NCBI RefSeq assembly: GCF_000513295.1
Contig: NC_023065.1
Span: forward strand, 682,001 to 746,000
Direction of reading: 5' to 3'
DNA from: Magnetospirillum gryphiswaldense MSR-1 v2
GTDB lineage: Bacteria > Pseudomonadota > Alphaproteobacteria > Rhodospirillales > Magnetospirillaceae
DNA length: 64,000 nt
Shown here: positions 1-64,000 of the stretch, piece by piece
How positions within the stretch are numbered: position 1 is the first letter of the stretch
Layout of the letters: every line of letters begins with the position of its first letter
Translations under genes and position numbers: made by a program
The notes under the pieces: generated by a model
Told to the model about the DNA's origin: nothing
What the model saw: the letters and a program-made list of their open reading frames with translations, nothing else
Database searches by the model: none

Positions 1-1
1 C

Positions 2-874
2 GGCATTGCCTTTCACAACAAGGCGGTGCTCTACGATCTGCTGTTCCGCGCCGCGTCGGAGACGATGCTGAGGATCGCGGCGGATCCGAAGCATCTGGGC
101 GCCCGCATCGGCATCACCGCCGTTCTCCACACCTGGGGCTCGGCCCTGACGCATCATCCCCACGTGCACATGATCGTCCCCGGCGGCGGCATTGCGCCCG
201 ACGGGCGATGGGTGTCGTCCCGTCCGGCATTCCTTCTTCCCGTCAGGGTGCTGGGCGCGCTGTTCCGTCGTCTGTTTCTCACGCGTCTGATTGCGCTTCA
301 CGATTCCGGCCAACTCGCCTTCTTTGGCGCCACGGCCCATCTGGCCGAGAGGCGAGCATTCCTGCGCCATCTCTCTCCGGTCCGGAAGAAGCGTTGGGTC
401 GTCTATGCCAAGCCCCCCTTCGGCGGCCCCGAGGCCGTGCTCGCCTACCTGGCGCGCTACACCCACCGCGTCGCCATCTCAAACCGCCGCCTGATCGACT
501 TCGACGAGGCCGGCGTTACGTTCCGCTACAAGGACTACCGACGCGAGGGGGCCGACCGGCAACGCGTCATGACCGTTTCCGCCGACGAGTTCATCCGCCG
601 CTTCCTGCTGCACATCCTGCCGCGTGGATTCCATCGCATCCGGCATTACGGCCTGCTTGCCGCGTCCTGCCGAAAGGCAAGCCTCGAACGCATCCGCGCG
701 CTTCTCGCTGTCGCCCCGCCGGCCGAAGCCGAGGTCTCGGAGGAACCCGCCGATGAATCCCGGCCATGTCCCTGCTGTGGCGGGCGCATGGTAGTTATCG
801 AGGTTTTCGAACGGGGACACCAGCCTCGTGCGCCGCCTGTCGCGGCACTGCCGAACCGGGAGAGTCCTCCATGA
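2..874 (+). CDS. IS91-family transposase, 5' truncated by window edge
   Basis: HUH-type single-strand transposase that moves by rolling-circle transposition. The reading frame is open from base 2, so the start lies outside the window. The HUH motif is visible as THHPHVHMIVPGGG, and the conserved tyrosine region as AYLARYTHRVAISN, typical of the Y1/Y2 transposase domain (Pfam family of IS91/IS801). The C-terminus carries a CPCCGGRM zinc-ribbon-like motif. The last about 25 residues (from the FERGHQPRAPP stretch) run into the element's terminal region. No host function is expected. Family assignment is confident; the specific element name is not known. Confidence 0.85.
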   Translation, partial: GIAFHNKAVLYDLLFRAASETMLRIAADPKHLGARIGITAVLHTWGSALTHHPHVHMIVPGGGIAPDGRWVSSRPAFLLPVRVLGALFRRLFLTRLIALHDSGQLAFFGATAHLAERRAFLRHLSPVRKKRWVVYAKPPFGGPEAVLAYLARYTHRVAISNRRLIDFDEAGVTFRYKDYRREGADRQRVMTVSADEFIRRFLLHILPRGFHRIRHYGLLAASCRKASLERIRALLAVAPPAEAEVSEEPADESRPCPCCGGRMVVIEVFERGHQPRAPPVAALPNRESPP

Positions 875-1303
875 TCCGGCATGGCCTGACCACACCAGGC
901 ACCCGAACCGCCACGCGTCGGGTGACGATCCCATATGCGCTTTTCTCCGAAACCCTCGACGCCACGCGGGTTCGCGGCCATCCTGGCTCACCGAAAAGCG
1001 GCTCGACAGGTCAACGTGACGACCTCTCCGCGTCAAGTTGGCACCTTTCGACGAGCCGTCACGCCGACACCAGGATCAGCCGAAAAACGAAATCCCCATA
1101 GGCCTGTGTCTGCACCCCGCGGGTTCGTTCCTCGGAGACTTTCGTACGCCTCCCGGCGCCCGAAACTCTTCACGGGAGCGGACTGCCTGCATTCAGGCGC
1201 GGAACAGGAAAGGCGGACGCTTCCATCGAGCATCCGCTAGGTTGGATTACCCTGGTACTCCGCCAATTCCTTCTCGATATGCCTGGGCAACGGGACGGAG
1301 CTG
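875..1303. other. 3' end of IS91-like element and intergenic spacer
   Basis: About 430 bases without a convincing gene. Short open frames here lack ribosome binding sites and known motifs. Position directly after the transposase suggests that most of it is the non-coding 3' end (ori end) of the IS91-like element; I could not define the exact terminus. The minus-strand cyclic-nucleotide-binding gene ends at 1304. Confidence 0.4.
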
Positions 1304-1846
1304 TCAGCCCTTGCCCATCAACGTCTTCAACATGCGCTCGAACCGGGCTCCGGCAAGGTGGACGCTGTCGAGCACGTTGAGGTCGAGTTCGCCCTCCAAT
1401 TCCACGTCCTCGTCCAGCGACGCCCCGGAATCGCCATAGCCGAGGCGGCGGACGGTGCCGCGCAGACGGTCCGACAGGAAGGTGGCGATGGCCTTGTAGA
1501 AGCGGGAGGCGAAGCCGACGTCGGCTTCCAATTGGCGCTGCAGCGCGTCCTTGGAAATGGCCAGTACTAGGCAATCAGTCTTGGCTGTGATGGAGGCCGA
1601 GGGCGGGCGCGAATCGACCATGGACATCTCGCCCATGATCTCGCCCGAGGCCAGGGTGGCGACGGTGCCGATCCCTTTGAGCGACACCTCCATATGGCCG
1701 TCGAGCAGGATGTACATCGACGAGATCGGTCGGCCCTCCTCGATCAGCACACGGCCGACGGCGATCTTCTCGCGGCTGCCGGCACTTGCCAACCATTCCA
1801 CATCGGAATCCGACAGCTGCCCCAGGATGACGAGGACTTTTCTCAT
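1304..1846 (-). CDS. Cyclic nucleotide-binding domain protein of the exporter operon
   Basis: A 180-residue cytoplasmic protein. Residues about 10-125 form one cNMP-binding (Crp effector) fold: GRVLIEEG, SMYILLDGHMEVS, ASGEIMGEMSMVD and RPPSASITA are the usual strand/loop motifs. It lacks a C-terminal HTH, so it is not a Crp-type transcription factor; the tail is acidic (DEDVELEGELD). It is the last gene of the leftward exporter operon, 10 bases after the ABC gene at 1857. In cyanobacteria and others, cNMP-binding proteins are regularly encoded beside NHLM-type bacteriocin exporters (usually with two cNMP domains; here one). A sensing or gating role for export is inference. Confidence 0.7.
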   Translation of the reverse strand: MRKVLVILGQLSDSDVEWLASAGSREKIAVGRVLIEEGRPISSMYILLDGHMEVSLKGIGTVATLASGEIMGEMSMVDSRPPSASITAKTDCLVLAISKDALQRQLEADVGFASRFYKAIATFLSDRLRGTVRRLGYGDSGASLDEDVELEGELDLNVLDSVHLAGARFERMLKTLMGKG

Positions 1847-1856
1847 GCTTTCCCCC

Positions 1857-4796
1857 TTAGGTCAGCTGGCGCCGAGCCAGCTCGGTGAACAGGCCATTCC
1901 TGGCCATTAATTCCGTGTAAGTGCCTGATTCCGCCACCCGGCCTTCCTGCAAAACATAGATGCGGTCGGCGTCGCGGACCGTGCTGAGGCGGTGGGCGAT
2001 GGCGATGCGCGTGACCGACAGCCGTGACAAGCTTTCGGTCACCACCGCCTGGGTCAGGTTGTCGAGCGCGCTGGTGGCTTCGTCGAACAGCAGCAGGCGT
2101 GGCCGCGCCACCACCGCACGGGCGATCAGCAGGCGCTGGATCTGGCCGCCCGACAGCGCCGCCGAGCCCTCGGTCAGTACGGTGTGCATGCCCATGGGCA
2201 TGGCCTTGATGTCGGAATCCATGCCGGCCATGGCGGCGGCCTGCCAGGCATCGTCGACCGAGGCCTCTGAGGCGCCCTTGATGTTCTCGTAGATGGTTCC
2301 CGGCATCAGCCGGCCCGATTGCAGCACGACGCCGACCTGACGGCGCACCGCCTGGACGTCGAGCGTGCGCAGATCGTGGCCGTCGACGAAGATGCCGCCG
2401 GCCTCGGGCTGCTCGAACCCCAGCAGCAGCTTCATCAGCGTCGACTTGCCGCAGCCCGAGGGACCGACCAGGGCGATGAACTGGCCGGCACCGGCGGTCA
2501 GCGACAGCCCGTTCAGCACCTTCGGCCCCTCGCGGTCATAGCGGAACACCACCCCGGTGACCTCGATGCCGCCGGTCAGTTGGCCAGGGTCGTTCTTGCT
2601 GGCATCAGTCTCCGGCAAGGCGTCGAGCAGCGGCTGGGCGCGCTGGACCATGGGCGCCACATTGAAGCACTGAATAACGGCGCGCCCCATCTGGGTGGTC
2701 GAGCTCATGAACATGCTGAAGGCCGACACGAAGGCCAGGAAGGCGCCGGTGTCCATGTCGGAACCGGCGGCCAGGGCAATCACCAAGAACACTACCGCCA
2801 GCGACAGGATGTCATAGCCGGCGAGGAACACGGCGTAAGCGTTGGCGATGCGCCGCATCCGCACCATGCGGCCGCGCAATTCCGCGAACACCTTGCCCCA
2901 CAGCACGAAGGCGCGATCCTCGGCGCCGGCAATGCGCAGCTTGGGGATGCCGTTGACGATCTGCAGCACCAGGCTGTTGATGTTGCCCGAGATCGCCTCG
3001 CCCTCGTAGATGGCTTTCAACTGGCGGGCTCCGACAAAGGTCGACACTCCCATCACCAGCAGGAACAGGACTCCCGCCACCAAGGCGGCGGCCGGCTGGT
3101 ACCAGAACAGCAGAGCGAAGCTGAACAGCGAAAACACCCCGGCCATGGCCGAGGACAGCACCAGTCCGGTCAGAGCCTTGCGTACCGCTTCGACGGTCAG
3201 GGTGCGGAGCGCGAGGTCGCCGGTGGAATAGGTGTTGAAGAAGCTGGAAGGCAGGCGCAGCAGCCGGTCGATGATGCCGGCCTGCAAGCGCCCGGCGACA
3301 CGGCCCTCGATGCGCAGCAAGGCGACGTCGCCGACGATCTTGAAGATGGTGGAGGCCGCCGCCGCCATCACCAGGGCCAACCCGACCTGGACCAGCTGGC
3401 TTTCCAGGTGGCCGGGAATGATCTGGCGGAACACCCAGCTGGTCAGCAGCGGCAAGGCCAGCCCGAGCAACCCGCCGGCCGCCCCGGCGGCCAGCGCGAC
3501 GGCGATATCGGCGGTCTGGTTACGAATGCCCATGCGCAGCAGATCGCGAATGGTCAGGCGGCCTTCAGGCAGGGGCGCGTAGAAGCTCCACGCCATCATC
3601 TGCAGCCCGGCCGCCAATGCTTCGGTCAAGGGTTCGTCGCGGTCGTTGGTGCCACGATGTACGCGGTAACGGCCATCCCGACCGGGAACCAGGGCAACTG
3701 GCTGGCCATCATCGTCGCTGAAGCCGACCAGCGGGCCAAGATCCTGTCGCCACCAGTCGCCGCGCAGGGCGACGCGGCGCACCCGCAGACGGGTGACGCG
3801 GGCGATGTCCTCGATGGTCAGCGGGCGGTCGGCGGAGCGGCGGCGCGCCAGCAGCGGCGAGGCTTCGATGGTGATGCCGAGCGGCTGACAGGCGATTGCG
3901 CAAGCGATGGCCAGCGCGTTGTCGGGGTCGTGGCTGGGCGCCGGCTTCTGCACCTCGCCGACCAGCCGGGCAAAGCGGGTCAGGGTGCCGTCGATGGCGT
4001 CGCGGGTCTTGTCGGCCCGCTTTTCCAGCCGCCATTCCTCGGCCTTGGCGGCCTGGGCGACGCTACGGACCAAAGCGCGCAGCCAGACATGGTGGAAAAT
4101 TCTCACCCTTGGCCACCAATGTGCCGTGCGCATCAAGCCGTCGGTGCTGTAGCCGGCGACGGTCAACCCCTCGTCGCCGGTCAGCCAGCTGTCGGTGGTC
4201 AGCGGAATCAGGGGGTGCTCCGCCGCCAAAAGCGTCTCGACGCCGAGATAGCGCGCCGATCCGGCCGATACCAGCACCCAGACCAGGCCGCGCGGGCAGC
4301 CAGCCAGGGCGCCGGCCGCGACCTCAATGGTGGCGCCCGGCGCCAGGGGCAGGATGGCGGCCGAGCGCGGCGCGAAAAAGCGCGCCAATCCGGCGGTCAG
4401 ACCGGCGATCCAGCGTTCCAGCGCACGGCCGAGCGCCGCCAGCGCGGCGGCATCGGCCAGCCCGAGGAGCGCCCCGCCATCGAGGCGGCGCACCCGGGCG
4501 TCGCGGCTGATGGCAACGATCTCGATCGGCGACGCCGAATCGGCCGGCCATTCCATTCCGGCCATTAGGCCGGGCGCGACTACGGTGGCGAGGTGACGAC
4601 GCACTCCCAGAATTCCATCCGTATGGCGATCGACGGCGAAGATATCCATCTCGCCCGCTTCGACCAGCCACAGGCCGGCCTCGCCGGTCAGCACCAGGCT
4701 ATCGTTGGCGGGCATGGCCGACGGCTGCCCGGCTTGCGCCAGCGCCAGGGGAAAAGGCGAGGGAAACGGCGAGGGGAGGGGAGCTTGGCTGGTCAT
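1857..4796 (-). CDS. NHLM-type ABC transporter, second ATPase/permease subunit
   Basis: A 979-residue inner-membrane exporter half. A large N-terminal region (about 1-400) has no C39 catalytic residues and resembles the non-peptidase N-terminal domain of the second ABC protein of NHLM bacteriocin systems. Transmembrane segments lie at about 430-700, followed by the ATPase domain with Walker A VGPSGCGKST (near residue 777), signature ALSGGQIQR and Walker B/D-loop LLFDEATSALD. It lies 4 bases after the C39-ABC gene and 10 bases before the cNMP-domain gene, so it is co-transcribed. It probably forms a heterodimer with the peptidase-containing subunit and energises export of the double-glycine substrate encoded at 8480-9097 (inference). 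Confidence 0.85.
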   Translation of the reverse strand: MTSQAPLPSPFPSPFPLALAQAGQPSAMPANDSLVLTGEAGLWLVEAGEMDIFAVDRHTDGILGVRRHLATVVAPGLMAGMEWPADSASPIEIVAISRDARVRRLDGGALLGLADAAALAALGRALERWIAGLTAGLARFFAPRSAAILPLAPGATIEVAAGALAGCPRGLVWVLVSAGSARYLGVETLLAAEHPLIPLTTDSWLTGDEGLTVAGYSTDGLMRTAHWWPRVRIFHHVWLRALVRSVAQAAKAEEWRLEKRADKTRDAIDGTLTRFARLVGEVQKPAPSHDPDNALAIACAIACQPLGITIEASPLLARRRSADRPLTIEDIARVTRLRVRRVALRGDWWRQDLGPLVGFSDDDGQPVALVPGRDGRYRVHRGTNDRDEPLTEALAAGLQMMAWSFYAPLPEGRLTIRDLLRMGIRNQTADIAVALAAGAAGGLLGLALPLLTSWVFRQIIPGHLESQLVQVGLALVMAAAASTIFKIVGDVALLRIEGRVAGRLQAGIIDRLLRLPSSFFNTYSTGDLALRTLTVEAVRKALTGLVLSSAMAGVFSLFSFALLFWYQPAAALVAGVLFLLVMGVSTFVGARQLKAIYEGEAISGNINSLVLQIVNGIPKLRIAGAEDRAFVLWGKVFAELRGRMVRMRRIANAYAVFLAGYDILSLAVVFLVIALAAGSDMDTGAFLAFVSAFSMFMSSTTQMGRAVIQCFNVAPMVQRAQPLLDALPETDASKNDPGQLTGGIEVTGVVFRYDREGPKVLNGLSLTAGAGQFIALVGPSGCGKSTLMKLLLGFEQPEAGGIFVDGHDLRTLDVQAVRRQVGVVLQSGRLMPGTIYENIKGASEASVDDAWQAAAMAGMDSDIKAMPMGMHTVLTEGSAALSGGQIQRLLIARAVVARPRLLLFDEATSALDNLTQAVVTESLSRLSVTRIAIAHRLSTVRDADRIYVLQEGRVAESGTYTELMARNGLFTELARRQLT

Positions 4797-4800
4797 GGCA

Positions 4801-7026
4801 TCAATGCTCGATCAGTCGGCGATACGGCCCGTCGGTTTCCATCATGGCGTTGTGGGTGCCGCGCTGGATGATGCGCCCGCGTTCCAGCACGACGATCTCG
4901 TCGCAGTCGCGGATGGTGGACAGGCGATGGGCGATGATGATGCAGGTGCAGCCCCGCCGCCGCAGGTTCTCCACCACCTGGATTTCAGTGGCGGCGTCGA
5001 GCGCGCTGGTGGCTTCGTCGAGGATCAGCACGGTGGGTTCGGCGGCCAGCGCGCGGGCGATCTCGATACGCTGGCATTGGCCGCCCGAGAAGTTGCGACC
5101 GCCTTCGGACACCGGCGAGTCGTAACCCTGGGCGCGTCCGGCGATGACGTCGTGGATGGCGGCGTCCTTGGCGGCGCGGACCATGCGGTCGTCCGGCAGG
5201 GTATCGTCCCACAGCGTCAGATTGTCGCGCACGGTGCCTTCGAACAACGCGATGTCCTGGTCGACGATAGCCAGTGAGGTGCGCAGGGTCTCGCGGCCAA
5301 GCTCGGCCGCAGGCACGTCGTCGAACCGGATGGCGCCTGACCACGGCCGGTAGAAGCCGGCCAGCAGCTTGCCGATGGTCGATTTGCCCGAGCCTGAGCC
5401 GCCGACCAGGGCGACGCGGGCACCGGGGGCCAGATTCAGCGAAAATCCCTCGATCAGCGGCGGGTCCAACGGCGAGAAACCGAACACCAGGTCGCGGACC
5501 TCGACGCGGCCCGACAATTTGCGGGTGGCGGCTGCGGGGGCGTCGAACTCGGGGTCGCGGGGATGGCGCAGCACGTCGTCGAGACGGTTGACGTAGCCCA
5601 CCGCCTCCTGCAATTGTCCGCCCAGACCGACGATGCTGGTGACCGGCGCCTGGAATTGCGCCATCAGCATCTGAAACGCCACCAGCATACCGATGGTCAG
5701 GCCGCCTTCCATCACCCGGAAGCCGCCCAGCGTCAGGATCGCCGCCGAGGCGAAGCCGCCCAGCAGCAACGGCGCCGCCTGCAGGAACAACCGCTGGCGG
5801 GCGAGGTCCTGTTCGGCAGTGACCACCTTGGCGTGGTAGGCGGCGATGCGACCGAAGAATAGATCCTCCATCCCCGACGCCTTGAAGCTGTCGATGATGC
5901 CGATGTTCTGGGTGGTGATGCCCGACAGCTTGCCACGATCGAGCAGCAGCTTCTGGTTGGCGTCGGACAGCCGGCGCGACACCAGCTTCAGCGCCCCCAA
6001 ATTGGCGGCGGCAAAGGCCAGACCGACCAGTGTCAGCAACACGTCGTATTGCAGCATCAAGAGAGCGAACGAGGCCATGGTGACGGCGTTGAGGCCGGCG
6101 GTGGCGAGGTCGCCCGAGATCAGGCTGGCCACCCGGTCGTTCAACTGCACCCGGGTGGCGATCTCACCGCCATAGCGCTGGGCGAAGAACCCGACCGGCA
6201 GGCGCAGAACGTGCCACAGGAAGCGCGACGAGGCGGTGACCGACAGCCGCGTCTGCAACTTGAGCAAATTCTCCTGCTGCAGCCACGTCAACGCCATGCG
6301 GATCAATGCCGTCACCACCATGGCGGACAGCAGCGGCACCAGCCAGTCGCCCAGGTGCTGGATGAGATAATAATCGACGTAGACGCGCTGGAAAGACGGT
6401 AGAAGCAGAGCCGGGATCGACAAGGCCAAGCTGGTCGCCAGCAGGTACAACAAGGGCGTTTTCACCCCTTCGAGCTTGCCCTTGAGGCTGTTCCACGCGC
6501 TCGCCGGCTGGCCGCCGGTCTGAAATTCTGGACCGGTCTCGAAGGCCAGGGCGACACCGGTGAAGCTTTCGTCGAATTCCAGGTCCGAGACGGCGCGGGG
6601 ACCGGTGGCAGGATCGTTGAGCAGCACCTTGCCGCCGCCATAGCCCTCGACCACGACAAAGTGATTGAAGTTCCAGAACACCACCAACGGCAAGGGCAGC
6701 TTGCGCAACCCCGCCGGTTCCATCTTGAACCCCTTGGCCTTGAGGCCGTAGGCGCGTGCCGCCTTGACGATGTTGCTGGCCTTCGAACCATCGCGCGAGA
6801 CGCCGCAGGCATAACGCAATTCCTCGAGCGGAACGAACCTCCCATGGTGCCCCAGCACCATGGCCAGGCAGGCTGCACCGCATTCGACCGCCTCCATCTG
6901 CAAAACGGTGGGGGTGCACACGCGCAAGCCGGCAGGCTTGGCGCCGCGCCAATGATCGAGGCGTGCCCGCGCCCGCTCGACCAGCGGGCGGCAGCGATCC
7001 AGCAGGGCGGACACCTTGGCGATCAT
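4801..7026 (-). CDS. NHLM-type ABC transporter with C39 leader peptidase
   Basis: A 741-residue bifunctional exporter. The N-terminal C39 peptidase has Q43, catalytic C49 (QMEAVECGAACLA), H122 (WNFNHFVVVEG) and D138 (LLNDPATG), the full papain-like set that cuts after GG in leader peptides. Six-helix membrane domain about 190-460; ATPase domain with GGSGSGKST (near 540), NFSGGQCQR and LILDEATSALD. Its start overlaps the adaptor's stop by 4 bases, indicating translational coupling. Cleaves and exports substrates such as the double-glycine protein at 8480. Family (bacteriocin-processing ABC, TIGR03796-like) is confident. Confidence 0.92.
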   Translation of the reverse strand: MIAKVSALLDRCRPLVERARARLDHWRGAKPAGLRVCTPTVLQMEAVECGAACLAMVLGHHGRFVPLEELRYACGVSRDGSKASNIVKAARAYGLKAKGFKMEPAGLRKLPLPLVVFWNFNHFVVVEGYGGGKVLLNDPATGPRAVSDLEFDESFTGVALAFETGPEFQTGGQPASAWNSLKGKLEGVKTPLLYLLATSLALSIPALLLPSFQRVYVDYYLIQHLGDWLVPLLSAMVVTALIRMALTWLQQENLLKLQTRLSVTASSRFLWHVLRLPVGFFAQRYGGEIATRVQLNDRVASLISGDLATAGLNAVTMASFALLMLQYDVLLTLVGLAFAAANLGALKLVSRRLSDANQKLLLDRGKLSGITTQNIGIIDSFKASGMEDLFFGRIAAYHAKVVTAEQDLARQRLFLQAAPLLLGGFASAAILTLGGFRVMEGGLTIGMLVAFQMLMAQFQAPVTSIVGLGGQLQEAVGYVNRLDDVLRHPRDPEFDAPAAATRKLSGRVEVRDLVFGFSPLDPPLIEGFSLNLAPGARVALVGGSGSGKSTIGKLLAGFYRPWSGAIRFDDVPAAELGRETLRTSLAIVDQDIALFEGTVRDNLTLWDDTLPDDRMVRAAKDAAIHDVIAGRAQGYDSPVSEGGRNFSGGQCQRIEIARALAAEPTVLILDEATSALDAATEIQVVENLRRRGCTCIIIAHRLSTIRDCDEIVVLERGRIIQRGTHNAMMETDGPYRRLIEH

Positions 7027-8309
7027 CGGTCCAGCAATTGCTCGAGGGCGGGAAGCGCCAGGCTGATCATATGAATCTGGCGCACGTGGATTTCCGCATC
7101 CGCCAGGGTGCCGGAATTGATCTCGCCGTCAGGCCCGCGCGACGACGACCAGCGAAAGCCGGTGGGCGTGGCGGGATCGCGGCTCAACTCCACTACCACC
7201 TCGAACGGTGCGCCGCCCTGACCCGACAAGGCTTGCACCAATTGCTGGTTCTTCAGGGTGCGCATCATGCCTTCGGAGGTCGAAGGGATCTCCGCCACCG
7301 ACAGCACCTTGCCCAGGATGAAGCCGTATTCCTCGCGCTTGACCGTCGAGGGCGCCACCTGGACATCCATCCCCGGCTTGACCTTCTTGCCGTCGCCGGG
7401 CGGCACGTAGAGCACCGCCCGCACCCCGCCGGCACCTTCAAGGGCACCGAGGTCGCTGGGCAACAGGCTGAACAGGGATGCCCCCTTCTCAACCACCTCG
7501 CCCTCGTTGACCTTAAACTCGACGATTACGCCGCTGTAGGGGCTCAGGACCACCGATTGGCGGGCCAACCGTTCGGTCAGCGCCTCGATCTTGCGCTCGA
7601 CGGCACCGATCGCCATGCGCTTGTCCAGCAATTCCCGTTCCTTGCCGATGGTCAGCGCCGTCTCGTCGCGCTCGATCTGCTTCAGTTCGTTGTTGCTTTT
7701 GGACAAGGCCTCATGGGCGGCATTCAAGTCGATCTTGGTGTTGATGTAGCGCTGCCGGTCGATGATCTGGCGTTCCAGCAGGCGCGCCTCGTTGCGCGCT
7801 CGCTCGTCGAGCCAGCGGATGCGGTCGCGGACGTGGCCCATGGCCTCTTGCACGTCACGCTTCTTCTGGGCCAGCAGGTTCATCTGAACCTTCATGTCGC
7901 GGCTTTGAAATTCGACGATCTGCTTGCGCTGGCGTTCCAACTCGTTGAGTTCCTGACGCGCGGTCTCCAGGTCCTGACGAAGGTCGGGCTGCTCGATCCG
8001 CGCCACCAATTGGCCGGCCTCGACCCGCTGGTTCGACCGCACCGGCAGCGCAGCGATGCGACCGCCCTGCTCTGACGCCACCGTCAGCACACCACCGGCG
8101 CTGAACAAGATGCCCTTGGCCGGCACCCTGATCGGCACAGTCGCGATCATGCTCCAAACCACGGCGACGGCGACCAGAACACCGCTCGCAGCCATCAGCA
8201 ACCACGCCAATGGCGAAGTCACACACATAGCCTGATCAAGTTGTTCCGGAGTCGAAAGCCGCTCCAGCGCCACTTGTCGGAAGATAGACTGCGTTCCGTT
8301 AATGCTCAT
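7023..8309 (-). CDS. NHLM-type secretion adaptor, HlyD family
   Basis: A 428-residue membrane fusion protein. After the cytoplasmic N-terminus (VALERLSTPEQLDQAM) comes one transmembrane helix (about 35-60), a first lipoyl half, a coiled-coil hairpin rich in Glu/Arg/Lys (about 105-260), the second lipoyl half (VVLSPYSGVIVEFKVNEGEVV) and a beta-barrel. The N-terminal motif matches secretion proteins of NHLM bacteriocin systems (TIGR03794-like). An in-frame ATG lies 27 bases further upstream (8336); the start at 8309 puts the conserved N-terminus closest to the initiator. First gene of a four-gene leftward operon; links the ABC pair to the periplasm or an outer-membrane channel. Confidence 0.85.
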   Translation of the reverse strand: MSINGTQSIFRQVALERLSTPEQLDQAMCVTSPLAWLLMAASGVLVAVAVVWSMIATVPIRVPAKGILFSAGGVLTVASEQGGRIAALPVRSNQRVEAGQLVARIEQPDLRQDLETARQELNELERQRKQIVEFQSRDMKVQMNLLAQKKRDVQEAMGHVRDRIRWLDERARNEARLLERQIIDRQRYINTKIDLNAAHEALSKSNNELKQIERDETALTIGKERELLDKRMAIGAVERKIEALTERLARQSVVLSPYSGVIVEFKVNEGEVVEKGASLFSLLPSDLGALEGAGGVRAVLYVPPGDGKKVKPGMDVQVAPSTVKREEYGFILGKVLSVAEIPSTSEGMMRTLKNQQLVQALSGQGGAPFEVVVELSRDPATPTGFRWSSSRGPDGEINSGTLADAEIHVRQIHMISLALPALEQLLDR

Positions 8310-8479
8310 TATAAACTGATAACTAGTTGTTCCCATCCAATTTAGGATAGCCGTGATACATGGCTGGTGGTAAGCATAAATACGGGTTTAGACAAAAGAT
8401 TTCATTGCACTGTTGTTGCGTCGCGATTGCTGCGGCGCGAAAAAAATGGTGCAAAGCTACAGCACAAGGGAGAGCGGCG

Positions 8480-9097
8480 ATGGCACCCATAAAGGAAACT
8501 GGCAAGACCCCGGAAGAGATTTCCGAGTTGGATTTGGACTTGGTGGTCGGCGGCTCGGGAACGCCTGGCGAAGCTCCGCCGGAAGACCTGGCCGGTGCCA
8601 TCGATGCCCCGCCGCCCCCGCCCGGTGGTGAAGTGCCGCCCCCGCCGCCACCCGGTGGTGACATGCCGCCTCCGCCGCCACCCGGTGGTGACATGCCGCC
8701 TCCGCCGCCGCCCGGTGGTGACATGCCGCCCCCGCCGCCGGCAGGTGACGAAATGCCACCCCCGCCGCCTCCGGGTGGTGGGGATATGGCCGCACCGCCG
8801 CCCCATCCGGATGGCTATGTCAATGAATTCATCGCTCCGCTGTTTGAAGGGCTCGAATACAACGCAGAGGGACCGAGTTCGTGGACGCTGCCGGTTTCGG
8901 CCGATCAGGTTGATCTGGAGAATTCGACCTTCACTGTCTCGGCCGATCAGGTTGGAAGCTGGGAAGGCGGGATTCCTCCCGAGGCCAAGGACAATGGCGA
9001 TGGGACCTACACCATCCATTCGTGGCCGATGTCGGGAATGGTCGACAATGGCGACGGCACCGTGACACTGGAGGTCGGTATCCCGCCGGCACACTGA
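8480..9097 (+). CDS. Proline-repeat protein with double-glycine leader (probable exporter cargo)
   Basis: A 205-residue protein divergent from the exporter operon. The start at 8480 has a GGGAG ribosome site 7 bases upstream. Residues 14-25 read ISELDLDLVVGG, matching the C39-peptidase leader consensus LSxxELxxIxGG at -12, -11, -8, -7, -4, -2 and -1; cleavage after G25 would free a 180-residue product. Residues about 43-102 are six PPPPPPGGDM-type decapeptides; the C-terminal half has two SADQV motifs and two DNGDGT motifs. There is no cysteine, so lanthionine-type modification is excluded. It is not a nitrile-hydratase-type leader. Export by the adjacent C39-ABC is strongly suggested; the function of the mature protein is unknown. 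Confidence 0.75.
   Translation: MAPIKETGKTPEEISELDLDLVVGGSGTPGEAPPEDLAGAIDAPPPPPGGEVPPPPPPGGDMPPPPPPGGDMPPPPPPGGDMPPPPPAGDEMPPPPPPGGGDMAAPPPHPDGYVNEFIAPLFEGLEYNAEGPSSWTLPVSADQVDLENSTFTVSADQVGSWEGGIPPEAKDNGDGTYTIHSWPMSGMVDNGDGTVTLEVGIPPAH
8605..8787 (+). repeat. Six tandem 30-bp repeats coding PPPPPPGGDM units
   Basis: Units start at about 8605, 8635, 8665, 8695, 8725 and 8755, each carrying a variant of the CCGCCGCCACCCGGTGGTG core. The third and fourth units are almost identical. The array is in frame and likely expands or contracts by slippage or recombination without breaking the reading frame. Confidence 0.9.
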
Positions 9098-9124
9098 CGC
9101 CTAGGGCTGCGTAACGCGCATGTT

Positions 9125-9180
9125 GCGGCGCCCGGTCAGGGGCGCCGCGATCGCGGTCGGGCACCAGTCGAATGGTGCCC
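9125..9180 (+). terminator. Two hairpins after the proline-repeat gene
   Basis: Hairpin 1: GCGGCGCC (9125-9132) pairs with GGCGCCGC (9141-9148). Hairpin 2: GGGCACCA (9159-9166) pairs with TGGTGCCC (9173-9180), six-base loop. They lie 27 bases after the stop. Neither is followed by a T-run, so this is a structural candidate rather than a canonical intrinsic terminator. Confidence 0.35.
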
Positions 9181-9189
9181 GGCGTTACG

Positions 9190-9438
9190 CCAATTTGCTG
9201 AGCATATGGCGCACCCGCCGCCCCTGCCTTTGAGGGAGGCAGGACCGTCGTTCTTCATGTGGCCGATGACGGGATCGGCGACGGAACTCGCGGGGATGGC
9301 CCCGGTAGAGAACGGTTGAGGCCGTGGCCGCGATAGCCCTTGTCACCTATCCAGGCCCAGCAACCGCTGGTGTGGCGAATTAGGGCAAGGTCCGTTTTCG
9401 GAATTAGGCGGTGATCTCCGGAACGACCATGATGGGCG
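9190..9438 (-). pseudogene. IS5-like transposase remnant, frameshifted
   Basis: Minus-strand translation gives TDLALIRHTSGCWAWIGDKGYRGHG, then after a frame change ADPVIGHMKNDGPASLKGR. These correspond in order to the IGDKGYRGH and PVIGHMKNDG blocks near the end of IS5-family DDE transposases. The gene is cut at 9438 by the IS1182 element, lacks its N-terminal part, and is out of frame between the two blocks, so it is dead. Family call is from motif memory; no nucleotide comparison was possible. Confidence 0.6.
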
Positions 9439-10977
9439 GATTCTGTTGAAAAACCCCATCGATGGCGGCCTGGCGCTCGATGGTGCCGACACGATCTGAC
9501 GAGACTGTGTTGCCCTGTCCCGCTCAGGTCGCCGGGACCAGTTGCTGCATGGGGATGAGCTTCGCGAGTTTCCGGAGGTTCTGGGCGGTGGCGGCGAGAA
9601 GGAATTCGTCGCGGGCACCGTTTGGTCCCCGCAATCGGAGCCGATCCAACTTCAGGATGCGTTTGAGGTGGGCGAACAGCATCTCGACTTTCTTCCGTTC
9701 GCGCCGTGAGGTGACGTAGGCATCTGTCTTCGCGATCTCGCGCGCCATGTCGCGGGCGCCTTCGTGAATCGATCGCGGGATTTTGCGCGCAGGTTGGCCG
9801 GGGCAGCAGCGCGGTTTGAGCGAGCAGGCATCGCAGTCGTGCTTGCTCGCGCGATAGCGCATGAAGCCGTCCTTGTCGACGCCGGGCCGCGGGGTGGCGT
9901 AGGTGCGGTGATACTGCTTCAATTCCTTGCCGGCAGGACAGGTGTAGCGATCGCGCTGATGATCATAGGGGAAGTCGGCGCGGGCAAAGCTGCCGTCGCT
10001 GCGGGCGGATTTGTCGAATACCGGAATATGCGGCTCGATGCCGCGCTCATGGACAAGCCAGGCGAGGTTCTCGGCCGAGCCGTAGCCGGTATCTGCGGCA
10101 AGCCGCTCGGGCCAAATGCCAAAGCGCTCTTGTGTGCGGTCAATCATGATGCGCTGGGCGGTGACCTCGGCCTGGCGCACTGCCGTCGTCGCTTCCACGT
10201 CCATGATCACGGCGTGCTTCAGGTCGATCAGGTAGTTGGTGCAATAGGCGAAGAAGGCGAGGCCGCCATTGGCGCCGGTCCATCGGGCTGCCGGATCGGC
10301 AAGCGAGATGAACTTCGGCACAACCGGCGTCGCCGCACCGAAGGCGGTATCGTCGAGGGCTGCCAGATATTCGCGCACCGCTTGACCGGTAGCCTCGTCC
10401 GGCAGTCCTTCGTCGCCTGGCACCGAGCGCTGCCGGTTGGCATCGGCCTTGATCATGCTGGCATCGACCGCGAAGCCCTCACCGCCGACCATGCCTTCCG
10501 CCATGCAGCGTTCCACCGTCGCCTCGAACAGCTGCCGCAGCAGGTCGCTGTCACGGAAACGGCCGTGCCGGTTCTTCGAAAAGGTCGAGTGGTCGGGAAC
10601 CGTACCCTCGAGTCCAAGCCGGCAGAACCAGCGATAAGCCAGATTGAGACGCACTTCGTCGCAGAGCCGCCGCTCCGAGCGGATGCCCATACAGTAGCCG
10701 ATGATCAGCATCCGGATCATCAACTCGGGATCAATCGATGGCCGACCGGTCTCGCTGTAATAGGGCCGCAGCTGCTCGCGGATGTCGCCGAGATCGACGA
10801 ACCGGTCGATCGAGCGCAGCAGGTGATCAGAAGGCACGTGGCGCTCGAGACTGAACTCGTAGAACAATGCCGGCTGGTCGATGTGGCGCTCACCCATCAT
10901 TGGCTCGTCTCCCGCTGCTCAGATCGATTGAATCAGAGCAGCAGCACCTCAGCAACCGGGAGTTTTTCAACAGAATC
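9439..10977 (-). mobile_element. IS1182-family insertion sequence with 4-bp target duplication
   Basis: Terminal inverted repeats: GATTCTGTTGAAAAACCCC at 9439-9457 and its inverse GGGAGTTTTTCAACAGAATC at 10958-10977 (one mismatch within the pairing region). The element is flanked by GGCG at 9435-9438 and GGCG at 10978-10981, a direct target-site duplication, so the boundaries are well defined. Length about 1539 bp with one transposase gene. It landed between the IS5-like remnant and the end of the 125-residue gene at 10990. The intact ends and gene indicate a recent insertion. Confidence 0.88.
9524..10900 (-). CDS. IS1182-family transposase
   Basis: A 458-residue DDE transposase, full length for the family. 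The N-terminal DUF772-like segment reads LLRSIDRFVDLGDIREQLRPYYSETGRPSIDPELMIRML in part; the first catalytic region is GFAVDASMIKADANR, followed by LAADTGYGSAENLAWLV and the C-terminal RRERKKVEMLFAHLKRIL block containing the catalytic Glu region. The Cys-rich CDACSLKPRCCPG motif before the C-terminal block is usual. Adjacent ATGs at 10900 and 10897 are alternative starts. It fills the element between its inverted repeats and appears intact. Confidence 0.92.
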   Translation of the reverse strand: MMGERHIDQPALFYEFSLERHVPSDHLLRSIDRFVDLGDIREQLRPYYSETGRPSIDPELMIRMLIIGYCMGIRSERRLCDEVRLNLAYRWFCRLGLEGTVPDHSTFSKNRHGRFRDSDLLRQLFEATVERCMAEGMVGGEGFAVDASMIKADANRQRSVPGDEGLPDEATGQAVREYLAALDDTAFGAATPVVPKFISLADPAARWTGANGGLAFFAYCTNYLIDLKHAVIMDVEATTAVRQAEVTAQRIMIDRTQERFGIWPERLAADTGYGSAENLAWLVHERGIEPHIPVFDKSARSDGSFARADFPYDHQRDRYTCPAGKELKQYHRTYATPRPGVDKDGFMRYRASKHDCDACSLKPRCCPGQPARKIPRSIHEGARDMAREIAKTDAYVTSRRERKKVEMLFAHLKRILKLDRLRLRGPNGARDEFLLAATAQNLRKLAKLIPMQQLVPAT

Positions 10978-10989
10978 GGCGCAAAGCGG

Positions 10990-11367
10990 TCACCCGCCAT
11001 CGCCCAGTTCCCGCCTCTGCTCCGTCCAGTTCACCGGAAACGGCCCCAGCAGCGCCCGCACGGTCAGCTTCTCGGGCTGACGGCCCGCGAGAATGGCCTC
11101 GACAATATCCGGGGCCAGAAGGGTCAGGCGCAGGACGCGGCTGGCGAAGGCGCGATCGACGCGCTCGGCCCCGGCCAGTTCGTTGATGGAAGCGTGCTGA
11201 CCGGATTCCAGCATCCGCCGCCAGCGAAAGGCTCGTGCCAACGACCGGACAATAGGGCTGTCCACCGGCACCCGTGTCTCCGGGTTATAGAGGCTGCCAT
11301 CGGGCAGGACGATGCGCTTGCGCCCACCGATGCGGGGGAAGGTCATGGGCACGAAGACCGTGGTCAT
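10990..11367 (-). CDS. Conserved protein of serine-recombinase cassette
   Basis: A 125-residue protein beginning MTTVFVPMTFPRIGGRKRIV. It starts within the last 4 bases of the recombinase gene, so it is translationally coupled. Proteins of this type are found after DUF2924/recombinase pairs in many alphaproteobacteria. The middle (SLARAFRWRRMLESGQHASINELAGAERVDRAFASRVLRLTLLAPDIVEAIL) looks like a helical, HTH-containing DNA-binding region. Ends 9 bases before the IS1182 target duplication. Likely accessory or directionality role for the recombinase; this is inference. Confidence 0.65.
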   Translation of the reverse strand: MTTVFVPMTFPRIGGRKRIVLPDGSLYNPETRVPVDSPIVRSLARAFRWRRMLESGQHASINELAGAERVDRAFASRVLRLTLLAPDIVEAILAGRQPEKLTVRALLGPFPVNWTEQRRELGDGG

Positions 11368-12683
11368 GCTGCCGCCCTCCGCCCCTTGGCTGGTTTCAGT
11401 TCCCCGGCAAGCTGGGCCAGCCCATCGGTGCGCAGGCTGATGTTGATGCCCTGGGGCGATATATCGACCCGCTCGACCAGAAGCTGGACGATGCGGGCCT
11501 GCTCGGCGGGGAACAGTTCGTCCCAGAGGGGATCAAGCTGGCCCAGGTTAGTGGCAATCTCGCGTTCGGTCATGTCCTGGCCCTCGGCGCGGACGCTTTT
11601 CCAGGTGCGGGCCACCATCTCCGGGGTGCGCAGCAGGGAGCGCAACTGGTCGATCACCGCGTTCTCGACCTGGGCGGCGGGGACGCGCCCGATCGGGCAG
11701 GCTTCGGGGCCTTCCTTGATGATGCTGGTGGTGACGTAATAGCGGTACAGCCGCCCCTTCTTGCGGGTGTGGCTGGGAGTCATGGCGCGGCCGCCGGGGG
11801 CGAAGATCAGCCCCTTCAGCAGGGCCGGCGTCTGCACCCGCGTGCGGTTGGCGCGGACACGGGGGGAAACCTCGGTGATGGAGCGGACCTTGTCCCACAG
11901 GGCCTGATCGATGATCGGCTGGTGTTCGCCGTCATAGGCCACGCCCTTGTGGACAGCCTTGCCGATATAAAGCGGATTGGCCAGCAGCTTGTAGAGGCCG
12001 CCCTTGTCCAGCTTCTTGCCCCGGCGGGTGATGCCTTCTTCTGCCAATTCCTTGACCAGCAGGGTGGCGGAGCCGATGCGGATGAACCGCTCGAAAATCA
12101 TCCGCACGGTGGCGGCTTCCTCCTCGACCACCAGCAGCTTGCGGTCGGCGCAGCGGTAGCCGAACGGCACCGGCCCGCCCATCCAGATCCCCTTGCGGCG
12201 CGACGCCGCCACCTTGTCGCGGACACGTTCGCCAATCACTTCCCGCTCGAACTGGGCGAAGGACAGCAGGATGTTGAGCGTCAACCGCCCCATCGACGTG
12301 GTGGTGTTGAACGACTGCGTGATGCTGACGAAGGTGACGTCATTGCGGTCGAACACCTCCACCAGCTTGGAGAAATCCATCAGGGAGCGCGACAGACGGT
12401 CGATCTTGTAGACCACCACCACATCGACCAGACCGGTCTCGATATCGGCCAACAGGCGCCTCAGGCCGGGGCGTTCCAGGGTGCCGCCGGAGAAGCCGCC
12501 ATCGTCGTAATGGGTCGGGACAAGCACCCACCCCTCGGCCTTCTGGCTGGCGACATAGGCCTCGCAGGATTCCCGCTGGGCATCCAGCGAGTTGAATTCC
12601 ATCTCCAGCCCTTCCTCGGTGGATTTGCGGGTGTAGACGGCGCAGCGTAGCTTGCGGATCGGCTTGGTTCCGGCGGGCTTCAT
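11364..12683 (-). CDS. Large serine recombinase (resolvase plus recombinase domain)
   Basis: A 439-residue site-specific recombinase. The catalytic serine is S21 in AVYTRKSTEEG; the resolvase domain continues with GFSGGTLERPGLRRLLADIE and VYKIDRLSRSL (about residues 60-105) and SFAQFEREVIGERVRDK. A recombinase (DUF4368/zinc-ribbon-type) region follows, with GPVPFGYR, LYKLLANPLYIG and a positively charged C-terminus. Start overlaps the DUF2924 stop by 4 bases. Known families of this type integrate or excise mobile DNA; which attachment site it uses cannot be seen here. Confidence 0.9.
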   Translation of the reverse strand: MKPAGTKPIRKLRCAVYTRKSTEEGLEMEFNSLDAQRESCEAYVASQKAEGWVLVPTHYDDGGFSGGTLERPGLRRLLADIETGLVDVVVVYKIDRLSRSLMDFSKLVEVFDRNDVTFVSITQSFNTTTSMGRLTLNILLSFAQFEREVIGERVRDKVAASRRKGIWMGGPVPFGYRCADRKLLVVEEEAATVRMIFERFIRIGSATLLVKELAEEGITRRGKKLDKGGLYKLLANPLYIGKAVHKGVAYDGEHQPIIDQALWDKVRSITEVSPRVRANRTRVQTPALLKGLIFAPGGRAMTPSHTRKKGRLYRYYVTTSIIKEGPEACPIGRVPAAQVENAVIDQLRSLLRTPEMVARTWKSVRAEGQDMTEREIATNLGQLDPLWDELFPAEQARIVQLLVERVDISPQGINISLRTDGLAQLAGELKPAKGRRAAA

Positions 12684-13123
12684 GCTTTTGTCCTATAGTT
12701 CTTCAGGCCGAAAAAGAGGTGGCCATTCCAGCGGGTCCCGGTGATGGCGCGAGCCACCGCCGAAAGCGATTGGTAAGGGCGCCCCTGATATTCGAAGCCA
12801 TCCTCGCGCACCGTGACGCAGTGCTCGACGCCCTTCCATTCCCGCACCAGCCGGGTGCCGGCGATGGGGCGGGCTTGCTCCCTCTTGCGGCGGCCCTTGG
12901 TGGTGTCGAAGTCCTCGGCCATGTTCTCCAGGCGGGCGATGGTGGTCGCCGCCAGCCCACCATAGGCCAGTTCCTGGATGCGATAGGCCAGACGGCTTTC
13001 CAGGAAAGTGCGGTTGTAGGGCGGCGGTTCGGATTCGAACAAGTCGCGCCACTGCGCTTTCAGGTCGGGAATCGGTGCAGTCTTCAGTGCGGCCAGGCGG
13101 GCCAGCAATGGTTCGTCGATCAT
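12680..13123 (-). CDS. DUF2924 family protein
   Basis: A 147-residue protein with the typical DUF2924 pattern: an N-terminal LKAQWRDLFESEPPPYNRTFLESRLAYRIQEL core, then a basic linker with GTRLVREWKGVEHCVTV and the C-terminal YQSLSAVARAITGTRWNGHLFFGL block. Always seen just upstream of a large serine recombinase; here it overlaps it by 4 bases and overlaps the 66-residue gene by 4 bases. A DNA-binding partner of the recombinase is plausible, but no function is proven for the family as far as I know. Confidence 0.85.
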   Translation of the reverse strand: MIDEPLLARLAALKTAPIPDLKAQWRDLFESEPPPYNRTFLESRLAYRIQELAYGGLAATTIARLENMAEDFDTTKGRRKREQARPIAGTRLVREWKGVEHCVTVREDGFEYQGRPYQSLSAVARAITGTRWNGHLFFGLKNYRTKA

Positions 13124-13320
13124 GGGTAATTCCTCCGTCGGTTGACGAGGACATGACCGCTCTGGGGGGCCGTGAAGTCGAGGCGACTATCTCTGGTGTC
13201 AGCAGATAAAGCCCTGGACTTCCGAACCTTCAGCCGGATCAGGCCAGCCGCCAGAATATCCGCCACTTCGTCCAGGCGTTCGGCGGTACTCATGCGGTCG
13301 GGATGGAGGGCGTTGGGCAT
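13120..13320 (-). CDS. Small protein heading the recombinase cassette
   Basis: 66 residues, MPNALHPDRMSTAERLDEVADILAAG at the start, then a basic KVRKSR stretch. The first gene of the four-gene leftward cassette, coupled to DUF2924 by a 4-base overlap. Short leaders of this type are common upstream of DUF2924-recombinase pairs. No domain recognised. Confidence 0.6.
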   Translation of the reverse strand: MPNALHPDRMSTAERLDEVADILAAGLIRLKVRKSRALSADTRDSRLDFTAPQSGHVLVNRRRNYP

Positions 13321-13385
13321 CGGCGTGTCTCGCAGTTTACTGCCAGGACATTTCCGCCCGGCATTAGGTTACTGCGACAACCTTA

Positions 13386-13409
13386 TTGTCGGCTCTTACC
13401 GGCCGACAA
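13386..13409. repeat. Perfect 8-bp inverted repeat upstream of the cassette
   Basis: TTGTCGGC (13386-13393) and GCCGACAA (13402-13409) with an 8-base spacer, in the gap before the cassette. Could be an operator or a recombination-site arm. Confidence 0.4.
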
Positions 13410-13466
13410 GGGATGGGTGTATACAATGGAAGCAGGGAGTAAATTGGCGTAAGCCACGCGTCGGCC

Positions 13467-13742
13467 TCATGATCTTCCTGCAGCTTTCAGCACCGCAGCA
13501 AGCACCTGATCCGAGTGACGCATCAGGGCGACGAGATGCATGCCGCCTGGAACCGTTTTGCCCGCCAGCCATTTTTTGACGGCCCGGTCGCTGACGCCGG
13601 TCCAGCGGGCCACCGTCTTGGCGACGGAACGACTGCCAAGTTCGGCCCGCAATGCATCGGCCAGGGCAATAGCCAATTCTTGTTCGGCGGCTTTGTCAAG
13701 CCCCATGAAGGGAACTTTAGTTCCCTTTTCCAGCCGGGACAT
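13467..13742 (-). CDS. Small HTH DNA-binding protein
   Basis: A 91-residue protein. The stretch SVAKTVARWTGVSDRAVKKWLAGKTVPGG (in part residues 40-68) is a helix-turn-helix with a recognition helix like those of XRE/excisionase-type regulators. The start at 13742 has GGAG 8 bases upstream; an ATG 18 bases further upstream lacks a site. It is divergent from the recombinase gene and the palindrome at 13778 lies between them, so it is a good candidate for the regulator of that recombinase-ParB-ParB operon. Confidence 0.65.
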   Translation of the reverse strand: MSRLEKGTKVPFMGLDKAAEQELAIALADALRAELGSRSVAKTVARWTGVSDRAVKKWLAGKTVPGGMHLVALMRHSDQVLAAVLKAAGRS

Positions 13743-13777
13743 GAAGGTTGCTCCGCCCATAGAATGAAGCGGAAAGC

Positions 13778-13797
13778 TTGATCGTTCGCACGATCAA
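13778..13797. promoter_or_regulatory. Palindromic operator candidate
   Basis: TTGATCGTTCGCACGATCAA: 8-bp perfect arms (TTGATCGT / ACGATCAA) around TCGC. It sits 35 bases from the HTH gene start and ahead of the recombinase. The TTG at its left edge is in frame with the recombinase, but being inside the palindrome it is an unlikely start. Confidence 0.5.
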
Positions 13798-13816
13798 TAG
13801 AAGTCCGGGGGCGTCG

Positions 13817-15388
13817 GTGGCGGTAAGAAAAAATGGAGACAACAGCAAATCTGGAGACCGGAAGGGGCCGATACGGGCTGCCCAATATCTGCGCATGTCC
13901 ACCGAGCACCAGCAATATTCCACCGAGAACCAGGCCGATGCCATCGCCCATTATGCCCAACGTCATGGACTGGAAATCGTCCGCACCTATGCCGACGAAG
14001 GAATAAGCGGGCTGCAATTAGATAGACGCGAGGCGCTGCAAAGATTGATCGCCGACGCAACCCAGGGCCGCGCTGATTTCGAGATGCTGCTGGTCTACGA
14101 CGTCAGCCGCTTTGGCCGCTTCCAGGACACCGACGAGAGCGCCTATTACGAATACCTGTGCAAGAAGGCCGGCATTCGGGTGGAGTACTGTGCCGAGCAG
14201 TTCGTCAACGACGGCAGCATGCCTTCCTCCATACTGAAAATGATCCGCCGGAGCCAAGCGGGGGATTACAGCCGCGACCTGTCGATCAAGGTATTCGCCG
14301 GTCAGTGCCGGCTGATCCGGATGGGCTATCGTCAAGGCGGCCCTGCGGGCTATGGCCTGCGCCGCATGAGAATCGATCAGACTGGAGCCGAGCTTGGCCT
14401 TCTGGAACGGGGGCAACACAAATGCCTGCAGACCGACCGGGTAATCCTGAAGCCTGGTCCCGAGGACGAAATCGAAACAGTGCGGCGCATCTATCACCTG
14501 TTCGTAAGGGAAGGCCGCCGCGAAGGCGAGATCGCTGCCCAGCTGAACGCGCAGGGGATCATGACCGACCTCGGACGTCCCTGGCGGGCCTCGACGGTGC
14601 ATCAGGTGCTGACCAACGAGAAGTATATCGGCAATAATGTCTTCAACCGTCGCTCCTTCAAGCTGAAGGCCCAGCGGGTCAGGAATCCGCCGGAAGAGTG
14701 GATCCGGGCCGAAGGCGTCTTCACCCCCATCGTCGAACTCCAGGACTACCGGGCGGCGCAGGCGATCATCGTCGAGCGGTCGCGGCGGTTTTCCGATGAG
14801 GAAATTCTGGACCATCTGAAGGCAGTACATGCGCGGCATGGATTGCTGTCGGCCATTGTCATCGACGAGACACATCACGGACCATCCAGCGGCGCCATCC
14901 GTCATCGGTTCGGCAGCCTGCTCCGGGCCTATGCCCTGATCGGATACGATTCCGGCCGTGATTACGCCTATATCGAGGACAATCGCCACCTTCGCCGGAT
15001 GTTCCCCACCGTGGTGGAAGATACCCTGCGCCGCATCCGCGACCTGGGCGGCAAGACTCGCCGTGAGTTGGAGAGCGGCCTGGTGGTGGTGAACGAGGAA
15101 TTCTCACTCTCGCTGGTCATCGCCCGCTGCGAGACCACCAAGGCCGGCGCCCATCGTTGGACCATCCGGCTGGAGACCGGCCTGCTGCCCGACATCTCGG
15201 TGGCGGTTCGGATGGCGCCGGGCAATCGCGATATCCTGGACTATTACCTGCTGCCCGCCATCGACATGAACGTGGCGAAACTCCGTCTGGCCGAGGACAA
15301 CGGCATCGGCCTCGACGCTTACCGCTTCACTTCCCTGGAACGCTTGTTCGACCTGACCCGGCGTATCGCGCTGCGCGAGGTGGTCTGA
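13817..15388 (+). CDS. Serine recombinase of the recombinase-ParB-ParB cassette
   Basis: About 523 residues from a GTG at 13817 (GGGGG upstream); the frame is open to a TTG at 13778 that overlaps a palindrome. Resolvase domain: AAQYLRMSTEHQQYSTENQ with the catalytic Ser in LRMS, ADEGISG, YDVSRFGRF. The recombinase domain includes YRQGGPAGYG and a VHQVLTNEKYIGNNVFNR block. Unlike the recombinase at 11364, it has a long C-terminal extension (about 200 residues) of unknown role. Its stop overlaps the next gene (ATGA), a coupled three-gene operon with two ParB-like genes. Confidence 0.85.
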   Translation: MAVRKNGDNSKSGDRKGPIRAAQYLRMSTEHQQYSTENQADAIAHYAQRHGLEIVRTYADEGISGLQLDRREALQRLIADATQGRADFEMLLVYDVSRFGRFQDTDESAYYEYLCKKAGIRVEYCAEQFVNDGSMPSSILKMIRRSQAGDYSRDLSIKVFAGQCRLIRMGYRQGGPAGYGLRRMRIDQTGAELGLLERGQHKCLQTDRVILKPGPEDEIETVRRIYHLFVREGRREGEIAAQLNAQGIMTDLGRPWRASTVHQVLTNEKYIGNNVFNRRSFKLKAQRVRNPPEEWIRAEGVFTPIVELQDYRAAQAIIVERSRRFSDEEILDHLKAVHARHGLLSAIVIDETHHGPSSGAIRHRFGSLLRAYALIGYDSGRDYAYIEDNRHLRRMFPTVVEDTLRRIRDLGGKTRRELESGLVVVNEEFSLSLVIARCETTKAGAHRWTIRLETGLLPDISVAVRMAPGNRDILDYYLLPAIDMNVAKLRLAEDNGIGLDAYRFTSLERLFDLTRRIALREVV

Positions 15389-16278
15389 TGACGGCGGATG
15401 CGGAAACAGCACTCATCCACACGATTCCTGTTGATCGGATCCGGATTGCCAACCCCCGCAGCCGAAACCGCGAGATGTTCGCGGCCCTGGTGGACAGCAT
15501 TGCCTCGGTGGGGTTGAAGCGACCGATCACGGTCAGACGGACGAGCATCGACGAAGACGGTCCGAAATACGATCTGATTTGCGGCCAGGGGCGCCTGGAG
15601 GCTGTGATGGCGCTGGGAGAAACGACCATCCCGGCCCTGATCGAGGACACAGACGAGGCCGATGCCTATCTGCGCGGCCTGATCGAAAACATGGCACGAC
15701 GCAAGCATACCAATCGCGACCTTCTGACCGCCATCCGCATCATGGAGGATCGTGGATATAGTTCAACGGAGATCGGGGCCAAGACCGGTCTCGACCCCTC
15801 TTACATCTCGGGCATCCTGACCTTGCTGCGTGAAGGCGAGGAAAGACTGATCGCCGCGGTCGAACGCGGCTGGATGCCCATCTATCTGGCAAGCCAGATC
15901 GCCCACAGCGACGATTTCACGCTTCAGAACATGTTGATGGACGCCTATCAGGAAGGAACGCTGAAAGGCCCCCAATTGCTGCGGGTGCGCCGCCTGATCG
16001 AGCGCCGCAAACTGATCGGGAAAGCCTATGGCCAAAAGTGGCCCGGCAAGGACCAGCCCCCGTCTTCCCGGCGGCTTGCACAGGTTTATCAGGAGGAGGT
16101 CCATCGTCAGCAAATGTTGATCCGCAAGGCCGATATCGGCGAGCAACGGCTGATCCTGCTGACCTCCGCCCTGCGCCGCCTGCTCGCCGACGAGCATTTC
16201 CGCACCCTGCTGCGGGCGGAAGGGCTGCTCGATCTTCCCAAGCCGCTGGCGGATCGCCTGAAGGGAGAGATGCCATGA
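15388..16278 (+). CDS. ParB/RepB-like protein 1
   Basis: 296 residues. N-terminal ParB nuclease-fold: IPVDRIRIANPRSRNREMF, GLKRPITVRR and the CGQGRLEAVMALGETTIPALI box; then ENMARRKHTNRDLLTAIRIM and an HTH (SSTEIGAKTGLDPSYISGILTLL). This is the plasmid-partition RepB architecture, but no ParA/RepA ATPase or origin is nearby, so segregation is unlikely. Coupled by ATGA overlaps to the recombinase upstream and a second ParB-like gene downstream. Likely a DNA-binding factor acting with the recombinase (inference). Confidence 0.8.
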   Translation: MTADAETALIHTIPVDRIRIANPRSRNREMFAALVDSIASVGLKRPITVRRTSIDEDGPKYDLICGQGRLEAVMALGETTIPALIEDTDEADAYLRGLIENMARRKHTNRDLLTAIRIMEDRGYSSTEIGAKTGLDPSYISGILTLLREGEERLIAAVERGWMPIYLASQIAHSDDFTLQNMLMDAYQEGTLKGPQLLRVRRLIERRKLIGKAYGQKWPGKDQPPSSRRLAQVYQEEVHRQQMLIRKADIGEQRLILLTSALRRLLADEHFRTLLRAEGLLDLPKPLADRLKGEMP

Positions 16279-17177
16279 CCGGCATCCGGCTCGGATTCGA
16301 GGCGAAAACCATCACACTGCCGCTGGAGCGTATTCTGCCGACCAAGGCCGTGGGACGAGAGGTGCTGAAGACGCCCAAGTTCCGCAGCATTCTGGCGTCC
16401 ATCCGCCGGGTGGGGCTGGTCGAGCCCCTGGCCGTCCATCCCGAAAAGGCGAGGGAACGCTCTGGGCCGTACATTCTCCTGGACGGCCATCTCCGTTTGG
16501 CGGCCCTGCGGGAAATCGGCGTGACCGAGGTGCGCTGCCTGGTCTCCACCGATGACGAGGGTTTCACCTATAACCGTCGGATCGCCCGGATGACCGCTAT
16601 CCAGGAACATCGGATGCTGCTTCAGGCCATTGATAAGGGCGTGTCGCCCGAAGCCATCGCCGAAGGACTGGCGGTGGACGTGAAGCGGATTCAGGAACGG
16701 CGACGCATGCTGGACGGCATCGCTCCCGAGGTCGTCGGCATGCTGAAGGATCGCATGGTGGTTCCGGCGATATTCCCGATCCTGCGACGGATGAAGCCGC
16801 TTCGTCAGATCGAAGCGGTGGAAATGATGATCTCGGCCAATCGTTTCACCCAATCCTACGCCAAGGTCTTGTTGGCGGCGACCCGGCCCGAACATCTGAC
16901 CGATCCGGCCAAACCCAAAAAGGTCGAGGGCATGTCGGCGACCGACATTGCCCGCATGGAACATGAGATGGAGCGCCTTCGGCGTGACTACCGCTCGGTC
17001 GAGGACAGTCTGGGCGACATCATGCTGACCCTGGTGGTGAGCAAGGGATATTTCGCCAAACTGTTCCGCAACGAAGCCGTGGCCGACTATATCGATCGTC
17101 ATCACGCCGAATTGGCAGCGGAAATGCGGGGGATACTGGAAGCGGTCGGCAGCGACGCTCGAACCTTGGATCGATAG
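16275..17177 (+). CDS. ParB/RepB-like protein 2
   Basis: 300 residues; begins MTGIRLGFEAKTITLPLERILPT. ParB-type N-domain (FRSILASIRRVGLVEPLAVHP, LLDGHLRLAALREIGVTEV) and central helical HTH region (SPEAIAEGLAVDVKRIQERR). The C-terminus is a long coiled coil (MEHEMERLRRDYRSVEDSL). Only distantly similar to the preceding ParB protein, so the pair probably works as a heteromer. Last gene of the operon. Confidence 0.78.
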   Translation: MTGIRLGFEAKTITLPLERILPTKAVGREVLKTPKFRSILASIRRVGLVEPLAVHPEKARERSGPYILLDGHLRLAALREIGVTEVRCLVSTDDEGFTYNRRIARMTAIQEHRMLLQAIDKGVSPEAIAEGLAVDVKRIQERRRMLDGIAPEVVGMLKDRMVVPAIFPILRRMKPLRQIEAVEMMISANRFTQSYAKVLLAATRPEHLTDPAKPKKVEGMSATDIARMEHEMERLRRDYRSVEDSLGDIMLTLVVSKGYFAKLFRNEAVADYIDRHHAELAAEMRGILEAVGSDARTLDR

Positions 17178-17381
17178 ATTCGTTGAAATGGGGACCCGGA
17201 CCCGAAAGCGCGGGGACCACCGGAGACGCCGTCGCATGGGACGGATCAAGGGTGGTGGTGGGGATGGCGGCGGTCCCGTTCGGAGCCCATCAGCGGCCTG
17301 CCACATACGCGGGCCAAAACACGAAAAGCGGCCGACCAGGGTTTCCCCCAGCCGACCACATGGTCTGAAATCCAATCCGTT

Positions 17382-17981
17382 CTATTTGCCGATCGGTGAT
17401 GCCTGCGCCAGTAGGGTGCGGGTCTGCTCTGAATCGGCCGAGCCGCCGAATTCGAAGTCGAAGGCGGTGGCGAACTTACCCGCCAGCAGCGTCACCACCG
17501 AGATGATGCAGCCGCCGACGGCAGTGTTGCCGTCCACATGGCCGAACACCATGAATCCAATCCCGCCGACGATGCCGAGTCCAGCTGTAACCAGCAACAC
17601 ATTGGCGCGGACGTTGCTGCGCCCGGCCTTGATGAATTCGGTGTCGCGGGCACGGGCGTTCTGGCGGTCGGCCAGGGTGGCGGTGAGCGTGGTGAGGGCG
17701 CCGGCCATCTGCTGCATCCGCTCCTCGTGGGCGAAGGTCTGGGCCTGCGAGCGAAGCTGGAAGACAAGGTTGGGATCGGCCAGGGCTTCGCGGGCCTGGG
17801 CGGGGTCGTCGGTGCCGGTGATGGCGCGGACGGTATCGGCCAGTTTGCCCACCGCCTTTTCGGCATCGTCGCCGAACAGGCTGGCGATGTCGGGGGCGAC
17901 GTCCAGCGCCACCTTGGCCAGCCCCGCGATGGGATTGGCGGCGATGGCGGCGGCATCGCCCAGTAGGTCGAGCAGCTTCAT
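17382..17981 (-). CDS. Holin-like membrane protein of the prophage
   Basis: 199 residues. The first two thirds are Ala-rich and soluble (DLLGDAAAIAANPIAGLAKVALDVAPDIASLFG, read as two parts) and the C-terminal third has two hydrophobic segments (VLLVTAGLGIVGGIGFMVFG and VGGCIISVVTLLAGKF), as in phage holin-like (3TM/DUF-type) proteins. Two bases after the lysozyme-like gene at 17984. A role in host lysis is inferred from position and topology. Confidence 0.55.
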   Translation of the reverse strand: MKLLDLLGDAAAIAANPIAGLAKVALDVAPDIASLFGDDAEKAVGKLADTVRAITGTDDPAQAREALADPNLVFQLRSQAQTFAHEERMQQMAGALTTLTATLADRQNARARDTEFIKAGRSNVRANVLLVTAGLGIVGGIGFMVFGHVDGNTAVGGCIISVVTLLAGKFATAFDFEFGGSADSEQTRTLLAQASPIGK

Positions 17982-17983
17982 GG

Positions 17984-18421
17984 TCAGGCCCTCCCCAAGC
18001 CCATGTCCACACCGGCCAAGATCACCTCGCGGGCATAGGGCTGCCGTCCGTTTTCATGGCGGATGATGGCTTCAACCAGAGCGGCCATGGTCTCCGGCCG
18101 GGTGACGTCGATGGCCTGGTCGGGCGTCACGCCAAGGCGGGAGGCGACATGGGCAATGTAGGAGCCGGTGTCGTTCTCGCAGCCCGGTGCCCAGCGATTG
18201 ATGATGCCGGCGACGGTGTTGAGGCCATGGCGGCGCTGATAGCCGAGCAGGATGCGGGCCAGCGCCCGGATACCGGCTTCGGGACTGACGAATTCCTCGA
18301 ACACCGGGTCGTCGTCGGTGGCCCGTTCGCCCTGCCACTGGGTCTTGTCGCCGGGCGCTTCCTTGATGTTGCCGGGATTGTTCAGGCGGATGCCGCGCGG
18401 TACGACGCAGTCCTTGGTCAT
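17984..18421 (-). CDS. Virion/lysis-type structural protein (P5-like)
   Basis: 145 residues beginning with RGIRLNNPGNIKEA, followed by VFEEFVSPEAGIRALARILLGYQRR and INRWAPGCENDTGSYIAHVASRLGV. This pattern is common in phage proteins annotated as structural protein P5 or virion protein, with a lysozyme-like fold suspected. Located after the tail-tip gene and the terminator at 18437-18460, before the holin-like gene, fitting a lysis cassette. Confidence 0.6.
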   Translation of the reverse strand: MTKDCVVPRGIRLNNPGNIKEAPGDKTQWQGERATDDDPVFEEFVSPEAGIRALARILLGYQRRHGLNTVAGIINRWAPGCENDTGSYIAHVASRLGVTPDQAIDVTRPETMAALVEAIIRHENGRQPYAREVILAGVDMGLGRA

Positions 18422-18436
18422 GGGCTGTCTCCAACG

Positions 18437-18460
18437 AAAAATGCCGCCCGGTGGGGCGGC
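18437..18460 (-). terminator. Intrinsic terminator after the tail operon
   Basis: On the minus strand a GCCGCCC/GGGCGGC stem (18454-18460 with 18443-18449, four-base loop) is followed by a run of five T (18437-18441). It lies 25 bases after the end of the tail-tip gene, so the late tail transcript probably ends here and the lysis genes need readthrough or their own promoter. Confidence 0.7.
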
Positions 18461-18484
18461 TGTGTGGGCGGGAAATGAAATCGG

Positions 18485-20809
18485 CTAATTCACATGCACC
18501 CGCGCATCCTCGGCGACGGCGGAGATCTCCACCTGCTCGCCACGGGGACGGATGCCCAGGACCCGACCGGATTGCGCCCAGGCTTGGCCGGGGCCGAAGC
18601 TGAAATACGTCCGCTCCTCGGAGCCGCCGGTGTAAGGGACGACGGTCAGGGGATCGAGGACACGGACTTTGGTGGGATCACCGGGCACTGCCTGGACCCG
18701 GTACGGTCCGGCCAGCCCACCGTCCCGGCGGCGTAGCGCCAGGTAATGGGCGGCTCCCTCGGTCCATTCCACCGGCTCGGACAGGGCCAGCACGTCGCCC
18801 TGGTGACCGACCACCTCGCCGCCTTGCCCCCATCGAGGCATGTCGTGGGTGATGGCGACCAGATCGCCGTAGGTGGGAATCATGCCCTCCAGCTCGGTGC
18901 GGAAGGTGACCAGACGGCGGCGGTAGCGGTTGTTGGCGGCGATGTATAGACCTTCCCGTTGGGCGTGGTCCTTGGCGGTGCAGCCGAACAAATTGACCTT
19001 GGCCGGGTTGTCGCCGGCACTGTCCGCCAGCTTGGCCGTGGTCTCGTCGGGCTTCCAAGAGCGCGACGAGAAATACTCCACCGTCACGGCGTCTGCGGTG
19101 TCGTCGCCCGGCATGACATATTTGATCTTGAACGAGCCCTTGACGATGTTGCGCGGCCCGAACAGCGCCACCGGGATGGTCTGGGGCTGGTCGCGGATGA
19201 TCCGCACGATGCCGCCCTGCTGGATGGGCACGGCGCGGCCGCAGCGGGCGATGCGGGTCAACGCCTCCCACACGGTCATGCTGGTGTCGAACACCGCGTC
19301 GAAGCTGTCGCCGCGAGCGATCCAGACGGCATCCAGGGTGGCAAGAGCCTTCAAATCGATGCGGGCATCGGCCAGCTTGCCGCCGTACTGGGCCTTGCAG
19401 GCATCGGCAAAAGCCCAGGCGATGGAGCGGGTCGGCTGAGGTTCCGACCAACCGCCCGTTTCCGACCACACCGGCAGCTTGCGAGTGGCGATGACGTTGA
19501 TCATGCGGCTGGAGCGCTGGGTCAGATTGTCGGTGGCCCGCATCTTCACCGCCAGCAGGGTGACGGGGCCGAAATCGGGTTGGCCGACGAGAGTGGCCCT
19601 CAGCGCCGCCCAGCGGATCTCATGCCCGGCCCGCTCGGCGGTGTCCTTGGTATCCAGGCGCTTGAGGCGCACCTCGTAACGGCCCGGACTGACCGGATAG
19701 CGGAAGGACAGGCGGATGGGGGAGTTGGTGGCGGCGGTTCGGCTTTCATTGCCCAGCACCGCCCACTCGGCCAGCGGATCGCCGTTGTCGTCGATGGGGC
19801 GAGTATCGACGCGCCACTGAACCGTGCGGGCATCGAGGCTGCCGGAATCGTTAGCGTAATAGAGGCCGCGCGGCATGACCACGTCGATGCCCAGCGCCCC
19901 CGCAGAAGTGTCCACCGGGTTAGCGGTGAACGGGCCGACGAAACCGTCGTCGCCGGAGGCCACCAGATTGGGGGCTATCAGTTCCTGACCCGCCACCTCG
20001 GCGGCGGTGATCACGTCGGGGTCGAACAGCGTCACCTCGCCGCCCGGCGGCACGATCTCGGTCTGCACCTCCTCGAAGGAGGAGATCGGGGTGTCCTCGA
20101 TCCGGATCTGCCCGATCTCGTATTCGCCCTGGCCGACGACGTGAAGCTGGTAGAGGAACTGCTCGCCACCGACGTAATCCTGGTACGGCTCGCATGCCAG
20201 GTCGGGATAGATCAGGTGGCGGCCATAGATGACCGGGATCGGCTGGCCGAGACGGGCCTGATTGCCCTGAGCCTGCAAGCTATAGGTGGGGCTGGCCGCC
20301 GGAATGGCGCCGCTGCCGCCCCAGCTCATGGAGGGGATGGACGGCTTGGGTGCCGGAACCACTGTGTTGATCAGCGCTGTGCCGGCCAGGGTGATGGCTC
20401 CCGCGCCGATGGCGGTGGCGGCTTCCATGGTCAGGCCGATGCCGGCCTCGGCGAAGGCGGAGCCGACATAGGGAGCCAGGGCCGCGCCGCCATAGAAGGC
20501 CGCTACCATCACCGCGATGGTCAACACCACCCGCATGGGGTTCTTGCCCCCGCCACCACCGCCGCCGCCACCCATGGGCCAGCGGATCACGGTGACGATG
20601 TCGCCTGCGCCGATCACCCGCAGGGCATAGACGTCCGCCGACACCATGTCGGTGCCGATGCGGATTTCCGGCCCGGTGACCCAGTTTTCCTCGGCGATGC
20701 CGCATTCCAACAGCAAGGCCCCTACCGTCATCCCTGCCTCGACGGCATGGACCGAGCGACTGGTCACCGGCTCGAACGGATTGGTGACGATAATGACGGA
20801 AGCGGTCAT
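18485..20809 (-). CDS. Phage tail tip protein J (host specificity)
   Basis: 774 residues. Starts MTASVIIVTNPFEP at 20809, overlapping the NlpC/P60 stop by 4 bases. An N-terminal domain precedes a Gly9 run (about residues 80-90) and a hydrophobic stretch (about 95-160), as in TipJ-type proteins of siphophages. The central part has QPIPVIYGRHLIYPDL, typical of lambda gpJ-like attachment proteins, followed by the tip-attachment domain (VWEALTRIARCGRA). Forms the tail tip and contacts the host receptor. Shorter than lambda gpJ (1132), lacking the distal fibre-like part. Confidence 0.85.
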   Translation of the reverse strand: MTASVIIVTNPFEPVTSRSVHAVEAGMTVGALLLECGIAEENWVTGPEIRIGTDMVSADVYALRVIGAGDIVTVIRWPMGGGGGGGGGKNPMRVVLTIAVMVAAFYGGAALAPYVGSAFAEAGIGLTMEAATAIGAGAITLAGTALINTVVPAPKPSIPSMSWGGSGAIPAASPTYSLQAQGNQARLGQPIPVIYGRHLIYPDLACEPYQDYVGGEQFLYQLHVVGQGEYEIGQIRIEDTPISSFEEVQTEIVPPGGEVTLFDPDVITAAEVAGQELIAPNLVASGDDGFVGPFTANPVDTSAGALGIDVVMPRGLYYANDSGSLDARTVQWRVDTRPIDDNGDPLAEWAVLGNESRTAATNSPIRLSFRYPVSPGRYEVRLKRLDTKDTAERAGHEIRWAALRATLVGQPDFGPVTLLAVKMRATDNLTQRSSRMINVIATRKLPVWSETGGWSEPQPTRSIAWAFADACKAQYGGKLADARIDLKALATLDAVWIARGDSFDAVFDTSMTVWEALTRIARCGRAVPIQQGGIVRIIRDQPQTIPVALFGPRNIVKGSFKIKYVMPGDDTADAVTVEYFSSRSWKPDETTAKLADSAGDNPAKVNLFGCTAKDHAQREGLYIAANNRYRRRLVTFRTELEGMIPTYGDLVAITHDMPRWGQGGEVVGHQGDVLALSEPVEWTEGAAHYLALRRRDGGLAGPYRVQAVPGDPTKVRVLDPLTVVPYTGGSEERTYFSFGPGQAWAQSGRVLGIRPRGEQVEISAVAEDARVHVN

Positions 20810-21201
20810 GGCGAAAACCGGTAGAAGCCCTCGATCGCCCAGCCATTGAGGCGCAGCGCGTCGGGGCGTTGGAACACCACCCCGGAATCCTCGGCGCAGT
20901 GCAGGACGCCGCCGCCATCCAAGGCAAGCCAGACGCCCACATGGATGGGATGGCGGGAGCGGCGCAGCAGGACGCAATCACCTTCCTGCGGCACGTCGAC
21001 CTTGACCCAGCGCCGCCGTTCCGGGTGATCGCGGAAGATGCGGCCCATGGCGAGGGTATCTTCAGGATTGGCGATGTCGGGCAGGCCCCGGCCGAAATGC
21101 TGGGCCTGCACCATGCGGACGAACTCCCAGCAATTGAACAGGTCCGGCCCTCGGCCATGGGGTGACCACGGCAGGCCGATCATGGCGGCAGCCCAATGCA
21201 T
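20806..21201 (-). CDS. NlpC/P60-family tail peptidase
   Basis: 131 residues. Catalytic Cys in FNCWEFVRMVQ (about residue 24) and His in SRHPIHVGVWLA (about 84), the papain-like cell-wall hydrolase pattern. Equivalent to lambda gpK-type tail assembly/peptidoglycan hydrolase; coupled to the tip gene by a 4-base overlap. Probably opens peptidoglycan during genome entry. Confidence 0.82.
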   Translation of the reverse strand: MHWAAAMIGLPWSPHGRGPDLFNCWEFVRMVQAQHFGRGLPDIANPEDTLAMGRIFRDHPERRRWVKVDVPQEGDCVLLRRSRHPIHVGVWLALDGGGVLHCAEDSGVVFQRPDALRLNGWAIEGFYRFSP

Positions 21202-21225
21202 GAATTGCCTCTTCGGGAACGGGGG

Positions 21226-21266
21226 CCAGGGACCGAGTCCCTGGCGGGTGCAGGGCAGCGCCCTGC
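21226..21266. repeat. Pair of intergenic dyads
   Basis: CCAGGGA/TCCCTGG (21226-21232, 21238-21244) and GCAGGGC/GCCCTGC (21250-21256, 21260-21266). The composition resembles the GC-rich intergenic dyad repeats common in alphaproteobacterial genomes. It is unusual inside a compact phage operon and could act as a 3' stabiliser or weak terminator between DUF1833 and NlpC/P60 genes. Confidence 0.5.
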
Positions 21267-21271
21267 GGCAA

Positions 21272-21796
21272 TTACCGCGCCAATCCGGGAAAGCGCCGAG
21301 CGGTGTAGGTGATGGAGGGAAACGCCTTGTTGCCGATGTCGAGCATGCGGGCGCGACCGGTGACGCGCATTGTGTCCGCCTCGACCTCGGTCAGGGTCAG
21401 TGTGATCGGCGGATCCATGTGCGGCCCCTCCAGATCGGTGGAAAGATAGGGCCGCCAGGTGACCTCGATCACATCCTGGCTGATGGCGGCGGCCTCCAGG
21501 GCGTCGGCCAGGTCGCGACCGACATTGTCGAGGGACAAGGTGATCTCGGGTACCGGCGCGGTATCCACTGGTGGCGGCGCGAAGTTGAAGGCCATGCTGG
21601 CGAAGGTGACCTTCTGGCCCGCATCACGGGGAGCGCCAGTCTCCAGTCTTGCGGCCAGATCCACATGGTCGCGGACCACCCGAATCGGCTGATCAAAGCT
21701 GGGGTGCCAGATTTCCAGCGTGTCGAGGACGACGGTCCCCGACGGCGCCGAGGCGAAGGCCTCCTTCAGCGCTTGGCTGAGAGACGGATCAGGCAT
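21272..21796 (-). CDS. DUF1833 phage tail protein
   Basis: 174 residues starting MPDPSLSQALKEAFASAPSG. The strings VVLDTLEIWHPSF and FAPPPVDTAPVPEITLSLDNVGRDL are the usual DUF1833 blocks. Located between a small membrane protein and NlpC/P60, the standard place for this family (minor tail protein equivalent to lambda gpL region). Start overlaps the upstream gene by 8 bases. Confidence 0.8.
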   Translation of the reverse strand: MPDPSLSQALKEAFASAPSGTVVLDTLEIWHPSFDQPIRVVRDHVDLAARLETGAPRDAGQKVTFASMAFNFAPPPVDTAPVPEITLSLDNVGRDLADALEAAAISQDVIEVTWRPYLSTDLEGPHMDPPITLTLTEVEADTMRVTGRARMLDIGNKAFPSITYTARRFPGLAR

Positions 21797-22136
21797 GGTC
21801 GTCCTTGCCGGGGACGCACATGGGCGACGGGAACGGACAGAAGGTCCGGGCCGCCAGCAGCTTGCGCATCTCATGGACGATCTCGGACAGGCCTTCGACC
21901 GCCGAGCGCAGGGCCTCGGTCTGGCGGGCCTGTTCCTCGACCACATGGGCGAAGGCTTCGACCGGGATGCCGGTGTCGGCCCTGGACGTCTTGCGCGACC
22001 ACGCCCAGGCGACGATGCCGACGATGATCACCGTGGCGGCGATGGCGGCGACCTGGACCACGGGAGCCGCTTGCCCCCAGGCGCCGACATACTGGGTAGC
22101 GACGCCAGCCCAGATGTCGGGGGATGAATCGGTCAT
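21789..22136 (-). CDS. Small single-span membrane protein in tail module
   Basis: 115 residues. A hydrophobic helix (VVQVAAIAATVIIVGIVAWAW, about 26-46) is followed by a basic RKTSR stop-transfer and a coiled-coil segment (VEEQARQTEALRSAVEGLSEIVHEMRK, in parts). Looks like a phage spanin/holin-like or tail accessory protein; function not determined. 12 bases after the radical SAM gene. Confidence 0.5.
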   Translation of the reverse strand: MTDSSPDIWAGVATQYVGAWGQAAPVVQVAAIAATVIIVGIVAWAWSRKTSRADTGIPVEAFAHVVEEQARQTEALRSAVEGLSEIVHEMRKLLAARTFCPFPSPMCVPGKDDHA

Positions 22137-22148
22137 GGCGATGCTCCG

Positions 22149-23483
22149 TCAGAAATCCAAGGCGGTGATGCCGGGGAAACGGATGCGCTCGCCCTCGATG
22201 CGGACCAGGCGGGCGTTGGTCAGCAGGTAAAGTGCGAGTGCCAGATAGGCGATTTCGAAGGTGAAGGAATTGTCGCAGGTCACACGGTGGCAGCCGCTGT
22301 CTTCCCCGAACATCATGCAGCCGCCGCCGCATAAGTGTAGCACCGGGCAATGCCGGCATTCCTCGCGGTGGCTCCAGTGGGTCGAATGCTGGAGGCGGAT
22401 GTTGTCGAAGGCATGGACGCTGCCGAGAAGCTGGGTGGGCGCCGCCCCGTTGGGGCAGAGGATGACATCGCCGTTGAGGCGCAGCGCGATGTTGTCCACC
22501 CGGTCCATGCCGCATCGCTGGCCGAGGGCATCCGAAGTCTTCGCTGTCCGCAGGACGTCGAAGAAACCCCTCAGCTTGTAGCTGACATGGGCGACCGGGA
22601 TCATGTCGGGCCGGGCGATGCCGTCGAAAATGGTCCGTCGCACCCGGCGATGATCCTCCTCTGTCAGCGGCGACATCAGCATGTCATGGGCCTGGTGGGC
22701 CATGACCATGCCCTCGGTGACGAATTGCGGGGCAGTGGCGCCGGGCGGCAGGTTGAGTTTTGCCAGGAAGAAATCGCGGATGGCCACCGGGTCGTGGTTG
22801 GCCAGCGTCAGCACGCTGTTGAACGCGATCTTGCCGACGGGGGCCAGCCGTTCGACCGCGTAGCGGATGCCCTCCAGGACCTTCGGGTCGTCGAGGGGAT
22901 CAGGCCCGCGCACCGATTGGCCGGGGCCGTCATGGCTGATGGAGAGGGAGAAGCCCAGCTTCATCAGCCACTCCACCTTGTCGCGGTCGAGCAGGCTGCC
23001 GTTGGTGGGCATCCAGAAATGGGCGTTCGGCCACATTGCCCGGATGGCTTCGGCCATGCGCTTGATCTTCTTCCAATAGACCAGTGGCTCGCCGCCCCAG
23101 AACTCGAAGCGGATATCGCCCTCGGGCGGGGTGTGGCACCACTCGGGCAGCCGGCGCACGAACGTATCGACGTCGGCGGTGTCGGCGGTGTCGGCGATGG
23201 AATCGTCGCTTTGCCGGCTGACGGCCTGCGAGCAATAGCCGCAGGAGAAATTACAGGCCAGTCCGAACAGGATGCGGACCATGCGCAGTTGCCGATCCTT
23301 GCCGAGCTGGTTGTGATCGGGATGGACCCGCTGCACGGCGCAATGCGCCTGCGGCTCTCGGGCCATGCCGATGGGCGCCAGGTCGACCGCGCGGCCGTCC
23401 TCGTAGGTCAGCGCGGTGGTGTGGGGGTTCCAATTGACGACCAGCGGGCTACCGTCGGCTTGTTCCAGGTGCAGCTTGAACAT
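22149..23483 (-). CDS. Radical SAM/SPASM peptide maturase in the phage tail operon
   Basis: 444 residues. Canonical [4Fe-4S] radical SAM motif C77-x3-C81-x2-C84 (CNFSCGYC), GGEP SAM-binding motif at 130-133, and a full SPASM domain: C324-x13-G338-x4-C343, then C376-x2-C379-x5-C385-x3-C389 and C398/C403. This matches anaerobic sulfatase-maturase/sactionine-synthase type enzymes that modify peptides or proteins at Cys, Ser or other residues. It sits inside the tail operon: start shares one base with the stop of the 263-residue gene, and the tail-fibre-like gene with a terminal NCNCNC tail is one gene further upstream. The substrate is inferred to be that tail or the 263-residue protein. Not a usual phage gene. 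Confidence 0.9.
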   Translation of the reverse strand: MFKLHLEQADGSPLVVNWNPHTTALTYEDGRAVDLAPIGMAREPQAHCAVQRVHPDHNQLGKDRQLRMVRILFGLACNFSCGYCSQAVSRQSDDSIADTADTADVDTFVRRLPEWCHTPPEGDIRFEFWGGEPLVYWKKIKRMAEAIRAMWPNAHFWMPTNGSLLDRDKVEWLMKLGFSLSISHDGPGQSVRGPDPLDDPKVLEGIRYAVERLAPVGKIAFNSVLTLANHDPVAIRDFFLAKLNLPPGATAPQFVTEGMVMAHQAHDMLMSPLTEEDHRRVRRTIFDGIARPDMIPVAHVSYKLRGFFDVLRTAKTSDALGQRCGMDRVDNIALRLNGDVILCPNGAAPTQLLGSVHAFDNIRLQHSTHWSHREECRHCPVLHLCGGGCMMFGEDSGCHRVTCDNSFTFEIAYLALALYLLTNARLVRIEGERIRFPGITALDF

Positions 23484-24274
23484 TAGATCACCTCGACATT
23501 GACGTCGGCGAGACCGGAGAAATGCCGGAAACCGAGCTTGATCTTGAACCTGTCGCCGGGCTCCAGGCCCAGGGCGCCGACCTTGAACGAGGCCATCCCA
23601 TCGGTCAGCCGAACACGCCGCATGGGCAGATAGCCCCCGGTCTCGGCCAGATAGAGATCGCAGACGGCCGAGGAAATCAGCATTCCCTGCCGATCCACGA
23701 CCTGGATGGGGATCGTGGTATAGCCGTCGGCGACAACCTGCACGGCACCGGCTACCTTGACCCGCGGCAGTACCGCCGAGCGGGTCGCCTCGACCTCCTG
23801 CTCGACCGGGCTCTGGTCGATGACCAGCGGCCAATCGGGATGCGTCATGATGTGCAAGGCGCAATCTGCGAAGGTCGATGACAGAAACGGCACGTAGACG
23901 TGCAACGGCGCCGTCTCCATGTTTCGCGGACTTTCCTCCCGGTCCCGCCGGGTTATGGCTGTCTCGGCGAAACGGTTGAACCAGATCCCCAGCGGTTTCT
24001 GGATATCGAGCGGATCGAGGGTGGAGCACCAAAACCCATAATCCGAGAACTCACGGCGGCCCTGGATCTCGGCGAAATCGAAAATGACCGGGGGCGAGAC
24101 GATCAGGTCTCGCCCTGCCAGGACATCGGCGACCGAGGCTCCGTCGATTTTGCATTCCTCGGAATGCGTGCCCTCAACCCATTGCCGATAGACCGACGCG
24201 GTGAAACCGCCTTCGGAAAGGCTGACGATGAATCCGACCCGATAGCCAAGCCGTTTGGAGTAGGCGATGAGCAT
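23483..24274 (-). CDS. Unrecognised tail-module protein, Ig-like C-terminus
   Basis: 263 residues, starts MLIAYSKRLGYRVGFIVSLS. N-terminal half unrecognised; the C-terminal about 90 residues (VKVAGAVQVVADGYTTIPIQ, LETGGYLPMRRVRL-like strands, FKVGALGLEPGDRFKIKL) have the strand pattern of an Ig-like/FN3 fold. It contains four cysteines (ECK, FWCST, FADCA, AVCD). Lies between the tail-fibre gene (10 bases) and the radical SAM gene (1-base overlap), so all three are co-translated. May be a partner or second substrate of the radical SAM enzyme, or a minor tail protein. Confidence 0.6.
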   Translation of the reverse strand: MLIAYSKRLGYRVGFIVSLSEGGFTASVYRQWVEGTHSEECKIDGASVADVLAGRDLIVSPPVIFDFAEIQGRREFSDYGFWCSTLDPLDIQKPLGIWFNRFAETAITRRDREESPRNMETAPLHVYVPFLSSTFADCALHIMTHPDWPLVIDQSPVEQEVEATRSAVLPRVKVAGAVQVVADGYTTIPIQVVDRQGMLISSAVCDLYLAETGGYLPMRRVRLTDGMASFKVGALGLEPGDRFKIKLGFRHFSGLADVNVEVI

Positions 24275-24284
24275 GATTGCGCCT

Positions 24285-25157
24285 CTATCCCATGCAATTG
24301 CAGTTGCAGTTCTTGGTCGTGTAGAGAACCACCTGCGTCCCACTCGACCCCAGGGAGACAGAGGTGTAATTGCCGGCGCCATCGCCGCTGGCAGCAGTTC
24401 CCGCCGATTGCAGGGCCGTATAACTGGCGGCTTTGAACAGCGTCGCCAAGTCGGCGCCGCTGGCGATCTGGAAGCCGGTGGTGGTGGCGGTACCGCTGGA
24501 CTTGAAGACGGTGCCGGCAAGCGGGCCGGTCATGGAATCGCCGGTCTTGGCGACCCGGGTGGACAGATCGATGGCCGGCAGCACGGATGCGGGAAGCTTG
24601 CCGTCGGCCTGAACGTCAGGGATGGCGCCGGGGCCAGTGCCGACATTGCGGGCCGCCACGGTGCCGAGCACGCCCGTCTCGATGTCGGCGGCCTGGACCT
24701 TGCCGCCGCCTTTCAGCAGCTTGCCGGTAGACCCGTCGAAGCGAGCCAATTCACCATCCATTGCACCGGCGGGACCGCTGACGTCGCCGCCGCCGACATA
24801 GAGCTCGTAGGCGTCGCCCGCCCCGTTGACCCGGATGCCCTTGAGGGCATGGGAGGGCGCCACCTCGGGGATCTTGGCCGCGCGTTCGCTTGCCGTGGCG
24901 GCGCTGCCGGCGGCGGCCTGGGCGGAAGCCGAAGCGGCCTGGGCGCTGTCGGCGGCATCGGCGACCTTTTGGTCCAACTCCGCCCGGCTGGCGGCGATGG
25001 CAGCCTCGTTGTCGGCGATGGTCCTGGCCACGGTCTTGACCGGGCCGGTCTCGGTCTCGACGGTGGAGGCGGCGTCGCCGTGGACGACGGCGTGCAGCTT
25101 GGCGCTGGCCGCCGCCGCCTTGTCGACGGCCGCCTGAAGGTCGGTCTGCATGGTCAT
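24285..25157 (-). CDS. Tail-fibre-like protein with C-terminal NCNCNCMG tail
   Basis: 290 residues. N-terminal coiled coil (residues about 1-95, Ala-rich heptads), then Gly-rich fibre-type repeats (GGDVSGPAGAMDGELARFDG, KTGDSMTGPLAGTVF) as in phage side-tail fibres. The protein has exactly three cysteines, all in the last seven residues: N283-C-N-C-N-C-M-G290. Such a terminal motif is unlike tail fibres in general. Encoded 10 bases before the 263-residue gene and one gene before the radical SAM/SPASM enzyme, making the tail a candidate modification site. Host-attachment role is inferred. Confidence 0.75.
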   Translation of the reverse strand: MTMQTDLQAAVDKAAAASAKLHAVVHGDAASTVETETGPVKTVARTIADNEAAIAASRAELDQKVADAADSAQAASASAQAAAGSAATASERAAKIPEVAPSHALKGIRVNGAGDAYELYVGGGDVSGPAGAMDGELARFDGSTGKLLKGGGKVQAADIETGVLGTVAARNVGTGPGAIPDVQADGKLPASVLPAIDLSTRVAKTGDSMTGPLAGTVFKSSGTATTTGFQIASGADLATLFKAASYTALQSAGTAASGDGAGNYTSVSLGSSGTQVVLYTTKNCNCNCMG

Positions 25158-25167
25158 GAAGAGGCTC

Positions 25168-25647
25168 CTACCAGGAGAGGGGGCCGGGAAGACTGGTGTG
25201 GACCAGCCCGTGCAACCGGTCGATGGTGGCGAACAGCGCCGTCATGTCGGAATCAAGGGCGATGGCCAGCGCATCCTCGGTCAGGGTGGGACGCTCGCGG
25301 ATTTCCAGTTCCGAGGTGATTTCCCACAGGACACGGTTCGCCAGCCGGGCTTCGAACTGACGGGTAAAGCGTGCCTCGTGGGTGGTGAGCCCGATGCCGC
25401 CCAGCAGGTCGATCGCGAACCAGGCGCCACCTTCCTGGGCGTGCCAGCGATACCAGGCCTCGAACAGGGCGAACTGTTCCGGCTTCATCCGCCAGCGCAC
25501 GGACAGGCGTGACGGTACTTGGGTGAAGCGCCGCCGTTGCCGCGCCGGTCCTGCCTCCATCTCGGTACGCAGGATGGCTTCGCCCGGGCGGATGCCGTAG
25601 CCCTGGATGGACGGCAGGGGCAAGGTGGCGGGCCATGTGGTCGTCAT
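25168..25647 (-). CDS. Conserved phage tail protein
   Basis: 159 residues from the ATG at 25647 (GGAG 9 bases upstream; a GTG at 25653 is also in frame). Pattern WPATLPLPSIQGYGIRPG ... RRRFTQVPSRLSVRW ... YRWHAQEGGAWFAIDLL ... RVLWEITSELEIRERP is typical of the small minor tail proteins between the tape measure and DUF1833 in this phage type. No enzymatic motif. Confidence 0.65.
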   Translation of the reverse strand: MTTTWPATLPLPSIQGYGIRPGEAILRTEMEAGPARQRRRFTQVPSRLSVRWRMKPEQFALFEAWYRWHAQEGGAWFAIDLLGGIGLTTHEARFTRQFEARLANRVLWEITSELEIRERPTLTEDALAIALDSDMTALFATIDRLHGLVHTSLPGPLSW

Positions 25648-25671
25648 TTCCACCGCTCCTCGCCTCTTGGT

Positions 25672-28671
25672 TCATCGATAGCTTCCGGCGGCCGGGTTGA
25701 GGCCATAGCGGTGTTCCAGCACCGGGGCCATGCCCTCGCCGCGGGAGAGGCGGCGGCTGATCCGTCCCTCGATTTCCTCGACGAAGATGTCGATCTGGAT
25801 GCGGCCATCTCCGCCTTGGCTCCATTGCGCCTTGGCTTCGGCATTGGCGGCATTGTTGTGGACGGTGATCTGCACGTTGGCGGCCTCGGGACGGGACAGG
25901 GCCGCGCCCAGAAGACGGTCGGCATTGTTCATCTGCCGGGGCGTGAAGATGCCTTCGCCGTCCTGCGCGATGATGGGCCGCTCGCCCCGCAGGATGCCGC
26001 CAGCATGATAACGCGGCGCCCCAGACCACAAGGTGGGATCGACCCGACGGCTGAAGGTGGGTCGTCCACCGACCATGCCGCCGGAATGAAAGCCGCCGAC
26101 CGGAGCCTCGGACATCAGCGGCCCGACATTGGAGGCATTGTCATAGACCTGCACCCCTCCGGAGCCGCCGGAGAAATAGCTGCCGATGCCGGTGAGCAAG
26201 CTGCCGAACAGCCCGCCTTCGGCACCGCCGAAGAACGGCGTCACCACCGCCATGCGCCAGGCCGCCCGCAGAGCCTCTTCGGCCAGACTGTTGAATAGAT
26301 CCTTCCCGGCCAGCTTGCCGGTGGTGGCCCATTTGACGAAAGCATCCTCGCTGGCCCGCAGCGCCCCGGACATGGCCCGCTCGGCAGAAGCCGCCGCATT
26401 GGTGGCTTCGTCGGCATAGGCGCGCACCGCCCGGATGGCACCGTCCTGCCAGTCGCGGCTGGCGGCCAGTTTGTCCTGCTCCAGTTCCTTGTAGCGGCGG
26501 GCGTAGGCTTCCTCCGACAAGGCGCCGCTGGCCCGCTGTTCGTTCAGCTTGGCCAGTTCTTCGGCAAACCGCTGAGTGGCGTCATAGGCCAGGGTAGTCT
26601 GCCGGGCCTCGTCCTTGACCGCTTCGGCATATTGGCGGGACCGCGCTGCGCGGTACTCATCCACCTTGGGATCGTCCTCGGCCAGCTTGTGGCCGCGGGC
26701 GAATTTGGCCACGTCATTGTCGATGGTGACGTCGCGAACGCGATTGCGATCACTGCTGCGCACCGCCTCGGCCAGACGCACCTGGGTATCGATCTCGCGC
26801 TCCAGATCGGCGATGGCGCGGGCCGCTTCGCTGCTGGCGCGGGATTTCTGCACCCGGGCATAGGACTGAGCCAGTTCGCCATTGGCGTCGGTCAGCCCCT
26901 TGGCCGCCTGCTCGGCCAGCCAGTTGGTCCGTTCTGCCAGAATGATGTCGGACACCGAGCCCTTGGCGGCCTCGGCCAGCCGGTCGTTGGCGGCGGATTC
27001 CTGCTCCAGCGAGCGGATCAGGCCGTTCTTCTGCTCCTGCAGCTTGGCATCATCGATGCGGCGCAGCGCCTGGTCATAGGCGGCGACGGCGACACCGCCG
27101 TTCTTGAAGGCGAATTCCAGCACCTTGGCGGCACGGGCGGCGTCGATCTGGGCACGGCCACCTTCGCGGGCAGCTTGGGCGAGGCGCTCCTGGCCAAGGG
27201 CCTGGATGTCGAGGCCCAGAACCTCGGCCTGTGCCTGGGCGGACATCTCGCCCACTCCCTTGGCGGTGGCCTCGCGGGCCAGAAGCCCGCGGATTTCCTG
27301 TTCCTTGGCCGGGGTGCGATAGACGCCACCTTGCTGGAACAGTTCCTTCTCAAGCTGGCGAAAACCCTTGGCCGCGTCGTACTGGGCCTTGGTGCGGCTG
27401 AACTCGGCATTGCCGGCGGCGCGGGCCGCGTTGAGCTTCTCCTGCCATTCCACCTCGAACTTCAGGTCGGCCAGCTTCTCCACATAGGTAGGTTCGCGCT
27501 GTTCGGCGCGGATCTGGTCGCGCTGCATCTTGGCCTGGGCTTCCATGCCCGCCCGCTTGCGGGTGATCTCATCGAGATCGTCGGAAATGACCTGGCGCTC
27601 GGCCAGCAGACGGCGCAGTTCTTCGTTCTCTTCCCTGACCGCCATCACCACCACGGAATGGGTGCCGGCGGGCAGCGGCTTGTCCAGCGCCTGCGCGCCG
27701 CCCAGTTCGGCGATGCGCTTGTCCAGGGCGGCAAGTCGGGACTGAAGCGACGACGTGCCGGGCGTCAGACTTTCCAGCGCCGCCGCACCGGCATTGGCGC
27801 CACCCGACAGGATGCCGCGCAGCCAGGGCGCGTTGGTGAAGCCCTGCCAAGCGTTGGCCATGCGGGTGAAGGATCGCTCGGCGGTGTCGGCGCTTTCCAG
27901 AGCGGCGGCGTCAAAGCCTTTCAACGCCGTGATCAGGGTGTCGCGGAAGAAGTCTGCCGTCACCTTGCCCTGGGTCACCATCTGCCGGAACCCGCCCGAG
28001 GGCAAACCGGCGGCCCGGTCCAGGGCCTGCAACAGCCCCGGCATGGGCTCGACGATCTGGTTCAGTTCCTCGGCGCGTAGCGTTCCCGAGGATAACCCCT
28101 GGGCCAGTCCGAACAGCGACTGCTCCAGTTGCTCGGAAGAGGCGCCCAGTGCGATGGCGGTGGACTGGAAGCCCTCCAGCAGCGCCCGGCTTTCGCCGGT
28201 GGTGATGATCCCAGCCTTCTGCAGCGCCGCCAGCTGGGAATAGGCGCCGATCACCGTTTCCAGGGCTGTGCCGGTCTTCTGCGCCTGGGCATAGAGATAC
28301 GAGGTGGTTTCGGTCAGGGCAGCAGCCCCCACCAGCCCCTTCAGTCGGGCCTCCAGGCTTTCCACCTTGATGGTGGACTCGACCATGGCCTTGCCGAACA
28401 GGCCGATGGCCGCGCCCGCCGCCAGCCCCGCCGGTCCCAGCGCCATCATCACCGAGCCGATGGGACCGAGGCGCGAGGCGAAAGCCGCCATGCCGCCCTG
28501 GATGTCCTGGCTGGCGGCGTTGATGGCCAGCAGCGACCGGGAAGCCGGTTGCGCCGCCCCTTCGATCCGCGCCAACGCCTTCTGGCCATCTTCGCCCAGT
28601 TTCAGCAGGGCACGGCGGACGGTTTCGCCGTCCTGCAAGGACAGGCGGATGGAGACGGATTTGGTGGCCAT
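25672..28671 (-). CDS. Tail length tape measure protein
   Basis: 999 residues. N-terminal tape-measure domain (about residues 85-270) with transmembrane-like segment ALGPAGLAAGAAIGLFG, then LYAQAQKTGTALETVIGAYSQLAAL, EGFQSTAIALGASSEQLEQSLFGLAQGLSSGTLRAEELNQIVEPMPGLLQAL read in pieces. A long coiled-coil central part (about 330-830) is Ala/Glu/Arg/Lys-rich; the C-terminal domain includes HSGGMVGGRPTFSRRV and GEGIFTPRQMNNADRLLGAAL, conserved in lambda-like tape measures. Sets tail length and is ejected with DNA. Confidence 0.92.
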   Translation of the reverse strand: MATKSVSIRLSLQDGETVRRALLKLGEDGQKALARIEGAAQPASRSLLAINAASQDIQGGMAAFASRLGPIGSVMMALGPAGLAAGAAIGLFGKAMVESTIKVESLEARLKGLVGAAALTETTSYLYAQAQKTGTALETVIGAYSQLAALQKAGIITTGESRALLEGFQSTAIALGASSEQLEQSLFGLAQGLSSGTLRAEELNQIVEPMPGLLQALDRAAGLPSGGFRQMVTQGKVTADFFRDTLITALKGFDAAALESADTAERSFTRMANAWQGFTNAPWLRGILSGGANAGAAALESLTPGTSSLQSRLAALDKRIAELGGAQALDKPLPAGTHSVVVMAVREENEELRRLLAERQVISDDLDEITRKRAGMEAQAKMQRDQIRAEQREPTYVEKLADLKFEVEWQEKLNAARAAGNAEFSRTKAQYDAAKGFRQLEKELFQQGGVYRTPAKEQEIRGLLAREATAKGVGEMSAQAQAEVLGLDIQALGQERLAQAAREGGRAQIDAARAAKVLEFAFKNGGVAVAAYDQALRRIDDAKLQEQKNGLIRSLEQESAANDRLAEAAKGSVSDIILAERTNWLAEQAAKGLTDANGELAQSYARVQKSRASSEAARAIADLEREIDTQVRLAEAVRSSDRNRVRDVTIDNDVAKFARGHKLAEDDPKVDEYRAARSRQYAEAVKDEARQTTLAYDATQRFAEELAKLNEQRASGALSEEAYARRYKELEQDKLAASRDWQDGAIRAVRAYADEATNAAASAERAMSGALRASEDAFVKWATTGKLAGKDLFNSLAEEALRAAWRMAVVTPFFGGAEGGLFGSLLTGIGSYFSGGSGGVQVYDNASNVGPLMSEAPVGGFHSGGMVGGRPTFSRRVDPTLWSGAPRYHAGGILRGERPIIAQDGEGIFTPRQMNNADRLLGAALSRPEAANVQITVHNNAANAEAKAQWSQGGDGRIQIDIFVEEIEGRISRRLSRGEGMAPVLEHRYGLNPAAGSYR

Positions 28672-28674
28672 CGG

Positions 28675-28989
28675 TCAGGTCTCGGTTTGAACCTTAGCGG
28701 AACCGGCCACCATTCCCCGCTCGGCAAAGGGCAGCAGCCGCGCCAGCAAGGGTTGGTCGTAACCCAGCGCCTGGGCCTGGATCAGCAGGGCCGGAAGGTC
28801 GAGGCCGGTGATGCCGCCACGGGGGCCGAGGCGGATGGTGCCGAAATTGCCGGTCAGCAATTCCCAAGCCTGCCAGCCTGCTTCGGTCAGGGGGGCGTTG
28901 CGGTCGTAGGGGCAGTCGCAGTTTCCGCCGCAGCCTCGGCAGTATTCCGGCCCGCCGCCGAAGTGCCATTCGGCGCGGGCCTGGAGACG
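28675..28989 (-). CDS. Tail assembly chaperone T extension (-1 frame, DUF1799-like)
   Basis: About 104 residues read in the -1 frame relative to the gene at 28887. The conserved start of the block is GGNCDCPYDRNAPLTEAG, then WQAWELLTGNFGTIRLG, as in DUF1799 phage proteins. No ATG or GTG lies upstream of this block in this frame; the only in-frame near-start (TTG at 28860) would cut off the Cys motif. With the G GGA AAC heptamer at 28989-28995 in the proper frame, translation as a G-T fusion (about 242 residues in total) is the best explanation. Confidence 0.75.
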   Translation of the reverse strand, partial: RLQARAEWHFGGGPEYCRGCGGNCDCPYDRNAPLTEAGWQAWELLTGNFGTIRLGPRGGITGLDLPALLIQAQALGYDQPLLARLLPFAERGMVAGSAKVQTET

Positions 28990-29402
28990 TTTCCCTCGGC
29001 GATCACCGCTTCATGGGTTTCGGTGTATTGGACGACGAAGGATTCGGCCATGCGGGGAAGCTGCATCAGCTCGGCGATGGCGGTGTCGGTGACCTCCGCC
29101 GGTTGATCGGCCTCGTCCAGCACGCCCTCCCACTTGGTGATGGCGGAACGGGCCAGCCCCTGGGCGAACAGCATCTGCGACAGCCCGGCCAGGGCGTCTT
29201 CGTCGGAGAGATCCGGCAGGCCGGTGATGTCGGCCCCGGCCGCCTTCAGATCGTCATGCTCGGCGGCGATGGCACGGGCCATGCGCCAACCCCGCGCCCT
29301 GGCGGCTTCGTACACCGCCGTGGTCAGCGGACGGACGAACACCCGCACCCCATGGGGCAGATCGATCCAATAGGGTTCCTTGGGGATAGTCAGGCGGATC
29401 AT
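28887..29402 (-). CDS. Tail assembly chaperone G
   Basis: 171 residues starting MIRLTIPKEPYWIDLPHGVRV (ATG at 29402, overlapping the tail-tube stop). Equivalent by position to lambda gpG: after the tail tube, before the tape measure. The C-terminus (TSAAGRNTAEAAAETATAPT) is low complexity, because the region is also read in the -1 frame to make the G-T fusion. Binds the tape measure during tail assembly in the lambda model. Confidence 0.82.
   Translation of the reverse strand: MIRLTIPKEPYWIDLPHGVRVFVRPLTTAVYEAARARGWRMARAIAAEHDDLKAAGADITGLPDLSDEDALAGLSQMLFAQGLARSAITKWEGVLDEADQPAEVTDTAIAELMQLPRMAESFVVQYTETHEAVIAEGNVSRPAPNGTSAAGRNTAEAAAETATAPTTATPP
28989..28995 (-). promoter_or_regulatory. Programmed -1 frameshift slippery heptamer GGGAAAC
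   Basis: On the minus strand the zero frame reads GAG GGA AAC, i.e. G GGA AAC, which allows both tRNAs to re-pair on GGG AAA. Lambda G/GT uses GGGAAAG at the equivalent position. After the slip the frame opens into the DUF1799-like block and ends at 28675. Confidence 0.82.
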
Positions 29403-29404
29403 GA

Positions 29405-30364
29405 TCAATACCCCGCCACGTCGTTGACCAGGGTGACGCGCAGCAGATACCCGGCCACCGGATCGCGGGCGGCCCGCCAGTCGTAGCTGACCTGGATACC
29501 GCCGGGGCCTTTGATCTCCTGCTTCTTCTTGGGCAGGAAGACGCGGGGCAGATGGAAGGTCAAGGCAAAGTCCGAACCCGGGATGGTGAAGCCGTATTCC
29601 ATCTCCACCGGGCTTTCCGTTGCGATGGCGGCGGTCAGGGTGGTGTCGGTGCCGAAGCGGATGTCCACCGAGCCTTCGGCGGTGGCCTCGGTCTCATCGA
29701 CGCCGTCGATCAGGCCGTCGGCGCGGATGGTCTCGACCCGCTCCAGATTGTTGGAAAACGACAGCTTGCCGCCGACCACGTTGGCCAGTTGACCGCCGCC
29801 GACCCGGATGGTGCCGCTGCCCTGGCTGAACCGCTTCAGGGCAAAGCTGGCCGGGCTGGCGTCGATGGTGGTGGCGGCTTCGGTCTCGCCCCGGGCGATC
29901 ACACCGATGCTGGCATTGGCAGCGCCGGAGCGGGCCATGTCGAAGGACAGCTTATCCAGCTTGGCGCCGCCGTGGCGGAAGAACTTCGGTACCGCCAGTT
30001 GGGCGTGGCCGATCTCGATGGCGAGGCTGGGCAGCGTGCCGCCCGAGGTGAACACATGGGTGAAGCCAGTGTCGGCATCGCCGCTGGTGGTGGGAGCGCC
30101 GAACAACCCCTTCAGCCAGAAACCCAGCGCGCGAGTATCGAGGGGAACGCCGACATCGCCTTCGTCCTTGACCGCTTCGTAATAGGGATCCTGGGCATCG
30201 CGGCCCTGGCCCAGCAGCGGGTCGTAGCCCAGAGGGCGCTCGGCCCCCAGGCTGGATTCCTTGAACGACAGCCGGGTGTAGCCATCGGCCGGAAGCACGC
30301 CATAGCTCGCCTCGAAGGCGGCCAGCAGCACGCAATCGGCGCCGTAAGCGCGCGTCTTGCCCAT
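29405..30364 (-). CDS. Phage tail tube protein
   Basis: 319 residues. RLSFKESSLGAERPLGYDPLLGQGRDAQDPY is the typical N-terminal segment of large tail-tube proteins in this phage type; the C-terminal domain (GPGGIQVSYDWRAARDPVAG, LLRVTLVNDVAGY) is also conserved. Encoded between the tail-terminator-like gene and the G/GT chaperones. Polymerises around the tape measure to form the tail tube. Confidence 0.85.
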   Translation of the reverse strand: MGKTRAYGADCVLLAAFEASYGVLPADGYTRLSFKESSLGAERPLGYDPLLGQGRDAQDPYYEAVKDEGDVGVPLDTRALGFWLKGLFGAPTTSGDADTGFTHVFTSGGTLPSLAIEIGHAQLAVPKFFRHGGAKLDKLSFDMARSGAANASIGVIARGETEAATTIDASPASFALKRFSQGSGTIRVGGGQLANVVGGKLSFSNNLERVETIRADGLIDGVDETEATAEGSVDIRFGTDTTLTAAIATESPVEMEYGFTIPGSDFALTFHLPRVFLPKKKQEIKGPGGIQVSYDWRAARDPVAGYLLRVTLVNDVAGY

Positions 30365-30382
30365 CGGTGAACTCCTTGTGGA

Positions 30383-30811
30383 TCAGCCCAGCGGGTCGGG
30401 ACTGCTGTAGTGGATGGTGACCGGCACCATGGCGCCGCGCAGGGCGGCAGCTCCGTCGATGGCGAGGCCGGAAGTCTTGGGAGCGCCCCAGTACAGTCCT
30501 TCGGCCAAGCCGCCGAGGGAACGGTCGGTGGACAAGGCGTTCCCCACCGCCATCAACAGAGCGTCCAATACGGCACTGTCGTTGTCCTGACCGCGCTGGA
30601 GGATGATTTCGATTTCGGTCTGGTGTTCCCACAGGTAGGTGACCGGCGACAGCACCACCTCGGGGTCGCCGGGATCGCCGTCGCGCAGGATGATCAGGCC
30701 ACCCGCGGGCACCGTTTCCGGCAATGGGGCTTCCCGCTTGGCTGTGGCACCAGGGACTGTCTCCAACCGAGCCAGCAGGGCCGACAGAATTTGCTCCCGG
30801 ATGCTGGGCAT
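30383..30811 (-). CDS. Tail terminator-like protein
   Basis: 142 residues from MPSIREQILSALLARL at 30811. Pattern LWEHQTEIEIILQ and LSTDRSLGGLAEGLYWGAPKT matches the minor tail U-like (tail terminator) family of this phage type. Upstream of the tail-tube gene by 18 bases. Its start abuts the antitoxin promoter at 30811-30840, which drives the opposite strand. Confidence 0.65.
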   Translation of the reverse strand: MPSIREQILSALLARLETVPGATAKREAPLPETVPAGGLIILRDGDPGDPEVVLSPVTYLWEHQTEIEIILQRGQDNDSAVLDALLMAVGNALSTDRSLGGLAEGLYWGAPKTSGLAIDGAAALRGAMVPVTIHYSSPDPLG

Positions 30812-30840
30812 TGAAATGTTCCCCAAATGAGGCACATAAT
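30811..30840 (+). promoter_or_regulatory. Promoter of the RelB/YafQ module
   Basis: TTGAAA (30811-30816), 18-base spacer, CATAAT (30835-30840), 22 bases before the antitoxin ATG, with AAGGAG at 30850-30855. Lies at the start of the oppositely oriented tail-terminator gene, so the module carries its own promoter. Confidence 0.55.
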
Positions 30841-30861
30841 GGGACAGCCAAGGAGACCCCC

Positions 30862-31119
30862 ATGTCGAAGACCGAATCGATCCGCGCCCGCGTCGAACCC
30901 GACCTCAAAGCCCAGGCCGAGGCCGTTTTCGGTGCGCTTGGCCTGACCCCGACCGAGGCGATCACCCTGTTCTATCGTCAGGTGACCCTGCACCACGGAC
31001 TGCCGTTCCCCGTCCGCATTCCCAACGAAGCCACGCAGGCGGCTCTCCGCGATGCCATGGAAGGTGAGAACCTGACCGAATGGTCGAGCCTTGATGCGCT
31101 GAAGGCCGCCCATCGTTGA
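30862..31119 (+). CDS. Type II antitoxin, RelB/DinJ family
   Basis: 85 residues. N-terminal ribbon-helix-helix (ESIRARVEPDLKAQAEAVFGALGLTPTEAITLFYRQV, read as RHH core) typical of RelB/DinJ; C-terminal toxin-binding tail with GENLTEWSSLDALKAAHR. Start at 30862 with AAGGAG 7 bases upstream. Its stop overlaps the toxin start. Represses its own operon and neutralises YafQ in the known systems. Confidence 0.88.
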   Translation: MSKTESIRARVEPDLKAQAEAVFGALGLTPTEAITLFYRQVTLHHGLPFPVRIPNEATQAALRDAMEGENLTEWSSLDALKAAHR

Positions 31120-31388
31120 GCCGGACGCTCCGCACCACGAAGCAATTCGATCGCGATCTCAAGACGGCGACCAAACGAGGCAAGACTCTCGACAAGCTCT
31201 GGCAGGTGGTGGAGTGCCTGGTGAACAGCGAGCCGCTGGCCATCCGGCACCGTCCCCACCGTCTGTCGGGCAATTGGAGTCCCTGCTGGGAATGCCATAT
31301 CGAGCCGGACTGGCTATTGATCTGGTACGAAACCGAGGATGAGTTGGTGCTGGCGGCCACCGGCACCCATTCCGATCTGTTCGGCTGA
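31116..31388 (+). CDS. Type II toxin, YafQ family mRNA interferase
   Basis: 90 residues from a TTG start overlapping the antitoxin stop (TTGA). The catalytic set of E. coli YafQ (H50, H63, D67, W68, H87, F91) is present two residues earlier: H48, H61, D65, W66 (ECHIEPDWLLIWY), H85 and F89 (THSDLF). Ribosome-dependent mRNA endonuclease in the known family. The rare TTG start is consistent with keeping toxin below antitoxin. Confidence 0.9.
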   Translation: MSRTLRTTKQFDRDLKTATKRGKTLDKLWQVVECLVNSEPLAIRHRPHRLSGNWSPCWECHIEPDWLLIWYETEDELVLAATGTHSDLFG

Positions 31389-31394
31389 CCTGGC

Positions 31395-32033
31395 CTATTT
31401 CCTCCAATTCTCAACGATCAGCCCCGGCAGCGCCGAAGCCCACCGCTCGGCGGCGCTGTCCACGTCGAGGCGCTTCTTCAAGCTCACTTGCGGCACCAGG
31501 ATGAACATCACCACACTGGTCATCCCGCGCCCGGAGCGGAGCGCCGAGGCGCTGCCCTTGGCGAAGCCTCCCCGCTTGCCGGTGCGGGCCCGCATGTTCT
31601 CGGCCACCAGCAGCGAGGGCGCGCCACGGCGGTAGATGAAGCGCAGCCGGGCACCATGCATCTGCTCCCACAGGCCGGGCGTCATGCGCTTGCCTCGGGC
31701 ACCGGTTCCGGCGGCGGGTGTGGGGATGGCCAACCAGAAGCCGTGCTTGGACTTGATCACCGCGCCCTGGTCGAAGGCGCGGATGATGGTGGGGGCCTTG
31801 GTAAAGACGAAGCCCGCGGCCTTGATGCTTTTGCGCCCCTTGGGATAAAGCTCGGCCCGCCAGGTATTGGCGAGACGCTGGCCCATGCCCGCTTCGGTGA
31901 TCTGGCGGCGGAGATCCGCCTTCAGCCCGTCGGCGGCCTGCCGCGTACCGGCGGTGACGGCGTCTTCGGCGGCCTTGACCTCCTCGGCCATGATCTTGCG
32001 CAGATCGCCCGTGATGGCAGCCGCCAGTTTCAT
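31395..32033 (-). CDS. DUF6441 phage head-tail protein
   Basis: 212 residues starting MKLAAAITGDLRKIMAEEVKAAEDAVTAG (in part). Conserved blocks GMGQRLANTWRAELYPKGRKSIKAAGFVFTKAPTIIRAFDQGAVI in pieces, and AENMRARTGKRGG. Equivalent by position to HK97 gp10/lambda gpZ-like tail completion proteins. Ends 6 bases before the toxin stop (convergent). Overlaps the next upstream gene by 4 bases. Confidence 0.7.
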   Translation of the reverse strand: MKLAAAITGDLRKIMAEEVKAAEDAVTAGTRQAADGLKADLRRQITEAGMGQRLANTWRAELYPKGRKSIKAAGFVFTKAPTIIRAFDQGAVIKSKHGFWLAIPTPAAGTGARGKRMTPGLWEQMHGARLRFIYRRGAPSLLVAENMRARTGKRGGFAKGSASALRSGRGMTSVVMFILVPQVSLKKRLDVDSAAERWASALPGLIVENWRK

Positions 32034-32326
32034 GCCGGTCTCGTGTCCAAGGTCCAGATCAGCCGTTCGGCATCCAGGCGGGGTTCGCCCTGGACGACGA
32101 AGCTGTCGCCGTCATGGATGATCACATCCCCCGCCTGAGGAGCCGGAATCTCCCGCCGCCGAATCTCAAACACCGCCGTCCCCGTGTGGACGGTGATGTC
32201 GGAGAACTCGATGTCGCGGTCGGGCCGCCGTACCAGGGCACGCACAGGACGGCCTTGGTAGCTGACGGTGACGCCCATGTTCGGATCGGCGAACAGGTCG
32301 TCGAAGGCGTCGGCAAACGCAGGCAT
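32030..32326 (-). CDS. Head-tail joining protein (lambda FII-like)
   Basis: 98 residues, MPAFADAFDDLFADPNMGVT at the start, then a beta-rich body (VHTGTAVFEIRRREIP, GDVIIHDGDSFVVQGEPRLD). This is the pattern of the phage head-tail joining family (Pfam05354-like). Its ATG shares a base with the capsid stop. Confidence 0.75.
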   Translation of the reverse strand: MPAFADAFDDLFADPNMGVTVSYQGRPVRALVRRPDRDIEFSDITVHTGTAVFEIRRREIPAPQAGDVIIHDGDSFVVQGEPRLDAERLIWTLDTRPA

Positions 32327-33348
32327 CAATTCCCCGAGAACAACCGCACCGCCAATCGCGGGCGCTTGTTGACCGGCAGGATGGAGGCCTCGGTCTTGAC
32401 GTCGATGGCGCTGCCGTCCTGGCGGGCCAGTTGCCGGGCGTACATGGGCACGCCCAGGGTGTTGACGGTCTCGATCAGATTGGCCGGGGCGCCATAGGTG
32501 ACGAAGGTGTCCATGGTGCCGAGCGGGAAGGCGATGCCTTCGCCCGCCGGGATCAGGGTTTCGGTCTGGCCGGTGGAAAGGGTGACGGTAGCGCTGTATT
32601 CCTCGAACACCATGCCGGCGAAGGGGAAGCGACGGCGCACGTCTTCCCTGAGCGGCTGGGCACCGGTCGAGGAATAGTACTGGTAGGCCTGCTCGACCTT
32701 GGCGTGGCCGATCAACTTGTCGAAGAATTCCGGGCTGACCAGGGCCAGCACGCTGGTCATGGTCTCGCCCTTCAGTTCCGTCTCCACCTTGCGCAGCACG
32801 TCACGGATCTTGGCCTGGACATTGGTGGTGGCGGTGCCCAGGGTGAAATCCACCTGCTGGCGGCTCAGGCCGAATTCGCTGAAATAATCGTAGAGGGTGG
32901 AACCACCACCGTCGCGGACCACGCCCTTCAGAGCGTTGACCTCCATGAATTCCCGCGTCTGGGCGTGCTTCGAGCGCATGCGGGTCAGCTTGCGCTCCAT
33001 GACGGTGGCCAGGGGATCAGCGGCATCGGCGACACCGAAACCGCGCACGCCCTGGACGTCCTGCGGCGTGATGGAATCGTCATGGGGAATCCACGGCACC
33101 GTGAAGGAGCGCATGCTCCGGGCGTCGCGGTTGGCGACGGTGGCGGGACCGCCCAGCGGCACGGTCGGTAGCAGATTGAGAACGCCTTCGGCCTGCTCGA
33201 TGATCACCGAGCGCTGGGTGACACCCTCGAAGCGGAACAGCCCCATCTGGCCGAGCCGGGTGTAGAGGTTGGGCAGCAGGTTGATGGCCTGGGTCATCTC
33301 GGCGAGCGAATAGCCGCCCGCATCGAAGGGATTAATGATCGCGTTCAT
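32326..33348 (-). CDS. Major capsid protein, lambda gpE family
   Basis: 340 residues, almost exactly the length of lambda gpE (341). Starts MNAIINPFDAGGYSLAEMTQ; motifs RSVIIEQAEGVLNLLPTVPLGGP, SFTVPWIPHDDSITPQDVQG (in parts), REFMEVNALKGVVRDGGG and FPLGTMDTFVTYGAPAN are the family blocks. Forms the HK97-fold capsid shell. Preceded by the gpD decoration gene as in lambda. Confidence 0.92.
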   Translation of the reverse strand: MNAIINPFDAGGYSLAEMTQAINLLPNLYTRLGQMGLFRFEGVTQRSVIIEQAEGVLNLLPTVPLGGPATVANRDARSMRSFTVPWIPHDDSITPQDVQGVRGFGVADAADPLATVMERKLTRMRSKHAQTREFMEVNALKGVVRDGGGSTLYDYFSEFGLSRQQVDFTLGTATTNVQAKIRDVLRKVETELKGETMTSVLALVSPEFFDKLIGHAKVEQAYQYYSSTGAQPLREDVRRRFPFAGMVFEEYSATVTLSTGQTETLIPAGEGIAFPLGTMDTFVTYGAPANLIETVNTLGVPMYARQLARQDGSAIDVKTEASILPVNKRPRLAVRLFSGN

Positions 33349-33361
33349 GGGGCCCTCGAAA

Positions 33362-33751
33362 TCAGACGGTGGTGCGGGCAACGAGGCCCATGGCGGCAAG
33401 CTGGGTGATCTTGGCGATGCGTTCGGTCGGCTGATCGACCGAGGCGTCGAACACCAGGGCTGAATCCGCCAAGATGACCGGGCCACGGGCGGCGATCAGG
33501 CAGGTGACGGCGGCATCGGTGGCATCTACCGCGTCCAGCAAGACGGCGACGGCCACCTCGGCGCCTTCGTCCCCGACCACCTCGGCGGCGGGCGACAGGC
33601 GGTATTCACCGACGGCGGTGATGCGGCCCAGCACCGAACCCAGGGGATAGGACGTGCCCGCCTTCAAGGTGACGGTCTCGCGGGTGTAACTGGCGTTCAG
33701 TTCGAACTTCAGAAGATCGCCCAAGGTGGGCGGAGCATTCAGCACAGGCAT
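33362..33751 (-). CDS. Head decoration protein, lambda gpD family
   Basis: 129 residues. GDLLKFELNASYTRETVTLKAG, SVLGRITAVGEYRLSPAA and VLLDAVDATDA are the pattern of HDPD (Pfam02924). Trimer that cements the expanded capsid in lambda. Lies between the protease/scaffold and capsid genes, the lambda order C-Nu3-D-E. Confidence 0.9.
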   Translation of the reverse strand: MPVLNAPPTLGDLLKFELNASYTRETVTLKAGTSYPLGSVLGRITAVGEYRLSPAAEVVGDEGAEVAVAVLLDAVDATDAAVTCLIAARGPVILADSALVFDASVDQPTERIAKITQLAAMGLVARTTV

Positions 33752-33763
33752 GGGAGCAGTTCC

Positions 33764-34102
33764 TTACTTGCGGCTGGCGGCTTCGCGGGCACGCCGGACG
33801 ATGGGGCTTTCGGTTTCGGTCTTGGGAGCAGCGCCCGCGGGAGCAGCGGCCACCACATCAGCCGCGTCGGAACGCTCGGCCAGCTGATCCAGCACCGTGC
33901 GGCGCAGGGCTTCGGGACGGATGCCCTTGGCCATGGCCTCGGCCGGATCGATGGCCACCCCTAAGCGGGCGGCCTGGGCGGCAATCGCACTGATCTCGGA
34001 ATATTCGGCCCGCAGGCGCTGCTCCAGATCGGCATTGCCCTGAATAGGAAGCTGCTGCGGCACAGCAGCGATCACGGGGATCTCCCCCGTTTGCTCGGAC
34101 AT
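33764..34102 (-). CDS. Nested scaffold protein (Nu3-like), in-frame internal start
   Basis: 112 residues identical to the C-terminus of the protease, starting at an ATG at 34102 (MSEQTGEIPVIAAVPQQL). An AAGGAG ribosome binding site lies 7 bases upstream on the minus strand, an unusually good site for the middle of a gene. Same arrangement as lambda C/Nu3. Predicted charged, helical scaffold assembled inside proheads and removed later. Confidence 0.75.
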   Translation of the reverse strand: MSEQTGEIPVIAAVPQQLPIQGNADLEQRLRAEYSEISAIAAQAARLGVAIDPAEAMAKGIRPEALRRTVLDQLAERSDAADVVAAAPAGAAPKTETESPIVRRAREAASRK

Positions 34103-34990
34103 GGTGGTCTCCTTGGGTTTGGGCAGAACGGGCGAAGAAATGGACGAACGCGCCAGCACGGCGCCGAGATCGGCCAGAGCGACCCGCAACGTGCCGACCT
34201 TGTCGGCCAGCCCGGCGGCCACAGCCTGGTCACCGCGATAGACAGCAGCCTCGGTGGCGCGGATAGCCTCAGGCGGCTTCTTGCGGCATATGGCGACCAG
34301 ATCGACGAAGCGGCCATAAAGCGCGTCCACGTCAGCCTGGAGGCAGGCACGGGCGCCGTCGGACAGCGGCTGATGCGGGTTGCCATCGACCTTGGCTGCA
34401 CCGGCATGGACGAAGCTCCAGGCCAGACCGGCCTGGGCGTCGGCCCCGGATTCGTCACGGTGGACCGCCACCACACCGATGGACCCGACCTCGCCGGTCT
34501 GGGTGACGTACAGACGGTCGGCGGTGCAGGCGATGGCATAGGCCGCCGACAGCGCCGCCTCATCGGCCACCGCCCAGATGGGCTTGCCACACTGGCTGCG
34601 GATGGCCTGGATGTGGTCGACCAGATCGAACAGGCCGCCGACCTCGCCGCCGGAGGAATCCACGTCCAGCAGGATGGCGCGGATGCTGGGGTCGGTGGCC
34701 GCCGCCTCGATGGCATCGGCGATGTCGGGATAGGCCGTCAGGCCGCTGGCAGCGCCCAGATAGCCCGACCGGGCCACCAGGGTGCCGATCACCGGCACGA
34801 TGGCGATACCGTCGGGCGTCACCTGGATAGTCGAGCCATCCAGCGGACCATCGTCGTCGCCGACCAGGGGCAGCGCCATACGCCCGTCCATACGAGGGGC
34901 CAGGGCACCCAGGATCACGTCCAGTTTGCTGCGGGCGAGCAGTAGCGGCGCCCCGTAGAGACGGGCCGCGAGATGAGGCAGATCGTGCAT
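33764..34990 (-). CDS. Capsid maturation protease, S49 family (lambda gpC-like)
   Basis: 408 residues. SppA/S49 fold with catalytic S148 (DEAALSAAYAIAC) and K200 (HAGAAKVDGNPHQ); oxyanion-region motif LDVDSSGGEVGG at 109-120. The C-terminal about 110 residues (297-408) are the scaffold domain, also made from an internal start at 34102. Cleaves scaffold during prohead maturation. The plus-strand VapC module begins about 65 bases upstream of its start. Confidence 0.9.
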   Translation of the reverse strand: MHDLPHLAARLYGAPLLLARSKLDVILGALAPRMDGRMALPLVGDDDGPLDGSTIQVTPDGIAIVPVIGTLVARSGYLGAASGLTAYPDIADAIEAAATDPSIRAILLDVDSSGGEVGGLFDLVDHIQAIRSQCGKPIWAVADEAALSAAYAIACTADRLYVTQTGEVGSIGVVAVHRDESGADAQAGLAWSFVHAGAAKVDGNPHQPLSDGARACLQADVDALYGRFVDLVAICRKKPPEAIRATEAAVYRGDQAVAAGLADKVGTLRVALADLGAVLARSSISSPVLPKPKETTMSEQTGEIPVIAAVPQQLPIQGNADLEQRLRAEYSEISAIAAQAARLGVAIDPAEAMAKGIRPEALRRTVLDQLAERSDAADVVAAAPAGAAPKTETESPIVRRAREAASRK

Positions 34991-35005
34991 GATGTAGGCG
35001 TTACC

Positions 35006-35034
35006 TTGACATGACAGGGCCGCAGCCCCACTAT
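35006..35034 (+). promoter_or_regulatory. Promoter candidate for Phd/VapC module
   Basis: TTGACA at 35006-35011, 17-base spacer, CACTAT at 35029-35034, and a CTAGCTAG palindrome just after, possibly an operator for autoregulation. The -10 is a weak match. Confidence 0.4.
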
Positions 35035-35056
35035 CTAGCTAGTTTATCTGGCCAGG

Positions 35057-35326
35057 ATGACAGTGATGCCGGAACCGCGTTGGTCCCTTCAAGATGCCAA
35101 GAACAGCTTCAGCGCCGTGGTCGACGCGGCCCTGCATGGGCGTCCGCAAACCGTCACCAAGCGAGGCAAACCAGCCGTCGTCGTTTTGTCGGTTCAGGAA
35201 TACGAGCGACTGCATCAGCGACACGACGTCGGCACACCGTCGTTCGTCGAGCACCTTCTGGCCATGCCGCAAGGTGAAGTCGAATTTGAACGCCAGCCGG
35301 TCACGTTGCGTGAGGTCGAGTTCTGA
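35057..35326 (+). CDS. Type II antitoxin, Phd/YefM family
   Basis: 89 residues. WSLQDAKNSFSAVVDAALHG and PQTVTKRGKPAVVVLSVQEYERL are the Phd/YefM core, which binds DNA via the N-terminal fold. The C-terminal tail (MPQGEVEFERQPVTLREVEF) is acidic/toxin-binding. A second in-frame ATG at 35066 also has AGGA upstream. Stop overlaps the toxin start (ATGA). Confidence 0.88.
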   Translation: MTVMPEPRWSLQDAKNSFSAVVDAALHGRPQTVTKRGKPAVVVLSVQEYERLHQRHDVGTPSFVEHLLAMPQGEVEFERQPVTLREVEF

Positions 35327-35730
35327 TGTTTCTGCTCGACACCGTGGTCCTGTCCGAACTGCGCAAGCGGGACCGGAGCCCCAACGTCGTTCGCTGGCTG
35401 ACCGACAAGGCGGCGGATGACATCTTCCTGAGTTCGGTGACCATCGGCGAGATCGAGCGGGGCATTGTCCGCCAGAGGGTCAAGGATCCTGCCTTCGCCG
35501 AAGCCCTAGAATCATGGCTCGATCGCACCATCCAGATTTACGGTGACCGCATCCTGCCGGTGGATACCCAGATCGCCCGCCGGTGGGGCAGTTTGAGCGC
35601 CCGTATCGGCAACGATGGGGCCGATCTGCTGATCGCCGCCACCGCCCTGGAACATGGGCTGACCGTGGTCACCCGCAACATCCGGCATTTCGAACCTACT
35701 GGCGTCGCGCTTATTGATCCGTTTGAATAG
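35326..35730 (+). CDS. Type II toxin, VapC-like PIN ribonuclease
   Basis: 134 residues. PIN-domain acidic residues are visible: D5 (FLLDTVVLSEL with E11), E42 region (SVTIGEIERGIV) and NDGADLLIAATALEHGL followed by VVTRNIRHF. In known systems it is a tRNA or rRNA endonuclease neutralised by its antitoxin. Its 3' end overlaps the 3' end of the portal gene by 20 bases on the opposite strand, so the module is tightly fitted into the late operon. Confidence 0.9.
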   Translation: MFLLDTVVLSELRKRDRSPNVVRWLTDKAADDIFLSSVTIGEIERGIVRQRVKDPAFAEALESWLDRTIQIYGDRILPVDTQIARRWGSLSARIGNDGADLLIAATALEHGLTVVTRNIRHFEPTGVALIDPFE

Positions 35731-37144
35731 GAACGTCTCCCGGCGGTAGCGGGGCGGAGCCGAACAACAGCCCCAGCCGCTGTTCCCGCTCCCGGTCGGC
35801 GGCGATTTCGGCATCCACCTGTTCGGCGTCAAAACCCCGCTCGGCCAGGGCCTGGGTTCGGCTTTTCAGGCCCGCCTCCATCTGCTCGATCTCGGCGCGG
35901 GCATCCTTCAGCGGATCGACCCAGTCCCATTTGGGCGGCAGCCAGGAACAGGCGATGAAACCGGCCCGGTTGGGCTCATAGCCCTTGAGGACCAGGGTGC
36001 CTGCCATCACGGCGGTATCCATCCAGCGCTGCCAGACGGCGCGGCAAAGCTGGTAGACCATGATTGCGTGCTGCCAGGCGTCGATACGGCGGCGGAACTC
36101 CAGCAGCGCCAGCCGGGAGTTTGAGTAATTGGCCTTCAGCATGTCGTTGGACAGGTAGGCGTAGGGCACCCCCAAGGCGGCGGCGATCTGCAGCAAGGTT
36201 CGGTACTGGAAAGCCTCATAGGAGCCGCCCACATCGGCCGGGGCCGATGTCTGGATCTCCTCGCCCGGTTCCAGCATCACCACTTGGCCGGGCTGCACAT
36301 CCATGGTGCGGTCCCCAGAACCGCCATCCTCGGCGATGTCGAAGGTTTCGCCAGGGCTGGGGGTGGTGACGAACAGCGCGTACATGGCCGCCACTTTCTT
36401 GCGGTCCAACTCAGCGTCGTCGTACTGGTCGAGCAGGAACAGCTTCACGATGGCCGGGGCGAAGCGTGATACGCCGCGCAGTTGGCCCGCATCCACCGGG
36501 TCCATGACGTGGATGATCTCGCTAGCTGGAACCCGCACTGTTTCACCCGCCAGACCGGGATCGGTGAGGTCGCCGGGATGGCGGCGCAGGAAGTGATAGG
36601 CGACACGGCGGCCGATGCGGTCGAATTCGATGCCCTGGCGGACGACGTTACCGTTGGTCAGAGTCTCGTTCCTGGTCAGCGGCAGCATTTCCGACGGCAG
36701 CATCTGCAATTGCAGCGGTACCGACAGGCCATCCTCGGGACGCCGTGGGCGGAAGCGGAAGAACACCTCGCCAGCGATGAAGACCTCTCGTGCCGCCCGG
36801 CGTTGCAGGCCGTAGAAGTCGGTCAGGCCCTCGGCATCGGCCTCGTCGGTCCAGGCCAGCCACAGCTTCTGCACCGCCGCCTTCAGGGCGGGATCGGCGA
36901 TCAGCGAGGACGGCTTGATGCCGGCACCGACCACGTTACCGGCCCAGCTTTCGATAGCGTTGGCGGCATAGCCGTTGTTGCGGACCAGATGGCGCGCACG
37001 GGCTGTGATGTCCGGCCCGGCGGCGGCGATCAGGGTGTTGACGTGGGCGCGGCTGGGCTGAAACCCCTTCAGGCGGCGGTTTCCCAGGCCTGCCTCGAAC
37101 CCACCGATGAAGGCGCCCACCTTGCGGCGCAGAGCCGACAACAT
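35711..37144 (-). CDS. Phage portal protein, lambda gpB family
   Basis: 477 residues from ATG at 37144 (AAGGGG 8 bases upstream). Motifs ARARHLVRNNGYAANAIESWAGNVVGAGIKPS (in parts), QLQMLPSEMLP, IIHVMDPVDAGQLRGVSRFAPAI and GVPYAYLSNDMLKANYSNSRLALLEFRR are the lambda portal family blocks. Dodecameric ring through which DNA is packaged. Follows gpW-like gene with a few bases gap. Confidence 0.92.
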   Translation of the reverse strand: MLSALRRKVGAFIGGFEAGLGNRRLKGFQPSRAHVNTLIAAAGPDITARARHLVRNNGYAANAIESWAGNVVGAGIKPSSLIADPALKAAVQKLWLAWTDEADAEGLTDFYGLQRRAAREVFIAGEVFFRFRPRRPEDGLSVPLQLQMLPSEMLPLTRNETLTNGNVVRQGIEFDRIGRRVAYHFLRRHPGDLTDPGLAGETVRVPASEIIHVMDPVDAGQLRGVSRFAPAIVKLFLLDQYDDAELDRKKVAAMYALFVTTPSPGETFDIAEDGGSGDRTMDVQPGQVVMLEPGEEIQTSAPADVGGSYEAFQYRTLLQIAAALGVPYAYLSNDMLKANYSNSRLALLEFRRRIDAWQHAIMVYQLCRAVWQRWMDTAVMAGTLVLKGYEPNRAGFIACSWLPPKWDWVDPLKDARAEIEQMEAGLKSRTQALAERGFDAEQVDAEIAADREREQRLGLLFGSAPLPPGDVPIQTDQ

Positions 37145-37146
37145 GG

Positions 37147-37359
37147 TCACAGCCCCTTGGTCGCGGCCACCGTCAGGATGTGGCGGCGGGGCTTTCGGCC
37201 TTCCAGCACAGCGATGCGGCGGTCGAGATCGGCCAGCACATGGTTGGCCTGGGCCAGATCGTATTGGACGGTGCGGTCACCCACGGTGACACGGGCGACC
37301 AGCGAGTTTCGCCGCGCCATCACGCGCTCGCGCTCGGCCTTCATCTCGTCCAAGGTCAT
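37147..37359 (-). CDS. gpW-like head-tail connector protein
   Basis: 70 residues, MTLDEMKAERERVMARRNSL start. Size, charge and position between terminase and portal match lambda gpW, needed for head completion. The body (YDLAQANHVLADLDRRIAVLEGRK) is helical. Starts 5 bases after the end of the terminase gene. Confidence 0.75.
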   Translation of the reverse strand: MTLDEMKAERERVMARRNSLVARVTVGDRTVQYDLAQANHVLADLDRRIAVLEGRKPRRHILTVAATKGL

Positions 37360-37364
37360 CGGGA

Positions 37365-39326
37365 TCAGCCCATGTAGCTGGAATGAAAAACCCGCCGAGC
37401 ACGGCGGGTTGGGGTGCGGCGGATCTGGCCCGCCTGGGGTTCTTCGGTTTGAGCCAGGTCGGATATGGCCAGTTGCGCTTCCAGATCGCGCCATTTGCTC
37501 TCAGGCCAGCGGTCGGCACCGACGATCCAGGAGGCGGCGCGGGCATAGACCCGGCAATCCAGCGCCTCGTTGCGCTCGCGCAGCTTCTGCCATTCCAGTT
37601 TCGAGAAGCCGCGGCGGTTCTTCACCGTTACCAACTGCTCTGCGACGAACTGCTTGCACCATTCCGAGTCGGCCCACGATGGCAGATGCACCGTTCCGGC
37701 CGGGAAACGGAGGCCCTCGGCCAGTTCCTCATCGGTGGGGCGGTCGAGCCGCAGGAACCTGTAGGTTTCCGACTTGAAGGTGGACACCGCCACGGTCCAC
37801 AGCTTGGCCCCCCGGCGGATCTTCTTGCCGCCTTCGGTGGCGTCGACCAGGGTAGGGCCGGACACCGGGCTGGCGCGGTTGAACCCTTCCACGCCCTTGA
37901 CCGGCGAGACCTGGCCGACGCCCATCTTGCGGCCCCAGGTGTAGACCGCCGAGGTCTCGTAGCCGGTATCCACCGCCAGACGGGCGATCTTGAGGCCGAC
38001 GCCGCTGGCATGCGGCCAAGTGCGACCGAGAACATCCTCCAAGGCCGCCCAGGTCTCGGCCTTTTCGGGGCCGCCATCGATAACCATGTGGTCGACCAGC
38101 CAGCTTTCCAGCCCTCGGCCCCAGGCCCAGACATCGATCTCGATGCGGTCCTTCTGGACGTCGGCCCCGGCGGTCAGGAACAGCCCACCCGCAGGCACTG
38201 TGCCGTTGGCCCAGGTTTCCCGGCGATCGTACAGGCGCTGCCAATCGGGGGCGTCGCCGGTTTCCACCCAGGTTTCGCCCAGCACGGTGTTGCGGAACAC
38301 CCGCAAAGCGTCGTCATTGCCCTGGGCGGCCTCCCACAATCGGGCGATCTCGCGCCAGGACTGCCAGCCCGGCGGCGAATAGAGCGCCGAGATGTGGAAG
38401 CCCACCAACGTCGGGTCGGTGGTGGTGGCGGTGGCCCGCCATTGCCCCGCTGCCAGCATTGCCGCCTTATGATGTTCGCCGATGTCCTGGTCGCAAACCT
38501 CGCAGACGTAACGGACGGTGCCGTACTGCCCCTTGTCCCAGCGCAGCCGGTCGAATTTCAGCCACTGCATGGCCCCGCAATGGGGGCACGGCACGAAGAA
38601 GCGGCGCTGGTCGCTGGCCTCGAATTCCCGCTCGATGCGCGACATGCCGCGGATCGTGGGCGTCGAGGCCAGGAACACCTTACGGCGATGGGCGAAGGTC
38701 AGCGACCTTGCCTCGGCCAGTGCCACCGGGTCGCCTTCCTCGTCAGCGGAGGCCGGATAGGCGTCCACTTCGTCGAGAAACAGATAGCGGGCGGGCATGG
38801 AGCGCAGGCCCACAGCGCTATTGGCCCCGGTTAGCACCAGCGTGCCGCCGGGAAAGTCCTTCGACAGCATGGTGTTGCCGGCGTCGCGCGAGCGGGCCGG
38901 TTTGACCCGTTCGCGGATGGCCGGGCTTTCGTCAATCAGCGGATCGATGCGCTGGCGGGACGCACGTTTGGCCATCTCCACCGTCGGCTGGACGCACAGC
39001 ATCGGCCCCGGCGCATGGTGGATGACGAAGCCGATGAAACAACACCCGGCCTCGGTCGCGCCCACCTGGGCGGCTTTCATGAACACCACCCGCTGCACCG
39101 GACTGGTGGGCGACAGCGCGTCCATGATGTCGCCCATATAGGGGGTGCGGGCCGTGCGATAGCGGCCCGGTTCTGCCGAGGCGCGGCTGGACAGCATGCG
39201 GTGCTGATCGGCCCATTGGGACACGGTCAGCAGCGGGTCGGGGCGCATCCCGTCACACCATGCTGCCAGGATCTGCTCCGCGCCATCGAACTCAGCGGAA
39301 CTCCGGCTTGAGATCGGCAAGTTCAT
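37365..39326 (-). CDS. Terminase large subunit, lambda gpA family
   Basis: 653 residues. ATPase: Walker-A-like KAAQVGATE (84-92), Walker B YLFLDEVDAY (181-190), C-motif region AEARSLTFAHRRKVFLASTPT (in part). Zinc-like CPHCGAMQW and CEVCDQDIG follow near 248-280. Nuclease domain in the C-terminal half (AVDTGYETSAVYTWG, about 440). Packages DNA into proheads using the portal. Its start lies 35 bases inside the small-subunit gene, so the two are translationally coupled. Confidence 0.93.
   Translation of the reverse strand: MNLPISSRSSAEFDGAEQILAAWCDGMRPDPLLTVSQWADQHRMLSSRASAEPGRYRTARTPYMGDIMDALSPTSPVQRVVFMKAAQVGATEAGCCFIGFVIHHAPGPMLCVQPTVEMAKRASRQRIDPLIDESPAIRERVKPARSRDAGNTMLSKDFPGGTLVLTGANSAVGLRSMPARYLFLDEVDAYPASADEEGDPVALAEARSLTFAHRRKVFLASTPTIRGMSRIEREFEASDQRRFFVPCPHCGAMQWLKFDRLRWDKGQYGTVRYVCEVCDQDIGEHHKAAMLAAGQWRATATTTDPTLVGFHISALYSPPGWQSWREIARLWEAAQGNDDALRVFRNTVLGETWVETGDAPDWQRLYDRRETWANGTVPAGGLFLTAGADVQKDRIEIDVWAWGRGLESWLVDHMVIDGGPEKAETWAALEDVLGRTWPHASGVGLKIARLAVDTGYETSAVYTWGRKMGVGQVSPVKGVEGFNRASPVSGPTLVDATEGGKKIRRGAKLWTVAVSTFKSETYRFLRLDRPTDEELAEGLRFPAGTVHLPSWADSEWCKQFVAEQLVTVKNRRGFSKLEWQKLRERNEALDCRVYARAASWIVGADRWPESKWRDLEAQLAISDLAQTEEPQAGQIRRTPTRRARRVFHSSYMG
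37386..37410 (-). terminator. Terminator-like hairpin inside the terminase 3' end
   Basis: On the minus strand AACCCGCCG (37402-37410 side) pairs with CGGCGGGTT (37389-37397 side) with a four-base loop, followed by TTTTT to 37386. It lies 20 bases before the terminase stop and ahead of gpW and portal, so it would attenuate the late transcript unless antitermination acts. Confidence 0.5.
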
Positions 39327-39837
39327 TCAGATGCGCCCTGACATGGTTTTCCAGCAACACCTGCATGGTGTGCGGCTCGATCCCGGCTTCCGCCGCCATC
39401 TGACCGGCGACACGGGCGGGCCAGGTCACCCAGGCATCCCGCTCCTGGCGGGCCAGCTTGAACACCAGGGCTAGGGCATTGGCGCGGTCGATCACTTCGT
39501 CCTTCAGACGCTGGACCTGGATGCGAGCCTTCTGCGCCTTGGCGACTTCGTGGGCGGTGCGGGCCTGGTTGAAGTTGGCGCCCGTTGCGGGCAATGCCTC
39601 GCGCTGGGGTGGCGATGAAAGAGCCGCTTGGATCGGCGGAATCGGTGCTGCCTTCTCCGGTGCGGGTGCCGGAGCCTTGCGGGCAGGATCGGTCTGGGCG
39701 TCCCAGGCAGCGTCGGCCTTGGCCGGGTCGATGCTGCCGTCCGGTTCCTGGGGGATGCGTCCGGCCTTGGCGGCCCGCAGCACCGAGACGTGACTGACCC
39801 CGCGATGCCGCGCATAGGCGCGTATCGACAGCCCCAT
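39292..39837 (-). CDS. Terminase small subunit (Nu1-like)
   Basis: 181 residues from MGLSIRAYARHRGVSHVSVL at 39837. An N-terminal winged HTH (RAYARHRGVSHVSVLRAAKAGRIP) resembles lambda gpNu1; a Pro-rich linker (APAPAPEKAAPIPPIQ) and a C-terminal helix binding the large subunit follow. Recognises the cos site. First gene of the leftward late operon. Divergent from the early gene at 39936. Confidence 0.8.
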   Translation of the reverse strand: MGLSIRAYARHRGVSHVSVLRAAKAGRIPQEPDGSIDPAKADAAWDAQTDPARKAPAPAPEKAAPIPPIQAALSSPPQREALPATGANFNQARTAHEVAKAQKARIQVQRLKDEVIDRANALALVFKLARQERDAWVTWPARVAGQMAAEAGIEPHTMQVLLENHVRAHLNELADLKPEFR

Positions 39838-39935
39838 GACGGGAACTCCGAGAAAGCAATGAAACGATCGACTTATCGAGTTGATGTCATCGCCCGACAG
39901 AGCGATGGATGGTCCCACGAACAGCGGGGGACCGA

Positions 39936-40292
39936 ATGATGAGCGTGCCGACCAACAACAGCGAATGGGGCTTCTTCGGAACCATCCGCGACCATGCCGA
40001 TCAGGCCGAAGCCTGGAACATGGCGATGACCGCGATCCAGACCGCCACAGGCTGCCCCTCCCATGCGGTCAGGGATTTTCTGGACAGCACCTCCGGGCGT
40101 CATTTCGCCGACGACGTCGCCAACGGGCTTTTTGCCGGCCAAACGCTGGAGGTGGCCACCGAGGCGGCGGTGAGCCGCTGGATGGGCTGGAAGATCACCC
40201 GCCGCACTTCCCGCGACACCGGCATCCCCAGCGGGCTGCCCTACCTGACCGGCTTCGTCGCCCACTTCGAGATCATGGCCGACGCCGATTGA
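39936..40292 (+). CDS. Hypothetical early phage protein
   Basis: 118 residues, MMSVPTNNSEWGFFGTIRDH at the start. GGGGG lies 6 bases upstream of the ATG at 39936. Contains WNMAMTAIQTATGCPSHAVRDFLDSTSGRHFADDV (in parts), a pattern that I recall from alphaproteobacterial phage early genes; no function known. Divergent from the terminase small subunit. Confidence 0.65.
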   Translation: MMSVPTNNSEWGFFGTIRDHADQAEAWNMAMTAIQTATGCPSHAVRDFLDSTSGRHFADDVANGLFAGQTLEVATEAAVSRWMGWKITRRTSRDTGIPSGLPYLTGFVAHFEIMADAD

Positions 40293-40392
40293 TCGGCGGT
40301 TATTCCCTCCACCCCGACCGGCGTCAGGCTGGCGGGGCTTGGGGTGGTACAGGCGGCGGGATTGGCCCGCGCCGTTCTTGGAGGACCACCCC

Positions 40393-40894
40393 ATGATCCA
40401 GCTTTCCGACACCCAGGCCATCATCCTGTCCGCCGCCTGCGCCCGTGAGGGCGGTTGCCTGCTGCCGATCACCGCCAGTCTGAAGGGCGGTGCGGTCAAC
40501 ATGGTGCTGACCAGCTTGATCAAGAAGGAACTGGCCGAGGAAATTCCTGCCGAACCCGGTGCCCCCGTCTGGCGCCACGGGCGCGGAAACGGCCCCGGAA
40601 GAGGAACCGGCGACGGACATGGCCGACCAGCAGGAACCCCTGGCGACGGAGGCCGACACCGACACGGAGGGCGAACCCGTCCGCAAGATGCGCCAGGGAA
40701 CCAAGCAGGAAGCGCTGATCGCCATGCTGAAGCGCCCCGAGGGGGCCTGCATCGCCGAGATCATGGAGGCCACCGGCTGGCTGGCACACACGATTCGCGG
40801 GGCCATCGCCGGGGCTTTGAAAAAGAAGCTGGGCCTGACGGTCGCCAGCGAGAAGGTCGATGGGCGCGGTCGCGTGTATCGCATCCAAGACTGA
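40393..40894 (+). pseudogene. DUF3489 family gene, frameshifted
   Basis: The N-terminal part (MIQLSDTQAIILSAACAREG ... LIKKELAEEIPAEPGAPVWR, about 60 residues) reads from 40393 with GGAGGA upstream. The C-terminal part (QGTKQEALIAMLKRPEGACIAEIMEATGWLAHTIRGAIAGALKKK, in parts) is in the +1 frame and ends at 40894. Together they give the whole DUF3489 architecture, but a one- or two-base indel near 40570-40580 separates them. Either an authentic frameshift or a sequencing error. Confidence 0.7.
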
Positions 40895-40905
40895 GGAGAG
40901 CGACC

Positions 40906-41103
40906 ATGCCCCATTATAGCGTGATCATCACCCGCGACGTCACCGAAAGCACCGTCATTCAAGTCGAAGCCGAAACACCGGATCAGGCCGAGACGGCGGC
41001 CTTCGCGAAGCTGCACGGCAGCGCCTTCATCGAGTGGGAACTCCATGAAGGCTCCTGGAACAAGGGCGATTCCTATGTCACCGGCGTGGACGAACTGCCC
41101 TGA
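40906..41103 (+). CDS. Small early phage protein
   Basis: 65 residues, MPHYSVIITRDVTESTVIQV. GAGGAG lies 8 bases upstream of the ATG at 40906. Beta-alpha pattern without recognised family. The C-terminal coding end overlaps the convergent gene at 41073 by 31 bases. Confidence 0.55.
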   Translation: MPHYSVIITRDVTESTVIQVEAETPDQAETAAFAKLHGSAFIEWELHEGSWNKGDSYVTGVDELP

Positions 41104-41270
41104 TGGCGCTCGACCTCGGTCAACACCAGGAGAGCAAGGTCGAGAGCCGGGTAATCCCCGGCTTTCGACGCGCTTTCCACCTTTTCCTTCGCCAATGTTG
41201 TGGCGCGACCGCCGTGCCGCTGGAGCAGCTCGGTTGCTGTGCGCGAGATGATGGCGGGATCAATCGGCAT
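41073..41270 (-). CDS. Conserved small hypothetical protein
   Basis: 65 residues: MPIDPAIISRTATELLQRHG, then GDYPALDLALLVLTEVERHQ. Short helical proteins of this pattern (PAIIxRTAxxLLxxHG...DLALxVLTEVER) are seen in Rhodospirillales and phages. Function unknown. Confidence 0.6.
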   Translation of the reverse strand: MPIDPAIISRTATELLQRHGGRATTLAKEKVESASKAGDYPALDLALLVLTEVERHQGSSSTPVT

Positions 41271-41337
41271 TGATTAACAGAACCTTTCCGAAGCGCGGAT
41301 CTGCACAGTAGGGTCGTCAGCGCCCGAATCCAAGCTC

Positions 41338-41547
41338 CTACCGGATCCGCTCGAACACCCGCCGTAGGACGAAGCCCCGCAACAGGGACACAGCGGCGAA
41401 GACCGCACCAATGGCCAGATCGTCGGAAATGGTGATGCGGATGCCGAACAGCGGGAACACCACCACCTGCGTCGTCACCGCCAAGGCATAGCCAATGACC
41501 ACATTGGCGACAGCCTCTATCAGCGACATGCGAGGGCTTTGGCGCAT
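41338..41547 (-). CDS. DUF7220-like small membrane protein
   Basis: 69 residues. VANVVIGYALAVTTQVVVFPLFGI (in parts) forms one or two hydrophobic segments, then LRRVFERIR. Matches the small phage/mobile-element membrane family DUF7220 (MSLIEAVANVVIGY start at an internal ATG 18 bases downstream is an alternative). Role unknown. Confidence 0.6.
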   Translation of the reverse strand: MRQSPRMSLIEAVANVVIGYALAVTTQVVVFPLFGIRITISDDLAIGAVFAAVSLLRGFVLRRVFERIR

Positions 41548-41639
41548 TCATCTAATCCATTGAAACTGATTGATTAATCGACTTGATAAGCCTGCGGGAC
41601 AGAGCGTAACTGGCTCCACCACAACGAAGGAGCCGAACG

Positions 41640-41804
41640 ATGAAAACCCGCGACGAAGCCCTGGCGAACATCGCCGCCACCATCCTGGATCTGGAAACCT
41701 TGGACACCCGCAACAGCGACCGCCAGGACTTCCACGAACTGGCGGTTTGGCAAATTAAGAAGGCCCTGGAAGCCGCCTATGCCGCCGGGCGGGAGGCCAA
41801 GTAA
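41640..41804 (+). CDS. DUF6900-like small phage protein
   Basis: 54 residues, MKTRDEALANIAATILDLET start and HELAVWQIKKALEAAYAAGR end. AAGGAG 9 bases upstream of the ATG. Pattern matches the DUF6900 family of small phage proteins. One base before the start of the next gene. Confidence 0.65.
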   Translation: MKTRDEALANIAATILDLETLDTRNSDRQDFHELAVWQIKKALEAAYAAGREAK

Positions 41805-41805
41805 C

Positions 41806-42015
41806 ATGGCCCTGACCGTCCGCCCCACCGCAGCGCTGAAGGCCCATCCACAGTGGTCGCAGACCGACTTCGAGTACTTCCGGGGCAAGGGCTATTCCAA
41901 CCCGCAGATCCTGGAATTTTGGGAGCGCGACCTGCGCTTGGGGTGCAAGCCGGTGAACTGGAAGCCCACCGACTGCAAGTACCAGACCTCGCTGCGCCGG
42001 ATCACCCGGCGTTGA
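41806..42015 (+). CDS. Small hypothetical phage protein
   Basis: 69 residues, MALTVRPTAALKAHPQWSQT. Contains FRGKGYSNPQILEFWERD and a short C-terminal basic tail. GGGAGG upstream at 41791-41796. Ends convergently over the last 14 bases of the ParB-methylase gene. No recognised function. Confidence 0.55.
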   Translation: MALTVRPTAALKAHPQWSQTDFEYFRGKGYSNPQILEFWERDLRLGCKPVNWKPTDCKYQTSLRRITRR

Positions 42016-43270
42016 TCGCCTTCCCGGCGGCGACTTCCTCGAAACTCCGGCCATCCCCGTCCAGCACGGCCTTCTGCCCGGTCAGCTTCTGCCAGCGCCC
42101 GACGATCACGTCGGCATAGGCCGGGTTCAATTCCATGGCAAAGCAGATGCGCCCTGTGGTCTCGGCAGCGATCACCGTGGTGCCGCTGCCCGCGAACGGC
42201 TCGTACACCCCGTCGCCCTCGGCGCTGTTGTTGAGGATCGGGCGGCGCATGCATTCCACCGGCTTCTGGGTGCCGTGAACCGTTGCTTCGTCCTCGTCGC
42301 CGTTGTTGCCGATGGCCCAAACGGTGGCCTGATCCCGAGCGCCCTGCCAATGGCCGGTGCCGTTCTTGCGTACGGCATACCAGCAGGGCTCGTGCTGCCA
42401 GTGGTAATCACCACGGCCCAGGACGAAGCGGTTCTTCGACCAGATGATCTGGGCGCGGATTTTGAAGTCGTTGGCTTCCAGGCTGTCGGCGACCACTTTG
42501 GCGTAGATCGCCGCGTGCCAGACATAGGCGACCTCGCCAGGGAACAGCGCCCAGGCTTCGCTCCAGTCGGCACGGTCATCGTTGGCCACCTTACCGGTGC
42601 GGGTGGTGGACGACACCCCTGCCTCGTTCCGCCAAGTGGGATCGTATTCCACCCCGTAAGGTGGATCTGTGGTCATCAGATGCGGCACTGCCCCGGCCAA
42701 CAGGCGCTCCACGTCGGTGGCGCTGGTGCTGTCGCCGCACAGCAGGCGGTGGCGACCCAATATCCACAAATCGCCGGGCCGCGTCACCGGATCGGCGGGC
42801 GGCTCGGGGATTTCATCTTCACCGGCCTCGCCATCCCCATCGCCTTCGTCGTCGAGGGGCGCCATCAGGGCGTCCAGTTCCTCTTCCGAGAAACCGATCA
42901 GATCCAGGTCATAACCCTCGGCATTGAGTGCGTGCAGTTCCGCCGACAGGGTTTCATCGTCCCACCCGGCATTCAGGGCCAGCTTGTTGTCGGCCAGGAT
43001 GTAGGCGCGGCGTTGGGCTTCGGTCAGATGATCGAGAATCACCACCGGCACCGTGTCCAGCCCCAGGGATTTGGCGGCGGCCAGTCGGCCATGCCCGGCG
43101 ATGACGTTGCCCTGGCTGTCGGCCAGCACCGGATTGGTCCAGCCGAACTCGACAATGCTGGCAGCGATCTGGGCCACCTGGACGTCCGAATGGGTCCGCG
43201 CATTGCGGCCATAGGGGATCAGCCGGTCGATGGGCCAAGGCTCGACCGTGTCGGGAAACGGATGGTTCAT
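42002..43270 (-). CDS. ParB-domain DNA adenine/cytosine-N4 methyltransferase
   Basis: 422 residues. N-terminal ParB-like domain (1-130; VIAGHGRLAAAKSLGL with GHGR at 59-62), acidic linker, then methylase with DPPY at 202-205 (TTDPPYGVEYD) and the SAM-binding YEPFAGSGTTVIAAE motif (about 370). Order DPPY before FxGxG is the beta-class arrangement. Methylates DNA, usually protecting phage DNA from restriction. Overlaps the Dcm gene by 4 bases. Confidence 0.9.
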   Translation of the reverse strand: MNHPFPDTVEPWPIDRLIPYGRNARTHSDVQVAQIAASIVEFGWTNPVLADSQGNVIAGHGRLAAAKSLGLDTVPVVILDHLTEAQRRAYILADNKLALNAGWDDETLSAELHALNAEGYDLDLIGFSEEELDALMAPLDDEGDGDGEAGEDEIPEPPADPVTRPGDLWILGRHRLLCGDSTSATDVERLLAGAVPHLMTTDPPYGVEYDPTWRNEAGVSSTTRTGKVANDDRADWSEAWALFPGEVAYVWHAAIYAKVVADSLEANDFKIRAQIIWSKNRFVLGRGDYHWQHEPCWYAVRKNGTGHWQGARDQATVWAIGNNGDEDEATVHGTQKPVECMRRPILNNSAEGDGVYEPFAGSGTTVIAAETTGRICFAMELNPAYADVIVGRWQKLTGQKAVLDGDGRSFEEVAAGKAINAG

Positions 43271-44787
43271 TGTCGTTTTCCAGCGTTCTGGATGCGGCGG
43301 CCCAGCCAAGTCATCACCGGCACGGCCATGGAATTGCCCAGTGCCCGATAGCGCGGGCCGTCGGGGCAGTCTCCAGCCACCTTCCGCCGCCAGGGGATCA
43401 TGGTGTAATCGTCAGGGAAACCTTGGAGCCGCTCGCATTCCCGAGGCGTCAGGCGGCGCACCGCCATGCCGGGGGAATGGACGGCAAAGGGCGATTTCTC
43501 AAAGGCCCGCAGGCAGTCGGTATGATCCACGGCAATGCCGAGCGACGATTGGGTATTACCGCTCTTGTGCATGTTGAACGCCACGGCGTGCTGCTTGCCC
43601 GCCTGCAACGTGAACATGGGATCGCCGTCACCACCGATGCCGATTCCGGCACGGGGATCCGTGGTGCTGATGCCCGTGCGGGCACCTGCTTCCAGAATGG
43701 GAAACGCAACCGGCACCAAGGGCGTGCCGCGCCCGGTCCCATCTTCCGAAGCATCGAAGCCCTCGCCGCGCAGGGAATGGGTGACCAGGGTGTCGATGTC
43801 GGGCCGGTGAGCGAGGTTCGCCTTGGCCCGCAGGGTGTGGGCGATCAGGGTGTCGGTGCAGTCGCTATCGACGCCACGGGACAGGTCGCGAGCCCGCAAT
43901 GTGGTGGCGACGAAAGTCTCGGTCTCGAAATCCATCCGCCCGCTGGCCGAGGCACAGGCGTTGAGCGCCGTGGCGATGTCGATGGGGCCGGAGGTATTGT
44001 TGCCGCCGAACGCCTCGGCGATCAATCCGCCGCTGGTGGCGAATGACGTTTCGCCGCTGCGGCCAGCGCGAGCATCAAGCGTGGGGGCAACTGCTTGTTC
44101 CGCTTCTCGGCGCGGCGGATGATCCCGGCGCACGCCTTCGCGCTCAAAAAGTACTTGGACGGGATCGGCCCGCTCTCGAGCACCTGCGATAACGAACACA
44201 CGGCGGCGGCGTTGGGCCAGGCCGAAATATTGGGCGTCGAGCACCCGCCACGCGACTGTACGCGTGGGTCCAAACACAATACCAGCGTCCGACCATTTGC
44301 CCCCTGGCGGGACAACCGGACCATCTTCTCCGGCCAGTCCGCCCAGAAGGCATCCGAAGGCGTTGTCGCGGGTGGAGAGGACTCCTGGGACGTTTTCCCA
44401 AACAACCCAAGCTGGATCGATGGCATCGGCGAGTTCCACGAATTTGAGGGCAAGATTGCCGCGGGAATCGTTCAGCGACTTGCGCAGACCCGCCACCGAG
44501 AAGGCTTGGCAGGGCGTCCCGCCCACCAGCACGTCGATCTTCCCCCGCCATGCCGAACCGTCGATGGCGGTCATGTCGCCCAGGTTGGGAATAGCCGGAT
44601 AGCGTTGGGCCAGTATGGCGGACGGGAACGGTTCGATCTCGGCGAAAAATGCCGCCCGCCAGCCCAACGGCTCCCACGCCGCCGTCGCCGCCTCGATTCC
44701 GCTGCACACCGAGCCGTAAACCAAGCCCTGGGCGTGCGGCATCGAGCCGAGCGCCGGGGATACCGGCTCGGTGTGAGCAAGCTGCAT
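43267..44787 (-). CDS. DNA cytosine-5 methyltransferase
   Basis: 506 residues. Motif I YGSVCSGIEAATAAWEPLGW, catalytic C93 in GGTPCQAFSVAG, ENV at WVVWENVPGV (about 128-137), and C-terminal motifs RLTPRECERLQGFPDDYT and RYRALGNSMAVPV. Longer than Dcm-type enzymes because of an insert (about 240-410) that forms the target recognition region. No restriction endonuclease is adjacent, so it is a solitary methylase with the ParB-methylase downstream. Confidence 0.93.
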   Translation of the reverse strand: MQLAHTEPVSPALGSMPHAQGLVYGSVCSGIEAATAAWEPLGWRAAFFAEIEPFPSAILAQRYPAIPNLGDMTAIDGSAWRGKIDVLVGGTPCQAFSVAGLRKSLNDSRGNLALKFVELADAIDPAWVVWENVPGVLSTRDNAFGCLLGGLAGEDGPVVPPGGKWSDAGIVFGPTRTVAWRVLDAQYFGLAQRRRRVFVIAGARERADPVQVLFEREGVRRDHPPRREAEQAVAPTLDARAGRSGETSFATSGGLIAEAFGGNNTSGPIDIATALNACASASGRMDFETETFVATTLRARDLSRGVDSDCTDTLIAHTLRAKANLAHRPDIDTLVTHSLRGEGFDASEDGTGRGTPLVPVAFPILEAGARTGISTTDPRAGIGIGGDGDPMFTLQAGKQHAVAFNMHKSGNTQSSLGIAVDHTDCLRAFEKSPFAVHSPGMAVRRLTPRECERLQGFPDDYTMIPWRRKVAGDCPDGPRYRALGNSMAVPVMTWLGRRIQNAGKRQ

Positions 44788-45165
44788 GATTGTCGCCGTG
44801 GTACGGGTGGTACAGGGGTGGTAGCCACAAGCCCGGCTACCGGGGGGCTACCACCCAGCCGGAAAGCTCGAAAGGCGCGCTGTCCTTGGACAAACGCGCC
44901 TTTCGGGGTGGTAACTGGTACGGGGTGGTAGCCTTGATTTTTCGGCTGTCGCTAGCGAAGTTCGGCGCTGTTGCCCCCCGCATAGCAAATGTGCCAGGGA
45001 GGACCCGCGATATACGCGCTACCCCGCCCTGGTTCGTTCTAATCTTTCGCCCGACCGGGGCGGCGGATCATCATGTGATCGTGTTCGCCGCCCCTCTTGA
45101 GCATGTCCAACTATTACCTCAATTCGCCCTCTCCGGTCGCGTAGGAAAGTGTCTCGTTTTTCGCT
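44788..45165. other. Non-coding upstream region of the methylase pair
   Basis: About 380 bases with no convincing gene. It holds the GGTGGTA boxes (44806-44930) near the methylase start; the remainder (44931-45165) shows no clear motif by eye. Confidence 0.45.
44806..44930. repeat. Five GGTGGTA boxes upstream of the Dcm gene
   Basis: Direct copies at 44806-44812, 44817-44823, 44907-44913 and 44924-44930, and an inverted copy (TACCACC) at 44849-44855. A plausible operator cluster for the early genes. Confidence 0.45.
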
Positions 45166-45525
45166 TTACTGCATCTTACGAACATCAAGCACTTGCCGCA
45201 GGGAGATGTTCTTGGGGATGCGCTTGCCGTTGAGCTTCCAGGCGATCAGGCACAGGGCGAACATCCAGTGCCGGTGGGCGGCGGCGCGGGACAGGCCGAC
45301 ATTCCAGCAGACCACCTTCCACGGCTTCCCCTCGGCCCGCTGCCAGACGATCTTGGCGTCGACCTGATCAAGCTGCTGTAGCCACGGCAGGGCTTCGTCC
45401 ATGCGGGTGATGGCGGCGGCAGAGGGTGGCGGGCGGCGAAAGGTCGCCTCTTCGGCGGCCAAGCTTTCCTGGATATAGGGCGGCCAAGTGCTGGCATGCC
45501 CCTGAACCTTACCCTCACCGACCAG
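45166..45525 (-). pseudogene. DUF6362-like phage gene truncated at the prophage edge
   Basis: C-terminal about 118 residues: GHASTWPPYIQ, RRPPPSAAAITRMDEALPWL, KIVWQRAEGKPWKVVCWNVGLSRAAAHRHW. This is the DUF6362 pattern of alphaproteobacterial phages, which normally starts about 20 residues further upstream. Upstream of about 45525 the plus-strand adhesin code begins, and the minus frame just reads repeats in antisense, so the N-terminus is lost. Confidence 0.65.
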
Positions 45526-46290
45526 GTGCCGGCTCCGCCGCCACCTCCGCCACCACCGCCGCCACCGCCGCCGCCACCACCACCGCCGCCGCCGATCGAG
45601 GCCCCGCCGGCGCCGCCACCGCGCGTGGCGGAAGGGCTGACGCGGCCAGCCGGCAACGCCTTCCAGGTGGTGGTGGCAAGCAAGCCTGCCGGGGCCCCCG
45701 ACGCCCTTGTCATCAACACGCCAGTGCGTGACGCCGTAATCGCCGAAGGCACCCGCATCGCCGTGACGGTGCCTTCGGAAGCCTTCGCCCACACCAAGGC
45801 CGACGCCACGGTGACCCTGACCGCCACCCGCGACACGGGCGCGGCGCTGCCCGCCTGGATGGCTTTCAACCCGCAGACCGGCACCTTCGAGGGGACGCCG
45901 CCGCCCGGCTTCAAGGGTGAGGTGGTGGTGCGCGTCGTCGCCCGCGACCAGGATGGCCGCGAGGCGGTGCAGACCTTCAAGATCGTGGTCGGTACCGCCG
46001 GCCAGGGCAACATCGCTCCCGGCCAGCGCGGTGGTGAAGGGCAAGGCCAGGGACAAGGTGAAGGCCAAGGACAGCCGCAAGGCGGCGAAGGCCAGGGCCA
46101 GGGCCAGCCACAGGGTGTCCCCGGCCAGACCGGCGATTCCGGCCCCATGGACGGAGTCAAACAGGCAAACGCCAAGCCGATTGGCCGTCCCAGCCTGACA
46201 GAGCAATTGCATGCATTGAGTTTTAAGGGCGGTGTCGCTCGTCAGATCGCGTTGTTTGAAGCCGTTAAGCGTGGCGGTAAGGCCGCGTAA
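45496..46290 (+). pseudogene. Adhesin C-terminal fragment (5'-truncated first copy)
   Basis: About 264 residues open from 45496 but without the adhesin N-terminus. It starts in a polyproline stretch of about 23 Pro, then a cadherin-like/Ig-like domain (VIAEGTRIAVTVPSEAFAHT, PAWMAFNPQTGTFEGTPPPG), a GEGQGQGQ-rich linker and the tail LTEQLHALSFKGGVARQIA. From about 45715 it is almost identical to the end of the intact adhesin at 48357-51350, so it is the remains of a tandem copy whose 5' part is replaced by prophage sequence. Confidence 0.8.
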
Positions 46291-46301
46291 GTCCAAGGGG
46301 G

Positions 46302-47939
46302 ATGGTTATGGTTATTTCTGCTTTTGGTGCCCGGCGCCTGCTGGCATCCGTGTCTTTGGTTGCGCTGCTTTCCGCCTGCGCCATGACGCCCGAGCCTTTC
46401 ACCCCCGAGCAGCTTGCCCAAAGCTCGAAGGATGATCGCACCGACATGTTCAAGTCAGGCGAGCCGCTTTCCGGCCCATTGACGGTGTCCGAGGCTATTG
46501 CGCGGGCCTTGAAGCACAATCTGGATCGCCGCGCCAAGGTGATGGAAGAAGCCCTCGCCCTGGGCCAGACCGACATCGACCGCTGGGACATGCTGCCCAA
46601 GCTGGTAGCCAACGGTAATTTCACCTCGCGCTCCGAGCCCAACGCCACCCGCTCGCGCGATCTTTATACCCAGACCACCAGCACCTCGAACCCCACCTAT
46701 TCCACCGACCGCGACAATTACACCGCCGATCTCGGGCTGTCGTGGAACGTGCTGGATTTCGGCCTGTCCTATTTCACCGCCAAGCAGAACGCCGACCGCG
46801 CCCTGATCGCCGCCGAAAGGAAGCGAAAGGCGGTGCACAATCTGGTGCAGGAAGTGCGTTTCGCCTTCTGGCGCACGGCCGCGCATCAGGAATTGCGCGA
46901 GGAAGTCGATCGAGCGGTGGCCGAGGCCAAGGTGGCGCTGGACCGCGCCAAGACGGTGGAAAGGGAGAACCTTAAGGCGCCGGCCGAGGCACTGCGCTAT
47001 CAGAAGAGCCTGCTGGAGACCCTGCGCCAGCTGACCGCCATCCAGCAGGAGCTGTCCACCGCCGAGATCGAGCTGGCGGCGCTGATCAACGCGCCGCCGG
47101 GGACCAAGCTGGGGCTGGAGGTGCCGAAAGAGCTGAAGGTGCCGGCCTGGGATCTCGGCGTCGAGCGCATGGAGGAACTGGCCTTCGCCGGCAACGCCGA
47201 TCTGCGCGAGCAGGGCTACCTGGCCCGGGTGGCGGTCAACGACACCCGCAAGGCCATCGCCCGGCTGTTCCCCGGCATCACCTTCTCGGGCAGCCGCAAT
47301 TACGACCACAACTCGTTCCTGATGAACAATCACTGGTACGAGGCCGGCGCCAAGCTGTCGTGGAACCTGATGAACCTGGTCTCGGGCCCCGACGCCATCG
47401 CCTATGCCGAGACCAACGAGGAGGTGACCAAGGCCCGCCGGCTGGCCCAACGCATGGCGGTGCTGGCCCAGGTGCACGTCTCGGAGCGCCAGTTCCACAA
47501 CGCGGCCAGCCAGTTCGACCAGTCCGACCAGCTGTGGAAGGTGGATGCCCGCCTGTTCGAGCTGTCCGAGGCCAGGGCCGCCAACGACGCCCAAGGCATG
47601 CTGGAACGGGTGGCGGGCCGCGCCTCGGCCATCGCCTCGCAATTGCGGCGCTTCCAGACCTATGCTCAGGTGGAACAGGCCTATGCCAAGATGCAGGCCA
47701 GCATCGGCCACGATCTGATGCCCGACGCGGTGGCCAGCCACGATCTGCCGTCCCTGTCGGCGGTCATCGCCGAGCGTCTGGTCGCGTGGGAGCGCGGCGA
47801 GAACCAGGTGCCGTTGGCGGACGCGCCGGCCTCGGCCCCGGCCCCGGACCTTGCGGTTTCCACCGCAGCCGAGCCCGCTCCTCAGGAAAGCGCCCTTGAA
47901 CGTCTGATCGCCCAGGTGCGGCAATTTTGGGCTGAATGA
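46302..47939 (+). CDS. TolC-family outer membrane lipoprotein, copy 1
   Basis: 545 residues. Signal peptide with lipobox LSAC (C26 from the ATG at 46302; the ATG at 46308 has better spacing to AAGGGGG). Two TolC-type repeats: PLTVSEAIARALKHNLDRRAK and FRRxF-type helices in the second half (QRMAVLAQVHVSERQFHNAA). Outer-membrane channel for export. 11 bases after the adhesin fragment. Its C-terminus (VRQFWAE) is shorter than copy 2's and is followed immediately by an IS1380 scrap, so the end may be altered. Confidence 0.85.
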   Translation: MVMVISAFGARRLLASVSLVALLSACAMTPEPFTPEQLAQSSKDDRTDMFKSGEPLSGPLTVSEAIARALKHNLDRRAKVMEEALALGQTDIDRWDMLPKLVANGNFTSRSEPNATRSRDLYTQTTSTSNPTYSTDRDNYTADLGLSWNVLDFGLSYFTAKQNADRALIAAERKRKAVHNLVQEVRFAFWRTAAHQELREEVDRAVAEAKVALDRAKTVERENLKAPAEALRYQKSLLETLRQLTAIQQELSTAEIELAALINAPPGTKLGLEVPKELKVPAWDLGVERMEELAFAGNADLREQGYLARVAVNDTRKAIARLFPGITFSGSRNYDHNSFLMNNHWYEAGAKLSWNLMNLVSGPDAIAYAETNEEVTKARRLAQRMAVLAQVHVSERQFHNAASQFDQSDQLWKVDARLFELSEARAANDAQGMLERVAGRASAIASQLRRFQTYAQVEQAYAKMQASIGHDLMPDAVASHDLPSLSAVIAERLVAWERGENQVPLADAPASAPAPDLAVSTAAEPAPQESALERLIAQVRQFWAE

Positions 47940-47940
47940 G

Positions 47941-48118
47941 GGCGGCGACCCTGGCCGCGTGGCCGCCTTCCACAACCAGCGTGGTACGGCGGAGCAGTAC
48001 ATCAAGGAGGGCGAGAATGCGGTGAAGTGGACCCGGCTGTCGTGCCGGACCATGAAGGCCAACGCCGTCCGGCTCCGGCTCCAGCTTCATGCCCTGGCCT
48101 ACAACCTGTCCAATGCGG
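47941..48118 (+). pseudogene. IS1380-family transposase fragment
   Basis: VAAFHNQRGTAEQYIKEGENA, then VKWTRLSCRTMKANAVRLRLQ and LHALAYNLSN. This is the conserved C-terminal block of IS1380 transposases (RGTxEQxIKEGKxAxKWTRLSC ... QLHALAYNL). No N-terminus or inverted repeats. It lies exactly at the boundary between the two repeats of the duplicated locus. Confidence 0.75.
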
Positions 48119-48356
48119 CTATCGTCGCGCCATTTCGCCTTCCGGTTGGACCGGAACTAGGGTACCCTGCCGTCAACCAGGGGCGGATGGACCGCCCATA
48201 TGGGAAATGTCCGTTAATTGGCCAGTCTTTGATTGGCCGCGTCAAGAGGCCGGTGGGCGTGCTCGCCGAGCAAACAGCCCTGTTCAATGCGGTGTCGCAC
48301 GACGGCAAGGCTAGGTGACTCGATGCTGGCGTCGCGAAAGTGGCTGGGGGAAGAAA
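48119..48356 (+). promoter_or_regulatory. Leader region of the adhesin gene
   Basis: About 240 bases between the IS1380 scrap and the adhesin ATG. GGGGGA at 48345-48350 is the ribosome site. No clear promoter could be assigned by eye. Confidence 0.3.
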
Positions 48357-51350
48357 ATGTTGGGATCGGGCCGGATCAAGGAAGAACGGAAAATGGCGCC
48401 GAGCCGTTTGCGGACGGCCCGGCCACTGATCATGGCATTGGAGCCGCGCTTGATGTTCGATGGCGCGGCGGTGGATACGGCGATCCATGCTCTCTCGGTT
48501 GCTGACAGCCCGCAGACGGCGGCCCCGGCTCCGCCGGTCCGCAATGAGATCGCGTTCATCGACGGCGGACTGAAGGATTTGAATATTCTTGCGCAGGGGA
48601 TGCGTGACGGTGTCGAGGTTCATGTGCTCGATGTCGATCGTGACGGCCTGGAGCAGATGACCGAGGTGCTGCAGGGGCGTAGCAATGTCGATGCCATCCA
48701 CGTCATCAGCCACGGTGCCGAAGGCCAGGTGCAGTTGGGCACCACCGTGCTGTCGCTGTCGAACCTTGATCCGCGCGGAGCGGATCTGCGCCAAATCGGT
48801 CAAGCGCTGACGGCGGATGGCGACATCCTGCTGTATGGCTGCGATGTCGGACAGGGAACTATCGGCGGCGCCTTTGTCGGCCGCCTGGGGTTGATTACCG
48901 GTGCCGATATCGCATCCTCGGTCGACGCTACCGGCACGCCAGGGAATTGGACTTTGGAGCATGGCACCGGTGCCATCGAAGCGACGGCCGCGCTTTCCGA
49001 CGCGGCCCAGGCTGCGTACGTCCATACCCTGGCCTTTCCAGCCGGCTGGGGCAATGGCGGAGCAGCCACAGGCAATAGTATGGCGGTGGATGGCTCGGGC
49101 AACGTCTACACCACCGGGTATTTTAGCGGAACAGTCGACTTCGACCCCGCGGGGGGGACAACCTACAACCTGACCAGTACCGGGGGCAATGACATCTTCG
49201 TCCAGAAGCTCGACGCCACCGGCGCGCTGGTGTGGGCCGTGACAATGGGAGCGGCTGGCGCTGACGTCGGCAGGGGCATCGCGGTGGATGGCTCGGGCAA
49301 CGTCTACACCACCGGGCATTTTAGCGGAACAGTCGACTTCGACCCCGCGACGGGGACAACCAACAACCTGACCAGTGCGGGGGGCATTGAAACCTTCGTC
49401 CAGAAGCTCGACGCCAACGGCGCCCTGGTGTGGGCCGCCAGGATAGGGTTGGCTACCTCCGACACAGGCACCGACATCGCGGTGGATGGCTCGGGCAACG
49501 TCTACTGGACGGGGGGTTATAATAACTCGGACTATGTCGTCCAAAAACGCAACGCCAACGGCGCCGTGGTGTGGAGCAAGCTCACCTCTGGCGGTGGTAC
49601 AGAATTAGGCAACGGTATCGCGGTGGATGGCTCGGGCAACGTCTACACCACCGGGTATTTTAGCGGAACAATCGACTTCGACCCCGGGGCGGGGACAACC
49701 TACAACCTGACCAGTGCGGGGGGCACTGACACCTTCGTCCAGAAACTCGACGCCAACGGCGCCCTGGTGTGGGCCAGGGCGATGGGGGGGGTGGGCGCTG
49801 ACGTCGGCAAGGGCATCGCGGTGGATGGCTCGGGCAACGTCTACACCACCGGGTCTTTCACCGGAACGGGCGACTTCGACCCCGGGGCGGGGACAACCTA
49901 CAACCTGACCAGTGCGGGGGGCACTGACACCTTCGTCCAGAAGCTCGACGCCACCGGCGCCCTGGTGTGGGCCAGGGCGATGGGGGGGGCTGCCGCAGAC
50001 ACGGGCACCGGCCTCGCGGTGGGCTCGAGTTACGTCTACACCACCGGGTCTTTTACCGGAACCGCCGACTTCGACCCCGGGGCGGGTACGCGCAACCTGA
50101 TCGGCGGAGCGGGCACCAATGCGTTCGTCAGCCGCCTTGACCTATCTGGCAATTTCGTAGTGGTCAACAATTCCCCCACCGGTGCCGTGTCGGTCAGCGG
50201 CACCGCCACCCAGGGCCAGACTCTGACAGGGTCCAATACCCTGGCCGATGCGGATGGCCTGGGGGCTGTATCCTACCAGTGGCAATCCTCGCCCGACGGC
50301 AATACCTGGAGCGCCATCAACGGCGCCACAGCATCCACCTTCACCCTGACCCAGGCGCAGGTGGGGCGCCAGGTGCGCGTGGTGGCAAGCTACACCGACG
50401 GCCAGAACACGGCGGAAAGCGTGGCCTCCGGCGCCACCGCTGCCGTGGCCAATCCCGACGTCGCACCGATCATTACGTCCCCGCCGCCGCCACCGCCGCC
50501 GCCGGTGGTCGAGGCCCCCAAGCCCGCACCGCCCAAGGATAGCGGCCCGGTGGCGCCACTGGTGACGGTGGTGCGCGACAACACGCCCGCGCCGACGACC
50601 TTCCAGGCCCCAGCGGCTCCGGTTGTGACCCAGACCCAAGCCCCCGCCGCGCCGACCTTGGCGCCCACCGGTGCTCAGACGGTGCAGACCATTCCGGCGA
50701 CCCTGACCGCGCCGTCGGCGCAAGCCTTCCAGGTGGCGGTGGCCGTCAGGGCGGCGGGTGGCGGAGACGCCCTGGTGGTCAATGCACCGGTGAGGGATTC
50801 GGTGATCGCCGAGGGCACCCGCATCGCCGTGACGGTACCGTCGGAAGCCTTCGCCCATACCAAGGCCGATGCCACGGTGACCCTGACCGCCACCCGCGAC
50901 ACGGGCGCGGCGCTGCCCGCCTGGATGGCTTTCAACCCGCAGACCGGCACCTTCGAGGGGACGCCGCCGCCCGGCTTCAAGGGTGAGGTGGTGGTGCGCG
51001 TCATCGCCCGCGACCAGGATGGCCGCGAGGCGGTGCAGACCTTCAAGATCGTGGTCGGCACTGCCGGCCAGGGCAACATCGCTCCCGGCCAGCGCGGTGG
51101 TGAAGGGCAAGGCCAGGGACAAGGTGAAGGCCAAGGACAGCCGCAAGGCGGCGAAGGCCAGGGCCAGCCCCAGGGTGCCCCCGGCCAGACCGGCGATTCA
51201 GGCCCCATGGACGGAGTCAAACAGGCAAACGCCAAGCCCGTGGGGCGGCCCAGCCTGACCGAGCAATTGCATGCATTCAGTTTCAAGGGCGGTGTCGCCC
51301 GTCAGATCGCGTTGTTTGAAGCCGTTAAGCGTGGCGGTAAGGCCGCGTAA
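48357..51350 (+). CDS. LEPR-type secreted adhesin with DUF4347 and beta-propeller
   Basis: 997 residues. Start at 48357 with GGGGGA 6 bases upstream. Order: N-terminal LEPRLMFDGAA motif (28-38, the LEPR signature of giant secreted adhesins), DUF4347 domain (about 60-225; HVISHGAEGQVQLG, DILLYGCDVG), six SBBP-like beta-propeller repeats (about 240-585; AVDGSGNVYTTGYFSGTVDF), an Ig-like domain (about 600-700), a polyproline linker, a cadherin-like domain (VIAEGTRIAVTVPSEAFAH), a GEGQGQ-rich linker and the C-terminal LTEQLHAFSFKGG ... tail. No N-terminal Sec signal and no RTX repeats, so export by the adjacent TolC-adaptor locus is inferred. Confidence 0.85.
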   Translation: MLGSGRIKEERKMAPSRLRTARPLIMALEPRLMFDGAAVDTAIHALSVADSPQTAAPAPPVRNEIAFIDGGLKDLNILAQGMRDGVEVHVLDVDRDGLEQMTEVLQGRSNVDAIHVISHGAEGQVQLGTTVLSLSNLDPRGADLRQIGQALTADGDILLYGCDVGQGTIGGAFVGRLGLITGADIASSVDATGTPGNWTLEHGTGAIEATAALSDAAQAAYVHTLAFPAGWGNGGAATGNSMAVDGSGNVYTTGYFSGTVDFDPAGGTTYNLTSTGGNDIFVQKLDATGALVWAVTMGAAGADVGRGIAVDGSGNVYTTGHFSGTVDFDPATGTTNNLTSAGGIETFVQKLDANGALVWAARIGLATSDTGTDIAVDGSGNVYWTGGYNNSDYVVQKRNANGAVVWSKLTSGGGTELGNGIAVDGSGNVYTTGYFSGTIDFDPGAGTTYNLTSAGGTDTFVQKLDANGALVWARAMGGVGADVGKGIAVDGSGNVYTTGSFTGTGDFDPGAGTTYNLTSAGGTDTFVQKLDATGALVWARAMGGAAADTGTGLAVGSSYVYTTGSFTGTADFDPGAGTRNLIGGAGTNAFVSRLDLSGNFVVVNNSPTGAVSVSGTATQGQTLTGSNTLADADGLGAVSYQWQSSPDGNTWSAINGATASTFTLTQAQVGRQVRVVASYTDGQNTAESVASGATAAVANPDVAPIITSPPPPPPPPVVEAPKPAPPKDSGPVAPLVTVVRDNTPAPTTFQAPAAPVVTQTQAPAAPTLAPTGAQTVQTIPATLTAPSAQAFQVAVAVRAAGGGDALVVNAPVRDSVIAEGTRIAVTVPSEAFAHTKADATVTLTATRDTGAALPAWMAFNPQTGTFEGTPPPGFKGEVVVRVIARDQDGREAVQTFKIVVGTAGQGNIAPGQRGGEGQGQGQGEGQGQPQGGEGQGQPQGAPGQTGDSGPMDGVKQANAKPVGRPSLTEQLHAFSFKGGVARQIALFEAVKRGGKAA
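49081..50110 (+). repeat. Six near-identical about 200-bp repeats coding propeller blades
   Basis: Starts at about 49081, 49279, 49480, 49619, 49819 and 50017, each with the GCGGTGGATGGCTCGGGCAA core (last copy degenerate). Some blades differ by only a few bases, so recombination can change blade number. Confidence 0.85.
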
Positions 51351-51354
51351 GTCT

Positions 51355-51393
51355 GGTGAAGCCCTGGCTTCACCCTGCCGCCATTGAGGCGGC
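51355..51393 (+). other. Two hairpins between adhesin and TolC gene
   Basis: GGTGAAGCC/GGCTTCACC (51355-51363 with 51366-51374; effective stem 8) and GCCGCC/GGCGGC (51377-51382 with 51388-51393). They are absent from copy 1, where the gap is only 11 bases. May set the adhesin:TolC mRNA ratio. Confidence 0.4.
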
Positions 51394-51443
51394 GGCCAAG
51401 CGAATGGAATGAGCGCCCGGCGAGGGAAAATATACTGAGGGGG

Positions 51444-53099
51444 ATGGTTATGGTTATTTCTGCTTTTGGTGCCCGGCGCCTGCTGGCATCCGTGTCTTTG
51501 GTCGCGCTGCTTTCCGCCTGCGCCATGACGCCCGAGCCCTTCACCCCCGAGCAGCTTGCCCAAAGCTCAAAGGATGACCGCGCCGACATGTTCAAGTCGG
51601 GGGAACCGCTTTCCGGCCCATTGACGGTGTCCGAGGCTATTGCGCGGGCCTTGAAGCACAATCTGGATCGCCGTGCCAAGGTGATGGAAGAAGCCCTCGC
51701 CCTGGGCCAGACCGACATCGACCGCTGGGACATGCTGCCCAAGCTGGTGGCCAACGGCAATTTCACCTCGCGCTCCGAGCCCAACGCCACCCGCTCGCGT
51801 GATCTTTATACCCAGACCACCAGCACCTCTAATCCCACCTATTCGGCGGATCGCGACAATTACACCGCCGATCTGGGGCTTTCCTGGAACGTGCTGGATT
51901 TCGGGCTTAGCTACTTCACCGCCAAGCAGAACGCCGACCGTGCCCTGATCGCCACCGAGCGTAAGCGCAAGGCCGTCCACAATCTGGTGCAGGAAGTGCG
52001 CTTCGCCTTCTGGCGGGCGGCGGCCCACCAGGAACTGAAGGTCGAGGTGGATACTGCGGTGGCCGAAGCCAAGGTGGCGCTGGATCGGGCCGAGATTGTG
52101 GAAAAGGAAAACCTGAAGGCCCCGGCCGAGGCGTTGCGCTATCAGAAAAGCCTGCTGGAGACGCTGCGCCAGCTGACCGCCATTCAACAGGAACTCAGCA
52201 CCGCCGAGATCGAGCTGGCGGCGCTGATCAATGCGCCCCCCGGCACCAAGCTGGTGCTGGATGTGCCCAAGGACATGACCGTCCCCGCCTGGGATCTGGA
52301 TCTGGAAAAGATGGAGGAAGTGGCCTTCGTCAATAACCCCGATCTGCGCGAACAGGGCTATCAGGCCCGCATCTCGGCCAATGACACCAGAAAGGCCATC
52401 GCCCGGCTGTTCCCCGGCATCACTTTTTCCGCCAGCCGCAATTACGATCATAACTCGTTCCTGATGGCCAACCACTGGTACGAAGCGGGAGCCAAGCTGT
52501 CGTGGAACCTGATGAATCTGGTCAGCGGCCCTGACGCCATCAAATACGCCGAAACCACCGAGGATGTGGCCAAGGCCAAGCGCCTGGCGCTGCGCATGGC
52601 GGTGCTGGCCCAGGTGCATGTGTCAGAGCGCCAGTTCCGCAATTCCATCAGCCAGTACCAGCAATCCGACAAGCTGTGGCGGGTCGATACCCGGCTGTTC
52701 CAATTGTCGGAAGCCAAGACCGCCAACGACGCCCAGGGCATGCTGGAACGGGTCGCCGGCCGCGCCTCGGCCATCGCCTCGGCGCTCAGGCGCTTCCAGA
52801 CCTATGCCCAGGTCGAGCAATCCTACGCCAAGATGCAGGCGTCGCTGGGTCAGGATCTGATGCCCGACAGCGTCGCCGGCCACGACCTTTCCGGCTTGTC
52901 GGCGGCCATCGCCGAACGGCTGGCGGCCTGGGGTGCGGTAGAGAACAAGGCGAAGCCGGAGGCCCAGATCCTGGCGTCCCAGCCGGTTGCATCCCCTCCG
53001 CAACCGGCCTTGCCTGAACAGAACGGAGGTGGCTGGTTGAACGGCATCAGCCGTTTTTTTGGCCAGGATGAAAGCGAAGACCAGGTCGCATCACGATGA
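51444..53099 (+). CDS. TolC-family outer membrane lipoprotein, copy 2
   Basis: 551 residues, about 85 percent identical by eye to copy 1 in the N-terminal half and more divergent later. Lipobox LSAC; same AIARALKHNLDRRAK and ALAQVHVSERQFRNSI blocks. C-terminus is longer (WLNGISRFFGQDESED), seemingly the native end. Its stop overlaps the next gene start (ATGA), linking it to the adaptor operon. Start at 51444 or 51450 (the second has better spacing to the GGGGG site). Confidence 0.87.
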   Translation: MVMVISAFGARRLLASVSLVALLSACAMTPEPFTPEQLAQSSKDDRADMFKSGEPLSGPLTVSEAIARALKHNLDRRAKVMEEALALGQTDIDRWDMLPKLVANGNFTSRSEPNATRSRDLYTQTTSTSNPTYSADRDNYTADLGLSWNVLDFGLSYFTAKQNADRALIATERKRKAVHNLVQEVRFAFWRAAAHQELKVEVDTAVAEAKVALDRAEIVEKENLKAPAEALRYQKSLLETLRQLTAIQQELSTAEIELAALINAPPGTKLVLDVPKDMTVPAWDLDLEKMEEVAFVNNPDLREQGYQARISANDTRKAIARLFPGITFSASRNYDHNSFLMANHWYEAGAKLSWNLMNLVSGPDAIKYAETTEDVAKAKRLALRMAVLAQVHVSERQFRNSISQYQQSDKLWRVDTRLFQLSEAKTANDAQGMLERVAGRASAIASALRRFQTYAQVEQSYAKMQASLGQDLMPDSVAGHDLSGLSAAIAERLAAWGAVENKAKPEAQILASQPVASPPQPALPEQNGGGWLNGISRFFGQDESEDQVASR

Positions 53100-53812
53100 A
53101 GGCCGGCCTTCCCGTCATCATCCTTTTGGTGCTGGGAAGTGTGCCGGCGCTGGGACAGGAACTGCGTGCCCAGCTCAGCCCCCGTGATTTCACCACCTTG
53201 GCCGCCGAGATCGGGGCCAAGGTGGAACGTATCGCCGTCCGCGAAGGCGAGCGCTTCAAGAAGGGCGACACGCTGGTCGCCTTCGATTGTTCCATACAGC
53301 GGGCGCAACTGGCCGAGGCCAGGGCATCACTATCGGCCGCCGACAAGACGGTGGCGGTCAATGCCAGGCTTCTGGAATTGCAGACCATCGGCAAGCTGGA
53401 AAGCGATGTCGCCCTGGCCGAACGCGACAAGGCCCGCGCCCGTGAAGCCGCCGGTGCAGCGGTAACCGCCAAATGCGCTGTTCCGGCGCCCTTCGACGGA
53501 AGGGTGGTGGAACAGAAGGTCCGCGCCCAGCAATATGTCCAGCCCGGTCAGGCCCTGCTGGACGTGCTGGACGATTCGGTATTGGAGCTGGACTTCGTCG
53601 TGCCCAGCAAATGGCTGGTGTGGCTGAAGCCCGGCCACGGCTTCCAGGTGGCCATAGACGAGACCGGAAAGACCTATCCGGTGAAGCTGACCCGCGTTGG
53701 CGCCCGCATCGATCCGGTCAGCCAGTCGGTGCGCATCACCGGCGCCATCGGCGGCCACTTCCCGGAATTGTCGGCCGGCATGTCGGGCAGAGTGCTGCTC
53801 TCTCCCCCATGA
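53096..53812 (+). CDS. Periplasmic adaptor, HlyD/RND-type
   Basis: 238 residues. Signal peptide MKAGLPVIILLVLGSVPALG with cleavage before QELRA. Lipoyl-like half motifs IGAKVERIAVREGERFKKGD and CAVPAPFDGRVVEQKVRAQQ flank a short coiled coil (RAQLAEARASLSAADKTV). The length is short for an RND adaptor, lacking the membrane-proximal domain. Coupled with TolC copy 2; presumably bridges the inner-membrane component and the channel. Confidence 0.8.
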   Translation: MKAGLPVIILLVLGSVPALGQELRAQLSPRDFTTLAAEIGAKVERIAVREGERFKKGDTLVAFDCSIQRAQLAEARASLSAADKTVAVNARLLELQTIGKLESDVALAERDKARAREAAGAAVTAKCAVPAPFDGRVVEQKVRAQQYVQPGQALLDVLDDSVLELDFVVPSKWLVWLKPGHGFQVAIDETGKTYPVKLTRVGARIDPVSQSVRITGAIGGHFPELSAGMSGRVLLSPP

Positions 53813-53906
53813 TGGAGCGCAGCGACTGGCGCGTTGAGCGCCCGCGAACCAATGTGAGCGCAAGCCAAGCGTGCGGATGCACGCGCCCGGCGCCTGAGGG
53901 GCAATC

Positions 53907-55171
53907 ATGATGGACATCATCCATGCCTGGCTTGAGCTCGAACACCGGATCCTGAAGGCCAAGCGCCCGGTCGAGGCCGAGTTCGCCGCCGTTAATCTGG
54001 CCCATACCCTGGTGTCCTATCGTCAAGCCGTGCTGTGGGATCAGGGGTAGTCGCCCTGTCGGGGGCGGCGTCGGTCGAGACCAATGCGCCCTTCGTGCTG
54101 TGGCTGGACAAGACCATCCGCCACCTGCATCCCGACCACGCCACCCTGGTGGGGGGCGACGACCTGCCTGCGGAGTTGCGCGATCAATGGGGCGAGTGGC
54201 TTCCCGTCCATGGACTGATCCTGCCTTGTGGGTCTGCCACCCTGCTGTTCGCCCGTGACGAGCCCTTTACCGAAGGTGAAGTCGCCCTGCTCGAACGTCT
54301 GGCCGATCTGGTTGGCATGACCCGCGCCGCGCTGTTGCCGCGCAAGCGTGCCTTCAAGATGCCGACGGGCCGCCGCGCCTGGGCCTTGGCTGCACTTGGA
54401 TTGGCCGCGTTGTTCTTCCCCGTCACCGGCTCGGTGCTGGCTCCGGCTGAAAGCGTGCCAGCCCACCCCATAATGGTGCGTGCCCCCCTGGACGGCGTGG
54501 TGGACAAGGTGCTGGTGCGTCCCAACGATGCGGTCACCGAAGGCCAAATCCTGTTCGCCCTGGATGCAACCACGATTTCCGGGCGGCTGGACGTGGCCCG
54601 CCAGACCCAAGCCACAGCGGAAGCCGAATACCGCCAAGCCGCCCAGGCCATGGTGTTTGACGCCAAGGCCAAGGCGCAGGTGGCCATCCTGGCAGGCAAG
54701 GCCGAGGAAAAGGCCGCCGAGGTCCGGCTGCTGGAAAACCAGTTGGCCCGTATCGAGGCCAAGGCGCCGCGCCCCGGCATCGCCGTGTTTGACGATGCCG
54801 CCGACTGGATCGGCCGTCCGGTGGTGGTGGGTGAAAAGGTGATGGCGGTGGCCGACGAGACGGACACCGAGATCGAAGCCTGGGTCTCGGTCGTGGATGT
54901 GGGTGAGGTGCGGGTGGATGGCACACTGACCTTTTTCCTCAACACCGACCCGCTGTCGCCGGTGAAGGCCAAGGTTCGTTCCGTCGCCTATGAAGCCAAT
55001 GCCCGGCCCGATTCCACCATCGCCCACCGGGTCCGCGCCAGCCTGACCTCGCCCCAAAAGCCTCGCCTGGGCCTGAAAGGCACGGCTCGCATCGACGGCG
55101 ACACCGTGCCGCTGGTGTGGTGGTTCTTCCGCCGTCCGCTGGCCACCATCCGCCAGTTCGTGGGGGTCTGA
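53907..55171 (+). CDS. HlyD-type adaptor with transmembrane helix, N-terminal frameshift
   Basis: Two frames. The natural start (MMDIIHAWLELEHRILKAKR, ATG 53907, GAGGGG upstream) stops at TAG 54048-54050 after 47 residues. The body continues in the frame beginning at GTG 54035 (GSGVVALSGAASVETN) and runs to 55171 (378 residues): GAF-like N-domain, one transmembrane helix (AWALAALGLAALFFPVTGS), and a lipoyl/coiled-coil/lipoyl adaptor (IMVRAPLDGVVDKVLV, IAVFDDAADWIGRPVVVGEK). An indel near 54035-54045 separates them; the GTG has no ribosome site, so the gene may be reduced or silent. Confidence 0.75.
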
Positions 55172-55174
55172 GCC

Positions 55175-57274
55175 ATGTTTGGCGCCGTCGCCCTGCCATC
55201 CTTGCGCGACGATCTGGCCCTGCTGCCCGGCCCGCCCGCTCATGACGGCGCTCCCACCTGGACCCTGCACGACCCGCTGTCCAACCGCTTCTTCCGCCTG
55301 TCCTGGCCGGCCTTCGAGGTGCTGTCACGCTGGCATCTGGGCAGCCCAACCGACGTGGCCAAATCCGTTTGCGCCGAGACCCCGCTGGACCTGGATGACC
55401 AGGATGTAGCCAGTGTGGTCGAGTTCTTGGCCCGTGGCGGCTTGCTGAAGGCCGAAACCCCGAAGGACGTTGACCGGCTGCTGGCCATCCACGATGCGGC
55501 CAAGACCAGTTGGCTCACCTGGGCCTTGCACCATTACCTGTTCTTCCGCATCCCCCTGGTCCGGCCCGATGCCTGGCTGACCAGGACTTTGCCCTTCGTC
55601 GCCTGGATGGGTTCACGCCCCTTTCGGCTGGCCACGCTGGCCGCGCTGCTGCTGGGACTGTTGATGGTAGGGCGGCAATGGGACCGCTTCGCCGCCACCT
55701 TCGTTGATCATTTCTCGCTGAGCGGGCTGGCCGCTTTCGGGATCGCGCTGGGCTTCGCCAAGATGGCCCACGAACTGGGCCACGCCTTCACCGCCAAATC
55801 CTATGGCTGCCGAGTGCCCACCATGGGCGTGGCCTTCCTGGTGCTGTGGCCCATGCTCTACACCGACGTCAACGATGCCTGGAAGCTGACCGACCGGCGT
55901 CAGCGGCTGATGGTGGGGGCGGCGGGCATTCTGGCCGAAATGACCATCGCCGCCTGGGCAGTACTGGCCTGGGGGCTGTTGCCCGAGGGCCCCGCCAAGG
56001 GCATGACCTTCACCCTGGCGGTCACCACCCTGATCTCGTCATTGGCCATCAACCTCAGCCCGTTCATGCGCTTCGACGGCTATTTCCTGGCCATGGACGC
56101 GCTGGATCAGCCCAATCTGCACCCGCGCAGCTTCGCGCTGGCCCGCTGGCACCTCAGAGAAGTGCTGTTCGGTCTGAACGAGCCGGTGCCGGAACACCTA
56201 CCCTCCACCACAAGGGCCTGGATGATCGTCTTCGCCTGGGCGGTATGGATTTATCGGCTGGCGCTGTTCCTGGGCATCGCCGTTCTAGTCTACCACTTCT
56301 TCATCAAGGTAGTCGGCATCGTCCTGTTCGTGGTGGAAATCGGCTGGTTCGTGATCAAGCCGTTCTGGGCCGAGATGGCGGAGTGGCGGAAACGTCTGCC
56401 TGCCATCCGCGCCAGCCGACGTAGTCGCTGGCCTCTGGGCGGTTTGCTGTTCGTGTTGCTGATCCTGCTGGTGCCGTGGTCGGGCCGCGTCTCGGCCCCA
56501 GCCATTCTGAAGGCGGAAAGCCACATGGCGCTGTATGCCCCCAGCTCCTCTATCCTGGCGGAGATCCGGGTGGCCGAGGGTCAGAAGGTGGAGGTAGGAA
56601 CGGTGCTGGCCCGCCTGGACAACCCCGATCTGGCCTTGCGTCTCCAGCAGGTCGAGCGGCGCATTGGTGTGCTGAAATACGAGCTTTCCGCCACAGGGTT
56701 CGAGGACAGCTTCCGCAACCGCACCCAATCCATCACCCAGGAACTGGCCGGCGCCGTGGCCGAACGCGCAGCCATCCAAGCGGAAACCGACAGGCTAACC
56801 CTGGTGGCCCCCATGGCCGCCACCATCACCGACATTTCGCCCAACTTACAGCCCGGCCAGTGGATCAATGGCCGCGAACCCATCCTGGGCTTGCGCGTCG
56901 GCACCGTGCTGGAAGCCTATGTTGCCGAATCCGACCTTCCCCGCATCGCAAAAAACAACTCGGCCCGCTTCATCCCCGAAGGCGGCGGCACGGCTATGGA
57001 CGCCACCATCGCCGCCATCGACCGTGTCGCCGTTAAGGCGCTCACCGAACCATCCCTGGCCGCCCCCTATGGCGGCACCATCCCCGCCCGCTTCGCCGAC
57101 AAGACCCTGGTGCCCGACGGCGCCCTTTACCGCGTCCGCCTGGCCACCGACACCCCAACCGCTTTCGCCGCCCCCATGCGCGGCCAAATCCACATGGATG
57201 GACAACGTCAATCCCTGATGGGCAGCGCCCTGCGATCCGCCGCCGCCGTGCTGATCCGCGAATGGGGCTTCTGA
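55175..57274 (+). CDS. M50 metalloprotease-HlyD fusion, polytopic
   Basis: 699 residues. An N-terminal PqqD-like/winged region (about 1-110), then membrane segments and site-2-protease motif HELGH (199-203, MAHELGHAFT) with NLSPFMRFDGYF (293-304) as the third-ligand motif, further membrane segments to about 440, and a C-terminal adaptor with lipoyl halves (LYAPSSSILAEIRVAEGQKV, LVAPMAATITDISPNLQPGQ). Fusions of this type occur next to large LEPR-type adhesins and TolC. No ATPase is nearby; how export is energised is unknown. 3 bases after the preceding gene. Confidence 0.87.
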   Translation: MFGAVALPSLRDDLALLPGPPAHDGAPTWTLHDPLSNRFFRLSWPAFEVLSRWHLGSPTDVAKSVCAETPLDLDDQDVASVVEFLARGGLLKAETPKDVDRLLAIHDAAKTSWLTWALHHYLFFRIPLVRPDAWLTRTLPFVAWMGSRPFRLATLAALLLGLLMVGRQWDRFAATFVDHFSLSGLAAFGIALGFAKMAHELGHAFTAKSYGCRVPTMGVAFLVLWPMLYTDVNDAWKLTDRRQRLMVGAAGILAEMTIAAWAVLAWGLLPEGPAKGMTFTLAVTTLISSLAINLSPFMRFDGYFLAMDALDQPNLHPRSFALARWHLREVLFGLNEPVPEHLPSTTRAWMIVFAWAVWIYRLALFLGIAVLVYHFFIKVVGIVLFVVEIGWFVIKPFWAEMAEWRKRLPAIRASRRSRWPLGGLLFVLLILLVPWSGRVSAPAILKAESHMALYAPSSSILAEIRVAEGQKVEVGTVLARLDNPDLALRLQQVERRIGVLKYELSATGFEDSFRNRTQSITQELAGAVAERAAIQAETDRLTLVAPMAATITDISPNLQPGQWINGREPILGLRVGTVLEAYVAESDLPRIAKNNSARFIPEGGGTAMDATIAAIDRVAVKALTEPSLAAPYGGTIPARFADKTLVPDGALYRVRLATDTPTAFAAPMRGQIHMDGQRQSLMGSALRSAAAVLIREWGF

Positions 57275-57289
57275 ATTGAGGAGATCGTC

Positions 57290-57619
57290 ATGAGAAAACT
57301 GCCCTTGGCCCTGGTCATCCTGACCCTGCTGTCACCGCTGAACGCCATTTCCGCGGACAAGCCCGAAGCGAATCCGGATGCGGTCTATGCATCCAACCGC
57401 GCCGTCGATCTGGAGGTGATGCGCCTGCGCCTGGGAACCAATCCATCCCCAGGTGCGACGGCCACACTGATTGAGGCCGAGGACCTGCTGCGCCGCTTCA
57501 AGCAAGCCCCTGCCAAGGACAAACCCGCTTTGCGGTCACAGATCGACGCAGCCGTGGCCCGGATGGAAATGGACGCGGCCACCATGAAGCAGAGGGATGG
57601 AAAGCTGCCGGGGGATTGA
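57290..57619 (+). CDS. Small secreted periplasmic protein of the export locus
   Basis: 109 residues. Signal peptide MRKLPLALVILTLLSPLNAI with AISA cleavage-like end, then a helical, charged body (NRAVDLEVMRLRLG, LIEAEDLLRRFKQ, RMEMDAATMKQRDG). GAGGAG lies 6 bases upstream. Unknown function; position suggests an accessory chaperone of the export locus. Confidence 0.65.
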   Translation: MRKLPLALVILTLLSPLNAISADKPEANPDAVYASNRAVDLEVMRLRLGTNPSPGATATLIEAEDLLRRFKQAPAKDKPALRSQIDAAVARMEMDAATMKQRDGKLPGD

Positions 57620-57894
57620 CAGCAGCAGTACCGTCAATCGGGAAGCCCCTTTGATCCGTTCATAGCGCCAATCCCAGATTCACCCTCCTTCCTCTACGAC
57701 ACGAGGCTGGTACAATCCATTTTGGTCCAAACTGGAAGATAACTACGGATTATCGATCCGGGCGCAGAAGGCGCCACACGGGGCTTGCCGCCATAGACCC
57801 TACGCTGCCGCGCCTGGATCAGCGCCAGGGTGATTGATCCGCTGGTGAATGAAAATGCCGATACCAGGATCTCCTGGCGGGCCAGCTCACGCTA

Positions 57895-58360
57895 TCACGG
57901 TGCTGGCCGAACACTGCCGACAGTCAGCGCCAGCCGCAGTTCGTCGTGATCAAATGCCGTCTCCATACGCTCGATCTCCGACGGCTTGACGTGCATGGAG
58001 GCCGCCACCGTTTTCCACTGCGCTGTCGCGGCGGCAACTTCCCGGATGATGGCATCGGCGTCGGTCTGGGCCAAACCGAAATACCCGGCACTCTCCCGCG
58101 CCAGCTCAATCGAGCAGGTGCCTTCGTCCAGGCTGATATTGGTCGACAGGATGTGCGCCTTCACGTCGGCTGGAACCGGATTCAGGTCGTAGGCCGGTGA
58201 CAGCCGCCAGCCATTCTCGCCCGCCCACAAAAAACCGTGATTACGCAGATGGTCATCGACATTCGACACCAGGATGTTGAACACCATCCGCCGGAACAGT
58301 TCGGCGGCATCGGCGTCAGTGTCGGAGCCATAGGTCCGCAGGGCTGCCTCACCTTTGGCA
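57895..58360 (-). pseudogene. HipA C-terminal fragment
   Basis: VFNILVSNVDDHLRNHGFLW and RLSPAYDLNPVPADVKAH are the C-terminal blocks of HipA-type kinases (SNVDDHLRNH and LSPAYDLNP motifs). The kinase N-domain and HipB are absent. It runs into a PLD-nuclease fragment in another frame at about 58360. The 275 bases to its left (57620-57894) show no gene. Confidence 0.75.
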
Positions 58361-58819
58361 TGCCGAGCAGGCTATACCGCTGCGCTTGGGCTGCGTCAGT
58401 GATCACCAACAGATTTTCCGCGTTCTTTTCCTGGGCGGCACGGCTGAAGTTGAAACTGCCGGTGATGACGCGTTCCCGGTCAATCACCATGATCTTGTTG
58501 TGGGCGATGGCGTGTTCGCGATCGACAGTCACAGGCACCTTGGCAATGACCAATGTGTCGGCCGCAATCTGTCCCTTGTTTTCACATGCCGCCTTTTCAG
58601 CCCGGCAGAAATTCGATTTGTCGAGGATGGCCCTGACGTCGACGCCCCGCTTCTTAGCGGCAACCAGCGCCTTGACGATATCGGGATTGGTGAAGCTGTA
58701 CGCCTGAACCAAGACTTCCCGCTTGGCAGCGGCGATTTGATCCACGATCACGGCGGTGCAATCCTCACCGGGGGTGAAGCATACGCGAATATCGCTGGCA
58801 TAAGCTGTGCCGAACGCTA
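58361..58819 (-). pseudogene. PLD-family nuclease fragment, truncated at both ends
   Basis: LAFGTAYASDIRVCFTPGED starts inside what was the signal peptide and is cut by the IS630 element at 58819. The body holds VLVQAYSFTNPDIVKALVAA and the HKD motif HNKIMVIDRERVITGSFNFS of Nuc-type phospholipase D nucleases. After ENLLVITDAAQAQRYS it joins HipA sequence. The IS630 end supplies an in-frame ATG at 58844, so a hybrid open frame exists, without a signal peptide. Confidence 0.75.
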
Positions 58820-58827
58820 GAGCATTT

Positions 58828-59340
58828 TCACATCGAGCGTCCATATCCGTCGTGGGCGAAGAAATTGGCGCATTCCTCGGGCGGAAACAGGTCGATGAGT
58901 TTTCCGATCACGTCCCATAAGGTGTTGATGGTGCGGGCTTGCGCCTTTCGCAGCAGGCTCTTGAGCTTGGCGAAGGCGAGCTCGATGGGATTGAGGTCTG
59001 GGGAGTAGGGCGGCAGATACCGCAGGGTGGCCCCTCGGGCTTCGATGAGTTGCTTGACCCCTGCCACCTTGTGGGCGGGCAGATTGTCCATTACGACGAT
59101 GTCGCCGGGCCGCAAGGTCGGAGCCAGGACCTGCTCGACATAGGCCAGGAAGATCGCGCCATTCATCGCCTTGTCGATGACGAAGGGGGCGGAGATTCCG
59201 TCATGCCGGAGCGCCCCGACGAAGGTGGTCATTTTCCAATGACCGTGCGGCACCGCAGCCAGCAGCCGCTGACCGCGCGGCGCCCGTCCGTAGCGCCGGG
59301 TCATGTTGGTCGATGCCCCGGTTTCATCAAGGAAGACCAA
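58828..59340 (-). CDS. IS630 transposase, DDE part (OrfB)
   Basis: 170 residues from a TTG, but the conserved frame continues upstream ([20 protein letters not shown]) to the A7G site at 59431-59438. Catalytic Asp in [11 protein letters not shown], then [11 protein letters not shown] and [19 protein letters not shown] give the DDE triad. Expected to be made as an OrfAB fusion by -1 frameshifting. Confidence 0.85.
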
Positions 59341-59393
59341 GCGGGTTGGGTCCAGCGCCGGCTGCTCGGCTCGCCAGGCGATGCGTCCTTCGG

Positions 59394-59789
59394 CTACGTC
59401 GGGACGTTCCTGCTCGGCAGCATGCGCACTCTTTTTTTCAGACTGAGGTCGAGCCGCTCAAGCGTGTTCCACAGGCCGCCGACGCTGATCGACACGCCCA
59501 ATTCGGCCAGAACCCAGGCGCGCAACTCAGCCAGCGTGGCATCGGGCTCGACCTTGATCTGCGCCTGCAACGCCTCAAGGTGAGCCGCCAGCTTCTGTCC
59601 TGGCCGCCCAGGCCGTGGCTTCACCGTCGTCTCGCCGGTGGCCCGGCGGCGGCCTTGGGCCTTGTAGATGTACGAAACGCTCACCCGGAACAGCGGCGCC
59701 ACCTCGTAGGCGCTCATGCCGCTGTCCACAGCCGCCAAAACTCTATCGCGCAAGTCCTGAGAATAGGACTGCCCTGAGCGCCACGTCAT
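59394..59789 (-). CDS. IS630 transposase, HTH part (OrfA)
   Basis: 131 residues, [20 protein letters not shown] start; paired-like HTH with [19 protein letters not shown]. After [10 protein letters not shown] the frame ends at 59394; a -1 slip on A7G moves ribosomes into OrfB. Confidence 0.85.
59431..59438 (-). promoter_or_regulatory. A7G slippery site in IS630
   Basis: Minus-strand AAAAAAAG in the OrfA/OrfB overlap; OrfA and OrfB frames differ by -1 here, as for many IS630 elements. Confidence 0.75.
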
Positions 59790-59940
59790 CGCATCATCCT
59801 CGGGAGCGTTGTTACCGAAGATGTTGAATCACAAAATGACCTCAGGGGGAATCCTCTACCGATTCCGCTCGGCGTGAAACCGCTCTAGGAAGAGGACAAG
59901 AAGGGGGGCAGTGAATATTTTCAACATGAGAGCCCCTGGA

Positions 59941-60897
59941 TCAACTGCGAAGAAGGTCAGACAGCTTAGGACGCTGGCCTTCTGGAAATGGCAAGGGGCG
60001 GCATACGCTCATGGCCAGGAATCCAATGCGTGCCATTCGCTGTCCAGCGATAATGCCCTCGCCAGCAGCGACCGTCACCTTTCCCAGAGCCTTCCCGACC
60101 ATCTCGCCAGCCGCCGTCGTAAAAGCATCGCCCAAGACATCTGTGGCAGCAACCACGCCAACTTCGCGCATCAGACGGCGCATCAGGGCAATGGTTGTCA
60201 GCTTTCCTGGCCGATGTCCGTAGACGGATGCAATTCCGCGGATCAGAGACGCTGATCGAGCGAGAAAGACTGCAGAATCTGTGAGTGTGGTCGGACTCAT
60301 GGCTACCAGCATGGCTGTATCGGCAGCGGCCCGCTTCACAAGCAGGGATGCCTGCTGATCCAGCGGCTCAAGCACCTGTCGATTGAACTGAGTGATCAGG
60401 CCAACTGCATCGCCACTCTTTGAGGCCTCATGCCACTTTGCTGGATCGTTAGACGTCGCCAGCGCATCTGTGACGTCCTTCAACAATTTCAGCGTCTCAC
60501 GTGGATCCTTGATCCTTGTGGCCCGAACACGAAGTTCATCAACATTTTGCAGGCGCCCCAGAGCAACCATCTCACGCCCGATCCAGACCAAGGCGCCCAA
60601 CACGGTAGCGCCGACGAAGAGCCCGCCGGCTGCAGCTAACGCCCAATGCCGGTCAGCGAGATCGAGCAGCCATTCGCCAACCGAAAGGCCAGCCAATCCG
60701 ACCAAGCCGAGGGCAAAAAGGCCTAGAGCGATCCCCACCTTACGCTGAGAGGGCGAGAGGACCTCCGTAACCGGGAGTGGTGTGGTTTCAATAACAATCC
60801 GCGACATCTCCTCCGCTTCTACGGTGAAAGCGTCGCGAGGCTGCAAGGAAGGGGCAAGTGGCTCGCATTCGGTAGGAATGGCGAACGGATCCGTCAT
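59941..60897 (-). CDS. YcjF-like DUF697 membrane protein
   Basis: 318 residues. Two hydrophobic segments (VGIALGLFALGLVGLAGLSV and AAAGGLFVGATVLGALVWIG) and a C-terminal DUF697 block (VYGHRPGKLTTIALMRRLM, VVAATDVLGDAFTTA). Same architecture as E. coli YcjF (TIGR01620). Overlaps the YcjX-like gene by 4 bases; the pair is conserved in proteobacteria. Confidence 0.88.
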   Translation of the reverse strand: MTDPFAIPTECEPLAPSLQPRDAFTVEAEEMSRIVIETTPLPVTEVLSPSQRKVGIALGLFALGLVGLAGLSVGEWLLDLADRHWALAAAGGLFVGATVLGALVWIGREMVALGRLQNVDELRVRATRIKDPRETLKLLKDVTDALATSNDPAKWHEASKSGDAVGLITQFNRQVLEPLDQQASLLVKRAAADTAMLVAMSPTTLTDSAVFLARSASLIRGIASVYGHRPGKLTTIALMRRLMREVGVVAATDVLGDAFTTAAGEMVGKALGKVTVAAGEGIIAGQRMARIGFLAMSVCRPLPFPEGQRPKLSDLLRS

Positions 60898-62303
60898 TTC
60901 AGGATGTCCTTAAGGATGAAATCGATTGCCCGGTCCAGATTAATGTTGGGGATGCCGCCGAAGGCTCCTGCATCAAGTCTAGGTGGACTAAAAATTGGAT
61001 AACGGATGGCAGTGCGCGACCAATAATCGGGACGCGGACGATCGCTGGGAATGACGCCAGGATAGATTTTCAGGCCCTTGTCGCTGTCGATGGGTTTTCC
61101 AACCACGACATCAACCTCACCAACATCCACCAACACCTTGTCATCCTTGGTGCACAATACGGATGCCAAGGCCATCGATTGCACGCGAGAACCGTCAGTG
61201 AGATCGCGTGAGATGCGGTCACCGATAATATTCTCAAGCAATCGTTCAAGAGCATGGCGCTGACTTTGCGGCACATGATCCGCTTTCGTGACAGCGAAGA
61301 GCACCCGATCGAACTTGCGGTGCTGCATGCGAAGCAACTTCCACCACCGAGATCTTCCCAACCCCAGCGCATCAAGGGCCGTACCAATGGCCTCGCAGGC
61401 ATCGTCAAAAACAACCTGGCCACCGTTGAGGGCGGTCAGCAAATCGACGAGAACGACCTGCTGATTGCATCGGTCGAAGGTTTCACGAAGGAAGCCGGTA
61501 ACAATCTTGTCGCAGTAAGCCTTGTAGCGCTGCGCGAGGGTGGCCCATAACGTGTCCTTACCGGATTTGTCAGCCTCAGGCGGGGGCTCCATTGGAAAGA
61601 ACCACAGGAGAGGCTTGTCGCCTCCGCCGTCGGGCATGATGAACCGCCCCGGCTGCAGAAATGACAAGCCGAGCTCATCGCGCATCTTGAACAATGCGTC
61701 CTTGTAAAGCTCATGGCCTCGCCGGGAGATCAGGTCAATGTCGGCTCGACTGTTGCCGTTGGCGGTTGACAGGAAGCCCAGGAAATCGGTGGCGACGATT
61801 GAAATTGCCCCGGTCCGCAACCGCGATAGCGTTTGGCGCGACCATTCCTCGAAACTCAGGTGGAGCAGTTGGACGTCATTCAGCCATTCCCCTGGGTAAT
61901 CGATGATGCCTAGCGTCAGGATGCCGTCCTTGCCCAATGGGTTTGTAATGCTTCTCGCGCGCTTGTAGCGAATTTTCAGCTCGGTACGTGAGATCGAGTC
62001 TGTGGATTTCGGCCAGCGCGGCGGATCAGCCTGCAAATCCCGGAAGTATTTTTCAGTTTGAAATGGGGGCAAATCAGCGATACCCGCCGGTTCCTCTTTG
62101 ACCCCGATGATCTCCGGGCGAAACCCTGGCAGCACATCTGGGTTTCGGCTTCTGGCCAACAGGTTACGGATCAAAGATGCGACAAAGACCGTTTTTCCCG
62201 CGCGCCGCAACCCGGTAACCGCGATATCAGCACGGCGGCCCATGGCATGCTCCACGCTATCCACGATGCTCGTGATAGCATTCTTGCCATAGTTCTTATT
62301 CAT
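60894..62303 (-). CDS. YcjX-like GTP-binding protein (DUF463)
   Basis: 469 residues. P-loop GLRRAGKT (31-38), IIDYPGEWLNDVQLL switch-like motif, and LLDLLTAL-like VVLVDLLTALNGGQ. Full length for YcjX. E. coli YcjX and YcjF are stress-related genes of the phage-shock neighbourhood. Here they lie between an IS630 element and phage-like genes; whether they are host genes or cargo cannot be told. Confidence 0.9.
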   Translation of the reverse strand: MNKNYGKNAITSIVDSVEHAMGRRADIAVTGLRRAGKTVFVASLIRNLLARSRNPDVLPGFRPEIIGVKEEPAGIADLPPFQTEKYFRDLQADPPRWPKSTDSISRTELKIRYKRARSITNPLGKDGILTLGIIDYPGEWLNDVQLLHLSFEEWSRQTLSRLRTGAISIVATDFLGFLSTANGNSRADIDLISRRGHELYKDALFKMRDELGLSFLQPGRFIMPDGGGDKPLLWFFPMEPPPEADKSGKDTLWATLAQRYKAYCDKIVTGFLRETFDRCNQQVVLVDLLTALNGGQVVFDDACEAIGTALDALGLGRSRWWKLLRMQHRKFDRVLFAVTKADHVPQSQRHALERLLENIIGDRISRDLTDGSRVQSMALASVLCTKDDKVLVDVGEVDVVVGKPIDSDKGLKIYPGVIPSDRPRPDYWSRTAIRYPIFSPPRLDAGAFGGIPNINLDRAIDFILKDILK

Positions 62304-62496
62304 CCAATTTCCCCAAAGTGTCGTTTGCCCTGAGGTCTCGTCTCATGATCGGCTTCGACGAAGATATCGACGGTTTCCTCGCTGGAATGGATCTCGACAC
62401 GAACGGGGGCATCCCCAAAATCCACCTCGTGGCGGCATCTGTTACTTCCCCGGATGATTGCGCTTGGCACCATGACCCTCCTGAAATTTGGCTGGC

Positions 62497-63189
62497 TTAA
62501 AACTGCTTCGCCGCCCAGATGACGCGCCCAATGATGTTGACCTCGTCGGCGGTACGCTCGTAGGTCTGGTACTCCGGGTTGATTGACCGGATGACAACGG
62601 TCGGCGGATCTGAGTGGGGGATGTGCTCGATCCGTTTGGTCACCAACCCCATGCCGTCCCAGATGACAAAGATACCCGGCGGAACCGGCACCTTCTGACT
62701 AGTGTCAATGAGGATGCGATCCCCACTGGACAGGAGCGGTTCCATGGAATCGCCGGTGATGGTGATCATGCGAAGGTCACTTGGCTGAGCGCGAAATTCA
62801 TAGCGGACCACCGCATCGGGAAATAACCAGGTCGCCTTGGTTTCTTCCAAGCCGTCATGCACGGCGCCGTACCCTGCTGAAGCACGAACATCAATCTCGG
62901 AAACCGGCAGGAACCCATCCGGGAGAGCCAGACCCACATCGTCCCGCTGGTTCGGTGATCGTGGCTTGCGCGTCGGGATCTGCGAGTGACGTAGTTCGTC
63001 CTCTTCGACGGCCAAATGTTCCGCCAGCGCTTGGCGGACGTCTTCGGCCAGGATCTTCGGCGTTCCCCGAAACACGAACTGGTGCAGATAGGCGGCATTG
63101 CGCCCGATTGCCAGCGAGAGATTTTTCAGATCGGTCTTCTGCTCTTGCACGAGCTGGAGCAGGCGGAGGCGGACAGGGTCGAGGTCCAT
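62497..63189 (-). CDS. S24 phage repressor (XRE-like N-domain, LexA-like protease)
   Basis: 230 residues. N-domain (residues 1-66, LSLAIGRNAAYLHQFVFRG) is HTH-like. C-domain has the S24 dyad S148 (TGDSMEP) and K185 (GLVTKRIEH); the cleavage region near RASAGYGA (102-109) is Ala-Gly-like. Likely represses divergent genes from 63279 and is inactivated by RecA-dependent self-cleavage, as in lambda CI/LexA (inference). Confidence 0.88.
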   Translation of the reverse strand: MDLDPVRLRLLQLVQEQKTDLKNLSLAIGRNAAYLHQFVFRGTPKILAEDVRQALAEHLAVEEDELRHSQIPTRKPRSPNQRDDVGLALPDGFLPVSEIDVRASAGYGAVHDGLEETKATWLFPDAVVRYEFRAQPSDLRMITITGDSMEPLLSSGDRILIDTSQKVPVPPGIFVIWDGMGLVTKRIEHIPHSDPPTVVIRSINPEYQTYERTADEVNIIGRVIWAAKQF

Positions 63190-63215
63190 GCTGGTATCCC
63201 ATTGATTCGGCTATG

Positions 63216-63276
63216 TAGGAAATTAACAATCTTTTCCGTTTGACGCAAGAGGCGCATGCGGATTTTATATTTCCTA
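63216..63276. promoter_or_regulatory. Inverted operator arms in the divergent control region
   Basis: TAGGAAAT (63216-63223) and its inverse ATTTCCTA (63269-63276) flank a TTGACG (63240-63245)/TTTTAT (63263-63268, 17-base spacer) promoter candidate for the rightward genes. Suits repressor binding on both sides of the promoter. Confidence 0.45.
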
Positions 63277-63278
63277 TC

Positions 63279-63509
63279 ATGAGCACATTAAGCGAACAGT
63301 TCCGCGCCACCGTCGAGGCTTTCCTCGCCAATAGCGGCTTCAAGCCCACCGAGTTTGGGCGTCAAGCCGTTGGCGATCCATCGTTTGTGCTCGGCTTACG
63401 ACGCGGCCGTTCACCGACATTGGCGACCGCCGACAAGGTGATGACCTTCATTCGGACGATCGAAACGACCGTCCCGCGAACGGCAAGGAATAGGAAGAAT
63501 GACGACTGA
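63279..63509 (+). CDS. Small phage-control protein
   Basis: 76 residues, MSTLSEQFRATVEAFLANSG, then PTEFGRQAVGDPSFVLGLRRGRSPTLATADKVM (in parts): HTH-like pattern also found in small Cro-type or plasmid proteins. First gene opposite the S24 repressor; a Cro-like role is possible. Overlaps the next gene by 11 bases. Confidence 0.6.
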   Translation: MSTLSEQFRATVEAFLANSGFKPTEFGRQAVGDPSFVLGLRRGRSPTLATADKVMTFIRTIETTVPRTARNRKNDD

Positions 63510-63714
63510 TCGTCCTATCTCTCACATCAATCAGGTCCAGCTCTCCCGCCGGTGGGGCTTGAGCCCCCGCACGCTGGAGAAGTGGCGCTGGCGCGGCAAA
63601 GGCCCTCGCTTTCTGAAGCTGGAAGGCAAGGTGGTCTATCGCTTGGACGATGTGGTCGCCTACGAGGCCGATCATATGCGCGAGCGGACCGGTGAAACGC
63701 GGGTCGCATCATGA
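63499..63714 (+). CDS. AlpA/MerR-like HTH protein
   Basis: 71 residues. VQLSRRWGLSPRTLEKWRWRGKGPRFLKLE (in parts) followed by GKVVYRLDDVVAYE is the excisionase/AlpA HTH_17 pattern. Likely regulator or directionality factor for the element. Stop overlaps the next start. Confidence 0.75.
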   Translation: MTTDRPISHINQVQLSRRWGLSPRTLEKWRWRGKGPRFLKLEGKVVYRLDDVVAYEADHMRERTGETRVAS

Positions 63715-64000
63715 TGCCCCTTACTCTGCCGATATTGAGCGAACGCAGCTTTCTTGCCTGGATTGATCAAGCCCAGCCTGGAGACCGCATCTCGTATCAC
63801 GAGGGGCTCCTGGCCGTTGATCGGGCACCTGGTCCATCGGCTTTGCACGGATCCGCTCGTTCCGAACTCGACCGTATTGCCGACCATGCCATGGCGCAGG
63901 CCAAAGACGGTTGCCTGCTGCTCGTGCAGCGCCGCATCGCCGAAGACCGCATCGCCTACATCGCCATCAAGGCGAGCGGCGACAAGCCCCGGAGGAACTA
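63711..64000 (+). CDS. Hypothetical phage protein, 3' cut by window end
   Basis: 96 residues visible: MMPLTLPILSERSFLAWIDQAQPGDRI (in part), ELDRIADHAMAQAKDGCLLLVQRR. Small proteins of this pattern follow AlpA-like genes in alphaproteobacterial mobile elements. The frame is open to the last base and may end just after the window. Confidence 0.6.
   Translation, partial: MMPLTLPILSERSFLAWIDQAQPGDRISYHEGLLAVDRAPGPSALHGSARSELDRIADHAMAQAKDGCLLLVQRRIAEDRIAYIAIKASGDKPRRN

Follow-up and report, generated by a model that had tools for sequence, protein, structure and literature searches.

Genes for fibre-like proteins that end in alternating cysteines stand beside a gene for a radical enzyme in many phages. 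As this enzyme is a relative of those modifying cysteine-rich peptides, such phages may complete their fibre tips by chemical modification. We consider it probable that the tip is matured in a RiPP-like manner by phage-encoded proteins, perhaps through thioethers from Cys to Asn, Asp or Ala. The cassette described here lies in a window of 64,000 nucleotides from Magnetospirillum gryphiswaldense MSR-1 v2, the whole stretch of DNA that was analysed. Its features and neighbours are, from upstream to downstream:

25672..28671, minus strand: tape measure protein, tail operon context (neighbour scan)
25168..25653, minus strand: virion structural protein (phrog_384, by PHROG match), upstream neighbour of the cassette, after the tape measure gene
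24285..25157, minus strand: P0003, tail-fibre-like protein of 290 aa, proposed substrate (direct ORF reading)
24294..24311, minus strand: codons of the NCNCNC array, residues 283-288 of P0003 (AAC TGC AAC TGC AAT TGC, direct reading)
23483..24274, minus strand: P0002, accessory protein of 263 aa (direct ORF reading)
23483..23483, minus strand: base shared by the P0002 stop and the P0001 start in TAATG (read directly)
22149..23483, minus strand: P0001, radical SAM/SPASM enzyme of 444 aa, proposed maturase of the Cys array (direct ORF reading)
21789..22136, minus strand: downstream neighbour of 115 aa containing a single hydrophobic stretch, by eye of the membrane type
21272..21793, minus strand: DUF1833 minor tail protein, context (family match)
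18485..20809, minus strand: J-like tip attachment or central tail fibre protein, context (family match)

The cassette and its three proteins

P0001 to P0003 clearly belong to a phage morphogenesis (tail) operon. The genes before the cassette are, in order, those for terminase, portal, head protease, capsid, tail terminator, minor tail protein and tape measure, and those after it encode DUF1833, NlpC/P60 and the J-like tip protein, so that the family matches of the neighbours agree with a previous sequence-only reading of this DNA, which had placed the enzyme within a tail operon. The coordinates and lengths given there, the gap of 10 bases between P0003 and P0002 and the one-base overlap between P0002 and P0001 were all recovered by direct reading of the ORFs and their overlaps, which rules out an artefact of frame or annotation. 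Translation of P0002 and P0001 is probably coupled via the shared base. A homologue of the 115-aa downstream neighbour is also present at locus L009, and family searches with this neighbour gave no match above cut-off.

Judged by its sequence, P0001 is a radical SAM enzyme with a SPASM domain, as it contains both the CX3CX2C motif (C77-X3-C81-X2-C84) and seven auxiliary-cluster cysteines (C324, C343 in GX4C, C376-X2-C379-X5-C385-X3-C389 and C403). GGEP is found at residues 130-133, and the SPASM model TIGR04085 scored 33.3 bits (cut-off 27). When P0001 is aligned with 59 relatives, the ten cluster cysteines are found in every sequence, so that the motifs and the complete SPASM pattern noted before hold across 60 sequences. 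By profile, P0001 belongs to phrog_1802 (E 4.1e-54), a phage family of radical SAM domain-containing proteins that is filed under 'other', with no function beyond the domain.

The C-terminus of P0003 reads ...TTKNCNCNCMG, and translation confirmed that its three terminal cysteines, residues 284, 286 and 288, are the only ones in the protein, which ends in the array and has no Hint domain. The pattern AAYTGYAAYTGYAAYTGY has a single match in the 4.37 Mb host genome, at the array of P0003, and its reversed control has 0 matches; since the same type of tail also recurs beside relatives of the enzyme, it appears to be beyond chance. Homologues of P0003 bearing the same tail were found at loci L009, L015 and L027. 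The place of P0003 in the tail operon is clear, but its own match to a tail-fibre family is weak (phrog_28473, E 0.0028). Of six other array proteins scanned, three matched tail-fibre families (L013, 4.8e-9; L011, 6.3e-6; L035, 4e-11), and the remaining three, from L064, L144 and L196, had no tail-fibre family match.

P0002 is a conserved member of the cassette, present at 109 of 160 enzyme loci, and the order array, P0002, enzyme was found at 78 of the 94 loci at which all three were scored. It consists of a mixed N-terminal part and a C-terminal Ig-like domain. Searches with P0002 found nothing above cut-off in Pfam, nothing in PHROG or NCBIfam and no similar PDB sequence up to E 1, and among the 50 matches listed in a PDB fold search only partial Ig-like matches were seen, with TM values to the query of at most 0.32. 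Searching phage records by tblastn with P0002 and with one of its relatives returned nothing.

Co-occurrence of enzyme and cysteine array

At 122 of 160 loci of enzyme relatives, found by profile, the enzyme is adjoined by an ORF with an array of the NCNCNCACDC... type, mostly at the C-terminus, and where at least 3.5 kb of upstream sequence was available, the array was present at 108/126 loci. The same filter applied to the opposite strand found arrays at 13/160 loci, 5 of them C-terminal. An earlier motif expression for the enzyme had failed to match any ORF at 7 of 165 loci, and the array filter missed L035, L037, L111 and L172 (tail YCSYCSYCTCACSDCSC), four loci that were added by hand. 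These counts are not independent, as some viral contigs represent the same prophages as genome loci (e.g. L108 and L028, or L111 and L035). At five loci the array occurs solely in an ORF of less than 100 aa, and the one at L093 (ACACAC, 69 aa) may be spurious. Among the 38 loci at which no array was found, 20 have less than 3.5 kb upstream and 18 have more; judging by its coordinates, L029 seems to coincide with L016, a prophage that lacks the fibre gene. On inspection by eye, part of the 18 appear to be cellular, e.g. L089, L098, L105 and L179, and since several array-less loci thus seem to be non-phage, the enzyme family probably has other substrates as well.

In the reverse direction, C-terminal NCNC[ND]CNC tails were searched blind to the enzyme, and the radical SAM enzyme in question was encoded on the same strand at 75 of 97 tails, or at 58 of the 63 with at least 3.5 kb downstream. 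The 22 misses comprise 17 tails with less than 3.5 kb downstream and 5 ORFs of 25-40 aa that are probably not genes. Within 297 genomes of the host's order, 13 other array proteins of fibre size were found; 12 have the enzyme, and the one without it belongs to a decayed prophage in which the P0002 homologue is truncated. The sequence-only reading had suggested a modification of the fibre tip by the phage itself, had called for a search of homologues for co-occurrence of tail and enzyme, and had named Cys-tailed fibres without a radical SAM neighbour as evidence against the idea; that array and enzyme accompany each other in both directions supports the proposal and makes the array a well-supported candidate substrate of P0001.

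The residue preceding an array Cys is Asn in 420, Ala in 61 and Asp in 59 of 630 cases, and Asn makes up 7.1% of the fibre bodies; the 139 unique tails of the composition set include a few spurious ones, and the value of 149/208 for this set is biased because motif-selected loci were included. Array codons are mixed for both Cys (TGC 449, TGT 192) and Asn (AAC 258, AAT 162), which rules out a DNA-level repeat as source of the array and indicates selection at the protein level. As single-linkage grouping merged 115 of the 132 distinct array proteins, a coverage criterion was used instead, by which they fall into 26 greedy body groups at 50% coverage; the fibre bodies thus appear diverse, though not all unrelated. 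In a FastTree tree, enzymes of one clade tend to go with one array type (14 changes, compared with a mean of 30.9 after shuffling), a figure that is inflated by near-copies and comes from a tree with flagged long branches.

Relationship to known maturases and alternative explanations

The chemistry of P0001 is not revealed by its sequence matches, as the nearest models all score far below their cut-offs and no maturase model reaches its own among the 25 of 44 matches listed. This includes the curated ranthipeptide maturase models (PapB, 45.5 bits against a cut-off of 340; SCIFF, 27.2 against 425), QhpD (TIGR03906, 40 against 453) and RumMC (27.3 against 720). In the PDB fold search, CteB, which forms thioethers, ranked first by E-value (TM 0.55-0.59). 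CteB (SCIFF) and PapB (freyrasin) resemble the present system in that a SPASM radical SAM enzyme is encoded next to a Cys-rich substrate, and PapB introduces nested Cys-to-Asp thioethers (PMC9413430). In contrast to these systems, P0003 is a large fibre-like protein with an alternating xCxC array instead of CX3D, and its NCNCNCMG tail has no CX3D/E-type linking motif as in PapA and no Asp or Glu nearby. CteB carries a recognition winged helix (PMC8172795), whereas the structure model of P0001 begins with three strands at residues 2-27 and shows no pattern of such a domain; a PqqD-type Pfam match is absent from P0001 and P0002 as well.

The same source describes QhpD, the maturase of the gamma subunit of quinohemoprotein amine dehydrogenase, as a radical SAM enzyme whose thioethers are placed in a large protein instead of a short peptide (PMC8172795), which resembles the protein-sized substrate proposed for P0001, although the substrate of QhpD is a subunit of a cellular enzyme and not part of a virion. 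It also gives Asn and Ala as thioether acceptors in ruminococcin C, whose maturase RumMC has SPASM cysteines (PMC8172795), but the substrates of such sactipeptide maturases are short peptides. A ranthipeptide with a Cys-Asn link from S to C-beta is mentioned in another report (PMC11002830). The short precursor with a leader and a released core that is typical of RiPPs was not found here, as P0003 is a structural-type protein with a terminal array. No report of a radical SAM enzyme acting on phage fibres was found in the literature searched, which excluded preprints and most subscription journals, in line with the earlier impression that no tail-fibre maturation of this type has been described.

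P0001 could also act on the array with another chemistry known from SPASM enzymes, such as conversion of Cys to formylglycine, epimerisation or carbon-carbon links. We regard this as rather unlikely, although two models named as cyclophane-forming (YhhB and FxsB) and the sulfatase maturase rank above PapB and QhpD among the 25 of 44 sequence matches listed, and anSME and ChlB follow closely behind CteB in the fold search. CteB nevertheless leads that search, the PapB thioether model is the best match for the second-enzyme relative L018, though below cut-off, and many cysteines alternating with small or amide residues seem to fit S-to-C linking better than a chemistry at single sites. Metal-bound tips are known in phage spikes and CxCxC arrays can bind metal, so the array might instead form a metal-binding tip, for example with iron or zinc at the end of a trimer, while the enzyme serves another protein of the operon. 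This appears very improbable, because array and enzyme track each other both ways across the 26 fibre-body groups and no other Cys-rich partner was noticed in a non-systematic look. Still less credible is a release of the modified tail from the fibre as a bacteriocin or signal peptide: a Hint domain, from which self-cleavage is expected, follows the array in some phages, and 48 of 148 array ORFs are shorter than 150 aa (stop to stop, some spurious), but 100 have at least 150 aa, no exporter was seen among the scanned cassette neighbours, and the only proteases there were the head protease and the NlpC/P60 tail protein. Radical SAM genes are common (29 PF04055 matches in the host genome), yet a chance pick-up of a cellular one, unrelated to the fibre tail, is hardly conceivable, as the association recurs at loci from many contigs and hosts, just 37 of 7690 opposite-strand ORFs have CxCxC within their last 45 residues, and the co-occurrence survey contradicts random insertion of a host gene.

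Proposed maturation of the fibre tip

In the maturation that we favour, the fibre-like protein would be made with its C-terminal alternating Cys array and be accompanied by P0002, which probably helps in its assembly or presentation. P0001, synthesised along with P0002, would act in the host cytoplasm before assembly and bond array thiols to carbon atoms of neighbouring residues; the likeliest partners are Asn, Asp or Ala that immediately precede the cysteines or lie between them. The resulting thioether rings, or links from chain to chain, would sit at the distal end of the fibre and may lock or stiffen the tip or provide a receptor-binding cap beyond the reach of the 20 amino acids.

The array does not always end the protein, as some phages have a Hint or other C-terminal domain behind it. 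The isolated Achromobacter phages JWF and 2-1, both with complete genomes, carry a version of the cassette. In the JWF fibre, Hint comes directly after the array: PF05203 matched from residue 308, where the array ends, with 47.5 bits (cut-off 32.1). Phage 2-1 has the same sequence pattern, whereas the fibre in the window ends in the array. Two papers place a Hint domain in a terminase (PMC3556154, PMC5259590). A broader reading, which we find almost as easy to believe as to doubt, is that Pseudomonadota phages, along with a distant version in the phage at L192 with unplaced host, share a widespread virus-encoded virion maturation, of which no description was found in the literature searched. 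Each phage would use a SPASM radical enzyme of its own, together with an Ig-domain protein as dedicated partner, to introduce multiple thioether rings or inter-chain links into the Cys array of the distal tip; in one branch, the array might first be capped by a self-cleaving Hint domain, the loss of which would uncover the completed tip or create a reactive C-terminus that could be joined to something else.

Fibre tips determine which cell a phage infects. If the proposed maturation is correct, a chemistry outside the 20 amino acids would be added to the contact between phage and cell, and phrog_1802, a family now named by its domain alone, would gain a role. The virion protein would then be a natural, large and self-displaying substrate that may be useful for studying how peptide-modifying enzymes choose their targets.

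The cassette and its operon

Direct reading of the open reading frames (ORFs) yielded three minus-strand genes exactly as the sequence-only reading had described them:

24285-25157, minus strand: P0003, fibre-like protein and proposed substrate, 290 aa, with cysteines confined to the last residues, NCNCNCMG
23483-24274, minus strand: P0002, middle gene product, starting 10 bases past P0003
22149-23483, minus strand: P0001, radical SAM/SPASM enzyme, with a one-base overlap with P0002

The trio sits within a phage structural operon, with terminase, lambda-type portal, head protease, capsid protein E, tail terminator, minor tail protein and tape measure on its 5' side and DUF1833, NlpC/P60 and a J-like tip protein on its 3' side. 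Among the best 80 loci of a genome scan with the enzyme alignment, the best named match was Magnetospirillum sp. SS-4 (86% identity).

The plus strand, opposite to that of the operon, carries two toxin-antitoxin pairs: RelB antitoxin (PF04221) with YafQ toxin (PF15738) (30724-31388) adjoins the tail terminator gene, and Phd/YefM antitoxin with PIN-domain toxin (35057-35730) lies within the operon. Two distinct large serine recombinases with Resolvase and Recombinase domains (11364-12683, minus strand, and 13778-15388, plus strand; a span of about 4 kb) adjoin an IS-type transposase gene (9524-10900). The protein encoded at 8360-9097 (plus strand) carries, as judged by eye, PPPPPPGGDM repeats and an apparent double-glycine leader, ISELDLDLVVGGS; its gene and the adjoining HlyD-type secretion gene (7023-8336) possibly form an exported peptide system.

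P0001 belongs to phage family phrog_1802 (PHROG profile match, E 4.1e-54) and scored 33.6 bits against Pfam Radical_SAM (cut-off 29.5) and 33.3 against the SPASM model TIGR04085 (cut-off 27). Across 60 aligned sequences (P0001 among them), none of the three radical-SAM or seven SPASM cysteines varies. No maturase model reached its cut-off among the best 25 of 44 NCBIfam matches; the nearest of these (geopeptide, YhhB, nif11, sulfatase, CcpM, HxsB, FxsB and PapB) gave 45-63 bits against cut-offs of 340-519, and because they include cyclophane-type as well as sulfatase models, the chemistry of P0001 is not readable from its family. The top PDB match of its AlphaFold model (mean pLDDT 93.7) by E-value was CteB (5wgg/5why, TM 0.55-0.59), followed by anSME and ChlB, and a sequence-profile search with P0001 placed TigE (8vpo) first.

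P0002 received no family assignment; an iterated profile search of the loci collected by that stage found 161 related ORFs. Its model (69-row alignment, pLDDT 94.9) has a mixed N-terminal part followed by a C-terminal Ig-like domain; PDB folds matched the model with only partial coverage. Seven predicted viral proteins, six named as phage proteins and one without a name, match the greater part of P0002 (TM to query 0.60-0.80). P0002 may partner the fibre in the virion or during assembly.

Co-occurrence of array and enzyme

A scan with an alignment of ten enzymes gave 160 loci, the best 80 from genomes and the best 80 from viral contigs. An array, i.e. a run of alternating cysteines, was present in a same-strand ORF at 122 of them (118 found by filter and four seen besides), and P0002 relatives at 109, the order array, P0002, enzyme being kept in 78 of the 94 loci with all three scored. 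Of the 118 filter-found arrays, 99 were C-terminal, 8 were followed by an 'SKIIC' domain and 6 by a Hint domain, and 5 fell outside these classes; the same filter applied to the opposite strand as control gave 13/160 loci, 5 of them C-terminal. Arrays accompanied 108 of the 126 enzymes with at least 3.5 kb upstream, while 20 of the 38 array-free loci had less than that; of the 97 loci with flanks of at least 3.5 kb on the upstream and 3 kb on the downstream side, 83 had an array (79 plus the same four) and 71 a P0002 relative. Four enzyme relatives without array (L089, L098, L105 and L179) apparently have no phage genes nearby, and their neighbours look by eye HemW-like, ABC transporter and flavin halogenase-like.

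Starting from the tail, we scanned viral contigs for NCNC[ND]CNC coding sequences irrespective of the enzyme, which was then called on the same strand at a profile E below 1e-10. Among the at least 120 stretches listed, 116 had the motif in an ORF of 25 aa or more and 97 had it within the last 30 aa; 75 of these 97 had the enzyme; internal motifs had it in 5/19 and stretches without such an ORF in 1/4. The sequence-only reading, that the phage modifies its own fibre tip, was to be challenged by cysteine tails lacking a radical SAM neighbour, and it withstood this challenge: 58 of the 63 listed C-terminal tails with at least 3.5 kb downstream have the enzyme, the other five being ORFs of 25, 34, 36, 36 and 40 aa.

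Within the host's order, AAYTGYAAYTGYRAYTGY occurred in 19/297 genomes, always at a single place (26 overlapping matches), and the 18 places besides the window were taken for the enzyme check. Thirteen are arrays in ORFs of at least 293 aa, stop to stop, and 12 of these have a same-strand enzyme inside the stretch taken; the exception, L339, belongs to a decayed prophage whose P0002 homologue is shortened to 147 aa and followed by genes of host appearance, as judged by eye. No enzyme was found within the stretches taken at the remaining five (L331, L332, L344, L345 and L346), of which four are short ORFs and one carries the motif internally in an ORF of 314 aa. In another decayed prophage (L016, 2781-3701, minus strand), the first part of a gene resembling the window's tail gene at 29405-30364 is fused to the C-terminal end of a P0002 relative, the genes between being missing.

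The residue preceding an array cysteine was Asn in 420/630 cases, Ala in 61 and Asp in 59 (139 unique tails, a few of them spurious); Asn makes up 7.1% of the array-protein bodies. Array codons are mixed, and the make-up differs between loci, e.g. YCSYCSYCTCACSDCSC in L035 and NCNCGATAFNCRTNCNCNCACCGCC in L040. At 50% coverage, greedy grouping sorts the bodies of the 132 distinct array proteins of at least 150 aa into 26 groups, and CxCxC occurred inside the last 45 residues of 37/7690 opposite-strand ORFs. Because the association between array and enzyme holds in both directions, the identification of the array protein as the enzyme's substrate is supported.

Variant cassettes

A Hint-type sequence (CFPAGT...) directly follows the array in several prophages as well as in the isolated Achromobacter phages JWF and 2-1; PF05203 scored 47.5 bits in JWF, and the match in L064 is weaker, below the cut-off. 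Self-cleavage at this cysteine is a known property of Hint domains, so the array in the Hint branch could become the C-terminus after cleavage. An SKIIC domain follows the array in eight loci, whose enzymes form one branch (support 97). The C-terminal domain 'SKI[IV]CxKLxxxGxxxxxxxxADQ' after the internal arrays of L144 (7425-8306) and L196 (4633-5628) matched nothing in Pfam or PHROG at E 0.1.

Two enzymes occur at L011, L018 and L035. Two further loci, from two genomes in the family of the host, have an added radical SAM-type ORF (356-358 aa, CNLRCRYC) that separates the main enzyme from the P0002 relative:

L021 2835-3905, minus strand: added radical SAM-type ORF
L017 2841-3917, minus strand: added radical SAM-type ORF

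At the distant locus L192, apparently a tail operon, three array proteins occur along with two radical SAM genes and a P0002-like C-terminal match; between its array peptides and the P0002-like protein stands a separate 136-aa ORF (1958-2368, minus strand), by eye Hint-like minus the first Cys.

Candidate chemistry and novelty

With CteB leading the fold search, the bond formed may be a thioether. Ruminococcin C has thioethers to Asn and Ala, and the substrate of QhpD is a large protein (PMC8172795); S-C-beta links between Cys and Asn have been reported (PMC11002830), and PapB makes nested links (PMC9413430). In NCNCNC, the first two Asn each adjoin one Cys and precede another by three residues, so either spacing is possible. 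A link within or between fibre chains, which would be trimeric if like those of other fibres, would lock the tip.

To our knowledge, no such fibre-tip maturation has been described, and the literature searches listed no relevant report pairing radical SAM enzymes or Hint domains with phage fibres. A Hint domain has been placed in a terminase (PMC3556154, PMC5259590), and a term search of an Achromobacter phage paper naming JWF found no mention of radical SAM (PMC10457797). The enzyme class is already known; to judge by these searches, the virion fibre tip as its substrate, P0002 as partner and the array are apparently new.
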